A stretch of DNA of 64,000 bases, taken from the NCBI GenBank assembly GCA_950106755.1, contig OX467082.1:27652001-27716000 (forward strand), in the 5' to 3' direction. Positions 1-64,000 of this stretch are shown in pieces; the first letter of the stretch is position 1, and each line of letters begins with the position of its first letter. The stretch comes from Climacium dendroides. Lineage: Eukaryota > Streptophyta > Bryopsida > Hypnales > Climaciaceae. The translations under genes were made by a program, and so were the position numbers. Under the pieces are notes generated by a model. That model ran no database searches, was not told where the DNA came from, and saw nothing but the letters and a program-made list of their open reading frames with translations.

Positions 1-75
1 AACTACCTTCTGGAGCTTCACCTCAACCGGAATGGGGCCAGCCGATCCCGCTCTCTTCCTACGCAACAGCGCCAT
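1..75 (-). CDS. LTR ORF, N-terminal codons only (copy A)
   Basis: ATG at 75 on the minus strand opens a frame beginning MALLRRKRAGSAG and continuing PIPVEVKLQKVV before the window ends. The same start, with the basic RKKRAGSAG-type stretch and the KL.KV motif, is seen in copies B (7,343) and E (48,971). This argues that it is the true start. Function unknown; see the entry for the ORF in LTR-F. Confidence 0.5.
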   Translation of the reverse strand, partial: MALLRRKRAGSAGPIPVEVKLQKVV

Positions 76-324
76 GGACGTAGGTGGTCTCACTCAAATT
101 CCTTTCCGATTCTACCTTACCCTCTTCTAGCCGCACATCCCATTCCTCACTTCTCTCTTCAATTTCAACCGAAAGTAGTATCAGTAACACACTATCAAAT
201 TCTACAAGTACGCTCTCACACATCACCATACAATTACTACACGAAGGCACGAGGTGCTAGAAACAGCACAAAGAGCGCCTAAATTGCAAGAAAATGAAAA
301 GAGGTAAGACTGGTAAGGCCAGTC

Positions 325-332
325 CTTAAATA
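325..332 (-). promoter_or_regulatory. TATA-like box of LTR-A
   Basis: TATTTAAG on the minus strand, about 250 bp upstream of the ORF start, at the place equivalent to TATTTAAA at 7,071 in LTR-B. Confidence 0.4.
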
Positions 333-609
333 GTCTTAGAACCCCGTACTGGCCATTATGACCTTTTCCGGTTCTGAAGGCTTGACATCCGGTCTAACCC
401 TAATCCGGTTCCTAGACTAATTTCAGATGGGTTTCCAATTCCAACCAATTTGAACTTGGAACTGGATTAGATCCGGTCCATTTACTATTTCATTTTTCGT
501 ATATAATTCTGGTTTTCCTACAACTTTTGATTAGATCTGGCTCCTTTCCACTAGTTTCCACTCCAACTTTTAGGTAAGCTAAACAAAACCAAAAATTCAC
601 GTTGCGACA

Positions 610-2249
610 TAGGAAAGTTCTCATTATCGGCAAACCCTAAAGACAGGTTCACCATTAGTGATTGTAAGGACGAGAGACATAGAAGAGTCCTAGAGTTCCT
701 CATCCCGATCCTATACCCGGAAAAACCCACGCAGGTCACTGTTACAGTAGCCAAGACGATTTTTGAGGCTATGGAAAATAGAATTGTCTACTGGGATAGG
801 ATCATAGCCGGAATTGTCGCCAAGTTAGCCAAGCATATGACCCAGGCTAAAGGTAGTTCAGTTAGCACTTATCTCTTTCATCTGTATCACCAGCAAGAAA
901 TCTTGAGCAATGAGGAGGTAGTCCAATATGATACAGGAAACGCCATTTTGAAGTACGGGCTTACTAGAGAGGAGCCAAAGGATCTGGTCAAGTCAAAACC
1001 GGAAGAGCAACCCGAGGAGCACTTAACCAATCCGAGGACAAAGAAAAGGAAGTCAACGGATCCGGGGTCACGGATCAAACCTCCGGTTATGGAGAAAGGC
1101 GAGTTGAGCAAGGATCCAGAAGAAGACCAAGGGTTGGCATTTTTCATTGTCGGATTCGAATGGATACAAAAAGCCAAGGTGCCTCACGACAACCTGGCGG
1201 ATCTGGTGATTGAGACTACAGAAGTCCTAAAGGTAGAATTGGACCAAATCATGCAAGCAGTCAAGCGATTGCCAAAACCGGAAGACTTGAAGAGCAAGGA
1301 GGACCGGATCCACTAACTGGAGACGAAACGGGACCAACTTCAATCCCGCCTAAATTGGACGAAAGGAGAATTAACAGCCATGAAGCAACGGAAGGAGGAG
1401 GCCCTAACCCTTGTCAAGAACTCTTTAGGATCAATAAACACGATAGCAGATGTCGTCATGAAAGTGGCCCTAATCGATGTCAGGTAACTACGAGAGGGTC
1501 ACTTGACCGGAACGAAAGTGTTGACAATCTTGGTAGATTTCACCGCCTAGATGGAGTGTATCTTGGGGAAAATGAGGCACCTGTTTCGTAGCGTAGATCC
1601 AAATCAGGTGATGGATTTCTCGATCTTTCCAAAACTTCCTTTTGTCACAAGCACTCCAAGGCGTCCATCAACGCACCAACCGACTCGGACGGAAGGACTG
1701 AAGGAGATACTAGTGCCAACGTAGCCCACTTCAAACAAGATGTGCATGACAAAGTTGGACTTCAAGCCAGCCTAGGATCCGGAGCACGAATCTAGCGCAA
1801 AATCTATCCCAATGCCACCCAAAGCTTCAACACCGGAACCTCCTAGGGCCTAGACGGCACCCAACCTTTTAAGAGGAACCTTCAAAGTTCCGGGGAAGGG
1901 AGCTAGGGGTGATTTAATCAAGCGGATCGGAGTAATGACCAATCCGGCTCGGACGAATCCGAATAGTTTCACACACATACAAGAGACTACACTGAAAAAA
2001 AAGAGCAAACCAATGACACTAGGAGAAACGCCGCAAGAGAAAGAGATGGAGGTGCAAATCATCAAAGATTCTGAGGAAGAGAATGCTCATTCTTTTTCCA
2101 GAACGAAGGTGGATAGCGATCCGTCTTCAATACAAGGCCACATTCAAACCCGCGCGGCAACAAAGACAACTCCGGTGAGGAGCGTAAAGGGGACGTTGAC
2201 TAGTGACATGGGCAACTGCTCAAAGAAGACTCGGAACGCGAGACAATAG
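610..2249 (+). pseudogene. LTR ORF, copy G, 5'-truncated and decayed
   Basis: From 610 the plus strand reads GKF.....NPKDRF then RHRRVLEFLIPILYPEKPT, followed by STYLFHLYHQQE near 890. These are the core motifs of the LTR-ORF N-terminal domain, at the same spacing as in copies E and F. An open stretch (771-1,316) follows, with a basic and acidic linker. A later frame (1,935-2,249) carries a Ser/Thr/Lys-rich tail with TTPVRSVKG, similar to KVTPVRGRD in copy D. Stops and frame changes lie between them, so the copy is dead. Its first ~110 codons were cut away by LTR-A. It contains no zinc knuckle or enzyme motif. Confidence 0.6.
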
Positions 2250-4300
2250 TGTTTTAGGAACTGATAATTTTGGATCCAGAACGGGTTTCCAAGCGTAGAT
2301 CTGGGTTTTGGATTTTTAGGCAAGTAGCTTAGGAATCTCTAGTCTTCTCGGGACAACTAGCAGTGATCTTTTTGGATATCCCGGGATAATCAGTAATTAG
2401 TTGCTTGGATTTTCGAGTGCCTTTTCAAGCGTTTTGGCGTTTTGACTTTGGTTTTGTATTAATATTTAATGGCAAACAAGTTAGTGTCCTGCATTCCATT
2501 CTAGCACTTTCATATATGTCATTTCATTTCCCTTCTTTAATCCAAACAAATTGAGGTACTACTAGTTTGACTTTAGATACAAAGTTGCAACTGATGGAGG
2601 GGGTGTATCTGAGAATTGGTGTCGTGACCCAAATGACACTTTACAGCTTTCAACAGCTCACTAGGTTCACCACAATCCACTTACAGCATCACTTGGTCAC
2701 AAACTGCCTAACACTACACATGCCCAGCACACACAATGTTAGTCCACATTTCCAACTCATTTTACCAAGTCCTAGTCACCGGGACTACTAGCACACACTC
2801 CCATTGTGACACCGGACATGTCACTTAGTAACATGGGACAAAACTTCCACCTTAATATGCAAGGACCCATGGTGGCACTACTCACCATGGCCCTAACCGC
2901 CCTTGAGTGTCACCCCGCTCCATGCTAGCCCCTTTTGCATTTGCTATTCATCCACTAGAGGTAACCGACGCTCACAATTTGGGACACATCCAAGGAGGCC
3001 TAGCAAGGAGCGGGACTCCACCCAACCGATGCCACGGGACACAAACAAGTATCCCATGATGCCTTAAAGTAGTGATGAAGTCACCACCACCAACCATGAG
3101 TCACTAGGACTCACTAAGGCTCCAAGGAGGGAGGAGGGAGACCAACCCCTCTTATAGTACTCTCTGTGGTATAGGTCGAAGGAAGTCCTTGGATAACCTT
3201 GGGTTGTGGAAGACCACCCACTTCCAACCCAAATTGCCAAGTTACGTCACCGTTTGGACTTCCAAACTTCCAACCGGCGTAACTTTGCACTCAGAGCTTC
3301 AAATCCAACATGTGAGCCCATTTTAGATATCTACGCGACGAGTAGATGCCGATGGACTTCTCACTCGTCCCATTTGGACAAGTTTTTGCAAAGTTATGGC
3401 CCTCTAAGATTCGGATTCACTAGAGGAGGCGTCACGCCTTCACCACAGCTCTTCTTTTGGCCATAACTTTTGACTCATGTCTTAGACCTCATAATGCTTG
3501 TCATTATAAGTTCCTTGTGTTCATAGTTTTTCAATGATATGCCACATGATATACTTTCTTCTGAGATTCATTGAGAACCCCTCACACCTAACCCTCAAGT
3601 GTCCTAGTACCACCAGAACCTAATCAACTTTGGACAGCCATAACTTTTAGCTCATAACTCCAAATTGCGCATTCTTTTTGCCATTAGAAGTGTATTGTCA
3701 AGAGCTTTCCAAGCATGTGTGACACTGTATCATTCACTTCAAAACTAGGGCGTCATTGCGCCCTGTTTGATCGGGAGTCTCTCAAATCTCCCTACTTAGT
3801 CTATTGCAAGGCTTGGGAAGTCACCCCCAAGGTCCTCCCTTGCGCACTCCAAGTAGATAGGGGCATGACAATTGGGGTGAGAGAGGGACGGATGTGGAGG
3901 AATTCGGATTGTGGATGACAGATCTTTTGGGTATTGGAATAGTTGTGAAGAGATGTGATCTGGGTAAAGGAGTGTGAGTATAACGTGTCTTTAAATCGTC
4001 GTAACAACGATCTGGATAGGAAAATAGAGGTCCATGCGAGTCTAGAATCGGGGTGATTCCGCGTGGAGATAAGCAACCGCTAGTAGGGAGATCTCTTACT
4101 ACTCCGAAAGGTCTACCAACCTCCGAATTAGTGAGCTAACTTTCTATCGACATCCTTCCTCATAGATATAGAAGTCCAGATCTGTCATTGTAGTGAGAAG
4201 AGTGGTAAAGTTCATTTGTGTGACTTGTCTCCGAATCCGCCAATCCAGAAATTGTGAGAGGATACTTCCTCTTCCTCATAGTGCAACTTTGTCATCTGAG
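2250..4300. other. Repeat-like DNA, no gene recognised
   Basis: A purine run (2,595-2,602) is followed by TGTCGTGACCCAAATGACA at 2,620. This looks like a polypurine tract and LTR start of a different retrotransposon, but no matching end was found. The phrase 'gccataactttt' recurs at 3,462 and 3,641, as in many repeats of this window. The short ORFs have no recognisable product. Confidence 0.3.
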
Positions 4301-4317
4301 GTGTGTTATTAATTAAA

Positions 4318-4690
4318 GTCAAAGGTTAGAAGTGTTAGACAGACAAGTGGTGAGTCCCCACCCCTCTTTAGATCAAGGGCAGACCCTCTGAGGGTAAAAC
4401 AAAGGCAACAAAAACCGATAGTTGGAGGAGACGAAACCAAATTTTGTTTGTTGCGAATCCAGATAGGAATCCGAAAAGTCTTGGTTTTCCGGAATGGAGT
4501 GAGAAAGTAGTGAAAAATACGAGCGGATTGAACGTTTGAGAAAGAGGTAGTGACAATCCGGAAGTCCTTAAATCACCGACACCAAACTAGAATTCCCCGG
4601 GACGATAATCCGTGTCATTTTGCAACAATCTGTTGTTGTAAAAATACTTATGGCTAACTACTCATACAACACCTGCTGTCCAAACCGGAA
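4318..4690 (+). repeat. Diverged duplicate of the LTR-G 3' end
   Basis: The order 'cccacccctctttaga', 'gggtaaaacaaaggcaac', 'ccgggacgataatccgtgtca' and 'aaaaatactta' is repeated at 5,520-5,840 in the same orientation, about 1.2 kb downstream. The two copies flank the inverted-repeat element at 4,741-5,475. Confidence 0.45.
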
Positions 4691-4740
4691 AGCTGTGAGG
4701 GAGTCACCTCCTTGAACCAATATATATTCTTGGTGTTGTT

Positions 4741-5475
4741 GGGTGATTGCAAGAAACACTTGTACTATTTTCTGTCACACGTTGCGGGCTGAGTTGTTTT
4801 TTGGCCATAACTTTTGTGTTTGAACTCCAAATGACTTAAGATTTACAAGGAAGGTACTCATGACTATCCAACAACTTCATTGATTTTTTGGTAATTTTCA
4901 AAAATAATTTACTATCCAAAAATAGGCCCAAAATAAATGTCACACTTGCCAACTTGGAGGTTTTTAGTACTTTTGAGTACCTTTTTCATATACCCTACAT
5001 CAAGAAAATTATATGGAGTTCTTCCTTACATATAAATACAACTTTTCACCGAAGGGTTTTTAAAAATAATTAATTTTGTGTGGTGTAGAAGTCTATGAAG
5101 AGAGCTTCCTTCTGCTTGCATTTTGAAACATATAAAATATTATTTTTGTAAGTTTTTTGGTGAATGACCATCTTCATAAAGTTTTTAAAAATGGACACTT
5201 TTTATTTTTTGTATTTACTTATTTTTACTATTTTTAACTAATTTTTAAATCAAAGGTCCTATTTTCTTGAGATTTTGCACTTTTCAAGTTCTCCTACTTA
5301 GAGAATTTTCCTACACATTTCCTTTGGTGAAAACCTTTATTTTAGAGGTATATACATAAGTCATATTTTAAAGATTTTTTAAAAATTAGTTTTCTAATTT
5401 TAAAGTACTCCTAAAGATTTCATGAGTACTATTGAAAAACGCAACAAATAGTACAAGTGTTTCTTGCAATCACCC
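4741..5475. mobile_element. 735-bp element with perfect 30-bp terminal inverted repeats
   Basis: The first 30 bases (4,741-4,770, beginning GGGTGATTGCAAGAAACACT) are the exact reverse complement of the last 30 (5,446-5,475). A 4-bp direct repeat TGTT flanks it on both sides. No ORF of note lies inside and the interior is AT-rich, so it is a non-autonomous DNA transposon. The superfamily is not assigned: the termini are neither CACTA nor TTAA type, and a 4-bp duplication could be chance in this TG-rich flank. Confidence 0.7.
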
Positions 5476-5859
5476 TGTTTTGTGTGTTGTTTTGTGTGTT
5501 GTTTTTAGAGAGAGTGGAGAGTGTGAGGATTATGAGTGGTGAAGTCTCTACCCTTTTAAAAGACCAACAATGGACCCTCTAAAGGTAAAACAAAGGCATA
5601 GAAAATCGATTTGGAATGGATTCATTTCCAGATTTCAAAACATGCTAGATCCGAACTCTATTTCAAATAGTGATTGAATCCAGAAAGAGGGAAAAAAGTA
5701 AAGATAGATTGATGTTTTGGGTAGAAAACTCTTGGAACCCATCAAATTTGGATACCTAAACTTAAAACGACATACTAAAATTCCTTGGGACGATAACTCG
5801 TGTCATCTTATCACGTTTGGTGTGGTAAAGATACTTACACCTGGACTGCGCGTATGACA

Positions 5860-6793
5860 GGGCTATGAAACTGAAGTTGATGTCCCAGTTTTGAATCCAA
5901 TCAAGCCTCGAATAATGGTAGTGGGCACAGTTTATGTAGTAATCTTAGTATTCAAAATTCATCTAGAGCAGTTGAAGTGGAAGCTAGCTAATACTCACAT
6001 TTTCTTCTTATAACTTCTTGCTCAACTATTTACATTGTATTCTATACATAATTAGTAATAGTATATAAAGTACAATTGCAATGTTGGAACACAATGATAA
6101 ATTATGCACTAAAGTTACAAGGTCTGTCCCCATTGAAAATGACAAATGCTAGAGCAAATAGAAAGAATTGATAACATCCACGGTCATAGGAGTAGCGATC
6201 ATAGGTCCCAAAACTTATTTATAATAGAAATTTCAACTCTATTTTTGGACTTAAAAAAATCTAAAATTCTTTTTAAAAAAAATCTTCAAATTTTTTTTTC
6301 AAGGCTCCAAGCTTACAAGCTCTACGCTCACAACTCACAAACTCCACGCTCGCAGCTTACAAGCTCTACATTTGCAGCTCATAGGCTCACCACTTCAAGC
6401 TTGCACGCTAGTGTCGTTGGGGGGGAGAAAGAATATAAAACACTCTTAGAATATTAGTTCAAACTCCAAGGCTTTGAAAGATAGATGAAGACAAGAAAGA
6501 AAGACAAATAAAAAATCCATTGACTTTGATAACTTTTAGAGGTTAACTAAATTAGAGAAAGGTTATCAAGCCTTAGTTGGAGTAGAGTTGACTTTAGAAA
6601 CTATTTAGCAAATACTTTAAGAAATTTGATTCTATTAGATTTTCTTCCTAGACTTGATTTTTAAAGTCATTGAAAAGAAGAAAAAAAACTAGAAAAAAAA
6701 AAAAAAAAAAATGAACCAGAAAGAAAAAAAATACTTAGAAAGAAGTAGCACTGGAACCAAGGGGCACAAAGGAACAAATTCCCTAAATCCAAT
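5860..6793. other. Intergenic, no gene seen
   Basis: AT-rich stretch between LTR-G and LTR-B. It contains a degenerate short tandem repeat (6,301-6,405, listed separately) and an A-rich run near 6,690-6,711. The duplicated target CCAAT of LTR-B lies at 6,789-6,793. Confidence 0.4.
6301..6405. repeat. Degenerate CTTACAAGCTC-type tandem repeat
   Basis: About nine imperfect copies of a 10-14 bp word such as AGCTTACAAGCTC or CGCTCACAACTCACA. A short array of the reverse complement (GAGCCTGTGAGCTTGTGAGC-like) lies at 45,796-45,840. Both arrays lie outside an LTR terminus, 390 bp and 70 bp away. Confidence 0.5.
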
Positions 6794-7070
6794 TGTCGCA
6801 ACGTGAATTTTTGGTTTAACTTAGCTTATCTAAAAGTTGAAATGGAAACTTAGAAAAAGGAACTGGATCCAATTAAGAGGCATAGGAAAACTAGACATAT
6901 ACAAAGAAAATGAAATAGTAGGTGAACCAAATCTCATCCAAGCCAAAGTTCAAATTGAAAGGGAACGGAAACCCATCCGAATTTTGTCTACGAACCGGAT
7001 TAGGGTTAGACCGGATGTCAAGCCGTCAGAACCAGACAAGATCATAATGTCCAGTACGGGGTCTTGAGAC

Positions 7071-7078
7071 TATTTAAA
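7071..7078 (+). promoter_or_regulatory. First TATA-like box of LTR-B
   Basis: TATTTAAA, 272 bp upstream of the ORF start at 7,343, at a position conserved in LTR-A. Confidence 0.4.
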
Positions 7079-7712
7079 GACTAGCCTTTTTAGTCACACC
7101 TCTTTTCATTTTCTCGCAGTTTAGGCGCTCCTTGTATTCTCCTTTGTTTCCAGCACTTTATTTTTCCGTGTAGTGTTTGTTTGTGAGATTAAAGTAGTGT
7201 GTGAGAGTATACCTGTAAACCACGAGAGTGTGTGTTGCAGATGCTATTTCCGGTTGAGATCGAAGAGAGGAAAGTAAGGAACAGCACGTACAGCTAGGAG
7301 AGAGTAAGGCAGAATCGGAAAGGTATTGGAGTGAAACGATCTATGTCCATACTGCTGTTGTGTAGGAAGAGAGCGGGATCGGCTGGCTCCGTTCCGATTG
7401 AGATGAAACTCCGGAAAGTAGTTCTAGTTATTCCCTCTAAAGAACTGGAAAAGGTGTCGCACCCTAACTTTTTTATTTTTCTCTCTATCATGTTCTGTAA
7501 CACGGAATCCGGATTGAGTATACCCGGATTAGCATGGAAGAGGAAAGAAAAGCCAAGGGTTAGAAAGACTAGAAACATAAGCCCTGAATGAACCAGATTA
7601 GGGAGCGGAACGGATATCGGAAACGCATCCGGTCTAGTCCCCTAATTGGAGGAACGGATCCAGAATTCGCGTCCGAAAAATCGAAAAAAAAGTAATGATG
7701 AGGTTTTTGGGG

Positions 7713-7720
7713 TATAAAAG
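7713..7720 (+). promoter_or_regulatory. First TATA box of LTR-C
   Basis: TATAAAAG, identical in sequence and context to 50,323-50,330 in LTR-F. Confidence 0.5.
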
Positions 7721-8183
7721 AGACTGTTTTAGGGTTTGTCTGTCATTTGCACCTGGGAGCACCAACGTACTTGGCGCGCTCTCAGTGCTTTGAGTTTGTG
7801 TCTGCAAATTGAGTGTTTTTGTGTGAATTGTGCAAAATCGGAGAGTTGTGAGTAAACGCATTTGTTTTCTTTACACGGGCGTGGAGATTAGAATAGAATT
7901 GAGTGCGTGAGCAAGGCGGAAATTCAGAAAGAGAGAGAGAGAGAGAGACAGAGAGGGAAAGGGAGCACCGCAGCACTTATGCATTGAGCGATTCAGCCAA
8001 GGTCGAGGGGAGTGTGTGAGGAAACGGGACGTGCGGCTAGGAGAGAAGATAGGTAGTTAGAAATTAGAGAGTAGAAAATTTTGTTAGACCGGACCTCGTT
8101 CCAGAAAGTTAGGAAAAGTTCAGATCCGAAAATCTTGGCCGGATAAGTGTCGGATTTTCGGGGAGACCTTTTTGTAAATTCTG

Positions 8184-8190
8184 TATATAA
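8184..8190 (+). promoter_or_regulatory. Second TATA-like box of LTR-C
   Basis: TATATAA in the context TTTTTGTAAATTCTGTATAT, conserved at 14,823 (LTR-B) and 52,484 (LTR-F). Candidate start of genomic RNA. Confidence 0.4.
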
Positions 8191-10757
8191 TTCAAGTCTC
8201 AAGATTGAGATTGAGAGTTTTTCCTTCTTGCATAGGCTGTCTCTTGTGTATTGTCTATTAATTTCCTTATCTTCCCAAAGATTGGCCGGATAAAGAAGGG
8301 AGAGATTGAGTATAGATGAGCAGAGTGTGAGAGGATCTTCTCCCCTTGTTGCCTTCTTGTGATTGCAGGTGCATGTAAACAGGTTGTAAGTGTTGGGAGT
8401 GAGTCAAGACACCTCAGTAGGTTTAAGGTTTATAATTCCGGGTGAAATAACTAGTGCTAGGCTAGGCAGTAAGAGAAAGGATTCTCAAACTGTGCTAGAG
8501 CTGCTAGATGGAATGTCTGGATTAGCCTCTGAACACTTGAGAGGTCTCACCATCTGAAGAAGTAAATGGAAGAACATTAGATTATGCTGGTACGGGCAGA
8601 CGCACTTGTAGCCACCTTAGTTTCGCACGGATTGCAAAAGATAGTAAGGTCGTTGTAGTAAGTGAGGGTCGTACGGGGGATCTTTGTGTGACCTACAGGC
8701 TGAGATTACTTCCAGTTTGCTGTGAAAGGTCAAACCAAATCCTGTTAGGATAGGAGAATAGATTGGGTTAGTGAATTTTCCATTACTATAAAAACCGGAA
8801 AGAGAGGAGTGTCTACCTCTCTGAAAATAAGTGACAGATCCCTCTAAAGTGCCGACAGAGGTTAAACAGAACCGGAATAGAAGTTGAGGAAAGGAAGCCC
8901 TCGATTAAAGTAGTACGAGATCCGGTCGGAAGTGTGAATTCCGGGTTGGTTCTTGAAGGTTATCAATTAAGTTTGATTCGGGTTAGTGTTAGTCTGGACC
9001 AGATTAGTTTATAGGAGAATTAGAAAATCATCCGGTATTTGGGAAAAAGGGTGAGAGAGGTATAACTAAGAATAATGGAATTAGGAAACTTTCCTCAAAT
9101 CACCTAGTAATACAAAACACTTCACAGAGTCTCTCGGATTCGATCTTTAGAGTCACTATATTATGCTTTAAAGAGGTTTTTGTGAGCATAATAGGGAATT
9201 TCACTTACCTTCTGCTGCGACAAAAGGCCCAACTCATGAAAGATTTAACTAGCATGGATTGCCAAGGATTTGTGGAAAAATCTTGAAGATCAAAGACGAA
9301 CAAATGGTGAAAGAGCTCTTGTGCAAGTTGTGTCATAGCACAAGGAAGCACAAATCCTACCCATAGGTGTTAAATTGATGTAAAACACCTTAGATGACTT
9401 GTGTATCGTTCCCACAAGATTTCAATGTTAGTTTCCTCAAGATATCCGGAACAAGATTCGGAAAACACCAAACCCAAGCAAAACCGGATCTAAATATTTG
9501 CAACATGAAACTCTCTCTCAATACCCTCTCTTCTCCATGTTCTGATTCCCTTACATCCACTCCAAGTCTATCACCAGTAATCAAACAAGGAGAATGGTCA
9601 TAATCCTCTACCCCTCCCTATCCGGATCAACTTAGACGGATGCGGAACCGGAAAGAGGATTTCTATCCGATTACAGTAACTCACAAAATGTTAGTTTTAC
9701 CTCTACCAAGAGGGTTCCGCTCTTTGGTTTTAGGAAGGGAACGTAAACCCTACCCTTCAAACATGTTTAGAGTGAAATGAAGATCCACTTAGAATAACAA
9801 CAACAAATACCAAAAAGAAATAGGAAATAGTTACTTCCTCACAACTAATCCGAATGTTGATCCAGACTAGCAGGTCACTCAGGAAACCCCTATTATCCTC
9901 CCAGTACTACAACGATAGACCTATCCGGACAGGACCCCAAGAACGTGATCTGGCACCCGATAACTGAGAGATCCTAACTACCTTCCTGTTCCTCTCTTCC
10001 GAATCCAACAAGACCTCATCAGACGTCGGCTAACATTCGTTCTCCCTCCTGAAGAATTCACCCAACCTAAGAATGGCTATCCTACTTAGAAGACTCCCAA
10101 GGAACTTCAACAACTAAAATACCCTCTCAGTACACAAAGTTTTCCTTAACCAAATCCTCAAAGCTCTCAAAATCAGATCCTAGATAGAATCCGGGGGCTA
10201 CTTGTCTTCCTCCACACCTACAAACCAGCTACCCGCACTAAACAATGGTTCTAGCATTGCACGGCATACCAACACAGAACTTAGCCTTTTCAGGCCAACA
10301 CTTATGAAGTGGAAATCTGAAATCAATTCGCAAAGTGTTTGAAAAACACAAATAAGAAAACACCCGGGGCTTCAAACTAACTTCAGCCCCCTAAATACAC
10401 ACTCCATGGAACACCAAAGGTCCCAAGGAATAAAACTAAAGGACAGGAGAATGACAGGTGTCATTCCTTATCCTTCTAAGTTGGCTTTCCTACCAACCCC
10501 ATCTGATCCGCAAAATGTGGATCTCAGATCCTAAAAATCCGGAAAGTGCGGCCCAAGTGCATGCACCTGAAAAGCACCTCCCAAGCTACTTCCTACCTAT
10601 CAAAAACTTGAGTTTTTGGCTGACCATGCTAGGGTCGCTTCCCAGAAACTTCCTAACAACTTTCCTATCTATTTCCTAGCCTTCTTTGGAGAAGGTTCCT
10701 CTAACTTTGTTGCCCCCTTCCTAACTGGTTGTTTCCTACTGGCTGACGGTTTCCCAC

Positions 10758-11126
10758 TCAAGGGCGGATTCCCTTAGACAGTGTTGAGGTTCTCCCTTTG
10801 AACTTTGCTGGTGAGATTTGCTCAAGTTCCAATTCCTCTTCTGATCCGGTGTCTTCCGAATCCTCTTCTCCGGATCTCGACCGACTTTCCTCCCGCTCGG
10901 ATTGGCTTGGAGACTCGTCCTCCGCGGATTGTTGACTCCTTAGAGGCACGTCTCTTCCTCTGACGGGAGTAACCTTCTTCACAATCTTCTTGGCGGGTGA
11001 GGGTTGAGAGCCTTTACTCTGTGGTGTGCCTAAGTCAGATTCCGACTTCCGGATTCGATCCTTCGATCCGGATCCGTGCACTGATCCTTCTTTCCTCCCC
11101 TCCATACCCTTAGAGGTTGGTGTCAA
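10758..11126 (-). pseudogene. Probable C-terminal part of LTR ORF copy D, shifted frame
   Basis: Directly after the stop of the 486-codon ORF, another frame is open for ~122 codons. It is rich in Ser, Glu, Arg and Lys, with KKVTPVRGRDVPL. Copy G has a comparable TTPVRSVKG stretch at the end of its ORF. So this was probably the C-terminal tail, lost by a frameshift. It could instead be a chance frame in a biased sequence. Confidence 0.35.
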
Positions 11127-11135
11127 CTCATCCTC

Positions 11136-12596
11136 CTACCTTTCCCGCTTGGCTGGCGTCTTTGTTGGAGTCTTTGTGGGCGCATCCTTTTTGGTTGGCT
11201 TCATCTCTTCATCCTTCCTCTTTATTCCGGATTCCGGAAACCGTTCTGTTTGGTGAAGAACATCTCGAACTTCAAACATGAACCTCTCCATCTCCTCAGA
11301 ATACTCTGCCAAAACTAAGACAGCCTTACCTACGGCTTCCGGTCCTACCTCATGGATTCCCTCATCATAGAATTTGGCTTTGTTTACAACATCCGCAGTG
11401 TTGGAAACAAAGGCCCCAACTCTCCTAATGGCCCCCTTAAACTCTGAGGTAAGCCGTTCCACCTCTCTCTTCTTTTCCTCACCCTTCTCAATTTGCCGCT
11501 GGAGATCCGCATTCCTCTCAGTCAACTCTTTGATGCGGGTCTCCCACTTCCGGTTTTCACTATCTCGGATCAATCCTTCTACTTTCTCCGCAAGCTCTAA
11601 CACATTGATTCCTCCAAGCAGTCCACATACATTCCTCACTACTCCTCTCTCTGTGTCAAGCTCCTCCCAGACTCTCCCTAAGTCCGAAATGATCCTCCCC
11701 AAAGTATCCTCTCCCAGAATTTCCGGTTCCGGCGAGACTTTCCCCTTCTCTCTGGATTCCTTCTTAGAAGAGACTGAAACCCTCTCAGCCTCTGTCCTCC
11801 TTTCGGAAGGCTCCTTCCTTCTCTCTGAGGATCTCCTCTCAGATCCCTCATCTGGTCCCTCCTTTCTCTCTTCTTCCTCTTCCTCTCGGGGTGGAGTAAG
11901 ATTAAGTTTCACTAGGGTGGCTGCGGCCTTGTACATGGTCTTCTCTGAAGTTTTCAGAGTACCTAGGAAGTCATACAGGTGAAAGAGGAATGGCCCAATG
12001 GGGGTGGCCTTTGCGTTTCCTAGGGCGTTCACCATCTTTCCTACCAGATCTTTCACTATTCCTCCCCAAAATACTTTCCTTTCCCCACTCAACGCTCCGA
12101 AGATCGTATTGGCCCAAGTTACCGTGACCCGGTTTGGCCGTTCCAGATACAGGATCGGTACTACAAATTCTAACATCCTCCTCTCTCTTGTCACCTTGCA
12201 ATCTGCTACTACGTAGCCATCCTTAGGGTGAGGAGGGTTAAAGAACTTACCTTCCACGAACTTGTGTACCCGCGAAGCCATCCCCTCTCTAGGTCGAGGA
12301 AAGTCGTAGACCCTCTTCCAGATGTCCACAGTCCACCTTCCAGGCAAAGCTCGGACGGTCTTGATCCATTCGTTCGACTGCTCATTCATCAACTCCCGGA
12401 TCATTTCCTCGCTCTTCAAGCTCCATAGTCGGCAGAGGAATCCCGCACACCCGAGTTGGCCCAGATCCTCCTCCAGCTGCTTCCGCTCTCCGTCATCCTT
12501 CGGAATCATTGGACAGATGCTCTTGATCTTGAAAGAAAATGACCCGCTTGCTTCCGCCTTCACCATGGTTGCAGAACTCTCCAAAACACTCACCAC
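11136..12596 (-). CDS. LTR ORF, copy D, 486-codon open frame
   Basis: The longest unbroken copy of the LTR ORF. In order it shows: an N-terminal helix-rich part with IKSICPMIPKDDGERKQLEE and CAGFLCRLWSL (residues ~25-65); W.VDIWKRVYDF (~90); GKF....HPKDGYVVADC (~115-130); RRMLEFVVPILYLERP (~138); NTIFGALSGERKVFWGGIV (~165); ATPIGPFLFHLYDF (~195-210). An E/R/S-rich charged linker (~235-290) follows, then an amphipathic, probably coiled-coil region with many E/K/R (~300-420) including NKAKFYDEGIHEVG, and a Lys/Thr/Pro-rich end. There is no zinc knuckle, protease, RT or integrase motif. A second ATG 10 codons in is an equally possible start. Function unknown; nucleic-acid binding or assembly is only a guess. 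Confidence 0.6.
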   Translation of the reverse strand: MVSVLESSATMVKAEASGSFSFKIKSICPMIPKDDGERKQLEEDLGQLGCAGFLCRLWSLKSEEMIRELMNEQSNEWIKTVRALPGRWTVDIWKRVYDFPRPREGMASRVHKFVEGKFFNPPHPKDGYVVADCKVTRERRMLEFVVPILYLERPNRVTVTWANTIFGALSGERKVFWGGIVKDLVGKMVNALGNAKATPIGPFLFHLYDFLGTLKTSEKTMYKAAATLVKLNLTPPREEEEEERKEGPDEGSERRSSERRKEPSERRTEAERVSVSSKKESREKGKVSPEPEILGEDTLGRIISDLGRVWEELDTERGVVRNVCGLLGGINVLELAEKVEGLIRDSENRKWETRIKELTERNADLQRQIEKGEEKKREVERLTSEFKGAIRRVGAFVSNTADVVNKAKFYDEGIHEVGPEAVGKAVLVLAEYSEEMERFMFEVRDVLHQTERFPESGIKRKDEEMKPTKKDAPTKTPTKTPAKRER

Positions 12597-14822
12597 TCAA
12601 ACCTCCTGCCTTTTCTTGCCACAGCTCCCGGTCAATCCTCCTCCTCTCCACGACAGGATCCGGAAAGTAAGATCACCCAATCCTCTCACACCTCTAAAGG
12701 CAGACCTTGCTCTGAGAGCATTCCCAAACCACAAAGACACAATGAGGTTTGAGGAACCAAACCCCTGCGTATCCTTTCCTAGCTGTCACAGCCGTTGGGA
12801 AAGTAGCCGTTTCCTCAATCATCACGGAGGAAACTAGCCGTTAAAACGGTCCTCCGTGATGTATGGGATTACCGTTGGATCCGGGATTTCCTCTTCCCAT
12901 CCCGATAATCTGCCGGTAGCGTGCGGATGCGTTTGCTTCCGGCCCCAGTATATTTTTCGACCCTTGTTCCGTTCCTCGGATGCGGATCCGGTTCCGGATC
13001 TTTAGAAAAATAGGAATCTTACAATATCTTTCTTAACCAAATTATCTATCTACTACTAATCCAATAGTGAGGTAGGGTTAATATTGGTAATATAATTAGT
13101 TTGCCATCTTGCAAATCAAAAAATTTTACCAATGTCCACTCTTTACTTATATATTCTATATAACCATCCTCATCCTCTCATTTTGGTCTACGACAAGTTG
13201 TCCAATGAATTCGACAAGACCTTACAAAGAAATCTGGCCCTCTAGACTAAGGAAGTATGGAGAGCAGTGTATGACTTCCGGGTAGGTGGTCTAGAAATGG
13301 CAGGCCGGAAGGATGAGTTCATCCGAGGCAAATTTTAGGGTGCCTCCAATCCGAAGGACGAATATGCAATCGAGGATTGCATAGACAACCGCCACCGCCA
13401 CCTTCTTCAGTTCCTAGTTCCTATCCTCTACCTAGAAAAGCCAACAAGGGTGACAATCACCCTTAGTAACACTATTTTCAGTGCCCTATGTGGGATCCGG
13501 AAAGTTGACTGGGCCCAGATTGTTTTCAATCTGGTCATCCAGCTCATTGGGAGAACGAGGAAGAGTAGGGCTACTCCGATATACCCCTATCTCTTTCATA
13601 TGTACCATAACCACCAACTCCTCACCAACGCAGAAGAGAAGGAGTGGAGGATCCAGGAAGTCCTCCTGAAATACGAAGAGTCAAAGACTGACGATGAGGT
13701 GGAATCCGTTTCCGAGTCGAAACAGGAAACTAAGGAAGAGGAGGAGGAAACTACATTGTTGCCAATCAAGCGATAGAAGACAACGCCTCCCCACAAGCGA
13801 GGGACGCCACCGAGTCATCACAAGTCAGCTCTGAAGGGAAGAACGGAAGAAATGAAGACTATCTCTAAAGAGGAAATGGATCCCCGGGATCCATTTAACA
13901 ACTTAAAAGCCATCCTATGCAGCATCCGAGCAGATTGGGAGATCAAGAATAGGACCCTGGTAGCAATCGGAAGGTTCGTGGATGCGCCATTGGAAAGCAC
14001 GCTACCGGAGAAGGTAGTAGATTGTATCACCGATCTAGTTGAGGCCCAGAAACAAGAAGAAGAGATAATCCATTTGCAAAAGGAGGTGGATACCTTGAAG
14101 GCGGAAATCTTCGCCTTGAAAGAGGATGTGACCGCCACTCGAGAAATGGCAAAGGGGACTCGGAAGATAGCTGAACAAGTGAAGGACACCTTAAGAGTAT
14201 TTAGGATGGCCGCCATCAAGGCTAAGTTGTTCGACGAGGAGGTACAAAAGGAGAAGAAACTATCCGGTTCCAAGATAGTTAGAATTCTCACAGATTATGC
14301 CGAGTGGGTCGAGGCAGTGATGATAGAGGCACAGATATCGGCGGACCGGATTGAAGAGAGTAGCCGAAAATTGACTGGGGCTACATGCTCCAAAGGAATC
14401 CAACTCTCGGATCTCTCTCTACTGGAGTCGTTTCAGAATGAGTTAGTTTCAAAGGAGGGAAAAGATAGGATTCCCAAGTCCAAAAAGTCCGAACAAGCGC
14501 CAATACCAACCAACACACCTAAATTTGCGATTGACTTGGAGTCTACGCCCGATCCCAGCCAAGGCGACCCAACCCCTAAACCTACGGATGGAGAACGGAA
14601 TCGAAACTTGAGTGAAGTCTTTGAACAGATGGAAGTCGATCCTAAAAGTCTCACCTTAAGATTAGATTTATAAATTAGTTAGGATTGTATATACTAGGGA
14701 GGTTAAACACGGATCCGGATCCTATTCCGATCCAGCTAAGTAGTAGATAGGACCGGAAGTCCGGCTTGAATTGCTACGGAATTCCGTGGCACTTTTTACC
14801 TTTTTGTACTTTAGGATTTTTG

Positions 14823-14830
14823 TATATAAA
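14823..14830 (+). promoter_or_regulatory. Second TATA-like box of LTR-B
   Basis: TATATAAA, about 150 bp after the end of the ORF, preceded by 'ggatttttg' and at the position matching the second boxes of LTR-C and LTR-F. Confidence 0.4.
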
Positions 14831-15879
14831 CCAGACCTTGAGAGGAGAACTAGGAGGGAGAAAGTCTTCTTTCGCAATCTCTTTGAGTTTTCTATTCACT
14901 TCCTTTTTGTATGTCTCTTCCGTGTGTGGCAGCGTTGTATGATAAAGAGTGAGGAGGGCATAAGTAGAATTGGGAGTGATTTTCTTCTCTCCTTGGTGTT
15001 TCCATTCTTATTTTAAGTGTATGTGAGTAGGTATTAAAGAGGTGGGAGTGAACTTTAGTTCCTCAGCACCTCTAGAGTTTAGGATTCCAGGTGAGAAAAC
15101 TGTTGTTAGACTAGGTGGATAGGAAGGGATTCCTTGGTCGCGCTAAAACTACCGGGTGGGAAATCCGGTTGAGTGTCCAATCTCCTGTAAGGTCTCACTG
15201 TCCTTGTTGGTAAACAGAAAAGCTTTAGTAAATGTTGGAATGAACGGGTATACTTGTAACCACCTAACTTCGTACGGATAGGAACTAGTATCCAAGGTCG
15301 TTGTAGTATAAGAGGATCGTACGGGAGGGGGGTTCTTTGTGTGACTTGTAATCTAGATTACCATCTAGGTTGTTGTGAAAGACCAAACCGGATCCGTAGT
15401 AGTTAGAAGAGTAGGAGATAGGATAGTGGGTCTTTAGCCACTATAAATTACAGAAAGAGTGGTGGGCCTACCACTCTTAAAATCAAGCGGCGACCCCTTT
15501 AATGGTGAAACAAAGACTAAACTAAATCGGATAGGATTAAGGATACGTGTAGATAGTCCGAAACAAATTGGTCTACATGGGTACACAGGACCAGAATTAG
15601 TAAGATCCTGGGGTGGTGGTGATTGACAAACCGGATAGTTAGTAGGATCAGAACGGTGGGAGTAAGCCAATTCTCCGCTTTCTGAGTGTTGTAGTGTTTC
15701 TGGTTTCAGACATAGGACCAAAAAGTAGGGTTTGGATACTGATTTAGCTCAATCACTTAATAAGGCTAGATACTTCATAGAATCTTGTGAATTCAATCTT
15801 TAGAATCACTTAGTTATGTTCTAGAGTGGTTTTTGGGAATATAACGGGGAATTTATTTACCTTGTACTACGACACCAAT

Positions 15880-17125
15880 TACCAAAAATCAAAACTAAGA
15901 CTTACATAAGGAACAATATGGAAGAAGCGTATGAGCAAGGCGAGATGGTTGGAGCATTCCATGAGGAAGAGAAGATCAACCACGTCAAGGTTAGTGCTTA
16001 AACACAAACTTTTAATTACAATTTCAATTTTCATTTGCTATTAGGACCGTAGGTAGGGATTAAGTCAGACCGTTAGAATCATTAGAAAAGAAAATTTAAA
16101 ATTTAAAATCATATAGAGGATTTCCGGAGCTCTCTGAAACTGTATTATACTTTAAAATCCGATCAATACTCCAAAAGTTATGGCCAGATGAAGTATAATT
16201 TGAATTTGGATAGAAATAAGAGTTACCTTAAAAAACAAATCCAATAGAAGTGAAAGGAAATTTTAATTGACTAGATAAAAATTGAAGAGAATAGAATACT
16301 AATTAACTCAAAGACAAAAATAATTAATAGAAGTGTTGGAAAAATCTTTAGCTGTGGAAATTCATTTTAACCTAAAAACATTAAAGAATAGAAGAAGTTT
16401 TATTTTATCAAAAGTTAAAGTGAAGGAAAGAATTTTAAAAAATTCCAATTTGAAAGGTAAAAGAAATTCTAAGTAAATTTTGATGAACCAAACAACGGTC
16501 AAAATTTACTAAAGGAATTGATTTTGAAATAGTAGAAATTCACTTTTGTCCAAAGATAAATTAAAATTCACAACTAAAAATATTTAAGAACTTTAAAAGT
16601 AAAATTTAAAAGTGAGGAAAAGTTAAAATATTCCAACCTTAAAGGTGAAAAGATTTGAAGGTAAATTTTAATGAACCGATTACCGGTCAAAATTTATTTA
16701 TAATTAATTTTTACTCAAGAATTGAAGGAATTAGAATCAAACACAAAGTTATCAAAAAATGGAAGAAAAATTAATTATTTCATAGAAGTAGAATTTATTT
16801 TTTACAAGTTTCAATTAAGAAAGTTAACCAAAAATAAAAGTAGAATCATTTATCCTTATTAAAAGTAGAATTATTTTACTCATTAGAAAACTTGAATAGA
16901 ATTCACAAGATAGAGAAAAAAAACTAAACATTAAAAAAATAAAAATAAAAATAAATAAAATTAGATGCCTTAGACAATTAGGGGATGAAGGCAATGCAAG
17001 GTTCAGGTCAAAGGAACCTGCAACCAAAGGAGAGAGCAGGAGCCAAGGAACAAGGCATGGAGGAAGGGAATGGATGGAGCAAGGGTCCCAACGCGCCTGA
17101 CAGGCCCCCCTTTTGCTTGGGGGGG
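15880..17125. other. AT-rich intergenic DNA
   Basis: The first ~130 bp contain a short Glu/Lys-coding-like piece that I cannot assign. From 16,020 the stretch is strongly AT-rich with repeated 'ggtaaattttgatgaacca'-like words (about 16,472 and 16,662). No gene or complete element was seen. Confidence 0.4.
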
Positions 17126-17372
17126 GGCCGACGGCCAGAGAGGACTGACCCCTCTATTGCCCTATTTTCTACCCCTGGATAAAACACTGGAATCTTTTTA
17201 TTTGCCATCCATGAAAAAAATTTCAAATTTTGAATTCATATTTGCAATCAGAGACCCCAAATTAGTCTAGGGAGGTGTAGAGAAACAAATTTTACATGGT
17301 CCCAAATAGGGGGCAATTTTTACATTTACCCTTAGTTGGGGCAATAGAGGGGTCAGTCTTCCCTGGCCCCGC
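17126..17372. mobile_element. ~247-bp MITE, sibling of the Mutator-like MITE at 21,336
   Basis: The left end carries 'actgacccctctattgccc' (to ~17,162). The right end carries its reverse complement 'gggcaatagaggggtcagt' (from ~17,338), giving inverted ends of roughly 30 bp with mismatches. The interior, read on the minus strand, matches the element at 21,336-21,603 through 'aatttggggtctctgattgc' and 'ggcaaataaaaa'. The exact termini and target duplication are unclear because both flanks are runs of G and C. Confidence 0.5.
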
Positions 17373-17400
17373 CGGGACCTACTCTAAGATAAAAAGGCCA

Positions 17401-17535
17401 AAAGAGGGGGAGGGGGAGGGAAAAAAGGAAAAAGGAGGGGGAAGAAGAAAAAAGGAAAAAAGAAGAGGAGGGGAGGAGGAGGAGAAGGAGAAGGAGGAGG
17501 AGAAGGAGAAGGAGGAGGAGAAGGAGAAGAATTGA
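17401..17535 (+). repeat. Purine tract, degenerate (GGAGAA)n
   Basis: About 135 bp almost entirely A and G on the plus strand, ending in regular GGAGAAGGAGAAGGAGGA repeats. The Glu/Lys-rich ORF across it is a product of the repeat. Confidence 0.85.
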
Positions 17536-17573
17536 GTTCTTAAATCAATTAAAAACAAAACTTGAACTTGACC

Positions 17574-18483
17574 TTAATCCCTCAAGGCCTAACAATGTTT
17601 TCACAATGGAGGTTTTCAATGAATTGACCCACTTTGATATTTTTTTGGCACATGGATGTGTTTGAAATTTTTAATTTTAAACGTAAAAAAATGAAAAATA
17701 CTTTGTATAGTATGTATGGAATTAGTTGTGGAAAATATTGACCATTGGATTATTAGATTAAAACAAATTTGGATGATTGACTCTTTAAGCAAAAAACACA
17801 ACTTTCAGAGAAGAAAAATTATAAGAACTTGAAGAATGCTTTTTTGGCCTCCCAAAGTATTATATTAGAACCTAATGCAAATTTAGTATTTTTTTTATTG
17901 AAAAAATTGAAAAATAAAACTTTCCCAAATTTGTAAACTTTTTCAAACAAAAGGAGTAGAAAGCCAAAACTGACCAAATCGGATCCTACAAAATTTTAAA
18001 AAATTTATATATGCATCTTTTTTGAAATTTAACAATTGATATTATTAGCATATTTTTTGGAACATCTCCAAATTTTTTGGAATCGTTTTAATTATTTTTG
18101 TATTTTTAATCACACTAGATTGAATTTTGTACTTTTAAAATTGCTAAAATACAAATTTGAATTTTTTTCCTCCAGACATAGTTTGTTTGTGCAAAATAAA
18201 GACTAAAAATGTCCAAGAAAATGATTTTTTCCATCCCTACTATTTCTTTCATTGTAAACATTATATTTGCTCCCTTTTTCTATTAGACTATATTTCCTAA
18301 ATAAATTTTTAAATACTTCTTACATTGAAAATTTGATAATCGGAAGATGCAACAAGTATGTCAACTTGTTACTCTACAAGTCCCAAGCTTACAAAATATT
18401 GCGATTCGTTTCACCATACTGGGAATTTGCCATTGAAAATTTGAAGAAGACACATTGTGTCCCCTTAGTCCTTGAGGGGTTAA
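17574..18483. mobile_element. ~910-bp inverted-repeat element with TTAA ends
   Basis: The left end TTAATCCCTCAAGGCCTAA is matched at the right by the reverse complement of TTAGTCCTTGAGGGGTTAA, 17 of 19 positions. TTAA is at both extremities. The interior is AT-rich with no significant ORF. The size and the TTAA(C/T)CCCT ends are shared with the elements at 28,383, 33,182 and 41,703. Confidence 0.5.
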
Positions 18484-19590
18484 AAAAAGTGTTTGACCTC
18501 TTAATTCATTATCAATTAAGAGTGTAGAGGTTTGCATCCTTTGCATCCATGAGTATGCAAAGTAAAAGTTGAATAAAAGTAAAAATAAATATACTATGGT
18601 AACATTTGTTCTAGTTTGTTTTATATAAAATGTTCAAATATCTCCGGTTGTACACTCACCGGTTATTTTCTTCATACCATTGGAGAGCTTGACTCGATGA
18701 GGGTTGTACTAAAGTTGTATCATTGCTTTTGGATGTATGATGGATTTGTGAGCAATTTTTAAGACCATAAATTGAAATAAATTATGAAAAATGAAGTATA
18801 GGAATTTTCAATGACATAGTTGGCATCGCTAAAAGACCTTCAATGAATAGAAATGTATCAAAGTTGTTTTGCACTTTTGATTCTTAAGTTGTAAAAGTTA
18901 TGGTTTTTTAATTGAATTTTGTTTCAATAAATAAAATCTAATTACGAATGATTTACTCTAACAAAAATTAAAAGAATATATAGGAAAATCATCAAAAAAA
19001 AACTTGGACAAGTGTACAATACTACACAAATTGTTTGTAAGTCAAACTTTAAAAAAAATAATAACAAAAAAATCTTTGCATTGAAGAAGAAGAAAAATTT
19101 TCAATTTAATTCATAAATTAGTTTAATATTCTCTAAATAATTCAATAAATCTTGAATATGATTTTAAAATACAAAAATTAAACATTCTAAGCAATGTTGA
19201 ATGCAATGTATATATTTCAATTTGATTAATGGTAAATGTTTTTTCTTTCCTTCTTCTTTCTTTTATTTGGATATTTGCAAATTAAAATAAAATATTAAAT
19301 CTTGTAGCAGTATTGAAGGAAAAAAATTCAATAATGATAAATTGATTATAAATTCTATGTAATGAATGAATGATTTAAAATGAAGGAAAAATAAATGAAA
19401 TCATATAGTGAAGTGAAGTGAAGTGAATATAAAATGATTGCAAAGCAATGTTGTCATTTTATTTGTACAAAAAAAACATGTGTTCAAATAATAAAAAATA
19501 TATGAATGAAAACCAATGCTTTGTAAAAAACATCAATATGACAACTAAATTTTCTAAATAATCATAATTTTACATGTATGATAAGTCTAC
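18484..19590. other. AT-rich DNA, nothing recognised
   Basis: Very AT-rich with short ORFs only. A small run 'gtgaagtgaagtgaagtgaa' lies near 19,410. Confidence 0.4.
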
Positions 19591-19599
19591 ATATTAAAT

Positions 19600-20440
19600 A
19601 AAATAGACATAAATTCTAACATGAGTATACATAATATCTATTACATTTTGTGTTTTCTTCTTTTGTCTTCATCTTTCTTCTTTTGTTTCAAATTGAAATT
19701 GATCTCACATAAGGAAATTAGAATTTCCAAGACAATTTCCTACTTGACAATAATACTTCCATCAGATTGCAAACTTTTTCCAATTAATTGTAGTATGATT
19801 GTTTGGTTTGATATGTTTTTTTCATTTTCACAATGCAATAAATATGGAAACAATTGAGTCTCTTTTTCAAAATATGAAGTGTCTTTTGGCTACAGATGGT
19901 ACAATTATCAAGTCAATGTCTTTAAGATTTGGAAGTTAACTACAAAGTGGAAGGTCATATATAGATTTTAATCTTGATACTTATAAAGAATTGAAATCAA
20001 CCAAAGGCAATGATGGTAAATCTGCTATGATTTCAAGTTTGTCTCATGTCTCAACCTCTTCAGTGATATCTTGATAAATATCACCTACAACATCAAAATT
20101 AAAAGATGGTAGGATTGAAAGTTGAGTTTGCAAATACTTATAGCGTCTTCTAAGTTGTTCATGTGAATATGTATGAAATCTCCAAATATCCTTGGATGCT
20201 AAAGCATTCTATTGGGGCATTATAGAAACTTAAATCCAATGAACTAATTTTGATATGATTTGCCCATCTTTTACCATAGTCAATAGTGCTTCATCTAATG
20301 ATGATATAGAGTTTCGTGAAGTTGGAACTAGATCATTTGCCATAGGGGAAATACCAGTAACATTAAGAATGTACATTTTCTTCTTCATGAATAATATGTA
20401 ATGCATTAATATCTTGTATTACTTGTGCTTTTTGTTTAAT
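19600..20440 (-). pseudogene. Possible decayed coding remnant
   Basis: On the minus strand, near 20,370-20,230, one frame reads ISPMANDLVPTSRNSISSLD and continues with DEALLTMVKDGQIISKLVHW. After stops it reads HTYSHEQLRRRYKYLQTQ. The residue mix looks coding rather than AT-rich noise, but stops are frequent and I do not recognise a family. A transposon-protein fossil is the most likely source. Confidence 0.2.
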
Positions 20441-20455
20441 ATATGAAGTTGTTGT

Positions 20456-20995
20456 ATAAGGTAAACTTGCCTATGACATGCAAACTACCCAATGTAGACA
20501 CCTAGAAAACCACCTATTATAGGCTTACATCAATCCATGGCAAATTTTTGCTAATAAATGATTAAGACTTTATTAGGTTGGTTAGTTGCCAAAATCAATG
20601 CTTTGGGTGATGTGATGGAATTATTAGTGAATATTTTAAGACCTTTTACTTTTCTAATATGTGTAAATTCATTACAAGAACTAATTTTTTTTTATTTCTT
20701 TATGTCATGGCCATTTTAGAAAATATTGTAACCATATTAGGAAATTTTGAGACTGCTTTAGGTGGTCAGGTGACCATTATGGGTACACTCTGTAGTGATT
20801 TGGGAGTAGTTTAGAGATTGTTGTGGGCCAATTGGGCAACACACTTCAAAAATTCATAATAAAAATTGATAATGTGTCAAACAAATAAAATTTCAAGTGC
20901 TCTCCAAAAATTCATAACAAATTGATCATTTGTTAAAATAAATAAAATTTCATCTACTCTCTACAGTTCTCATGTTTATTTTTAAATGAAAAAAA
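20456..20995 (+). repeat. Dispersed repeat, copy 1 (copy 2 at 45,253)
   Basis: The words 'taaggtaaacttg', 'gacatgcaaac' and 'tattaggttggttagttg', and later 'acacttcaaaaattcataa', recur in the same order and orientation at 45,253-45,735. Termini not determined. Confidence 0.55.
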
Positions 20996-21335
20996 TATAT
21001 TTTTTTTCAAAAACATGAACACGTCAAATCAGCCTTTTGTAAAGTAATGGCAGGCACCCTCGAAGGTGATAATACTTGAATGAACTAATGAATTTTTTCA
21101 AGCTGATTCAAACCTAATTCATTTCCACACCTCATTCATTTCCACTTTGGGTCTCACAGCGCCTGAGTTTACATGAAGCCGCTTGATTCACAGACTATGT
21201 CATCACTTTAAAGCAATTGTCCTACTTTGTCCTATCCGAAAGTGAGACCCCACGGCCCCAAGGGGGGACTGTCCTGTTTTCACTCAAGGTGGCCCAATAA
21301 CTTAGAATATGGTGACCCAAGTGCCAAAAGAAGTC

Positions 21336-21603
21336 GCAGGACGTTAAATCGTACCAACTTAGGTGGGTCCAGCAAGGTAAACTTTGTGTTCTAGGAATAA
21401 AAGTAAAAAAAATCCCCCTATTTTGAGCCATGTCTAGGGGATATTGTGGACCTCACCTAGCTAATTTGGGGTCTCTGATTGCAAATAAGAATTCAGAAGT
21501 TGCAAAAAAAATCATTTGTGGCAAATAAAAAATTCCTGCGTTTTCCCCGGGTTAAATCCACCTCAGCAGGGCCCATCTTAGTTGGTACGATTTAACGTCC
21601 TGC
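21336..21603. mobile_element. 268-bp Mutator-like MITE
   Basis: The ends are inverted repeats of about 35 bp starting GCAGGACGTTAAATCGTACC, with three mismatches between arms. They are flanked by a 9-bp duplication AAAGAAGTC (21,327-21,335) / AAAGAAGAC (21,604-21,612), one mismatch. Long inverted ends plus a 9-bp duplication are the signature of the Mutator superfamily. It has no ORF of its own. A sibling in inverse orientation lies at 17,126-17,372. Confidence 0.8.
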
Positions 21604-21612
21604 AAAGAAGAC

Positions 21613-22445
21613 TGAGATTCAAGGCTGTCTTTGCATCTTTTATAATAAGTTAAGTTTAAATAGCTGAACAGCTTGATGAATCTCCGGCTCCGCTAGATCC
21701 CAACCCTTTTGGAATCTTCCTTGTCTCCAGGAGACCCTTATATTATTCATGTGATGTTACTGAAGAATCGTGAAAGGACTTTTTGTGCACAGTGATGGAA
21801 TCCCTGGCTTGGCCCCAAATCATTCTGAAGATTCACAAAGGAAAGGGGAAAGGAATGGATGAGCCCATGCGTTGCATCCGAGGTGGTGGTGTCATCCGTA
21901 CAGTACAAGTTGGGTAGAAAATGGTTTTATAAAAGGGCATCGCCCCTTTGGTTTCTGAATCGGATGAGTTTCCAAATCCTATGTACAACGGCATTCATTC
22001 ATAACATTGCTAACGTTGTGTAGTGTGAGCTTGGTTTCGTCCCCCAAGTGGAGGTATAATTCCCTCCTATATACCTGGGGGAGAGTTTAGTTATAATGTT
22101 GCACAAGTCATTGGCTGGGCAGAGGTGATGTAGCACCAAGTTGTCAGAGCTCGGTATATCATTGGCAAGGCTACTGTTGAGGGCTCCTGATTTTTGGGGA
22201 GCAAAAGGGTCCCCCAGGGAAGGTTAATAATGTTATGTTCACACTACACAACGTAATTAACAGCAATCCCAAAACTGGTTAAATTTTGCTTGATTTCTAC
22301 TTGATTTTTTTAAGCCCTCAATGTAAATTCAAAAAAATCTTTCAAAAATGAACATTTAGCTAATTACCCTTAACCCATTCTAGGTTCATTGGTAGTTAGG
22401 GTCTGGTTGGAGTGGGGACAAAACTTGCATAGTTGTACCGTTTTT
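21613..22445. other. Unassigned segment with a TATA box and promoter-like look
   Basis: Less AT-rich than its surroundings. TATAAAAG at 21,931 is followed by 'cgcccctttggttt' and, further on, by a C/T- and G-rich leader-like region. It could be a decayed LTR or a promoter relic. I found no paired terminus and no coding sequence. Confidence 0.2.
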
Positions 22446-23005
22446 GTTTCAACCCCTAAATGCCCAAGGCACCCAATTTGAGTGTCGACAATACTTTGAA
22501 GTTAAATAAAACCTAATCAAAATACTATTTCTGGATGTTTATATTTTTTTTAAATCTTTTAAAAGTTTCATTTTTGCACCAAAAATTTGATTTTGAAAAT
22601 GATTCATTATGATTTTTCAATTCAAAATTTTATGCAAGGGTGTCCATTGCAATCTTAACATTCTATAGTGTTGAGGGCTCTTGGAAATGAGCCTCAAATA
22701 CACTAAAACTTGAAAAAAAATCACATTAGAAATTCATTTCAAAAAATTATAGAGTAGATTTTAAGAAGCCATAAATTGATTGGAATTATGTATGTTAGGT
22801 CTTTTATTCTCATATTTTTTGGTAATCAACTTTTTAGATTTGACATGTGAAAAGAAGATTGAAAGACTTCAAATCACTTTCACAGTTTTAACACCCTCAT
22901 GATCAAACATTATAATCTTTGAATCCATACATACTACTTTTGTGTTTTCTTTTCCTATGTGATTAGTAACATGTGTAGTTTGAATTTGTACGGTTACAAT
23001 TCAAA
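22446..23005 (+). repeat. Family-2 repeat, copy 1 (others at 26,856 and 33,182)
   Basis: Left end 'aacccctaaatgcccaagg'. Then 'gttgagggctcttggaaat', 'gagcctcaaatacactaaa' and 'ccataaattgattggaatt', and near the end 'gtgttttcttttcctatgtg'. The same string order is found at 26,856-27,240 and 33,182-33,813. The right end of this copy is not preserved. Confidence 0.5.
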
Positions 23006-23754
23006 AACAGACTGGTTTTGGAAATGCAAGATGGCCCAACAAGTTGACAATTTCAATGTGACAACACTTCCCAAGCAACTACTAGATTGAATGCTTGAAT
23101 ACCAAAGTAATTTTGGTACATTGGTAAGGCTTGATAACTGATTTGTGGTGCTCTAAGTTAACCCTTAATCGCTATTACACCCAATTTTTAGATGATGAAC
23201 ATATTCATATTCTTATTTCTTTTTCATTGCTACTTGAATGAAAGTCATACTAATTTGTGGAGATACTTTATCAAGTTCTCATCCTATCTATCGGTTGGAT
23301 TTAATGATACAAAAGTACATATTTTTCTAAAATTACAAATGTAGAAGTATGTCAAGTGGTTGACCAATCCAAAGTTGCATTGACTCTAGTTCAAAACTAG
23401 ATTTGCAAAAATGAGATCATAGATGTAAAGAACACAAAATTTCAAAAAATCACCACACCAAGAAAACCTCTTTTCAAATTCATTCATTAATTCATTAAAA
23501 AATATATATTGGTGATAGCATTGATAAATCTAATCATATAGACGGAATCTAAAATTTAATATCTACGACTTTTATTTATATATCAATTTCAAAATATTCT
23601 TTCAAATAGTACTTTATAATGATTTTTCCCAAATTGTTAATTTTGGAGAAGACTCTAGACTTTTAAAGGTAAATGTGAATTCCTTGTGTTCCTTGCAAAA
23701 ATCAACTCAATAATTTATTTTATATTTTTAGATGCAACCCCCCTTGCCCTTGTT

Positions 23755-23771
23755 CCCCCCCCCCCCCCCCC
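23755..23771 (+). repeat. Poly-C run of 17
   Basis: An uninterrupted run of 17 C in an otherwise AT-rich region. Length may be unreliable in sequencing. Confidence 0.8.
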
Positions 23772-23845
23772 TCTAATTTTTTATTTTCAAAAATTTTAGA
23801 CCATAGATTTTCTGATAGAATAAAAGTAAAACCAATCTTCAAGTT

Positions 23846-23998
23846 ATTTGGGATACGAATATGTATACAAAAACAAAGACAGATATGGATACATGTACGA
23901 AAGGTGGATATGGATATGAATATGGCTACGAATACATGTGCAGAAGACTAATATGGATATCAAAGATGGATACGAGTATGGTCATAGAAGACATAATT
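23846..23998 (+). repeat. Degenerate GGATAY / GAATAY hexamer array, left copy
   Basis: About 20 imperfect hexamers such as GGATAT, GGATAC, GAATAT and GGCTAC. A similar array lies at 25,138-25,258 in the same orientation. Confidence 0.6.
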
Positions 23999-25137
23999 AT
24001 ATGTACATGTTAATATCCTACATCAATTACAAAAACCCATATCAATGTGAAATTACAAATTAGGGGGAGGAGATGTTTAGGGTTTGGATTTGGGTTTGGG
24101 TTGGGTCAAGGAATTAAAAATAATAATAATAATTTGGATTGGGGTGGGTGGATTGGGGAATTTTTAAAAATATTTAATTTGAGTTGGGGTGGGATAAAAT
24201 TCTGCCTCACTATCCACTTGAAAGACAAGGTACATTATGATGTGGAAGAGTAATCATGATAGAACATTTACTAACTCAAGCAAACTTATAAACTGTCATT
24301 GGAGCTTACTTCCAGCAATCTACAATGGCAAATTGTTTTGCTGTAGGTGCAAACAAGCTAAGGCTAGTACTTGAACAGATTGGAACAACTCAAGCTTCTA
24401 AAAGCACTTTGGCGTTATTATTTTTAAATCATTTAAGTATAGATATTCCAACCCTACTTTTAAAAGGATTTTCAACTAGTATCACAAAATCCCATTTGTT
24501 ACATTATCTAAAAAATTGGGGATCATACACTCACCCTCACTAAAAGTTAGTTTCAAGCCACAACAGTTTGTTACTCATACTTTATGTTGTTCTTTCATTG
24601 AATAATTTAGGCCAAGAATCCACTTGCCTTTGACAAAAGATTCATGTTCCTTTGATTCAAATGGAACAAATTTTGCAAATTACAACAATGCTTAGACTCA
24701 AGAATTTCAGATGTCTTTGACTACCATCTGTGGAAATTTTTATCCTAAAGATTTTGAATTTAAAATTACACCATACTAAAGATTATGTTATAGAAATCTC
24801 CACCAAATTTCAGAGGTAAAAAAACATGTAAAACACCTCTAATAAAATCAACATTGTGGGGATGTACATCAATTTTACACTGTACTGCACTTTGGGGGGA
24901 AAATGCTTTTGCCACTATATATTTTCTCAAAACAAAGATCCTAGTGGTAATTAAAAGTTTCACTTATCTTTCACTATCCTATGAAAAGAGGCTGCCCACC
25001 CTGGTTTGTATTAGTTGCCCCCCCGTCTCCCAAAAAATTTAAAGGCCATTGATTTTTTTTAAATGCTTCCCCCTCCAGAATGCCGTCAGTTTCTCAAAAT
25101 TTCTCAAGCCATTGTTTTGAGATTTAATCTGAGTCAT
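23999..25137. other. DNA between the two hexamer arrays
   Basis: AT-rich. Contains a G-rich TTTGGGT-like stretch (24,066-24,110) and short ORFs with no recognisable product (for example 24,325-24,543). It may be the body of one decayed element bounded by the two hexamer arrays, but no inverted termini were found. Confidence 0.25.
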
Positions 25138-25258
25138 CCATCCAAATATGAATACAAATATGGAATTAGGATGTGGTTATAGATACGGTACCAAAATATG
25201 GATATAGATACTTGATATTGAAATATGATACAATACGAATACAAATACAAATACGATG
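25138..25258 (+). repeat. Degenerate GGATAY / GAATAC hexamer array, right copy
   Basis: Imperfect hexamers (GAATAC, AAATAT, GGATAT, GATACG), the counterpart of 23,846-23,998. Confidence 0.55.
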
Positions 25259-25259
25259 G

Positions 25260-26855
25260 GTAGGGGGAGTTTAATTTTTTAAATTAATTAATTAAAATTC
25301 TGAGTGCATTGTGACAGAAGTGTCACTATGCACTCAAAATAGGCAGGAAATGCCTTGCCTCCAAAGTTTCACTTATCTTTCACAACCTTAGAAGAAAATT
25401 TGAAAAAATAAAAATAAAACTTTAGTTCCTTCAAAAATTAGAAGGCCAGTATGATTATATAAGAGTCGCCATTTTTTGCAAATATGCCTTGTAACTATTA
25501 TTAAATTGGTCACATTTTCATATTTTCTTCTTGGCAAGTGAAAGAATGTTTGAATGCACCAAAGAATGCAAGATTTGAATACCGAACACAAAAGCTATGA
25601 GGGGTTACAGTTTTGTCTCATGGATGTTTTAAAATAATTTTTTCCACATAAGTACATATTGATTTAGAAGATGTACACAAGAGTGATGATGGTGGTTTTA
25701 GGCACAATGCAATTTTAGATGGTATACTGTACCGGGGTACCCACCTTAGTTTCGGGTTCCCCCTGTAGAATCAGGTTCCCGGTAGCTCCCAGCTTATCCC
25801 AATCCAGTAAGTTATGTATGTGACATGTTCCCGCAGCAAGTTCCCTACTTGGGTTCTCGGGGCGAAGGTGTTGACTTTGGCTAAGCTCTCCTGACATGTC
25901 CAGCCCATCCACATGCCTCATGTCAGGATTGGGGTGAGAGTTGCAGTACCAAGTGGGTTTGGAAACCTAAAGTTGCCCTCCTTTCAAGGAGAGTGAACCA
26001 GGGGGCCACCTCTCGCAAAATGCCTCAATGTTCCAGATATTCCCCAAAGCAACTGAAGCCCTAGGTTCAGTTGGTGTTTGTGAATCCCAATAAGTGAAAC
26101 ATTGGGGAATTTACTTTTTGAAAGGATGGTGACGTCAGGTTTTCAAAACCCCAAGTGAACTTCCAACCTTACACACTCTAATTTAATTAGGGCTGGTTAT
26201 ACTTGGGGTCGGATTGAGGGCCGGCCGGAACTCTTCAAGTTTGAACCAATAGGAATGCTCAATTTCTCCAAATCCGGCCCAAGGCATTTATACTTGGGGA
26301 CAAATGGAACAACAACTCATCCTACATGTCGCCTTAGGTGGCATGGTTTTGGCGTCAAACCATCTAGCCGCAAGGGAGCAATCGGAACAAAGTTTTGGGT
26401 GGCCCAAACTCCCATCTAGGGTTGAATTGGGGCCAAATTGGGCTCCTCCGTTGAGTTGTACAAATCTCCACCATCTACCAATGCAAAGTCTTTTATTTTT
26501 TTATTTTGATGCGTGCTTGTTGATTGTAAGCTCAAGAAACTTCCACCAATATACATTGCTAAATTTTTGGAGCTCAATCTATTGTCAATATTTTAGTTTG
26601 AAATTGGGAGCAGTGGATTGAGTTTGGGAGCTTTGGGACAAAAGTGTACACAATTTATAATACATTATATAAACTCATTACAATATAATATATACAGTTT
26701 TGTTTGTTTGTTAAGATGTTCTATAAAACTGTTTTTAATTGAATATGAGATTTTAAAGCTTATTTGGTTCAATCATTTTTACCTGACTCAACAAAAGATG
26801 TTTATTTTTATTTGGAATTTGGTAAATGCTTATTTAATAAAGTTGTTCTTCATTT
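25260..26855. other. Unassigned DNA, no gene recognised
   Basis: The first part is AT-rich. 25,720-26,450 is closer to balanced composition, with 'ggccggccgg' at 26,220 and repeated 'ttatacttggggtc/a' phrases at 26,197 and 26,287. A 105-codon frame (26,304-26,621) has no recognisable motif. Confidence 0.3.
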
Positions 26856-27240
26856 TTAAATGTCCAAGGCACCAAATTTTGGTATAAACAATACTTTGAA
26901 GTTTAATAAAACTTAACCAAATTGCTATTTTTAGTAGTTTATTTATATTTTAAAGTCTTTTTTAAGTCTAGTTTTAGCATCAAAAATCCAATTTTCAAAA
27001 TGATTGATTATGATTTTTTATTCAAGATTTTGTACAAGAGTGTCCATCATAATCTTGACTTTCATGGTGTTGAGGGCTTTTGGAAATGAGCCTCAAATAC
27101 ACTAGATCTTGGAGAAAAAATCACATTAAAGATTCATTTAAAAAATTGTAGAGTAGATTTTCAAAAGCCATAAATTGATTGGAATTATGCATGTTAGGCC
27201 CTTTATCCTCATATTTTTTGGTGACTTGATTTGTTTCATA
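26856..27240 (+). repeat. Family-2 repeat, truncated copy 2
   Basis: About 90% similar by eye to 22,450-22,810 over 'caatactttgaagtttaata', 'gttgagggcttttggaaat' and 'ccataaattgattggaatt'. Both termini are lost. Confidence 0.55.
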
Positions 27241-28382
27241 TTTTTTAGATCTTTGTGTAATTAGTTATAAATTTCTTAAAGTTGAAAGGCAACAAGCACT
27301 AAAAGTGACTATGTCATAAAATGTGGTAGTACATTCAATAAAGCAAAATGTACCTCTCTGTCATGATCATTCTTAGAGCATGGGTGTTTTTAGAGCGAAC
27401 TACCTTAAACATGTTGATTACAAATGCATATTCTATATAAGAGGAAAACCAAAAAAATAATTTTATTTTGATTTTTAAATAAAGAAATAAAGAAATTTTT
27501 CTTAAATTTTAGAAATAAAATTTATAGGAACAAAAAGGGAAAAAAAATCTTTGTTTTTAATTAAAAAGAAAAGAAGAGAAAACTAAACATACATGTTTTA
27601 AAAAAAAATTTAATTGAGCATTGAAAAAATCTAAGAACACTTGAATTGGAAATTCAGCCCTAGAATCTAATCCAAGGGGTTTACATCCGGCCCCAATTGA
27701 ATCAGATTGGGGCTGGATGGAAAAACTTGGGCCGGATCAAAGGCAAATCCGGCTGGCCTTCCATCCGGCCTTAGGCACAATATAAACCCACCCTTATGTC
27801 AAATTCAAATGTCATTGAGGCCCATTCATTCCAAAGACTATCTCATCTTCTCAAGTCTTGGCATTTGGACCCTTGCCCCGTTGTCTATTGTTGGTCAAAA
27901 ATTAGTCCCTCAAATGTTGACCATTTGGAAGTCAAGCCCAAATCCAATATGTATTTCATATCAAATGTAAGTTTCTTGAAATAATTTTCTTGATTTTGTC
28001 ATAAAAATATTAAAGGATGTTAGATATAGCTATTTGATTCTACAAGCCACATAAAGTATAGAAGCCAACCCACTGGCAGTGTAGCATGTTCTCTTTCCAT
28101 GTAGGTAGAGATGGATAGTGATCATTTATGGTGTAGTTCCCAGTGTAGTAGTGCATTGTAATTGGCTAGAAGTCTCTTGATATTGCAACCAACTCTTAGT
28201 TGGAAACAAAAATATCCATATAACTAGTATGGATCAAACAAAATCTTCAACTAAAAAATTTATGATATTTGTATTCTAACAAAAATAAATTTAAAAAATG
28301 ATGGAATCCTTCCAAACTCTATTTTTGTTTGTGGGAAAATTTCTCCTCTCAAGAAATCTATGCTCAAGATTTCCATAATTGC
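27241..28382. other. AT-rich DNA with a small hairpin
   Basis: No gene recognised. A short inverted repeat around 27,683-27,720 pairs CATCCGGCCCCAAT with ATTGGGGCTGGATG across an 8-base loop. The flanking 'atccggc' words resemble those near 26,220-26,280. Confidence 0.3.
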
Positions 28383-29306
28383 TTAATCCCTATAGGATTG
28401 ATGTCCCCTTAGGGGACAATTTGGGTCCGGGTAGGTTCCTATTGTCTCAATTTGTAGTGAATGTTTTTAAGATTTTTTGAGGTTGTGGAGTTTGCTGAGA
28501 GATTTGTCAATATATAATTTTTGTTTCAATTGGTGCTTGGGAGAAAAAGTTATGGCACAGTAAGCCAAAAACAAAAGTCAATGGGCAATACAAAAAAATA
28601 CAAAAAAGTTAGAAAAAAATCCTAAAATCTTATATTTTTGTCTACATTTGAAGCTTTGATTCATTCCATTTGGACTAGTTATGAGAAAGTTATGGACAAT
28701 CTTATTTTTTCGGGCAATCTAAGCATCTTCTTAAAAAAATAACTTATAGGATTCATTTGTGAATGCAATTTTTACAATTGTCCAAAAATAAAATTTATAT
28801 AAAGTTAGGTTTGATTTTTAGAACAATCTAACCATTGGGATTATCATATGTCAATTCCATCTTAAAGCTATTAATGATTTAGTTTTTCCTTCAATCTTTA
28901 ACCTACTTCTGCTTAACAATTTTTTAATGAGTGAAAACCAAGTGTTTTTTTGTTGAATTTTTTTTCTTAGATTATCACTTAAAATATTCAACATAAAAAC
29001 TTAGAAAATCAAAATTAGTAGTGCAAAAAATTTTAGTTAAAAAGATTCAAAGGCAAAAAATCTAGTCAAGCAAGTTCCAAAAAAACTTGTTTTCTTCCCT
29101 TTGAATGCAAATATCTTGCAATCTATGCGGTAAAATTTGATGAAATATTTACCACATGTTCTCAAACAAGTTAAATACAAGATCCTATGGTTGGATTTTG
29201 AAAAAAAAAAAAAATTGGTTTTCTTAGGTGAACGTAGCAGAAGTGGTAGTGGTAGTTATAAGTGTTGTTTTTGACAAAAAAAACACCCTGGGGCTTTAGG
29301 GGTTAA
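28383..29306. mobile_element. ~924-bp TTAA-ended element, family 1 copy 1
   Basis: Left end TTAATCCCTATAGG; right end the complement of TTAACCCCTAAAGCCCCAGG. The interior matches 41,703-42,622 through 'tttcaattggtgc.tgggag', 'gttatggcaca', 'gattcattccatttggacta' and 'gagaaagttatggacaatct'. Similar length and ends in both copies support a real element. No transposase is visible. Confidence 0.55.
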
Positions 29307-31860
29307 GTGGTTGGAAATGGGTTGCCTATACTAATTAGAATTATTGAGATAAGTTCATGTATCAGGGCAATGTACCCTAGTGTGCTTAGAATTGTATAAG
29401 TCTGGATGCCATCAAACTTCATTGACATGTGCGGAGTTTTAGAAGATGCTATGTCTTGTCATACATGCAAATATGAGTTTGCATGTGAGTTACTATTTGC
29501 ATGTGAGTTACTAGGTTTAGGGTTTGCGAAGCTGCAATTGGGGTTTAGGGCTAAGCAATTTCTGAAAATTCAAATTGAATTCTTTCCGAAATCTGGAGAG
29601 AGGTATCTCTATTTTTGCGAATTCAGTAGAATGAAGTGTATTTTGTGGCTCAAGAATGTTATGTTATCTACTCCAAGGATTCACTTGACCTGCATTAGTG
29701 GAAAACATGTTTTGCTTAGAGCATCTTCTGCAACCCTTTTGGACTGACCCTGCCAAATGGGTTTTGGAGGGGAGAGTTATGGAATCAAAATGTGCAGGGC
29801 TAGAAAAACTCCTGTGGACTGGAGGAAGAGGGTCGGCAAATGAATCTTTTACCAACAACCGCCTGAAGACCCAATGCTGCATCTTTGTGGGACTACTACA
29901 AAGACAATTTTTTTTGCAAAGCCTTCTTTCACATATGATGTCCTCCCAAACTCAATTTTTTCTATTGTCTCTTTGTATGAGGCCCAGTGGAACTAAATTG
30001 CTAAAGATAAATGATGGAGAGGCAATTAAAGGCCAACATAGAAGCACAAGAAATACATCATAGATGAAGAAATTTAGTTTTGTCAATATTTTTGTGTATT
30101 TCAAAAATCTTATAGTTGATATTCAACAAAAAAATGGGAATTTTGGAGAAGTCACGAATTGCCCAAATCTCCCTAATTACGTACCTTCTCCAATTTGAAA
30201 TTGTCCAAAAACTTCCCAATCTTTGAAACAAGTCCCCAATAGGCACCTTATAAAAAATTAGAAAAATCAAAGCCCAACTATTTTCCATTTGAAATAAAAG
30301 GTTCAATCAATCAAGAAATTGTGGAAAAATCCCAAAGTATGCAATGCTCCTAGAAATTTCCACATAGGTGCCTCTTACTATCTACAACACACATAAAAAA
30401 TCTTGCAAAATTTCACCCACTCATTAAAAATTTGTACCCAATTTAGTTGGTTGTGACTAATGACATTAGTCACATTAGTCATTTTTTAGCTTTACAAAAA
30501 AATTCATAAAATTATGATGGATATTGAGACCATATGAATTTACCCCAAGTCATATTTTGGCCCCATGGGGTCCTTGGGACTTTAGGAGTTAATTCATTGT
30601 GCTATGACAAATTAGACCAAACATAGGTCTTAGTACTTGGTTTAACCAAACATGATTTCCACTAGTGCCCTAAGGACAAAGTCCTAAGGGTAATCCAATC
30701 AAACAAATAAATAGGATGATTGAGAATTGAGAGTTGTAATACTTATAATGGATGATGTTTAGTAATCTATTTGGAAACACAATATATCTTTCTTTTGTAA
30801 TATTTGGGAATCATCAAATTGATGAAAAACAATTGCTATAAGATTTTTTTCAATTGAAGTCTAATGCAATTGAAATTGTCGTTGATGACAAAATGATAAA
30901 TAGCAAGTTGGCAAAAAAATGCCGTAGATGGTGCATGAAGTTATTTGATTTATTGAACTACCATGAAAAATCCAATAATACTCAACTGACTTAAAAACTT
31001 TAGCACATGTATATGGTGCCTACATATCTACTACAAAAATCTCAAAACTAGATTCTTCAACTCTACACCACGTAGGATTTGATTATAAAATGCCAAAATT
31101 ATAGTCAAGTTTGGCACTTAGGGATTGAATCATATTTTTTGCATTTCCTTTCACACCTTTGAAGTTGCATCTCTAAACCAATTAAACCTACAAATGTTGA
31201 GATTCCATTGGAGGGAAGTGGTTTAGTTTTGACATTCTAATATATAGCTACAAGTAAGTAAGCCAAAATAAAATAAAAAACAAGTCAAAATTAAAATTAT
31301 GTACATGGTTAGGAAAAAATGTAAAGTACACTGTTTTCTACAAAGGTGCTTCATATAATTGATTTTAAAAGTTGATGACTTAGTGAATATGATTTGTTGA
31401 TAAATGATTCAAAACAACCCTAAAAATAAAAAAGGACCTTGATTACGTTGCATTTTACTTATTATTGGTAATAACAAGAAAAATTTAAAGTTAATTGTTG
31501 TTGTATGCATGGCTATAAGGAAGGAAGGAAGCCAATTTTTTAATTAATATGAGAGAGGAAGAGGTATTCTTCAAAGTAAAAATTTATAGTTGTAAATTAA
31601 TTCTTTAAAGTCTAACAAAGAACCTAATTCAATCTTTGAGGACATATTAAAATTTATAACCATCATGCAAAATTTACAATTATGGAGTGTTTGACCCCTA
31701 ACTTAAGCTTCGTCACAATCACTATGTTTATCAAAACCACTTATAAACTGCCATTTCTATTGCAAAGAACAAAAAAAATTTAGAAAGTTGTTTTATTGCA
31801 AATCTTACCACAGGATCATGTAATGGACTACCATAAAAATGTCTAAATATCTCTTCTATT
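29307..31860. other. Unassigned AT-rich DNA
   Basis: 29,500-29,560 holds two plant-telomere-like TTTAGGG words. A TTAA-type right end 'ccttgggactttaggagtta' lies at 30,573-30,592, without a left partner. The frames at 29,406-30,063 show no motif I know. Confidence 0.3.
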
Positions 31861-31865
31861 AAGAC

Positions 31866-32690
31866 ATGTGTTTTGTTTTGTTTTGTTTTGTTTGTCACGT
31901 TGAGATCTCCCGGATCGTGCGTCCCCCGGTCGTGTCTTTGGTACCGTTGGAAAGCCCTCGACAAGGAGGGGTGCACGGGCTTGGTTTTATGGCATTCCGA
32001 CTCATGGTGAGAAAGTTATGGATTTTTGAGTTGTTTTTGGTTCTAAAAAAATTAGAAAATTACTTTTACTTTTGTTTTGATTGTGGCAATGCCACAGGGC
32101 ACTCTAGTCTCTTCTATTAAGATAGGTGGTTTGTTTTGTTTGTCACGTTGAGATCTCCCAAACCATGTGTCCCCCGGTCGTGTGCTTGGTGCCGTCGGAA
32201 AGCCCTCGGTAAGGAGGGGTGCACCAGCTTGGTTCCGTGGCCTTCCAACGTACAGTGTGAAAGTTGTGCATTTTTCACGGCATTTTTGAGTTATTTTTGG
32301 TTTTAGAAAATTAGAAAATTACTTTTTATAATATTTTGGTTGCAATCTTGGTATTGTCAAAAAGCCCTCGGTGAGGAGGGGTGCACCGGCTTGGTTTTGT
32401 GGCGTTCCAACTCACAGTGTGAAAGTTATTGAATTTTGAAGTATTTTTATGAACTAAATAATTAGAAAATTACTTTTTTAATATTTTGGTCACAATTTTG
32501 GTACCATCAGAAAGCTCTCAACGAGGAGGGGTGCACAGGCTTGGTTTCATGGCATTCCAACTCATGGTGAGAAAGTTATGGATTTTTGAGTTGTTTTGGG
32601 TTCATAAAAATCAGAAAAATGCTTTTACTTTTGTTTTGATTGTGGCAACGCTACAGGGCACTTTAGTTTATATTATTTTATAGAGGTGTC
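31866..32690 (+). repeat. Degenerate tandem array, four units
   Basis: The core 'ggaggggtgcac.ggcttggtt' starts near 31,965, 32,214, 32,374 and 32,524, each followed by 'ggc.ttccaactca...gtgagaaagtta'. Units 1 and 2 also share 'gtcacgttgagatctccc' and 'gtcccccggtcgtgt'. Spacing is 150-250 bp. A much older relative is seen at 42,976-43,600. No coding sequence. Confidence 0.75.
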
Positions 32691-33181
32691 CAAATTGCAT
32701 GTAAAGAATATACTTCATAACTTTTTCTTCACCAAACCAAATGGAATGGATCAAATTTTTCAATATAGACAAAAGTACATCCAATGAAAAGTAAATAAAA
32801 TTTTAAATATTTAATTTAATTTTAAGTGCTTGTATTTTTTCTTGATTGCCTAGATTCAAGCATTTCAAGCTTCAATTTTGTTCTTGGGCATTGATAGAAA
32901 TAAACACCATATTTCTAGAAAAATAATGTATTTTTTATCCCTTAAAAAATTTAAAATTCATGCCCAAAATTGAAATAATAAAAGCCTATCTAAACTTTCA
33001 TTATTGTATTCATTTCTAAATTCTTCCTTTATATTCAAAATTAACTAATTATTTTTCACAAAAAGGTAGACTTGATTTAAATTATTTGTCAACACATTGT
33101 TATCATTGGGATTGACATCTTCCAAATCCATAGAAGATTTATTAGCTTTCTAATTCTTTATTTCATCTCATACCTTTTTTT
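32691..33181. other. AT-rich DNA, nothing recognised
   Basis: Its first 200 bp resemble the interior of the TTAA elements ('cataactttttcttcaccaa'). Confidence 0.3.
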
Positions 33182-33813
33182 TTAACCCCTAAATGTCCAA
33201 GATCCTACATTTTGGTGTTAGCAAAACTTCATGGTCAAATGAAATCTTTCCACATTATATTTTTTGAATTTTTTTTGAGGTGAATGCCTATTAAAGTCTA
33301 TTTTTAGCATCATAAATCTTTTTTTGAACAGTAATGTTTATGACTTTCCTATTCTAGATTTTGTGCAAGGATGTCTATTGCAAATCTTGATTTTCTAGTG
33401 TTAATGCCTCCTAGAAATGAAACACAAATATAATAAATCTTGGTGGGAAATTACATTAGAAATTCATTAAAAAAATTGTAGGGTGGATTTTTTAGAAATT
33501 ATAAATTAATTATGGTTATACACAATATGTTCATTTTCATGTCCTCAATTTTAGATTTGACATGTTTTCATTTGATAGGCTCAAATTACTTTCACAATTT
33601 TAATACCTTTATGATCAAACATTGTAATATTTCAATCCAAAAGTCATATTGTTGTGTTTTCTTTTCCTATGTGATCTAGAACACATCCACTCTAATTTTT
33701 TATCTTCACTATTGGAAAAAACGTACATGAAAACTTATCAAAATTTTGACTTTTTGTTTAATTTAGTGGAAACATTAAGAATCTCAAAAAAGCCTTGGGC
33801 GTTTAGGAATTAA
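33182..33813. mobile_element. ~632-bp TTAA-ended element, family 2
   Basis: Left end TTAACCCCTAAATGTCCAAG; right end the complement of TTAATTCCTAAACGCCCAAG. TTAA is at both extremities. This is the most complete copy of the family seen at 22,446 and 26,856. No ORF. Confidence 0.55.
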
Positions 33814-34459
33814 TGATATTTAATAGAATGAAATTTAGTATATTTTTGATCCTCCTATGAATTCTCAATTCAATTTTATGACATAATAAAGATATTTGAT
33901 AATTAATGTAAAAGATTTATTTTCATAGTGGAGATTTGACATAGAGGGTGCAATTATAGGTATAAAAAAATGAAATGTTTACTTGTGAAATTTTCAAACT
34001 TTTTTCATTGCTAATCATAAATTTAGAAAAAAATTAGATTAAATAGATTTTTGGCTTAAATATTATTTTTAGAAATGATGAAAAGTGCAATCTATCAAGA
34101 ATTTATAAAGATTTTTCCACATAAATAAAGAACATGTAATCTCATGCATTGAAAACATAAAATCAAATATTTTATCATATTTAAAAAGACCAAATTGTAC
34201 TTGGAAATGATGCTTGATTGTGTGACTATGGAACTTGTCTATGACGTTAAAAGAATGGAGATAGTGTGTGTTATCTTACATGCAAAGGTAGATATGTGCA
34301 AAAGTATACCCCAAAATGTCCCCTATCTATACTTTTTTGAAATTTATCGATGAAATGTTATGCATATACAAATAAAAGATGCAATTGAAATTACGTATGC
34401 ATTAGGAAATCTAGTCATCACTCACTTTCAAAGTCTCAATTAAGAGATAAATATAATTA
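33814..34459. other. AT-rich DNA, nothing recognised
   Basis: Continuous AT-rich sequence up to a sharp rise in GC near 34,560, where the upstream region of the LPA1 gene begins. Confidence 0.35.
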
Positions 34460-37008
34460 AGAGACAGTGTTAAGAGAAACCAAAAAAATACGTATAAGAA
34501 CTTTCTTATACAAACTTCCTCAAACTTCCTCAAATGTAAAGCTTTTCTCAATGCAAAGCCTCCCACCGTATGTGCAGATTGCAGGGCCCTCCAAACCACA
34601 GGCTGGCCGCGCCGCGGGAAGCTTAAAAAAAGTCTCAAGTAAGTCCAGAGTCTTCCGAACCAAGTCCCTGGACAGAGATGGGGAGTCTTTATGGACGAAG
34701 ACTTGGTCCTCAAGACGCGGTATGGTGCAGAGAGGGTTGGTGCAGAGGAAGGCAGAGCTTCGTCGAAGCCCAACTGAAGCGAGAGATGGGCTGCGATCTC
34801 ATTATCAACATCGTTGTCTCACCATGCTTGGTCTTCGTCGTCGTCTTCGTCGTCTTCAATGTCAGCACCAGTTTGAAGGAGCATTGGTGCATTGGTGCAT
34901 GCCTCTGCCCACGCGCTTGCTTGCCCCACCACCATCAGTAGACGTAGCCCCTGCACTGTACCTGCCATTCTCGGAATATAAAAATATCACTACTGTTCAT
35001 TGCTGCTGCATCTGCTAATTTTATGATATAGGTGCTGCCGTTGTTTCCGTTCTCGACTCCGCAGTGCATGCTCCTCCTGCCTAAGTTACTTCTTGCATTT
35101 CTCACGAATGTTAGACGAGTTGCCAGAGGAAGACGACTTGCAAGAGGAAGACGAGTTTTGCGCTAGAGAGTGTTTACCTTACAACCTCGGCGTCTGTTAC
35201 CTGGCTTCTTCAATGCATTTGAAGCGGTGTTGAGAACAGAGGATTAGGATTTATTTTTTCATTTTTCATTTTTTTCGTTTGAATTTCCAGTTGTTGCTTC
35301 ACTTGGAGCTTCGTCGAGTGAGGGAAGAGGAAGGAAGGAACGGAAAAGGAGACGCGGAGAATACGAGGCTTTGGTGAGGTGGAAACAGGGGAGCGAGCGT
35401 AGGCGTGTGTGCGTGTGTGTGTTTTGCGCGTTTTTGATTGGTTTGGGAGGTTTGATTGCGAGTTCGGCGGTCGGGGGGTTTAGTATTGGAATTTGCGGTG
35501 GAATTTGCTTTATTTTCTCTTTTTCCTTTTGATATCAATGTATTGTAACGACAGAGGAGGTATTGATTGATCGAGTGTTGGTAGAATTGGAGAGAGAGAG
35601 AAGGAAGGAAAGGATCCCGAGCGAGGAGAATATTGTGGATGAGTGCTGTGGTGAACAGACGTCGGCGCGACGGCGACGCGAGAACGGTAGGTGGAGGCAC
35701 TGTGATTGATTTTTGGTGTGTATTGTGGTTTCTTGGTCGGAAAACAGAGGAAGAGGGACGGAAGGTGTGAGAATTTCTTTTGTGACGTTTTCGTCGACAA
35801 TGCGTGTCGGTGGTAAAGATTTCTCGATATTCCTGCATTGCCGCATTGTAGTGGATTCAAGATTTTCGAACGTGAGTGCACTCTTAGGTCCGCAGGGACG
35901 AATGCATGAGAAAGACGAGGGGATATGTAGTGTATTGGCTCAACGTAATTTGCGCTTTTGAATAATAGAAATGCCGGGGACAGAGACGCATTGTTCGTAC
36001 GCCTTTCTACCTGCTCCTCCTAGGACTGCGGATTTAGTGTAGAGTGACGTTTTATCTTCCAGCTGGCACGGAGGACTTTGCCGTCGAGTTGCATTTGTGG
36101 TTATAATGCCACATGTGCACTTAGAGTTCCGTGATTGCAACTGAGGATTTATATTAGCTAGACCTATGCAACTAACCCCCGATCCGGAAGTTTAGGGTGA
36201 CGGCCTCGGTTAGGTTGAGGTCTGCTGGATGTGGTCAAGTTTCGAACCTCAATTAGAAGGGAGAATCGTTTTTTACGAATTCAGCGACGGGGATTATGTC
36301 ACAGCCCCACTATGCCTTAGGAAGAGAGTTGTCGAGTGTTGCCATGAATTTGTCTTTCACGTGAGCTTTGTTGTCTTGATACGCAGGAAGATATGCCTGA
36401 TGTAACTCAGTCTTGCAAGCACGGGTTATAGTTGAGTTTGATGACTTAGAGTAGGGCATGCTTTGTTACCAGGTCTGCCTCTGTGGAGGTCGTGATGGAA
36501 GCAATTTGCGCATTTTATTGTAATATTTGGATTCTTTCACGCAGTTTTCTTCAGAACAATATTCAATCTAGGTTCAGGGGGTTAAGGGGTTTTTATCAGG
36601 GGAGAGGAATAATGAGAAGTTACTTGAGAGGTGCATCGAAATAAGTTGGACACACTTGCTCTACGTTCCGAGGTTCTAGATTCACGTTGGCCAGGATTCC
36701 CGTTAACGTTGGAACAGGATTCACCTTTTCGTGCTTTATTTTACCTGGGTTAGCGTCTCACTGTGCTGCGGGTCTGATTTCTGTAACCTACTTGTATTTT
36801 GCCTACACTGCTTGCACGAGTCTCAGCAGTTCACTAGTTTATTTTGTGACATCCTCTACCTTCATACTCTTTCTGTGAGTTCGATACTGGTTGAAATCTT
36901 TAGTGCTCCTTCTAATTGGATATTTTCAAATGCAGGAACCTTGTGTAAAGAATCCAGAAATCCAGGCTTGGAAAGGACAGTGGATCTTCTTCATTTCCAG
37001 TCATCTCC
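34460..37008 (+). promoter_or_regulatory. Probable promoter and 5' leader of the LPA1-like gene
   Basis: GC content rises here compared with both sides, as expected of a transcribed region next to repeats. It contains no convincing coding frame: ORFs of 60-183 codons on both strands show no motifs. A good 3' splice site (TTTTCAAATGCAG, ending 36,935) starts a short exon that would end with the ATG at 37,009-37,011. The leader is therefore probably spliced. The transcription start cannot be placed; a TATA-like 'aatataaaaatat' is at 34,975. Confidence 0.35.
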
Positions 37009-40000
37009 ATGGTACATAGGTTATTTTATGCTTTTGATATGGATCGCACGAGAACTCTGTTATGTTCGCGTTTTTTGAGTAGATGTGTAGGATTCATTTG
37101 TTCGGGGTCGTTGCATACCTTTAATGTCAGAACACGCAGAATCTGCTCGTATGTTTTAAACCAGATTAATCCCATTTAAGTGCCCTGATTTTGGGATTAG
37201 CGATGTGTTATTGAATCTACCACCAAATTTTGATCTCTTTTATATTGTTACTTGGTGTAGCTCGGGGTCTGTGATTGAATTATATTTATTTCCACTGCTT
37301 TAACCTTCTTGACATGCACTTATTCACTTGTTTGAAATTGTGCAGGTGAAGGCTCAGAAAAACCAGGAGACTCTATTACATCATGTCAATGCAGAAGAAA
37401 CTTCGGTGTTGCAAACGTCGAAGACACTAGAGGGATCAAAAATTCTGTACATTTTGGTCCAAGATGACCCAGAGCCTGAAGCAATGGAAGGGGAGCGGGG
37501 ATCATGTCATCGTTACACTCGACCGCTACTCACAAGTACCCTCCAGCTCATGGGGTGCAAGCTTCGTCATGCCATCAAGGTCTGTACGAACCGGCATCTG
37601 TTTGTTCTAGTTGAATGAAAGGGAAACGATTTTCCTCTTTCACGAGCACTGATTTGGATCCTTTGACAGATTCCTGGCCTATGGCTATTTCATTGCTTGC
37701 ACTGGTGTACTAGGATTACGTCTGGTACTTTCCCTTTGATTACAAACCAGTGTTTGGACTTTAGATGCCGTGTTTTGATGAGGGACAGAGTGATTTAGGT
37801 ATTCAGAGAAGCGATGGTCCATGTTTCTTGCATTTTAATTGTGTTTTTTATGGTACCAGAAACGTGGATTCTTTGTGATTATGTTTTTAATCCTGTCGTA
37901 ATTGTGGAATTTTGAGCCTTGCAGATAAGTGACCGTGTTTTCGAGGTGATCAAAAGTGAGATGCCACCATCGAAACCCAAAAGAGATCGATTTGTAGGTC
38001 TTGCCCCCTTGGCAGATATAGGTACCAAAGAAACCAAGGAATACGACTCAAATGGGTTCAAAGTGAATCCCAAGCCACAGAAGAAGCGGTCGACCGTGAC
38101 CGTCAGCAGGGATAAATTTCTCAACGTAGTGTGCGAAGCTTTGGCACAGTACCAGTACTTGGGTCCCAAACAGCGGACTGACCTCATGGTCGCTTGTCGG
38201 TACGCTCTTCTTACCATCGGACTCTTCTGGGTTCCGCATTTTAAAGGAGACTTTTAGTGTGTTTTGTGAGAGTCTTCTAGCAAGGTCTCAGAGAGAATTG
38301 ATTGGAGGTCTTTGGAAGCTGTTCGGACATCTTTTATGTGGGGAGTACAATGCAGAAGTTTCTTCAGATCTTCTTTTGTTCTTCTCTGATTGATATTCCA
38401 TTTGTGTGCGCTTCATGAGGTGGCGTACTTGGTCTTGGGTTGTTGCCAGGATTCGAGAAAGAAAGGAATCCTTCACAGTTCTACTCTGTGGGACAAGTGG
38501 CTGCGGGAAGTCCACGCTGGCTTCTTTACTCGTAATACTCCCATCTCATTATTTTTTACCGGGCCAGTGACTTGCATTGTCAATTCCTTGGAAATATGTC
38601 TTTTGGGCACAACTCAATTTTATGCGATGTGCAGGGACATCGGCTTGGAGTCACTACTGTGGTGTCTACGGACTCTGTTCGACACATGATGCGAGGATTT
38701 GTCAGCGAGCAGGAAAATCCACTGCTATGGTCTTCAACCTACCATGCGGGAGAGTTTCTGGACCAGGAGGCTGTGTCAGAAGCGTACTACAGAAAGAAAG
38801 AAGGCAAGCAGGGAACCCTGCACATCTGCACACCATCAACGGGTTCCTTAACTCCCAGTGATTCAGGTAGCCTTACAGAACTAGACCTTAAAAACGCCGT
38901 AAGCACTGGAATTGGTTCTAGCAGCAGTGACAATGTTTCGATCAACAACGGGCATGGTTCTACCAGCAATGAGAATGGTTTCACCAGCAACGGAAATGGT
39001 TTCAACAACAATGAAAACGGTAACAGCAGCAACGGAAACGGTTACTGCAGCAACGGGAAGGGTAAGGGCGTGCCAGCAGAGGAAATACCTACTTTGAAGC
39101 CCTCTTCGAGTGGGAACTTAGAGAACGGCGAGTGCCTAGTTAGTGCCAAGGTAATGGCAATACAAGGTTTTAAGGCCCAAAGCGAAATGGTGATGGACAG
39201 CCTTGACCGACTTATTACAGGTTGGGAGGGACGAAAGGAGTCCGTTGTTGTGGAGGGCGTCCATCTGAGTCTGAACTTCGTGGTACGAATTGCTAGCTCC
39301 GATATTGTCGAAAGTTTTTTTTATCTTTCATGGATGTGAATGATGCTTTGACTCAAAACTGCATTGCGTGATTATATTCAATTGACAAGGTGATCGTCTT
39401 TGTTGAAACTTACATTAAGGAGTACTTAGAAACCAGTTCTGATTTGCCGGGGGATCTCTGCAGATGGGTTTGATGAAGAAGCATCCATCAATAATACCAT
39501 TCATGATATACATTGCCAATGAAGGTAAACACTTGGAGAGGTTTGCAGTTCGTGCGAAGTACATGACGTTGGATCCGACTAAAAATAAGTATGTGAAGTA
39601 TATACGAAACATAAGAACCATCCAGGACTATCTGTGCAAGCGTGCTGATAAACATCTTGTGCCGAAGATCAACAACACCAATGTAGATAAGAGCGTTGCT
39701 GCCATTCATGCCACTGTTTTCAACTGCTTACGGAAAAGGGAGGATGGTGAAGGGCTGCTAGATTTGAACACAAACACTGTCAAAGTTGTTCACCACGAGT
39801 ATATGAAACAGTACACTTCATCAGCTTTGGGTTCGAAGAGCATGTTTCAATTAATTCAGCGCAAAGGGTCTTCCCGGAATTTGTTGGCCGTTATGAATGA
39901 TGATGGATCAGTGAATAAAGCATGGCCAGTGGAAAGCGAGAAGAAGCTCGAGGCCTCTAGTGTATTTGAACACAAAGTTGTTGGTACTACCCTTTATGGG

Positions 40001-40943
40001 CCCCTGAATGTTGGTTCTTCTGAACCTGTTCGATTGCAGTTTGGAAATCTTGGTTTGAGTGACTGGCAAAATGACAAAGGGACCTCCAGTGACGTCGGAA
40101 GTTCAGCACATAACTCTTACGCGGGTGAGAGTGTTTTGAGGAACGGTGATTTATTCCGATTAGCATCGACTGGCTCTACTGGACGTAAGGAGGTTAGTAT
40201 TTTGTATCAAATCCAAGATTCAAATCTGTCAAAATCTATACAATTATTGCCTTGCAACTCTCCTGTTTGTCGCTTCATTTTACTAACAACTGTATCTGAA
40301 ATGAAGAGTATCCATAGTGGTGAATCCCTGCTAAATTTTGTACTACTTGTTTTGTAGCCCAAGGAAGAAGTAGAAGTTTTAGGGAGTGATGAAGAGTTGG
40401 AGGAAGAGAATGAAGCAGCTCTAAGAGAAGGGGAGACGAGTGGATCTGAGCTGGAGCACCTTGAAGAGAATGACGTAAGCTTTTCAAGCCTTTCCAACTC
40501 CATTCTGTTGTGGTTTGTTGGTTTAAACTTATATCATAGTCTACGACTTTGCACTTCTATCATCATTCTCTTGAAGCAAAATCATTACGTGAGTTCATTG
40601 ATTATTTGTCTCATATGTTTTATGTATACCACAACAGCTTGAAGGGTCTGTGGATGATGGGAGTGGCCGTTCCGAAGGTGAGGATGACTTTGTTGCCAAG
40701 GATGAGGATGATGCGTTCTGGGAGGTTGAAGAAATAAGTCCGGCACCCAAAACTTCTCCTGCAGTTGTTAGCAAAGATAAAAAAGCCCATATGTTACGAT
40801 TGCGATCATTTGACAAAGCAGCTGCAGGTCGTGTTGCACCCGTTTTGCGAAAATCTGCGTCTCACAAGACTCGATCATCGACAAAACGACATTCTCCTAA
40901 ATCGAAATCTATCCAGGCTTGCTTCGCCTCCACTTCTCCATAG
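37009..40943 (+). CDS. LPA1: LPA1-type P-loop NTPase (2-phosphoglycerate kinase-like), eight coding exons
   Basis: Exons: 37,009-37,011, 37,346-37,579, 37,925-38,199, 38,450-38,531, 38,635-39,282, 39,464-40,192, 40,358-40,474, 40,638-40,943. All junctions are GT-AG and keep frame, giving 797 residues. Visible motifs: [16 protein letters not shown] (~60-75); P-loop GTSGCGKST (185-193); [17 protein letters not shown] and WSSTYHAGE after it; [16 protein letters not shown] then [14 protein letters not shown] (~400); [30 protein letters not shown]. Asp/Glu-rich and Ser/Lys-rich parts close the protein. These are hallmarks of plant LOW PHYTIC ACID 1, resembling archaeal 2-phosphoglycerate kinase, whose loss in rice lowers seed phytate; the reaction is unproven. 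Residues ~299-344 are an Asn/Gly/Ser repeat. The start is inferred: exon 2 has no early in-frame ATG, and splicing the upstream ATG to it gives MVKAQKNQ. Confidence 0.9.
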
Positions 40944-41702
40944 TAGCTTAGATCATATAATTCTGTGCGTCAGCTTGGTCTTCTGACTACTGAAGGCGGT
41001 TTTCAGCTTCTAATTTATATGCATTATAGTCAGTTAAAAAGGAATCAGTTTTTGACCTAAACCTCGTGCCATTCAAGTTGTGGCAACAACTGTAGATACG
41101 AATCGGCAAGCACGAGGTACGTGTAAAAATCTCCTCGTTTGATAGCTGGAGTGGTGACATTAATTGATAAGTTCAAGTTTGTGCTGTCCTGCTATGTTTC
41201 TATTGACAAATAAATTGTATTCCACCTTAGACAATCCTCGTTTGTCTTTCATTGTCAAGTCTATTGTATGTTCAGGGGTCTCGTGGCCACCAGAACTGAG
41301 CTTGGAGAACTTTTGCTTAACGAAGTTGATGTCTGGAATGTCAATTGGCTGTTAGATCTACATCTAATGGTATTTCAATTCCATAGTAAAGTTACATGTA
41401 ACCCAATTTTATTCAGGTTCTGTTTTTTTTTAGTTTTAACAAATAGTATTTATTCTCTGTTGTAGTGCTATGTCTTTGCTGTAGTGGATTCTGTACCAGG
41501 AACTAATGCAGATAGAACATGGTAAACTGTACCTTAAAAACTATGATAGAAGAGCAAATATCTTGTCACTGATGCAGAGCATAATTACATCATACATCAT
41601 ACATCATTCTGATGATTGCATTTTGATAACCCTGTGCCCTTGGGGTTAGAGACATTTTAGGAGACACTGTAGATGAAGAGAATCTTGGCATTTTTTTTTT
41701 TT
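40944..41702. other. 3' flank of the LPA1-like gene
   Basis: Probably holds the 3' untranslated region. Composition falls back to AT-rich by 41,500. No further coding exon was seen. Confidence 0.4.
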
Positions 41703-42622
41703 TTAACTCCTAGAGTCCCACTTGGCACTATGGCGTCCAAAATGCAACCTCGGGTAGGTTCATACTCCTCAATATTCATCGTAATTTTTCGAATTTTTTT
41801 GTGAAGCTAGAAAATCACATAAGCTCATGGGAATATAATTTTATTTCAATTGGTGCATGGGAACAAATGTTATGGCACAATTAGCTGAAAACGGTTGAAA
41901 ATGGAGGTCGAAAAATCACAAAAAGTCAAAATTAAATTAAATTTTTTTCTTAAAGTATTACAGTTTTTCTACATGTGAAGTTTTGATTCATTCTATTTGA
42001 ACTAATAATGAGAAAGTTATGGACAATCTTGTTTTATAGGCAATTTAAATATCTTCTTTAAAAAATAATTTATGAATTTATTTTTGAATGCAATTTTTAC
42101 ATTTAAAAAAATAATAATTTGACGGGGTTAAGTATATTTGTTAAAACAATCTCAATTGGGATTATTGTATGTTTCAATTCCATCTTAAAGGTATTAACAA
42201 TTTAATCTTTTTTTCAATCTTACATTTATTTTTATTTAACAATTTTTTAAAGAATGAAAATTAAGTGTGTATTTTTTGAATTTTTTTTTTAGATTTTGAA
42301 CTTAATTTTCCAATATAATAAATTTTTTAAATTCAAAGCGTGTAGTGTAAAAAGTTTCCATGAATGGTGATGAAAGTCATCTAAAATTGTAGGCTAGGAT
42401 TTTTAAAAACTTGTTTTTTCAACTTTGATTGCTAATATCTTTCAATTTGTTTGGTCAAACTTTATGAAATTTTTACTATATGATCTTATAAAAGTCAAGT
42501 ACAAGTTCCTATAGTTAGATTCTAAAATATGTTATTTTTTAGTTTTCTTGAGTAAATGCACCAAAAATAGTAGTTTTGAATGTTTTTTGATGGAAAATTG
42601 GCCTTGGGACTATAGGGGTTAA
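41703..42622. mobile_element. ~920-bp TTAA-ended element, family 1 copy 2
   Basis: Left end TTAACTCCTAGAGTCCCA; right end the complement of TTAACCCCTATAGTCCCAAG. It is collinear with 28,383-29,306 along its whole length. It lies just downstream of the LPA1-like gene. Confidence 0.6.
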
Positions 42623-42975
42623 TATATTGCCTTGAAAGGTTGCAATCTTGGATAAATATAATCTTCATTTTGGGCATTCATGTAAATTTAAAGGATGAAA
42701 ATGGTCTACCTTTTGATTTTGTTTTATGTCCATTGACAAAATCTTGTGCAATTGAGCACCTCACATACATTAAACCCATTTTATACTTTATATGCTACAC
42801 ATCACAATTAATGTTCATTTGGACTAAGGACTAACTTTCATGTGTTGACAAAGTTGGTGAAGGTTTAGGAGTACAATTTGGAAATGAACTTTAACTCCTG
42901 CCTTGTGTTGTTGCTATAGCCAAAACAAGAGTAAAAATAATTATCTAATTTTTTAATTCATCAAAACTTTGAAAT
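42623..42975. other. AT-rich DNA, nothing recognised
   Basis: Short spacer between a TTAA-ended element and an old tandem array. No coding frame of interest. Confidence 0.35.
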
Positions 42976-43600
42976 GCAATAACTTTTACATTGTAGTGTG
43001 AGGTTGTGATCTTGGTACAAATAGAAAGCTTTATGTACAAAGGAGTGCAAAGGGTTTGTTTTATGGCTTTTGGACATGCCATGTGAAAGTTACGGTTTTT
43101 TCAAAATACAAGGTAATTTAATTCAATTTTTAAAATCTATAAATTCTTAAAATCTATAATTTTCACATTGTTGGTCCAAATGTCACAAAACTATTATAAA
43201 TAGGAAGTTTTGTACACAAAGGAATGCAAAGAGTGCAAGGGCTTTATTTCGTGGTGTTTGGACATGTAATGTGCAAATTATGATTTTCTAAAATAATAGG
43301 TAATTTATTTGAATTTTTGGATTCATAAAAACTTTGAAATTCCATGACTTTTGCACTATTTGTCCAAAAGCCACAAAAAAAAGTTTGTGCATCCCTCCTT
43401 GCCAAGAGCTTTTGGTAGTACCAAGATTGATGTTAGAGGCCTCACGGTTGGTTAGATACAAAACAAAACAAAACTTCCAACTTAATTTAAGGTATAGGCC
43501 AATGTGACCTATGGCGTTGCTATATACAAAAGAAAAGTTAATTTTCTAATTTTTTTATTTAAAAATTCCATAACTTTCCCATTGTAGGTCTAAATGCAAC
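42976..43600. repeat. Old degenerate tandem array, related to 31,866-32,690
   Basis: Units with 'ggagtgcaaagggtttg..ttatggc.tttggacatg..atgtgaaagtta' near 43,041 and 43,215. An inverted piece 'tgcatccctccttgccaaga' lies at 43,388. The words match the array at 32 kb but are far more diverged. Confidence 0.45.
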
Positions 43601-45252
43601 TAAGATTGCCATATCTGATGAGTTTAACTGGGCTCATTGATTTCTATGTTGATTTGGTTTTGTGTGTTTCATGGCTACAAGTTGCGTGCATTGTATTTAT
43701 TGTTTGATTTTGAACGTACATTAAACGTACATTAGAGGAGACTGATGGTTCAAGTGATTTCACCATAATAAACAAATAAAGCAAAACAAAACAAACAAAT
43801 AGCCCATCTTAATGGATGGATAAGACAATGGATAGTCTAAATTTTCAAAATTATAAAGATCACAAAATACAACTTAGAATAATAATTTAATAATGATTTT
43901 CAAATAATTTTTGTAAAATATGATTTATAGACCATATCCATACAATTAGATCAATTAGTATAGAAACCAATATCTATCAATAAAATTTGAAGACAAAAAT
44001 TAGAAATTCCTTATAAAATAGATTGTATATTTGTGATTCTCACAAGAATGTTTTTCTTTTTAAGTTCAAAAGTGTTTGAATTCTAACTTTAGCAAATTTT
44101 TTAAGATTTTAGTTTTACTTTTTTATTCAAGTCATTTTTAAAGGGTCATTTTTTGAATTAAAAAAAAATACTTTTTGTTGAACAATAGCATGTTTGCAAA
44201 GTAAAGTCTCTAGAATCTATATTGTACAAATGAAAAAGAAATAAGAAAAGAATCTTTAGAAAAAAGGATGGATAAAAAAAATGCATTTTTGCATGTTCAA
44301 GATGTAATTTCATTCATCCATTTAGACGTTAAAGGACTAAAAAATCCACTTTGGATTTTTTGAGAACTTGGGTAGGCTATGTTGATTTTATAATTTGAAA
44401 TTTTTGCATGATTTTTTTGGGATGAATGTCAATCATCTTAATCTATGTGTGAAGTAGATAGAGTCTTTTTGAACTCAATTTGCAAAATTTATAAATAAAA
44501 ATAAAGCATACCAATTGTTTACTAGAACAATATCACCATTGGGATTAACAATTTTGAATTTTTTAAAAAAGATACTAAAAATTTAGTTTATTCTTTCATT
44601 TAGTACCTCTATATATTCTATATTTTTTTTGAAGATGAATATGAAAGTTTTTTTGACTAAAATTTTTATACATATGTTCTCAATCCATTTTCCAACATAT
44701 AAAGTGCTAAAATGTATAAGTTATGGGACATATATTTTGAAAGACAAACATCGTCTTTGAGAAAGACTAAAACAACGTATACTTTGAAGTTTAGGCATGT
44801 TGAACTTGCAATCACTTGTGACATTTACTTTAAAATTTTAGGAAGATGTACTTGAACAAGTTAACTAAAGGATTTTACAATTAGATTCATTAAAAAATAA
44901 ATATAAATGAAGATTTTAGCCTTGCTTTGGGGACAAGTATTTTGAAGTGGTTATAGGGTTCTAAACATGAAAGAATTTTAGAGGTTAAATTATGATTTTC
45001 AATATTAGAAACAATAAGAAGCTACATTGTAATTGAGTTTGTCTTTATAGCATTGGCACGCTAGTTGATTAAGGTACCTACTCAAGTTTGACTTGACATG
45101 GGGGAATGCAATTGTAGGTGCTTAGTGCAAAAATGCCCCTATTTTGGTATTGAATAGGCCTTAGAATTCTATTGCTAATCACAATCCCTTCACACTTGTA
45201 TGCACGCACGTGCCTCCAGATATGCAAATGGAAAAGACAACCTCCTTGACAT
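43601..45252. other. AT-rich DNA, no gene recognised
   Basis: Long AT-rich stretch with a local 'aaaacaaaacaaacaaa' run at 43,786. No significant frame. Confidence 0.35.
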
Positions 45253-45735
45253 GTAAGGTAAACTTGTCTGATAGGCAAACCATTCATGACAAGCACCTAA
45301 AGAACTACTCATTAGAATCTTATATCAACTCATAATAGACTTTTTCAAATAAATGGGGTTAGGACTACGTTAGGTTGATTTGTGGCTATAATCCATGCCT
45401 TGAGAGATGGTCATGAGTTATTAGTAATTGTTAGAGGAAACTTACACCTTTCTAGTGTAAATTCGTTATAAAAAGTTATTATTTTATTCTTTCATATCAT
45501 GGTCATGTTAGAAAATCTTATAGCCAAGTTAAAATAATGCTGTAATTGCTTGAAATGGTAAGATGACCATTATAGAAACACTTATTGTTGATTTGAGATA
45601 GTCTAGAGATTCTTCTGGACTAATTGGTCAATACACTTCAAAAATCCATAACAAATTCATACCTTTTCTAAAAAATAAAATTTCAATTGCTTCCTTCATT
45701 TCTCACATTTGTCTTTGTATGGGAAAAATTTGATT
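45253..45735 (+). repeat. Dispersed repeat, copy 2 (copy 1 at 20,456)
   Basis: Same word order and orientation as 20,456-20,995, about 75-80% alike by eye. Confidence 0.55.
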
Positions 45736-45795
45736 TTCTTTGCCAATATCAACAGAACAAACCACTCATTCTGGTTGTGCAGGGTTGCTATTGTG

Positions 45796-45840
45796 CGAGC
45801 TTAGAGCAGGAGCCTGTGAGCCTGTGAGCTTGTGAGCGGG
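45796..45840. repeat. Short GAGCYTGTGAGC array next to LTR-E
   Basis: Four imperfect copies of GAGCCTGTGAGC or GAGCTTGTGAGC, the reverse complement of the array at 6,301-6,405. Confidence 0.5.
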
Positions 45841-46354
45841 AAGTATTTTCGATGAAATCTATCATCAAATCTGTATTTGATGGGGGAAAGGTGTGACGAA
45901 CCCATGTGTCGTAGCACAGGGTGAACAATTCCCCTGTTATACTCTCAAAAACCCTCTAGAGCATAACAAAAATGACCCTAAAGATCGAATCCGCGGGATT
46001 CTGTGAAGTAACTAGCTTTATCATACCATTAAGACTTCATCAACATAACAAATCTTGTTTCTGGTTTCAGATCTACTGATTGGAAACACCAAAAACCACC
46101 CGAAAGCTACCAACCGGATCTCTCAACTTCCTATTCTGCTGGTATTCCGGACCGCTAATACACACTCAAATCGAAGATAGGACCAATCCGGTCCGGTTGA
46201 TAACCCTAACCAATCCGTTCCGGTCAGTCCTTTCCTCTCCTTCACTCACATTCGGTTTGATTTAGCCTTTGTTTAACCATCAGAGGGGTCGCCTCTTATA
46301 ATTGAGAGTGGTAGGCCCACCACTCCTTCCGTGACTTATAGTGGCTGAAGACAC

Positions 46355-46525
46355 TAGTAGAAAAAGGGGCTATAAATTACTTGTCTTTTATGACTGCATC
46401 AACAACAATGACTGCACAGTTACTTCAAAATAACTTCAAATGACTTCAAAATGACTATTTTCTAGTCGTTGTTGTTAGTGTAGTCATAAAAGACAAGTAA
46501 TTTATAGCCCCTTTTTCTACTAGTG
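46355..46525. mobile_element. 171-bp CACTA-type MITE in LTR-E
   Basis: Starts CACTAGTAGAAAAAGGGGC and ends in its complement, GCCCCTTTTTCTACTAGTG. The 3-bp duplication AGA flanks both sides (46,352-46,354 and 46,526-46,528), diagnostic of the CACTA superfamily. The interior folds into a long hairpin with 'atgactgca' / 'tgtagtcat' arms and shares 'caacaacaatgactgca' with the MITE at 61,896. Confidence 0.92.
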
Positions 46526-47115
46526 AGACCCACTCTCCTATTCTAACAATTTCCTACTCTTTCTCGGATTCGGTTTGATCCCTCATAGTAGCACATGTAA
46601 GAATCTGGCTACAGGTCACACAAAGATCCCCCGTATGATCCACTCATACTACAACGACCTCGGAGTATATTCTTTTACCCATACGAAGCTAAGCGAACTT
46701 AAGTACACACGTCCGTACCAGCACTAGCTCAAGTGATTCCGTTTTCCCAACAGGATAGTGAGACCTCACAGAAGATCGGACACTCAACTGGATTTTCCAC
46801 CCAGGAGTTTTAGCGCAACTAAGGAATCCCTCCCTATCCGCCTAGCCTAACAACGGCTTTCTTACTCGGAACTTAGTAAACTCAAGAAATGCTGAGGAAC
46901 TGTAAAATACTCAAACTCTTCAACTCACCGCTCACATGCAAGGATAGAGAACACAATACTCAAGGGGAGAACTCACTCCTCAATCTACTCGCGCCTTCCT
47001 AACTCCTCAACATTCCGTTCTGCCAACCTCGGGAAATACAAAACAATGAAAGAGCATAATAGAAAACACAAGAAAATTGGAAGAAGAAGACTCTCAACTC
47101 ACCTCGCGGTGGCTG

Positions 47116-47123
47116 ATTTTATA
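47116..47123 (-). promoter_or_regulatory. Second TATA box of LTR-E
   Basis: TATAAAAT on the minus strand, downstream of the ORF, matching the position of the second boxes in LTR-B, C and F. Confidence 0.4.
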
Positions 47124-47305
47124 CTTAGAAAGAATTTACAATTAAAGCTGGAGATCATGGAAAAGTGCTCGCACGCCGAGCGAAAAATCTGGATCTGATC
47201 CATAAAACTAATTTAGGTTCCAGTTCCGGTCCTAACTAACTTACTAACTAGTTTACTATCTACACAAAAGCTGAAACTAATCCTAACTACTCTCTAGCAG
47301 CTTAA

Positions 47306-48971
47306 TCATACCATCGGGGAGCCGAGAGTTAGGCTAGGATCGAGATCTTCAAAGACTTCCGAGAGGTTCCGGTTCCGCTCCCCTGAAGCACCAATAGGTC
47401 CCGCCTCTTCATGGTTTGGCGAGTCAAGGTTGATCGCCTGTATGCCCGAGTTTCCAACCTCGGGTTCCTGCAAAGTCTTCTTTGACTGTGGGGTCTTGTC
47501 CTTCCCCTCCCTAGAAACTCCCAGGTTGAAAACACTTGTCAGGGAAAGTTCCGATAGTCGGAGGGGGATCTTGGCTAACCGCTTGTTGTTCTCTTCCATC
47601 CGTTCTGTAGCAGTTCTCGCCTGCTCCAGAGTCCCTTCAACAGTTCAACCTGCTCAACAAAGTCAGTGAGGATCCGGACCACCCGGTTACTAGAGACCTT
47701 ATTCTCCTTTTGGACCTCCTCACTAAAGAGTTTGGCCCTGATTACGGCGGTTCCAGGTTCACCGAACACCGTCCGGATCTGCCCGATCAGCTTCCGGGCT
47801 TCCTCCGCCATGTCTGCGGTAGCAGTCGCATTTTCCTTCAAGATGAACAGCTCCGACTTGGAAGAATCCAATTCTTCCTAAAGCTTCCTGTTCTCCTGCT
47901 CCATCTTCCGGATCTCGTCCGGACTAGAAATACATTTAGCCACTTTCCTGGCTAACGCACTAATGCACTATCCGGTTTGGCCCCTACCAACATTCCAATC
48001 TCCTCCAAGATTGCCTGATTGAGCTCCCAATCCGCTCACAGTCCGCCCATGATGTCAATCAATTGCTCGAACGAGTCATTTATACTTCCTCTTGGTTGGG
48101 AATACTCACCCTGGTGAACCTGTTTCCTTTGAACCGGATTAGAAGAGCCTGGTGGAGTCCCTCGTCCGTGTAGAGGAGTGGTCTTCTGTCGCTTGAACAT
48201 GGGTGGAGGCGGGTCGTCATCCTTGTCTTCTTCCTCAGCCTCGGATCCGTATTCCGGTTCCATATCCTCGTCGGAATCGGACTCGCCATACTTCAATAGG
48301 TTTTTGTGGTTCTTCCACTCCGTCTCCTCCGTATGCGCTAGGAGCTGCTGATGATTGTACAGGTGGAAGACATAGGGCGACAGAGGTGTTGCCCTACTCT
48401 TCTGAATCCGGCTAACTAGTGAGGAGACTAGTTCGGAAATGAACTTCGCCCAGTCCACTTTCCGCTCCCCTGTCAGCGCTCCAAAAATTGTATTGCCCAA
48501 ACTGATTGTCAACCGGGTGGGCTTATCCGGATGCAGAATCGGAACCAAGAACTACAGGAGTCGACGATGCCGCTCGTCGATACAGTCCTCCATAGCGTAT
48601 CCATCTTTGGGGTTGACGGCACCCTGGAACCTTCCGTGTACGAAATCGTCCTTTCGGCTGGCCATACCTCCACCCCCAGCCCGGAACTCGTACATCTGCC
48701 TCTAGTGTTCTTCCGTCCATTTGTGCGGTATGCCCCGGATTGTTCCATCGAACTGGTTGGAGGCCTTGACAAGGATCTCCCTCACCATTTGCTCCTCCCG
48801 GAAACTCCAGAGTTTCTCAACGAAATCCGCACATTCCATTACCGCCAGGTCCGCGAGAAGCTCCATCTTCTCGGGCTCCTTGGTAGGTATAACCGGACTT
48901 ATCTTCCGGAGTTTGACTTTGTGAGGAGGCGGTGTGGCAGAACCTCTATTTTTCTTCCGTAGCTGCGGCAT
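47306..48971 (-). pseudogene. LTR ORF, copy E, with stops and frameshifts
   Basis: ATG at 48,971 opens MPQLRKKNRGSATPPPHK, then VKLRKISPVIPTKEPEKMEL, ECADFVEKLWSFREEQMVRE and NQFDGTIRG.PHKWTEE. After a TAG (48,704-48,702) the frame continues to a second TAG (48,554-48,552). It then gives LVPILHPDKPTRLT, NTIFGALTGERKVDWAKFI and ATPLSPYVFHLYNHQQLL, followed by an Asp/Glu-rich linker. A TGA (48,038-48,036) and shifts follow. KAKLFSEEVQKENKVS (~47,760) and the tail GERNRNLSEVFEDLDPS (~47,370) then match copy B. The alignment with B and F is end to end, so a protein of about 530-560 residues was once encoded. Confidence 0.7.
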
Positions 48972-49462
48972 AGGAGCAGGTGTTCCTCCAAATCCGGAAA
49001 CCCTCAAACTCTCTCTCTCTCTGGCGCACAACCGTCCACACAACCTCTCTCTCTCTGATTCACACATGCGTCCTCTGCTTCCTAATAACTCGCACTTCTC
49101 TCAGCGTTTAGTTACTTGGCCGGAAAGACAATCTGCAACACACACTCATGCACGCGCTTATACTCACCCAGCCCTCAATACTCAGTACTCAGTCACTCAA
49201 TTACTCAGTACTCAGTCACTCAATTACTCAGTACTCGGCCGGAAAGATAATCTGCAACGCACAAGCATAAAATACACACACACTCCCAGCAAATGCCTAA
49301 CTCTGGCTTCTACACTCAGATCTAAAATACCCTCTCAGAGCGGATACTAAGGCTCAACAACACTAAGGGTGCAAGAATACGTAGGACACAAAGGACAGAA
49401 AGGTAAGGGGGGGCAGTAAGAGGACGTCAGAAACAAAGGGGGCTGAGCTGAAAACTCTTGCC

Positions 49463-49470
49463 CTTATATA
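49463..49470 (-). promoter_or_regulatory. First TATA-like box of LTR-E
   Basis: TATATAAG on the minus strand, about 490 bp upstream of the ORF start. Confidence 0.45.
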
Positions 49471-49786
49471 GTCTCCTACGACTCGGTTCCGGTCTATACT
49501 TAATCCGGTCTAGATCTAAAGGAAACTCTAGCCCTAATCCGGATTGGTTAAACCCGGTCCTTACTTAACAATCCGGTTCTACCTCTCTCCATGTTTTCAG
49601 ATCAATTTTAGGGAGGAATTAAATTCCGGTCCTAGCTTTCTTACTGATCGGATTGCTATTATCCAGTTCGAGATGATAACATCCGGTTCTCCGTTACATC
49701 CGGGTAGGACTTGACACCTTAAAGTTGATTTTTTGCGAAAAATACTTAGGTAAACTAAAAAAAATTCACTGGATTGCCTTGTCACA

Positions 49787-49799
49787 TTACCCCTTCCTC
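49787..49799 (-). other. Polypurine tract before LTR-E
   Basis: GAGGAAGGGGTAA on the minus strand, abutting the TG of the LTR. In LTR retrotransposons this purine tract primes second-strand synthesis. Its presence fixes the left boundary of the LTR. Confidence 0.7.
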
Positions 49800-49822
49800 A
49801 TCTGTGAGCGTCCCCGCGAACA

Positions 49823-50064
49823 TCAGTCCTCATCATCTGATGAAGCAATGAGATACTTCTTCACCCTAGATCCATTCACACGAGTATCCAGCCATTGCCC
49901 TTGCAAATTTTCAAATTGGAGGGATCCGTTCTGAAAGTCCTGGTTGACACGGAAAGGTCTCATCCATCGGGTATGTAGTTTACCTGGAAAATCCTTATGC
50001 CGGTTGTCATAAAGTAGGACAAGCCCGCCTTCTCGGATTCCGTGGTCAACTAGAAGTTTCCGGT
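49823..50064 (-). pseudogene. C-terminal end of a gypsy-type pol (integrase C-terminus)
   Basis: On the minus strand an open frame of ~80 codons ends at TGA 49,825-49,823. It contains GLVLLYDNRHKDFPGKLHTR then WMRPFRV, DTRVNGSRVKKYL and an acidic end DDED. The KLHTRW..PF.V pattern is the chromoviral/gypsy 'GPF/Y'-like integrase C-terminus that contacts DNA. It is cut at 50,064, where the oppositely oriented LTR-F begins. It carries no internal stop, so this end looks young. Confidence 0.7.
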
Positions 50065-50322
50065 TGTCGCAACCTAACTTTTTGATTTTTCTCTCTATCG
50101 TGTTCTATAACACGGAATCCAGATTGAATAGACCCGGATTAGCATGGAAAAGGAAAGAAAAGCCAAGGGTTAGAAAGACTAGAAACATAAGCCCTGAATG
50201 AATTAGATTAGGGAATGGAACGGATATCGGAAACGTATCCGGTCTAGTCCCCTAATCGGAGGAACGGATCCAGAATTCGCGTCCGGAAAATCGAAAAAAA
50301 AGTAATGATGAGGTTTTTGGGG

Positions 50323-50330
50323 TATAAAAG
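50323..50330 (+). promoter_or_regulatory. First TATA box of LTR-F
   Basis: TATAAAAG, 358 bp upstream of the ORF start; a textbook plant TATA box, conserved in LTR-C. Confidence 0.55.
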
Positions 50331-50680
50331 AGACTGTTTTAGGGTTTGTCTGTCATTTGCACCTGGGAGCACCAACGTACTTGGCGTGCTCTCAGTGCTT
50401 TGAGTTGTGTCTGCAAATTGAGTGTGTTTTTGTGTGAATTGTGCAAAGTTTGAGAGTTGTGAGTAAGCGCGTTTGTTTTCTTTACACGGGCGCGGAGATT
50501 AGAATAGAATTGAGTGCGTGAGCAAGGTGGAAATTCAGAAAGAGAGAGAGAGAGAGAGGGAAAGGGAGCACCGCAGCACTTGTGCATTGAGCGATTCAGC
50601 CAAGGTCGAGGGGAGTGTGTGAGGAAATGGGACGTGCGACTAGGAGAGAAGAGAAGTAGTGAGCTAAAAGAGAGACGGAT

Positions 50681-52352
50681 GCCGCAGTTAAAGCGTAGTC
50701 GAAATCAGGGACCAGCGAGCGCTTAGAGGATAGAAATTAGAGTATGGAAAGTGGCTCCTTTAGAGTCCAGTAGTGAGCGGGAGAGAGTCAAATTGATGGA
50801 GGACCTCTCCGCCATGGGTTGCGCGGGGTTCCTAGGGAAACCCTGGGGGTTTCGGAACGAGGCGATAGTAAGGGAGCTCATCGAAGGAGCCCCTAATCAG
50901 TTTGACAACACTATTCGGCCAGTTCCGCCCATGTGGACCAGGGAGATCTGGAGGAAAGTTTACGAGCTGGAGGAAGGCGGCGCGGAACAGGCCAGCCAGA
51001 AGGGAGACTTCGTGTGTGGGAAGTTCCGGGGAGCAGCTAACCCCAAGGACGGGTACGCAATTGAAGACTGCGTCAATGTGCGGCACAGGCGACTACTAGA
51101 GTTCCTGGTCCTGATTTTACATCCGGAAAAACCTACCCGGGTGACTTCCACGCTCGGAAATGCGATCTTTGGGGCCCTGAGCGGAGAGAAGCAGATGGAT
51201 TGGGCGGCATTCATTCAAACGCTGGTGAATGTCTTAGTCTCAAATGTAAGAAAGAGTAGGGCTACTCCGGTAAGCCCCTACCTTTTCCACCAATACAAGA
51301 ATCAGAGTCTCCTGACATCGGAGGAAAACAAGGAGTGGAGGGCGCAGATGGCTCTCCGGACGTGTGGAGGATCGGATGAAGAATCCGAGATGGAACCGGA
51401 TAGCCCGGAACCGGAGGAGAAGGGTGAGAACCCTAAGAAGAGGAATTGGGAAGAAGAGGAAGAGGAGGAAGAGGACATTCCTCTCCACCAAAGGATGAAG
51501 AGGACGCCTAGTCTGAGGGGGTCCCCTTCGGGGCTTCGAAAGGATAAGGTCCCAGTTGTTGGACTTGACGGGTCTATACAACGACCTAATCCGGATTCTC
51601 AGTATAGTGAGAGCGGATTGGGAAGTGAAGACCACGACGTTGCGTGAGGTGGCCGATTTGGTAGGAAGCACTCCGACTAGTTCCCTGACGGAAGCCGTGG
51701 CGAACTGCATCAGCAATCCGGATGAAATGAAGGAGTTGGAGGATAGGTTGCTGAAGCAGAACATCAACCAGTGGGAGACAAACGAGCAGGTGGTCCGGTT
51801 GCGAGGAGAAATCCAAAGCTACCGGAAGGACTTGGATGCTAGTCGCGAACAAGTGAAGGCCGCAATGTCCCTGTAGGAGGAGACTAGGACTGCAATCAAC
51901 CGGATGACGACAGTAGTAGGGGCATCCGGTGAGGTAATGGCAAAGGCCAAATTGTTTGATGAGGGGATACATAAGGATCCGAAACCTTCGGGTACCCGTA
52001 TTGCTCGCATCTTGGTTGACTTCGCCGGGGAATTAGAAGAGGCGATGAAGGAATTCCGGAAGGACGCAAAGGGATTAGAGGATAGCGTCCGGAAGTTCCA
52101 AAGCACACTGGGATTTTGATCCCGGAAGAGTTCGATGAGGTAGAGATATTGGAGGGGAAGTTTGAAACTCTAATATCGAAGGAGAAGGAGGCTGGAAGAA
52201 CTTCTACTTCAGAAGCCCCACGGACGAGGACAGGAGTAACTTTTCTTGTAGAACCGGAGCGAAGTCCGGAAGGGGGAGATAAAAGTAGAAATTTAAGTGA
52301 GCTCTCCCCCATAGCTATTCCAGATAGTGGTGGACCCCCTCAGAAGGGATAG
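50681..52352 (+). pseudogene. LTR ORF, copy F (reference copy for the N-terminal domain)
   Basis: MPQLKRSRNQGPASA starts at 50,681 but meets a TAG. The main open frame is 50,751-51,647. Motifs in order: RVKLMEDLSAMGCAGF; FRNEAIVRELI; NQFDNTIRPVPPMWTREIW; GKFRGAANPKDGYAIEDC; RHRRLLEFLVLILHPEKPT; NAIFGALSGEKQMDWAAFI; ATPVSPYLFHQY. An acidic linker (EEEEEEEEDIPLH) and a basic patch follow. Later frames give RADWEVKTTTLREVADLVG, a helical coiled-coil-like part, and AKAKLFDEGIHKDPKPSGTR. The last part (SRNLSELSP) recalls the NRNLSEVFE tail of B and E. Three frame changes and two TAG stops make it non-functional. No zinc knuckle or enzyme motif. The LEFLVPIL...IFGAL...PYLFHLY pattern faintly recalls the 'putative plant transposon protein' domains of Athila/Ogre-type elements; this is only a suggestion. 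Confidence 0.7.
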
Positions 52353-52483
52353 GTAGTTAGAAATTAGAGAGTAGGAAATTTTGTTAGACCGGACCTCGTT
52401 CCGGAAAGTTAGGAAAAGTTCAGATTCGAAAATCTCGGCCGGATAAGTGCCGGATTTCCAAGGAGACCTTTTTGTAAATTTTG

Positions 52484-52490
52484 TATATAA
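52484..52490 (+). promoter_or_regulatory. Second TATA-like box of LTR-F
   Basis: TATATAA after the ORF, in the context 'gtaaattttgtatataattc', conserved in LTR-C. Confidence 0.4.
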
Positions 52491-53523
52491 TTCAAGTCTC
52501 AAGACTAAGACTGGGAGTTTTTCCTTCTTGCATATGCTGTCTCTTGTATATTGTCTATTGTTTTTCTTGTCTTCCCAAAGATTGGCAGGATAAGGAAGGG
52601 AGAGATTGAGTATAGATGAGCAGAGTGTGAGAGGATCTTCTCCCCTTGTTGTCTTCTTGTGATTGCAGGTGCATGTAAACAGGTTGTAAGTGTTGGGAGT
52701 GAGTCAAGACACCTCAGTAGGTTTAAGGTTTATAATTCCGGGTGAGATAACTAGTGCTAGGCTAGGCAATAAGAGAAAGGATCCTCAAACTGTGCTAGAG
52801 CTACTAGATGGAATGTCTGGATTAGCCTCTGAACACTTGAGAGGTCTCACCATCTGAAGAAGTAAATGGAAGAACGTTAGATTATGTTGGTACGGGAAGA
52901 CGCACTTGTAGCCACCTTAGTTTCGCACGGATTGCAAAAGATAGTAAGGTCGTTGTAGTAAGTGAGGGTCGTACGGGGGATCTTTGTGTGATCTACATGC
53001 TGAGATTACTTCCAGTTTGTTGTGAAAAATCAAACCGGATCCTGTTAAGATAGGAGAATAGATTGGGTTAGTGAATTTTCCATTACTATAAAAACCGGAA
53101 AGAGGGGAGTGTCTACCTCTCTGAAAATAAGTGACAGATCCCTCTGAAGTGCCGACAGAGGCTAAACAGAACCGGAATAGAAGTTGAGGAAAGGAAGCCC
53201 TCGATTAAAGTAGTGCGAGATCCGGTCGGAAGTGTGAATTCCGGGTTGGTTCTTGAAGGTTGTCAATTAAGTTTGATTCGGGTCAGTGTTAGTCTAGACC
53301 GGATTAGTTTATAGGAAAATTAGGAAATCATCCAGTATTTTGGGAAAAAGGGTGAGAGAGGTATAACTAAGAATAATGGAATTAGGAAACTTTCCTCAAA
53401 TCACCTAGTAACACGAAACACTTCACAGAGTCTCTTGGGTTCGATCTTTAGAGTCACTTTATTATGCTTTAAAGAGGTTTTTGTGAGCATAATAGGGAAT
53501 TTCACTTACCCTGTGCTGCGACA

Positions 53524-53966
53524 GTTGTGATCCGACAACTGTAAATACTAAATTTTGTTGCATCTTTTATGCTGTAGCCCCACCTCTGAAAAAGCACAAC
53601 CGAATGTAAGCGGAGAATCTTTGGTAATGTCAGAAAAGTGATGGATGCACCTTATATTATGCTTTTGAAGTCAACATATTTTGAATATTGAAAAATTCGC
53701 GCTCAAATTTTCCCGCCTCTCGTAAACGAGACAGTTGAGATCCTTCATTTTGCGCAGTCAACCTTGCAGCGGAGTCACGACTTTGACGTTTTTTTTCATT
53801 TCGATGCTCCTGAATTGATGTTGTTTTCTATGTCATTGTTGCCCCCATCAATTCCGTGCAACGTTGTTCCATGTTCATCTTCGAGCTACTGCGTTCTTCC
53901 ATTTCAGGTTCTTACAAGCGCTGGACAATTTTGCATTTTTCATCATGCTCTTTGATTCTGTACATA
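53524..53966. other. Spacer, no gene recognised
   Basis: Opens with a small hairpin GTTGTGATCCGACAAC. Nothing like a tRNA primer-binding site follows the LTR end, so LTR-F is not the intact 5' LTR of an element here. Confidence 0.35.
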
Positions 53967-54459
53967 CACTAGTAGAAAAATACAGTGACCAAATTAACAA
54001 AAATCAACAGAAAAGTGTTGATTTTTTTTGTTAATTTGGACGTGTTGATTTGGGCACTTTTGAACAGAAAAGTGTTGATTTTTGAACAAAAATGTGTTGT
54101 TTAAGAACAAAAAAGTGTTGAATTTCTAACAAAAAAGTGTTAATTTTTTTGTTAATTTGGTCACATTATTTTTTTAAATTATTTTTTTTGAAAAAAAATG
54201 AATAAAAGTGACACATGGCAATGCCATGTAGGCACCCCCAACTATCCACGTGGCATGCCACACAAGCTACTTGAATGCCACATGGACAGTCCAAATGCCA
54301 CATTGGCAATTCACATGGCAAACGTTGCCATCAAGGTTTGAACCTTGAACCTCATGGTTGAGGCCCAAGACTCAAACCAATGCACCACTTATACATATAC
54401 ATGTTTAAAGTGTATATAAAATCTTATTTGTTTAGTTTTTCATTTTTTTTCCATTGTTT

Positions 54460-54856
54460 TTTAAAGTCAGCGTACTTCAGGGCTGGTTTTGACTTAGTAA
54501 ATGACCTCTTTTCAAGAAACTTTGAACTAATAAAAGTTGGAAAATCAAGCCAACTTTCACCTCCAACAATCCGTTTGAGATTTCGATCCTCCAATCAAAA
54601 GTTATGGACAAAAATTAGAGAGGGGTGAAAATGAATCATTTTTTTACATTTTGGAGGGGTGAAAATGAATCATTTTTTTACATTTTTAAAACCCCTCTCT
54701 GATTTTTGTCCATAACTTTTGATTGGAGGATCGAAATCTCAAACGGATTGTTGGAGGTGAAAGTTGGCTTGATTTTCCAACTTTTATTAGTTCAAAGTTT
54801 CTTGAAAAAAGGTCATTTATTAAGTCAAAACCGGCCCTGAAGTATGCTGACTTTAA
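54460..54856. repeat. Fold-back: two ~166-bp arms with a 65-bp loop
   Basis: 54,460-54,625 and 54,691-54,856 are reverse complements at roughly 95% by eye. The loop holds a tandem duplication of a ~31-bp unit (GGGGTGAAAATGAATCA...). A transcript would form a long double-stranded hairpin, a likely small-RNA source. Confidence 0.85.
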
Positions 54857-54910
54857 GAAATTCCGAATTGTTAATGTTTAGTTTTTAAAAAAATCTACAT
54901 TGTACAATTA

Positions 54911-55000
54911 AAGATTCCAAGAGATTCCAAGAGATTCCAGGAGATTCCAAAATATTCCAAATTATTCCAAAAGATTCCAAAAGATTCCAAAAAGATTCTA
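54911..55000 (+). repeat. AGATTCCAAA/G tandem repeat, ~10-bp period
   Basis: Nine imperfect copies inside the CACTA-type element, near its right end; probably sub-terminal binding-site repeats. Confidence 0.8.
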
Positions 55001-55536
55001 AAAGATTTAACAAAATTTTGTTGATTTTAGTTGCACTATCCAAATCAACAAAAATAATGTGACCATTTTGTTAATTTGGGCAAAATTAACAAAAATTTGT
55101 AAAAATGGACAATACAGTACCCAAGTTAACAGAAAATTGTTGACTATTTGTTGATTTGGTCATTGATTTTCTACTAGTGATAGTTAGGTTCATCCCCAAA
55201 CTATTGCGTGATTCCATCGCAGAGTGTTGTTGGCCATGGACTATTTTGCAATTACGATCATGTTGTTCCTTTCTCTTCATAGTTAGGTTGGGTTTACTTT
55301 ATATTATTCCGTAGTACACCCCCGTCAGCACTCAGCAGTTAGGCAATACGGTACTTATATTCGTATTTCTCTTCGTGGCATGGATATTATCACTACCAGA
55401 TGAGTTTGTAGGACTATGCTTCCATATGATAACTTCCATGTTCCAGCCCATTTAAATGCATAGGTATTGGGATCCCGAGAAATGCGGCGAGAAATTCGGA
55501 AGCATGCTCTGCATACTTTATGGTTGAAGTGTAGAG

Positions 55537-55728
55537 TGTATTGTCGAGTCGACAATACATATTTGAAGACTAATAGTTTGGAGTGTGATGGTTATCGTCG
55601 AGTCGACGATATGGTTTATACACAAGTTGTGGACGATGTCGTTATCGTTGACGTTTTTGTCGAAATGACAATAGTCTGTTGTATATAATGTTCCACGATC
55701 AAGCTCAGTTTCAGGGTTATCGTCGAGC
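55537..55728. repeat. Cluster of TCGA-centred palindromes and half sites
   Basis: 55,537-55,559 is a palindrome with 11-bp arms around a single G (TATTGTCGAGTCGACAATA core). 55,593-55,611 has 9-bp arms around G (TATCGTCGAGTCGACGATA). Half-site-like copies GTTATCGTTGAC and GTTATCGTCGAG lie at 55,641 and 55,716. Spacing is 45-75 bp. Confidence 0.7.
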
Positions 55729-56205
55729 AGGGTTGCACGGACGCTGGGACGCCCGGACGTCCAACGTCCGCGTCCGCGGGTTTTCGAGCGTCCGGGGATA
55801 TAGAAATTTCGAACTCGCGTCCTTCTAGTGGACGGGTGGTTGGCCGGTTCAATGAGCCGACCAAGCGGTCGGACGGCGAGGACGGGGCAGACGGGGCCGA
55901 CCGAGTGGACGGACGCGGACCATGGGGCGGTCGGGGCCGCGCGGACGGACGCGGAGGACGGGTTGGACGGGTTGGACGGGGCCGACTGCGCGGACGGACG
56001 AGGCGGACAGGGCCGACCGAGCAGACGGACGGGGCGGACGGGGCGGTCCGACCGGTCGACAGTCCGATCGGACGGCCAATCGGACGGAACCGACGGGGCG
56101 CCCGATCGGCCGTCCGCCAGGGCGGACGGCTGAGATTGGGCGGACAGGATGGCCGTCCGCCTCATACAAAAGAGGTGGTCGGGCCGTCCGCCTCTCACTT
56201 TTACC
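55729..56205 (+). repeat. GC-rich degenerate GGACGG hexamer tract
   Basis: About 480 bp built from GGACGG, GGGGCC, GACGGG and CCGACC words, with GC content far above the surroundings. The junction 'cagggttgcacggacg' at 55,728 looks like a hAT terminus (CAGGG), but no matching end was found downstream. It ends about 140 bp before the kinase-like ORF. The long frames across it on both strands are caused by the repeat. Confidence 0.75.
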
Positions 56206-56343
56206 TTCCCCCTTGCTTGCAAGAGAGAGCGGAGAAGCTTAGTGCCTTTGGGCCCTATTGCCTCCTCTCCTCGGGAGGGTAAAGGTGAAATCTTGGGGGG
56301 ACCCTTGCCATTTTTTTTCTCGAATCGTGCGACATTCATCAAG

Positions 56344-57840
56344 ATGCCAAGGGCGAAGAAGAAAACGAAGTTTGTGGAGGAATCTACTGAGGCCGACATC
56401 ATGGACAACCCCTTGCACACTTGTACCGCATTTTTGAGAAAATGCATTGTTGAATTCTATGAGAGAGAAACTACCATGTCTCTTGACTCTAAGTATGTTC
56501 GTTATCAAGAGGAGGGCATTGAGAAGTTCAAAGGCGATATAAAGGACATGATGCATGAAGCGTTGCGGGTGGGAGGGTGGTATCAAGAAACGGAAAAGAA
56601 GAATTTCACTAGTTGGTTGGACAAACGGGTGCATGATGCACTATGGAATGCGAAAGGGACCGTCGAAAAATTTGGTAAGGTTCATCGCATTGATGATGAA
56701 GCCTTCACGCACGTGATTACAAAAGTGGACATGTTCGTGAGTCGGATGAGACCATTTGCTTCAAGACGAAATAGAGGTGGATTTATGAGTTGGTGGACAA
56801 CTCACGAAGGGAGAGTAAACATACGAGTTGTATTTCGCCATTTAATAGCGCTCCCGGGAACCGCAAGGGTGATTCCACAAGATAATATTGTCCTACGCGG
56901 AGGCTATGCCACAATTCGTAGGGTGCGAATCGAAGGGTGCCCTGAACTTCAACCACATTGGGAATTTGCAGCAAAGATGTCTCTCCAAGAGGGTCGACGA
57001 CCTGAGCTTGCAAAGATGGAACACCAAACTGAATCGATGGCGGTGCGGATTCCGCACGATGGAGTCATACGCTTCGTTGCAGTCCACACAAATCGGAACG
57101 AAGGCTATTCATTGTGGTGGAATGGTGGTACTTTGCGTAAAATGTTGAGAATGGATAACGATTATCCAGACAATATCGCCATATGCATTATGTGTGACCC
57201 CAAAATTAGCGACGAGGAGGTCATTCGTGCTCATCGTCTAAAGCGATGGAGAGCAAAGCATACAGAGCTTGCTTGGGCACTGCTGCATATTATGAATGCG
57301 GTACATGGTGCCGGACATCTTCACAACGACATTTCTCCAGACAACATCATGTTCCATTTCCTGGAAGATGAGTCGCAGGTTTTCATTGGAATTTGCGATT
57401 GGGGGATGACCACGACTAGTACAGAGCCCATGAAGTCATTGTATACATTCACATCAACAAGTGATCGGGACGAAGTTCTGAGGAGGACGTGGTGGATCGA
57501 TCCAAAAATTACATACGTACATCGAAGAGATGCAGATGTGGAGAACATACCCGTACTTACCATTAAGTCCGAAGAATTTGTTGTTGGTCAAATAGCGAAG
57601 AGAATCAACAGTACATGTATGTCAGAGACATACTACGGTTTGCAAGGTCGTGGAAGCAAAAAACATGTGTTGTACTCGCATCACGACTTAGCACAAGTCT
57701 TTCAAGTGTATTTGGGGAAACTTTGCGAAGATGGTTCCGATGGCCATAGTAGTTTGGCGCAAGTGATTTCGCGATTTACTTCTTCGTTTCATTGGCCTAT
57801 ACCGGATGAACACTTCCGCCACTTTGGAGCTGTAGTTTAA
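56344..57840 (+). CDS. Protein kinase-like protein, single exon, 498 residues
   Basis: The start ATG at 56,344 (MPRAKKKTKFVEES) is preferred to the in-frame one at 56,149, because the upstream codons lie partly in the GC-rich tract. Kinase C-lobe signatures: HLHNDISPDNIMF (catalytic Asp ~329, Asn ~334) and FIGICDWGM (metal-binding Asp ~352, DWG in place of DFG). The N-lobe is unusual: no glycine-rich loop and no clear VAIK lysine, though RFVAVHTNRNEGYSLWWNGG (~240) may be the corresponding strand. The N-terminal ~220 residues are basic and helical without a known motif. The HND-I-S-x-x-N loop recalls fungal-type (FunK1-like) and related kinase-like families. Active kinase or pseudokinase cannot be decided. 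It has no introns and no stops over ~500 codons, in contrast to the decayed transposon genes nearby. Confidence 0.65.
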   Translation: MPRAKKKTKFVEESTEADIMDNPLHTCTAFLRKCIVEFYERETTMSLDSKYVRYQEEGIEKFKGDIKDMMHEALRVGGWYQETEKKNFTSWLDKRVHDALWNAKGTVEKFGKVHRIDDEAFTHVITKVDMFVSRMRPFASRRNRGGFMSWWTTHEGRVNIRVVFRHLIALPGTARVIPQDNIVLRGGYATIRRVRIEGCPELQPHWEFAAKMSLQEGRRPELAKMEHQTESMAVRIPHDGVIRFVAVHTNRNEGYSLWWNGGTLRKMLRMDNDYPDNIAICIMCDPKISDEEVIRAHRLKRWRAKHTELAWALLHIMNAVHGAGHLHNDISPDNIMFHFLEDESQVFIGICDWGMTTTSTEPMKSLYTFTSTSDRDEVLRRTWWIDPKITYVHRRDADVENIPVLTIKSEEFVVGQIAKRINSTCMSETYYGLQGRGSKKHVLYSHHDLAQVFQVYLGKLCEDGSDGHSSLAQVISRFTSSFHWPIPDEHFRHFGAVV

Positions 57841-58771
57841 GTCTTTAATGATATTAATATATCATATGTAAGTAATTAACTATAGCCTATAGGTGTTTAT
57901 AGTATGCACTATTCATAGAGGCAAAGACATATACTAAGTTACATGTCAATTACATAGTAGTACAATATATACGGATGATATACCTCAGTTTCATCACCAA
58001 TGATTGGATTGATTGTGAATGTTGTTTTACAGCAAGGTGCATCTCAGCATTTGTAATCAATGAGCATGTTTTAATTCACAATGATTTTGGAGAACTTGGA
58101 AGTCTTTATGCCATTTGTCATCGTATGTTTGGATGGAAAATTGGAAATCTCGAAATCATTATATGAAATAATTTGCAATTCTTTATTCATTCAATTTTTA
58201 ATTGATGATTGATGATTCAATGATTCATTGATTGTTAGGTTGACAAGTCCTTGTCTTCATTTGTGTGGTATAGTAAATGTGATTGAAGATGTTCATTATA
58301 ATAATGTCAATGACAATATAAAAAATGGTAAGCGTTTACTTACCTCTATGTCTCTATAATTGATATGACGATGGAGGGCAATTAAAGGACCGAAGGAAAC
58401 ATCGTGTATGAATGTATGATTGTATGTGAGTGCCTAATTGTGAGTTGAAGGTTCACTTCTAAAGGGCTTAGGGTCCCTTCGAGGGTTTAGGGGTTATTAG
58501 GTAGGTACTTACAACTTGAAATTTTGTCATGATTTTTTGAAACTTTTTCTGAAGATGGAAAAATTGATAAGCTTATTAAACTATATGGGATAATGGAGAC
58601 CTCATTTTTTCCACAATCAGTGACCGGGAATAGAAGTTATGGCCTAAATTGCTCAAAACAAGGGACGGGGGGGGAGTGTAGGCACTACTGCACTAGGTAG
58701 TAGCCTAGTAGGTCATAGTAGGTAGGAAAATAATTGCAACTTGTTTTAATTTTTAATTTTTAATTTTTTAC
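57841..58771. other. 3' flank and repeat DNA
   Basis: 57,841-58,430 is AT-rich and probably includes the 3' end of the kinase-like transcript. 58,440-58,740 resembles TTAA-element sequence ('gggtttaggggtta', 'agaagttatggcctaaa') but lacks clear ends. The GGGACGGGGGGGGAG run at 58,660-58,676 is a G tract. Confidence 0.35.
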
Positions 58772-58789
58772 TTGTACATTATATTCTTG

Positions 58790-59865
58790 CCTATCCAATA
58801 TCCAGAGAGCTCGAATTCAGTGCGAAAATATGGACAGAGGGTGAAAGCTCTGATTCTAAAACTGACCACTGACATTGCTCCTAGTGTGCAAGTTGAGTGG
58901 TATGTTGTAGGGTTTCCGGAAGAGATGGGATTCCAGATCCGTCAAGCTCGCCCAGCTACATTGAGGGAAGCTATGGAGGCAGCCCAAAATTATGAAGATT
59001 CGGCTCAATCCCTCTGGAATGCTTTGAAGAGGAGTGAGCGGAAGAGTAAGAAGCATTACAAGAAGGAGAGAAGAAGGAGAAGATACCCTGATAGCTCAAG
59101 TTCGAGCAGTGGATCTACCACTCCAACTTCTCAATCAGAGAGTTCGGATTCGGATCCGGATCGCGCCACAGACACAATCATCAACACAAAAGCTCCAAGG
59201 CGGAGAAAGGGAAGGGCGTTGTGAAGGTGAAGGTGGAGAAAGACGACTCCAAGAAGTTCATAAAGAGCATCCAGGAGTCACTTGAGGCTATCAAGGTCAA
59301 TTTGGCTGAAAACCGGAATCCTCGAAAGACTACTCCTTCAATCCGAGCCAACGTTTGGTGCCCAAGGTGTCAAGAGAGAGGACATTATCCAAATGAATGT
59401 AATAGACCTTCTTGAAAGAAAATTCATTACATTGATCCGGAAGGAGAAGTGTACGTCACGATGGAAGAGGAAGAAGGAGATGCGGATTTGAATCCTGTTT
59501 TTCAGATCCAGTCCTCATATGGAAGAGGAAAGCCACCTCAACAGTTGGTACGAGCCAATGTCATACCAAGGTCCGTCCCACTTGGAATGAACCCAGGTAT
59601 GATGGCTCAGCCAAAACTCTTCGGATGTTGCTTTATTTGTGGAGGACCGGATCACTATGCCAACAATTGTCAATTCAAAGGACAAGGGCAGGGTGCACCC
59701 ATAATCCTCCCTTGTCAGAACTGCCAGGAGTATGGGCATGGTTTACACCAGTGTCCCAAACCCCAACAGAATAGGATCATCTATAAGCAAGTAGAGATTC
59801 CTCCTAGAGATCAAACAGCCCTCAACTACGGATCCAAAACCGGGGTTGAAAATCTGGATAAATGA
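58790..59865 (+). pseudogene. gypsy Gag, C-terminal half with zinc knuckles
   Basis: The first frame holds SVRKYGQRVKALILKLTTDI, VEWYVVGFPEEMGFQIRQAR and REAMEAAQNYE, the end of a plant retrotransposon Gag capsid domain. A Ser/Asp/Arg-rich spacer follows, then after a frameshift three CCHC-type knuckles: CPRCQERGHYPNEC (59,359), CFICGGPDHYANNC (59,632) and CQNCQEYGHGLHQC (59,713). Knuckles bind the element's RNA. A frameshift near 59,221 and TGA at 59,413 disrupt it. This Gag has no resemblance to the ORF inside the LTRs. Confidence 0.75.
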
Positions 59866-60189
59866 CCCGTAGCAGTGGAGCTGCCAAAAACAGTAGGAAA
59901 TACGGTTCTTAGAGTAGATACTCGTAGCTCCACCAAGAACTGGAAGTTAGCTAGGAATAAAGGTAGAAAATCTAGGATTAGGATAAAACAGGAACCGGAA
60001 TCTAGTGATTCTAATCACTTGGAGGAACTTGATCTAGCTCAACCCGTAGTACCTCTTGAAAATGGGGTATAGCCTAAGGGAATACCTGAGGATGTGAGTG
60101 CAGAAGTCAGAAAAGAACTTAGAGGTTCCTAGTCCAGTCGACAGGATGGGGAGTTTCCGAGTTCCGCATTTCCGCATTCACCCCGGAAG

Positions 60190-63100
60190 GTGAAGTTCAA
60201 TGATCAACCCATTTTTATTGAGCTTGAGAGAAAGGAAGAGCACGAGTATAATATCCTTCAGGATATTAAAGACCAGAAGGCCAATGTCACGATTGGTCAG
60301 CTTCTTCATGATAATGCCAATTATCAGAAGTTGATCCGGGAGGCATGGACCAAGAGGAGGAAAAGAAGATTTAAGCTTCCGGGTGTAGCAGTTAACTTTG
60401 CTCAAGTTGAAGACTATGGACCACCTGAGCTGGTCGTGGAGATTGAAGGATGTTCCATTCCCAAAATTTTGGTGGATGGAGGATCTGGAGTAACCTTGAT
60501 GTTGGAGGATACGGCATTTGACTTGGGATTTACCACGTTTGAAACTACGAACCAAGTATTGCGGATGGCAGATCAGTCCAGAGTTGTTCCAGTTGGAAGA
60601 TTATCCCAAGTACCAACCCAAGTAGGGAAGGTAACTTATCTTCTTAACTTTGTCATTATCCGGGTAGACCAAGGAAGGCCATTTCCTATGCTTTTAGGAA
60701 GACCTTGGTTGTATGCTGCCAGGGTAATCGTGGATTGGAGACACAAGGAATTCATTATTGGGAATCCTGTTGTCCGGATCCCTTGGAAGAATGAGGAACA
60801 TATGGGAGAAACAAGTGAATCGGAAGGCTACACCTCAGACTGGACAGAACCAGAGGATTACTCATCGGCATCAGTACATGTGGTGGAAGAATTCAGTAGA
60901 ATGACGGAGGTAGATTTCATGTTTCCTAAAGCCGTGGAAGAGTTAGGCGAGATGACATCCGAGAAGAAACCGGATGCGGAAAGAGGATCTACAGTCAGTC
61001 AAACAGAGGATCGTTCACTTGGAGAGGCCAGTGTTCCGCTATCATCAGATTGGATCAGGCAACAGATTCTTGAAGGAAATTTGTCTACAGTCAGCTTGAC
61101 TGAGGGCAAGACCGATGTTCCATGGAGTGATTTCCAAGTACAATCAGAGGAACTGGGACCAGAACGGATCAAGAATGTTGTCAGTCCTTCTGATTATGAG
61201 AAGGTAGAGATTGAACCAAGAAAATCATTTTTCCTAGGGAAATCTCTGAACAGAAATGAAAGGAGGAATTATGTTAGGTTGTTGAGGAAGTACAAGGATG
61301 TGTTTGCATGGACTCCAACGGATCTTACTGGGATTCCACCGGATCTAGGGCAACACTGGATTAACCTTGTTGATGGAGCGGTTCCAATCCGGCAACGTCA
61401 GTACAGACTGAATCCGAAGTACTCCCTCATGGTGAAAGAGGAAATAGATCGATTGTTGGAAGCCAGATTCATCTATCCGGTGAACAATTCAGAATGGGTT
61501 TCACCCATTGTGGTTGTTTCCAAGAAGGTAGGGGCAGATGGAAAAGTTAAGATCCGAATCTGTCAAGACTTTCGAAAACTAAATGCCTCCACGAAGAAGG
61601 ATTATTTCCCCTTACCATTCACGGATATCATCCTCGACCAAGTTTCCGACCAGGAATGTTACAGTTTCCTGGATGGATTTTCCGGATACAACCAAGTGTC
61701 CATCCGCTTAGAGGACCAGTTGAAGACTACCTTTACAACGGAGTGGGGGACCTTTGCATTCAACCGGATGCCGTTCGGATTATGTAATGCACCCGGAACC
61801 TTCCAAAGATTGAAGATGGACATATTCCGTGACTTCCTCAGACATTTTCTGGAAGTTTTCATTGATGACTTTGCAGTATTTAGTGATGAAGATCACACTA
61901 CAAGAAAATGGGAGTATAAATGATTTGTCCACTATGACTACACCAACAACAATGACTGCAAAATGATTATTTTGCAGTCATTGTTGTTGGTGTAGTCATA
62001 GTGGACAAGTCATTTATACCCCCATTTTCTTGTAGTGTCAACACCTAGAGTTCTTGGAGAGGACCTTCATCCGCTGCAAGGAAACCGGATTGAAGTTACA
62101 TCCGGGTAAGTGTTTCATGGGGATGAAATCCGGGATTTTGTTAGGACATGTTGTTAGCAAGAATGGGCTGGAGGTTGATGTGGATAAAGTCAAGGCTATA
62201 TTGACTTTAGTTGCTCCAACGTGTGTAAAGGAAATTAGAGGATTTCTAGGATGTGTAGGTTACTATAGAAGATTCATAGAGGATTATGCCAAACTGGCTA
62301 TTCCTTTGACTGAACTTCTGAAGAAAGAGACAGAGTTTGTCTGGACTGAGGAGAGACAGAAATCCTTTGAGGATTTGAAAAGCAGATTGGTGAAAGCTCC
62401 TATCTTCTCTCCACCGGATTGGATCCGGGAATTTCATATAACCATAGATGCATCCGGATGGTGTTTAGGGGCGATTCTTTGGCAGTATGAGGAAAAGAAA
62501 GAATGCCCTATCTATTATGCCAGTAGGCAAATGAGTCTAGTTAAAAGGAAGTATACCACAACCGAGAGGGAAGCACTTGCGGTAGTCTATGCTTGCAAGA
62601 AGTTCCGGCATTACCTTCTAGGATACAAGATCATCTTCCACACGGATCATGATTCTTTGAAGTATCTAGTAAATAAACCGGATCTCTCTGGGAGGATAGC
62701 TAGATGGATACTTCAACTGCAGGAGTTCAATTACGAGGTAGTAGTGAAATCTGGCAAGGCAAACGCCAATGTTGATTTCCTCTCCAAGCAAAGAGGACCG
62801 GAAGCAGTAGAGGGAATTTCCACAAACTTTCCGGATGAGTTTCCGGAGGAGGACGAGGAGGTCTTGCAGCCCGAATCTGCTTCTACACCAGAGGCAGTGG
62901 TATACCATCTCGAAGGAGGAGCTGAATCAGAGTACCAGGAGATTATCGATTATCTCATGGAGAATCGATATCCGAATGGTCTTTCCAGAGAAGAGAGGAT
63001 CATCTTTCATCAAAAGGTGGCTCCTTATTCTTTGATCCATGGGGTGTTGTTCAAAATAGGACCAGATGAACAACTCAGAAGGTGTTTGGAGAAAAGGGAA

Positions 63101-63868
63101 AGGAAGCAAGTGATGAGTGCTCTACATTCGAGATCCTCAGGTGGACACTTTGCAGCAATGACGACTGTGAACCGAATCCGCACATCCGGATACTGGTGGC
63201 CTTCCATGATCCGAGATGTGAAAACGTTTGTGGGGAGTTGTAATCAGTGCCAGAGGACGGGAGGTCCTGCATTCAAAAATCACTGGCCTCTAACTCCAAT
63301 CATTCCGCTTGCTCCGTTTGAGAAGTGGGGAATTGATTTTATTGGACCAATCAATCCGGCCAGCATCCGGAAGAAGAGGTACATCATTCTAGCGACAGAT
63401 TATGCGACCAAATGGGTGGAAGCAAGGGCGACTCGGAAAAATGATGCCTCTACTGCAGCCTCTTTCCTTTTTGAGGAAATTATGATGCGGTTTGGTCATC
63501 CGTTAGAATTGGTCAGTGATAGAGGAACTCATTTCCTCAATGATGTTATTGAAAAGATAACATCCACTTACCAAATCAAACACAGAAAAACGACACCTTA
63601 CAATCCAAAGGCAAATGGTCTCACTAAGAGAGCAAATGGAATTGTAGGGAAGAGTTTGAACAAGATGGTTTCCGCGCACAAGACGGATTGGGATCGGAAA
63701 TTAGCTTCCGCAGTCCATGCCTACAACACTTCAGATAAAACTACCACTGGTAAGAGTCCTTTCTTTTTGGTGTTTGGACAAGCAGCATTGCACAAAATCG
63801 AGATGGAGATCGAGACATTGAGGGTCATGGCCTCCAGAAGAGGAGATCAACACTATAACAAAACATGG
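60190..63868 (+). pseudogene. gypsy Pol: protease, RT, RNase H, integrase; broken by a MITE
   Basis: The protease has ILVDGGSGVTLML (60,463), with DGG where DSG/DTG is usual, and PFPMLLGRPWL. RT has YPVNNSEWVSPIVVVSKK, RICQDFRKLNAST, FLDGFSGYNQV, FNRMPFGLCNAPGTFQR and the catalytic FIDDF (61,858). The reading frame is then interrupted by the 142-bp MITE at 61,896. After it come the RT thumb, RNase H (TIDASGWCLGAILW, TTEREALAVVYA, FHTDHDSLKYL) and integrase. Integrase shows the zinc-binding H..H..C..C, WGIDFIGP and VSDRGTHF. The third catalytic residue, normally Glu in NG(x)(x)ER.N, is Lys here (codon 63,626-63,628). Removing the MITE and one copy of its duplication would put the two halves back in frame. 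The end is lost near 63,868. Confidence 0.85.
61896..62037. mobile_element. 142-bp CACTA-type MITE inside pol
   Basis: Starts CACTACAAGAAAATGGG and ends CCCATTTTCTTGTAGTG, flanked by the 3-bp duplication TCA (61,893-61,895 and 62,038-62,040). Almost the whole element is one perfect hairpin, with arms through 'gactacaccaacaacaatga' and a loop near 61,966. It lies between the RT catalytic FIDDF and the thumb. Confidence 0.95.
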
Positions 63869-64000
63869 TCGAAAAAAACCACGCACAAAAGTTTGGGTGG
63901 TTTCTTTGAACACAGTTTTGTGCGCATTTTTTTCTGTGTAATTCGCATTGATGTTTTCTAAATTTTTTGGACAGTGAATTAATTTTTTCGCAATTATAAA
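63869..64000. other. Start of an unidentified insertion at the window edge
   Basis: Pol coding sequence stops making sense after ~63,868. The new sequence has a short inverted repeat CGCACAAAA (63,882) / TTTTGTGCG (63,917). It may be the edge of another element or the break of the retrotransposon. The window ends before this can be judged. Confidence 0.3.

What the first reader, a model, noticed from the sequence alone, without database searches (positions are those of the whole stretch)
6794..15874. A long ORF sits inside the LTR of a plant retrotransposon
Six LTR units here (A, B, D, E, F, G) carry a homologous ORF of roughly 500 codons between their TGTCGCA-like start and TGCGACA-like end. 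For LTR-B (CCAAT) and LTR-D (AGTTG), 5-bp target duplications lie immediately outside the ORF-containing unit. No copy of the termini lies inside, so the ORF is within a single LTR. LTR-E confirms it is an LTR: a polypurine tract and a pol stop codon directly precede its start. The protein is not the zinc-knuckle Gag found at 59 kb and has no enzyme motif. LTR-borne genes are rare (the MMTV sag gene is the known animal case; Ogre/Tat plant elements have an extra ORF, but between LTR and gag). I know of no described plant family like this.
Basis: partly seen in the sequence, partly recalled or inferred. Interest (0 to 1): 0.87.

Follow-up and report, generated by a model that had tools for sequence, protein, structure and literature searches.

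The report
Protein gene inside plant retrotransposon LTRs
In this plant genome a family of Ty3/gypsy retrotransposons carries a protein-coding gene inside the long terminal repeats at both ends of the element, so that a lone surviving repeat can keep a copy of it, and its protein, which is conserved by selection, likely acts in the nucleus to help the family persist.

Summary
The units are true LTRs. Six (three in the window, three elsewhere on the chromosome; five carry ORF sequence, one has lost it) have TG...CA ends and perfect 5-bp target duplications. In two elements elsewhere in the same 412.6-Mb genome, the 5' LTR is followed by a tRNA-Asp-like primer site, the 3' LTR is preceded by the pol end and a purine tract, and both LTRs hold ORF sequence (LTR pairs 99.0% and 95.9% identical). 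In the first the ORF lacks its N-terminal domain; in the second both copies carry stops and the 3' LTR breaks off after 2.06 kb. Gag is a separate gene. The ORF is under purifying selection (dN/dS 0.10 and 0.22 in two comparisons) and has 159 database relatives. A profile comparison weakly suggests kinship with Transposase_32-like proteins, a domain reported in an Athila accessory ORF between pol and the 3' LTR. I infer that a 3' accessory gene entered U3, as sag did in MMTV, and that its product acts in trans, probably in the nucleus. Function is untested. The papers I searched showed no plant LTR gene like it.

The parts
1..609 (-). Unit A: first 609 bp of an LTR that starts TGTCGCA at 609 and leaves the window; no ORF visible
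   Evidence: 77% identical to the start of B
610..4671 (+). Unit G: 5'-truncated LTR of the L019/L022 subfamily with broken ORF (about 612-2246); interrupted between about 2503 and 3896
   Evidence: 68-70% identical to LTRs L019 and L022; protein homology
6794..7454 (+). Unit B, first piece: LTR start TGTCGCA after CCAAT; TATTTAAAG box (by eye)
7455..9222 (+). Unit C: solo LTR, copy of F from which the ORF is deleted; TSD AAAGG
   Evidence: 95% and 93% identical to the two ends of F; flanks
9331..13195 (-). Unit D: solo LTR, TSD AGTTG, 3865 bp, nested in B
   Evidence: 95% identical to the 5' LTR of the C2 element
11136..12596 (-). LTR-borne ORF of D (486 codons; methionine of the conserved start at codon 11)
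   Evidence: 159 homologues E<=0.01; 88 scored copies in the genome
13196..15874 (+). Unit B, last piece: ORF 13204 to about 14670 with stops, second TATA box near 14823, LTR end TACGACA, TSD CCAAT
45907..49786 (-). Unit E: 3' LTR with broken ORF (about 48959-47644); palindromic insert 46352-46525
49787..49802 (-). Polypurine tract GATGAGGAAGGGGTAA directly before LTR E
   Evidence: sequence
49823..50064 (-). End of pol (GPY/F-like region, name recalled) with stop codon 36 nt before LTR E
   Evidence: translation; same protein end in the C1 element
50065..53523 (+). Unit F: LTR, TGTCGCA...TGCGACA, no TSD; TATA boxes at 50323, 52484 and 53087
50727..52097 (+). LTR-borne ORF of F, frame broken after 51644
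58757..59862 (+). Separate gag remnant with zinc-knuckle-like motifs, in two frames
   Evidence: sequence
60190..63958 (+). pol (RT, RNase H, integrase) of the D family, split by a palindromic insert at 61895-62038
   Evidence: 94% identical to pol of the C2 element

Best explanation
A conserved protein-coding sequence lies inside the LTRs of a Ty3/gypsy retrotransposon family of this plant, at both ends of the two elements examined and in solo LTRs, and its product is likely a nuclear accessory protein that acts in trans for the family. Shown: the position, the copies in both LTRs (one element with the N-terminal domain missing, the other with stops), the separate gag and pol, and purifying selection on the protein. 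Inferred: the gene descends from a sense-strand accessory ORF that lay between pol and the 3' LTR, as in Athila elements. When the polypurine tract came to lie upstream of that ORF, the ORF became part of U3, and reverse transcription has copied it into both ends ever since, as with MMTV sag. Inferred: a TATA box ahead of the ORF would drive its mRNA, while a second box nearer the LTR end would start the genomic RNA. A solo LTR would then still be a complete gene. Predicted: the protein dimerises through its coiled coil and enters the nucleus through a basic tail. Its most likely job is to counter silencing or to aid the nuclear steps of the cycle. An element that moved although its LTRs lack the N-terminal domain, and an ORF-less LTR with intact target duplications, fit a product shared in trans.
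For: LTR identity: 6 units with perfect 5-bp TSDs (B, C, D; L015, L018 inner, L018 outer); C lacks the ORF. Element C1:300962-314334: LTR pair 99.0% over 2040 bp and 99.4% over 174 bp, PBS TGGCGCCGCTGCCGGGGA, PPT, ORF part in both LTRs. Element on C2: ORF at 222630-221173 and 205668-204211, pol between at 208494-207049, PBS after the first LTR, pol end and PPT before the second. L022: 5' LTR with the ORF region, followed by a decayed PBS, gag and pol. Spacing from pol match to ORF is 1381, 1386 and 1382 bp in three of 11 pol copies of the family. Selection: dN/dS 0.10 (L019/L022, 366 codons) and 0.22 (F/L015, 303 codons); pS 0.77-0.85 against pN 0.25-0.44 in the largest ORF segment of each pair among D, E, F and B. 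Separate gag: PF03732 at 2e-10. Transposase_32-like similarity: hhalign E 0.00098, 0 of 200 column shuffles as high. Basic C-terminal tail in 13 of 17 homologues of 640 aa or more. A sunflower Athila 3' aORF carries Transposase_32 and a nuclear signal (PMC11728184, abstract and passages).
Against: No expression data; transcription starts are guessed from TATA boxes. Of ten LTRs scanned, L019 and L022 have no strict match and L021 has none ahead of its shortened ORF. hhalign probability is only 22%, falls to 5.7% with E 0.0067 when three instead of four Transposase_32-like rows are used, and a direct profile search of the five proteins gave at most 3.4 bits, mainly in coiled coil. Those five proteins score below the family's own cut-off (best 26.4 of 45 bits). 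Basic tails are not a feature of all copies: B and F end without one. Recent pairs show dN/dS of 0.70 and 0.98, so many copies are decaying. In the C1 element the N-terminal domain is absent from both LTRs, and in the C2 element both copies carry stops. Eight of the 11 pol copies have no scored ORF at the 1.4-kb spacing; only 88 of 5688 ORF candidates were scored.
Confidence: 0.55

Rival explanations
1. The ORF is the first cistron of the genomic RNA: transcription starts at the TATA box near the LTR start, so the ORF lies in R/U5, the 5' leader, and is translated from the genomic RNA ahead of gag.
For: TATAAAAG, TATATAAG or TATATAAA lies 259-317 bp from the LTR start in F, C, L015, E and L018 inner, and at position 43 in D and L023. 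Most OTA elements have large non-coding regions (passage of PMC6317226).
Against: A TATA-like box (ACTATAA, about 435 bp before the LTR end in F) is invariant in the 7 LTRs aligned (the D and L019/L022 subfamilies were not in that alignment), a usual place for the genomic start. A long ORF plus about 1 kb of leader would hinder translation of gag (reasoning).
Confidence: 0.22
2. The ORF product is a structural protein (a second capsid-like or envelope-like component) made from the LTR, not a regulator.
For: Coiled-coil-like heptads, conserved domain of about 200 residues, high copy number. Env-like functions have been proposed for plant 3' aORFs (PMC7264820, parts 1-2 of 3 read).
Against: The element has its own Gag with a Retrotrans_gag domain and no similarity to the ORF.
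Confidence: 0.15
3. The ORF is a passenger: a captured sequence without function that hitchhikes in the LTR.
For: Many copies are broken; the ORF is deleted in C and lacks its N-terminal domain in the C1 element.
Against: dN/dS 0.10-0.45 outside the two most recent pairs; third-position excess across four diverged units; 159 database relatives, 33-49% identical among the 120 listed.
Confidence: 0.05
4. The units are not LTRs but a DNA transposon with TGTCGCA/TGCGACA inverted ends.
For: Short inverted ends and 5-bp duplications alone do not exclude it.
Against: Direct paired copies flank gag-pol with PBS and PPT at the expected places.
Confidence: 0.01

Closest known systems
MMTV sag (superantigen gene in the U3 of the LTR of a mouse betaretrovirus)
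   Same: Gene in the LTR, so present at both ends of the provirus; related sag copies survive mostly as solo LTRs (490 of 527 contigs without other retroviral genes) and show purifying selection (PMC4667437, passages).
   Different: Animal retrovirus and an immune target; no sequence relation was tested. Here the host is a plant and the element is Ty3/gypsy. The paper says the majority of sag is within U3; here the LTR holds the whole ORF.
Athila 3' sense aORF with Transposase_32 (sunflower Athila 14 ORF(+), 487 aa; PMC11728184, abstract and passages)
   Same: Similar length, sense strand, possible distant domain kinship, predicted nuclear, in a non-chromovirus gypsy element.
   Different: Described as a 3' aORF of the element, not as part of the LTR; the domain match here is below any cut-off.
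Retrosat2 ORF0, Grande gene23, Retand aORF
   Same: Extra protein gene in a plant gypsy element, with long LTRs in Retrosat2.
   Different: Retrosat2 ORF0 lies upstream of gag-pol (PMC3485330, passages); Grande and Retand aORFs lie between pol and the 3' LTR in antisense (PMC7264820).
Lentiviral nef and foamy virus 3' accessory genes (recalled, no call)
   Same: 3' accessory genes that run into U3 of the 3' LTR.
   Different: Only partly inside the LTR; animal viruses.

Membership tests
LTR (of an LTR retrotransposon) | TG...CA ends with short direct target duplication | tested here: met
   6 units with perfect 5-bp TSDs; F and L019 have none; the C1 element matches 4 of 5 (GTCCC/GTTCC)
LTR (of an LTR retrotransposon) | Two direct copies flank the coding region, with PBS after the first and PPT before the second | tested here: met
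   C1:300962-314334; C2 element, second LTR seen for 2.06 kb only
Ty3/gypsy | gag, then RT, RNase H, integrase in that order | tested here: met
   Pfam
Athila / OTA clade | tRNA-Asp-type PBS (assignment to tRNA-Asp, and as an Athila trait, recalled) | tested here: met
   TGGCGCCGCTGCCGGGGA and TGGCGCCGTTGTCGGGGA
Athila / OTA clade | Reverse transcriptase groups with Athila/Tat in a tree | not tested
   No named plant reference set on hand
Tat (within OTA) | Additional RNase H (aRH) | tested here: not met
   Only the one RT-linked RNase H region reported in the window's two pol frames at E<=0.1; the copy is broken and incomplete
Transposase_32 (PF20167) | Score above Pfam's curated cut-off | tested here: not met
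   Not listed for the proteins, nor among the 25 of 52 families printed; genome search of the family gave 5 places, 0 above the cut-off, none matching the LTR-ORF profile beyond 3.4 bits
Transposase_32-like superfamily | Collinear profile similarity beyond chance | tested here: inconclusive
   hhalign E 0.00098, probability 22%; E 0.0067, 5.7%; 33.3 against a maximum of 24.8 in 200 column shuffles
Retrotransposon Gag | Retrotrans_gag domain or similarity to the element's Gag | tested here: not met
MMTV-sag-like U3 gene | ORF upstream of the genomic RNA start (in U3) | not testable with these tools
   No transcript data; only TATA-like boxes

The most novel reading that the evidence does not exclude
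The LTR, not the whole element, is the selected unit: a self-contained mobile gene with its own promoter, a conserved nuclear protein and a transcript end, left behind in great numbers as solo LTRs that keep supplying a family-specific anti-silencing or mobilisation factor in trans, on which ORF-less LTR elements live as parasites.
Probability: 0.22. Interest if true: 0.88.

Novelty: new variant of a known kind. Interest (0 to 1): 0.74.

Why it matters
LTRs are ordinarily non-coding (so stated in PMC4667437, passages). A conserved gene within them changes how plant repeats are read: a solo LTR can be a surviving gene rather than an empty scar, and annotation that looks for extra ORFs only in the internal region would pass over it. 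Because the gene exists in both LTRs, LTR-pair dating and selection on the protein can be compared within one element. The case gives plants a parallel to MMTV sag, and its possible link to the Athila 3' accessory ORF makes a route testable: capture of a 3' gene by the LTR through a shift of the polypurine tract.

Tried and rejected
Tried without result: viral contigs and genome-contig scans with the protein profile gave no relative; the PDB sequence search gave only weak, mostly coiled-coil matches (best E 0.014); Pfam on 24 and 7 proteins gave only weak, mostly coiled-coil matches; the third protein search (Transposase_32-like query) found nothing; the Athila ORF-1 family (PF03078) was asked of the genome nine times and never answered, so that test is missing.

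Rejected: DNA transposon (PBS, PPT and paired LTRs); Gag (separate gene); chance ORF (selection); splicing as the origin of the ORF-less copy C (its junction shows no GT...AG; read by eye). Dropped before a count: the L018-inner/L021 row (the pair differs by a large deletion and is misaligned there; it read 0.78), and one of the five Transposase_32-like proteins (L027, near-copy of L026) from the profile after one search failed. PMC4031123 looked relevant, but the passages concern whole elements lying between LTRs. Of the 39 papers I opened only that one; several appear by title to use 'LTR ORF' for MMTV.
Full report
WHAT WAS CLAIMED AND WHAT IS THERE. Self-comparison of the window and reading of the sequence confirm nested units with ends of the form TGTCGCA...TGCGACA. 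B (6794-15874) is flanked by CCAAT on both sides, C (7455-9222, nested in B) by AAAGG, and D (9331-13195, minus strand, nested in B) by AGTTG. F (50065-53523) has no duplication. E (45907-49786, minus strand) begins 36 nt after a pol stop codon, directly after the purine tract GATGAGGAAGGGGTAA. Protein-level similarity joins ORFs in D, F, E, B and a truncated unit G at about 610-4671. Unit A shows only 609 bp and no ORF, and C is ORF-deleted, so five units, not six, show the ORF. Only D keeps a 486-codon open frame.

A WHOLE ELEMENT. Twenty 10-kb stretches of C1 were sampled; ORF relatives appeared in 5 of 20 (L015, L016, L018, L019, L020). Two more stretches gave a whole element at C1:300962-314334 on the minus strand. 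Its LTRs are 99.0% identical over 2040 bp and 99.4% over 174 bp, the 3' LTR being split by a 3.1-kb insert with an 8-bp overlap at its junctions. The 5' LTR ends TGCGACA, followed 10 nt later by TGGCGCCGCTGCCGGGGA, a tRNA-Asp-type primer site (assignment recalled). The pol end and the tract GATGAGGAGGGGGTAA lie directly before the 3' LTR. The outer flanks read GTCCC and GTTCC (4 of 5 alike). Both LTRs contain the C-terminal half of the ORF; the N-terminal domain is missing. A solo LTR 96% identical to it over 1.97 kb, L018:1807-5242, TSD GACAG, carries the N-terminal part as well, in a frame that is not fully open.

A SECOND ELEMENT holds query-length ORF copies. The genome search with the D protein scored 88 of 5688 first-look candidates, all 86-100% identical; by my count 23 of the 88 have no stop in the match. 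Two of the 88 lie on C2 on the same strand 17 kb apart (221173-222630 with 1 TGA and 2 TAG, 204211-205668 with 1 TAA), and a pol copy 94% identical to the window's lies between them (207049-208494). Fetched pieces show a 3864-bp LTR, 95% identical to D, whose end is followed 8 nt later by TGGCGCCGTTGTCGGGGA. They also show a second LTR preceded by the end of pol and a purine tract. The two are 95.9% identical over 2065 bp; the second stops matching after about 2.06 kb, so its far end and target duplication were not seen. In three elements the distance from the pol match to the ORF is 1381, 1386 and 1382 bp (C2; C1:50.76 Mb; C40:28.51 Mb). These are 3 of the 11 pol copies of this family (92% identity or more among the 88 of 1557 candidates scored); the other 8 have no scored ORF at that spacing, with 88 of 5688 ORF candidates scored. 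By my arithmetic about 0.006 same-strand neighbours within 5 kb are expected by chance. L022 adds a 5' LTR with the ORF region, followed 4 nt later by a decayed primer site and by gag and pol. Six units have perfect 5-bp duplications (B, C, D; L015 TATTA, L018 inner GACAG, L018 outer AGGTC); L019 and F have none.

THE PROTEIN. A search of 5.8 billion proteins gave 159 relatives at E <= 0.01 (120 listed, best 1.9e-78, 33-49% identity), none of those listed with a Pfam domain. A profile search gave 235 at E <= 1 (120 listed). The listing names no organism. The alignments show a conserved domain of about 200 residues, an acidic stretch, coiled-coil-like heptads (simple script score) and, in 13 of 17 relatives of at least 640 aa, a basic tail of the form SPRPKR...SKRRR. 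Between window units, third codon positions change most (55/35/115 between B and E, 75/69/141 between E and F, largest segments), with synonymous sites saturated (pS 0.77-0.85). In nearer pairs dN/dS is 0.10 (L019/L022), 0.22 (F/L015), 0.31 and 0.45 (D against L023, L024), 0.25 (L018 inner/E), and 0.70 and 0.98 in the most recent pairs: selection while the lineages were active, decay after insertion.

NOT GAG. The element has its own gag: 504 codons with Retrotrans_gag at 2e-10 (L021), and no similarity to the ORF. Pfam finds nothing above cut-off where bits were shown, and only E-values of 0.0047 or weaker among the 25 of 52 families printed. The family Transposase_32 (PF20167) gave five sub-cut-off places in this genome; none matches the LTR-ORF profile beyond 3.4 bits, so they are not LTR ORFs. 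Four of them, by the frames read, run from a domain into a coiled-coil-like tail. A profile comparison with the LTR proteins, four of the five used, gave E 0.00098 over 159 columns but a probability of only 22%; with three it gave E 0.0067 and 5.7%. In a control the domain score of 33.3 exceeded all 200 column-shuffled versions (maximum 24.8). I take this as suggestive kinship only. It matters because a sunflower Athila element carries a 487-aa sense 3' ORF with a Transposase_32 match and a nuclear signal (PMC11728184, abstract and passages).

HOW IT LIKELY WORKS. Shown: position, copies at both ends, selection. Inferred: the gene sits in U3. In F, C, L015, E and L018 inner a TATA box lies 259-317 bp from the LTR start, ahead of the ORF, and TATA-like boxes follow the ORF. 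One of these, ACTATAA (about 435 bp before the LTR end in F), is invariant in the 7 LTRs aligned and is followed by a hairpin whose stem differs between subfamilies (hairpin by eye); the D and L019/L022 subfamilies were not in that alignment. D has its box at position 43, L019 and L022 have none that fit, and L021 has none ahead of its shortened ORF. I therefore hold the U3 reading at moderate confidence. An Athila-like ancestor whose polypurine tract came to lie ahead of its 3' accessory ORF would place that ORF in U3 in one step; in E and the C1 element only some 36 nt, ending in the tract, separate the pol stop from the LTR. The N-domain-deleted C1 element has the deletion in both LTRs, so it moved in that state, and the ORF-less C has intact target duplications; both fit a product supplied in trans. 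The role (counter-silencing or a nuclear step) is a guess from the basic tail, the coiled coil and the Athila parallel.

WHAT IS KNOWN. [quoted passage not shown] the passages I saw do not speak of ORFs within LTRs. Retrosat2 ORF0 lies upstream of gag-pol (PMC3485330, passages). Searches for ORFs in LTRs brought up MMTV and, in what I opened, no plant case; most hits were seen only as listings, and subscription papers are mostly not held. In MMTV most of sag lies in U3, and sag copies survive mostly as solo LTRs (PMC4667437, passages). I file this as a new variant of a known kind: a Ty3/gypsy element, possibly Athila-like (tree not tested), with an LTR-borne gene.

Noticed in passing
window 46352-46525 and 61895-62038: Two related palindromic inserts (MITE-like; 80% and 96% self-inverted), one in LTR E and one inside pol.
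   Followed up: partly
window 56149-57840: 563-codon ORF with weak protein-kinase similarity (3.8e-05, below the Pfam cut-off).
   Followed up: no
window 53087-53130, 15442-15484, L021, L018: Conserved LTR block with an invariant ACTATAA and a hairpin whose stem changes between subfamilies in a compensating way (by eye).
   Followed up: partly
window 7455-9222: LTR copy with the ORF deleted but both ends and the target duplication intact.
   Followed up: partly
window about 37,400-40,950: Intron-like host gene that resembles a plant 2-phosphoglycerate kinase-like/LPA1 gene (recalled; Pfam found nothing in two frames).
   Followed up: no
window 54457-54860: 404-bp inverted self-match, 88% (large palindrome).
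   Followed up: no
L025-L029: Five distant, sub-cut-off Transposase_32-like proteins elsewhere in the genome; context unknown.
   Followed up: partly
L001:2469-3484 and 8985-10000: Identical 1016-bp copies about 6.5 kb apart next to the telomere repeat of C1.
   Followed up: no
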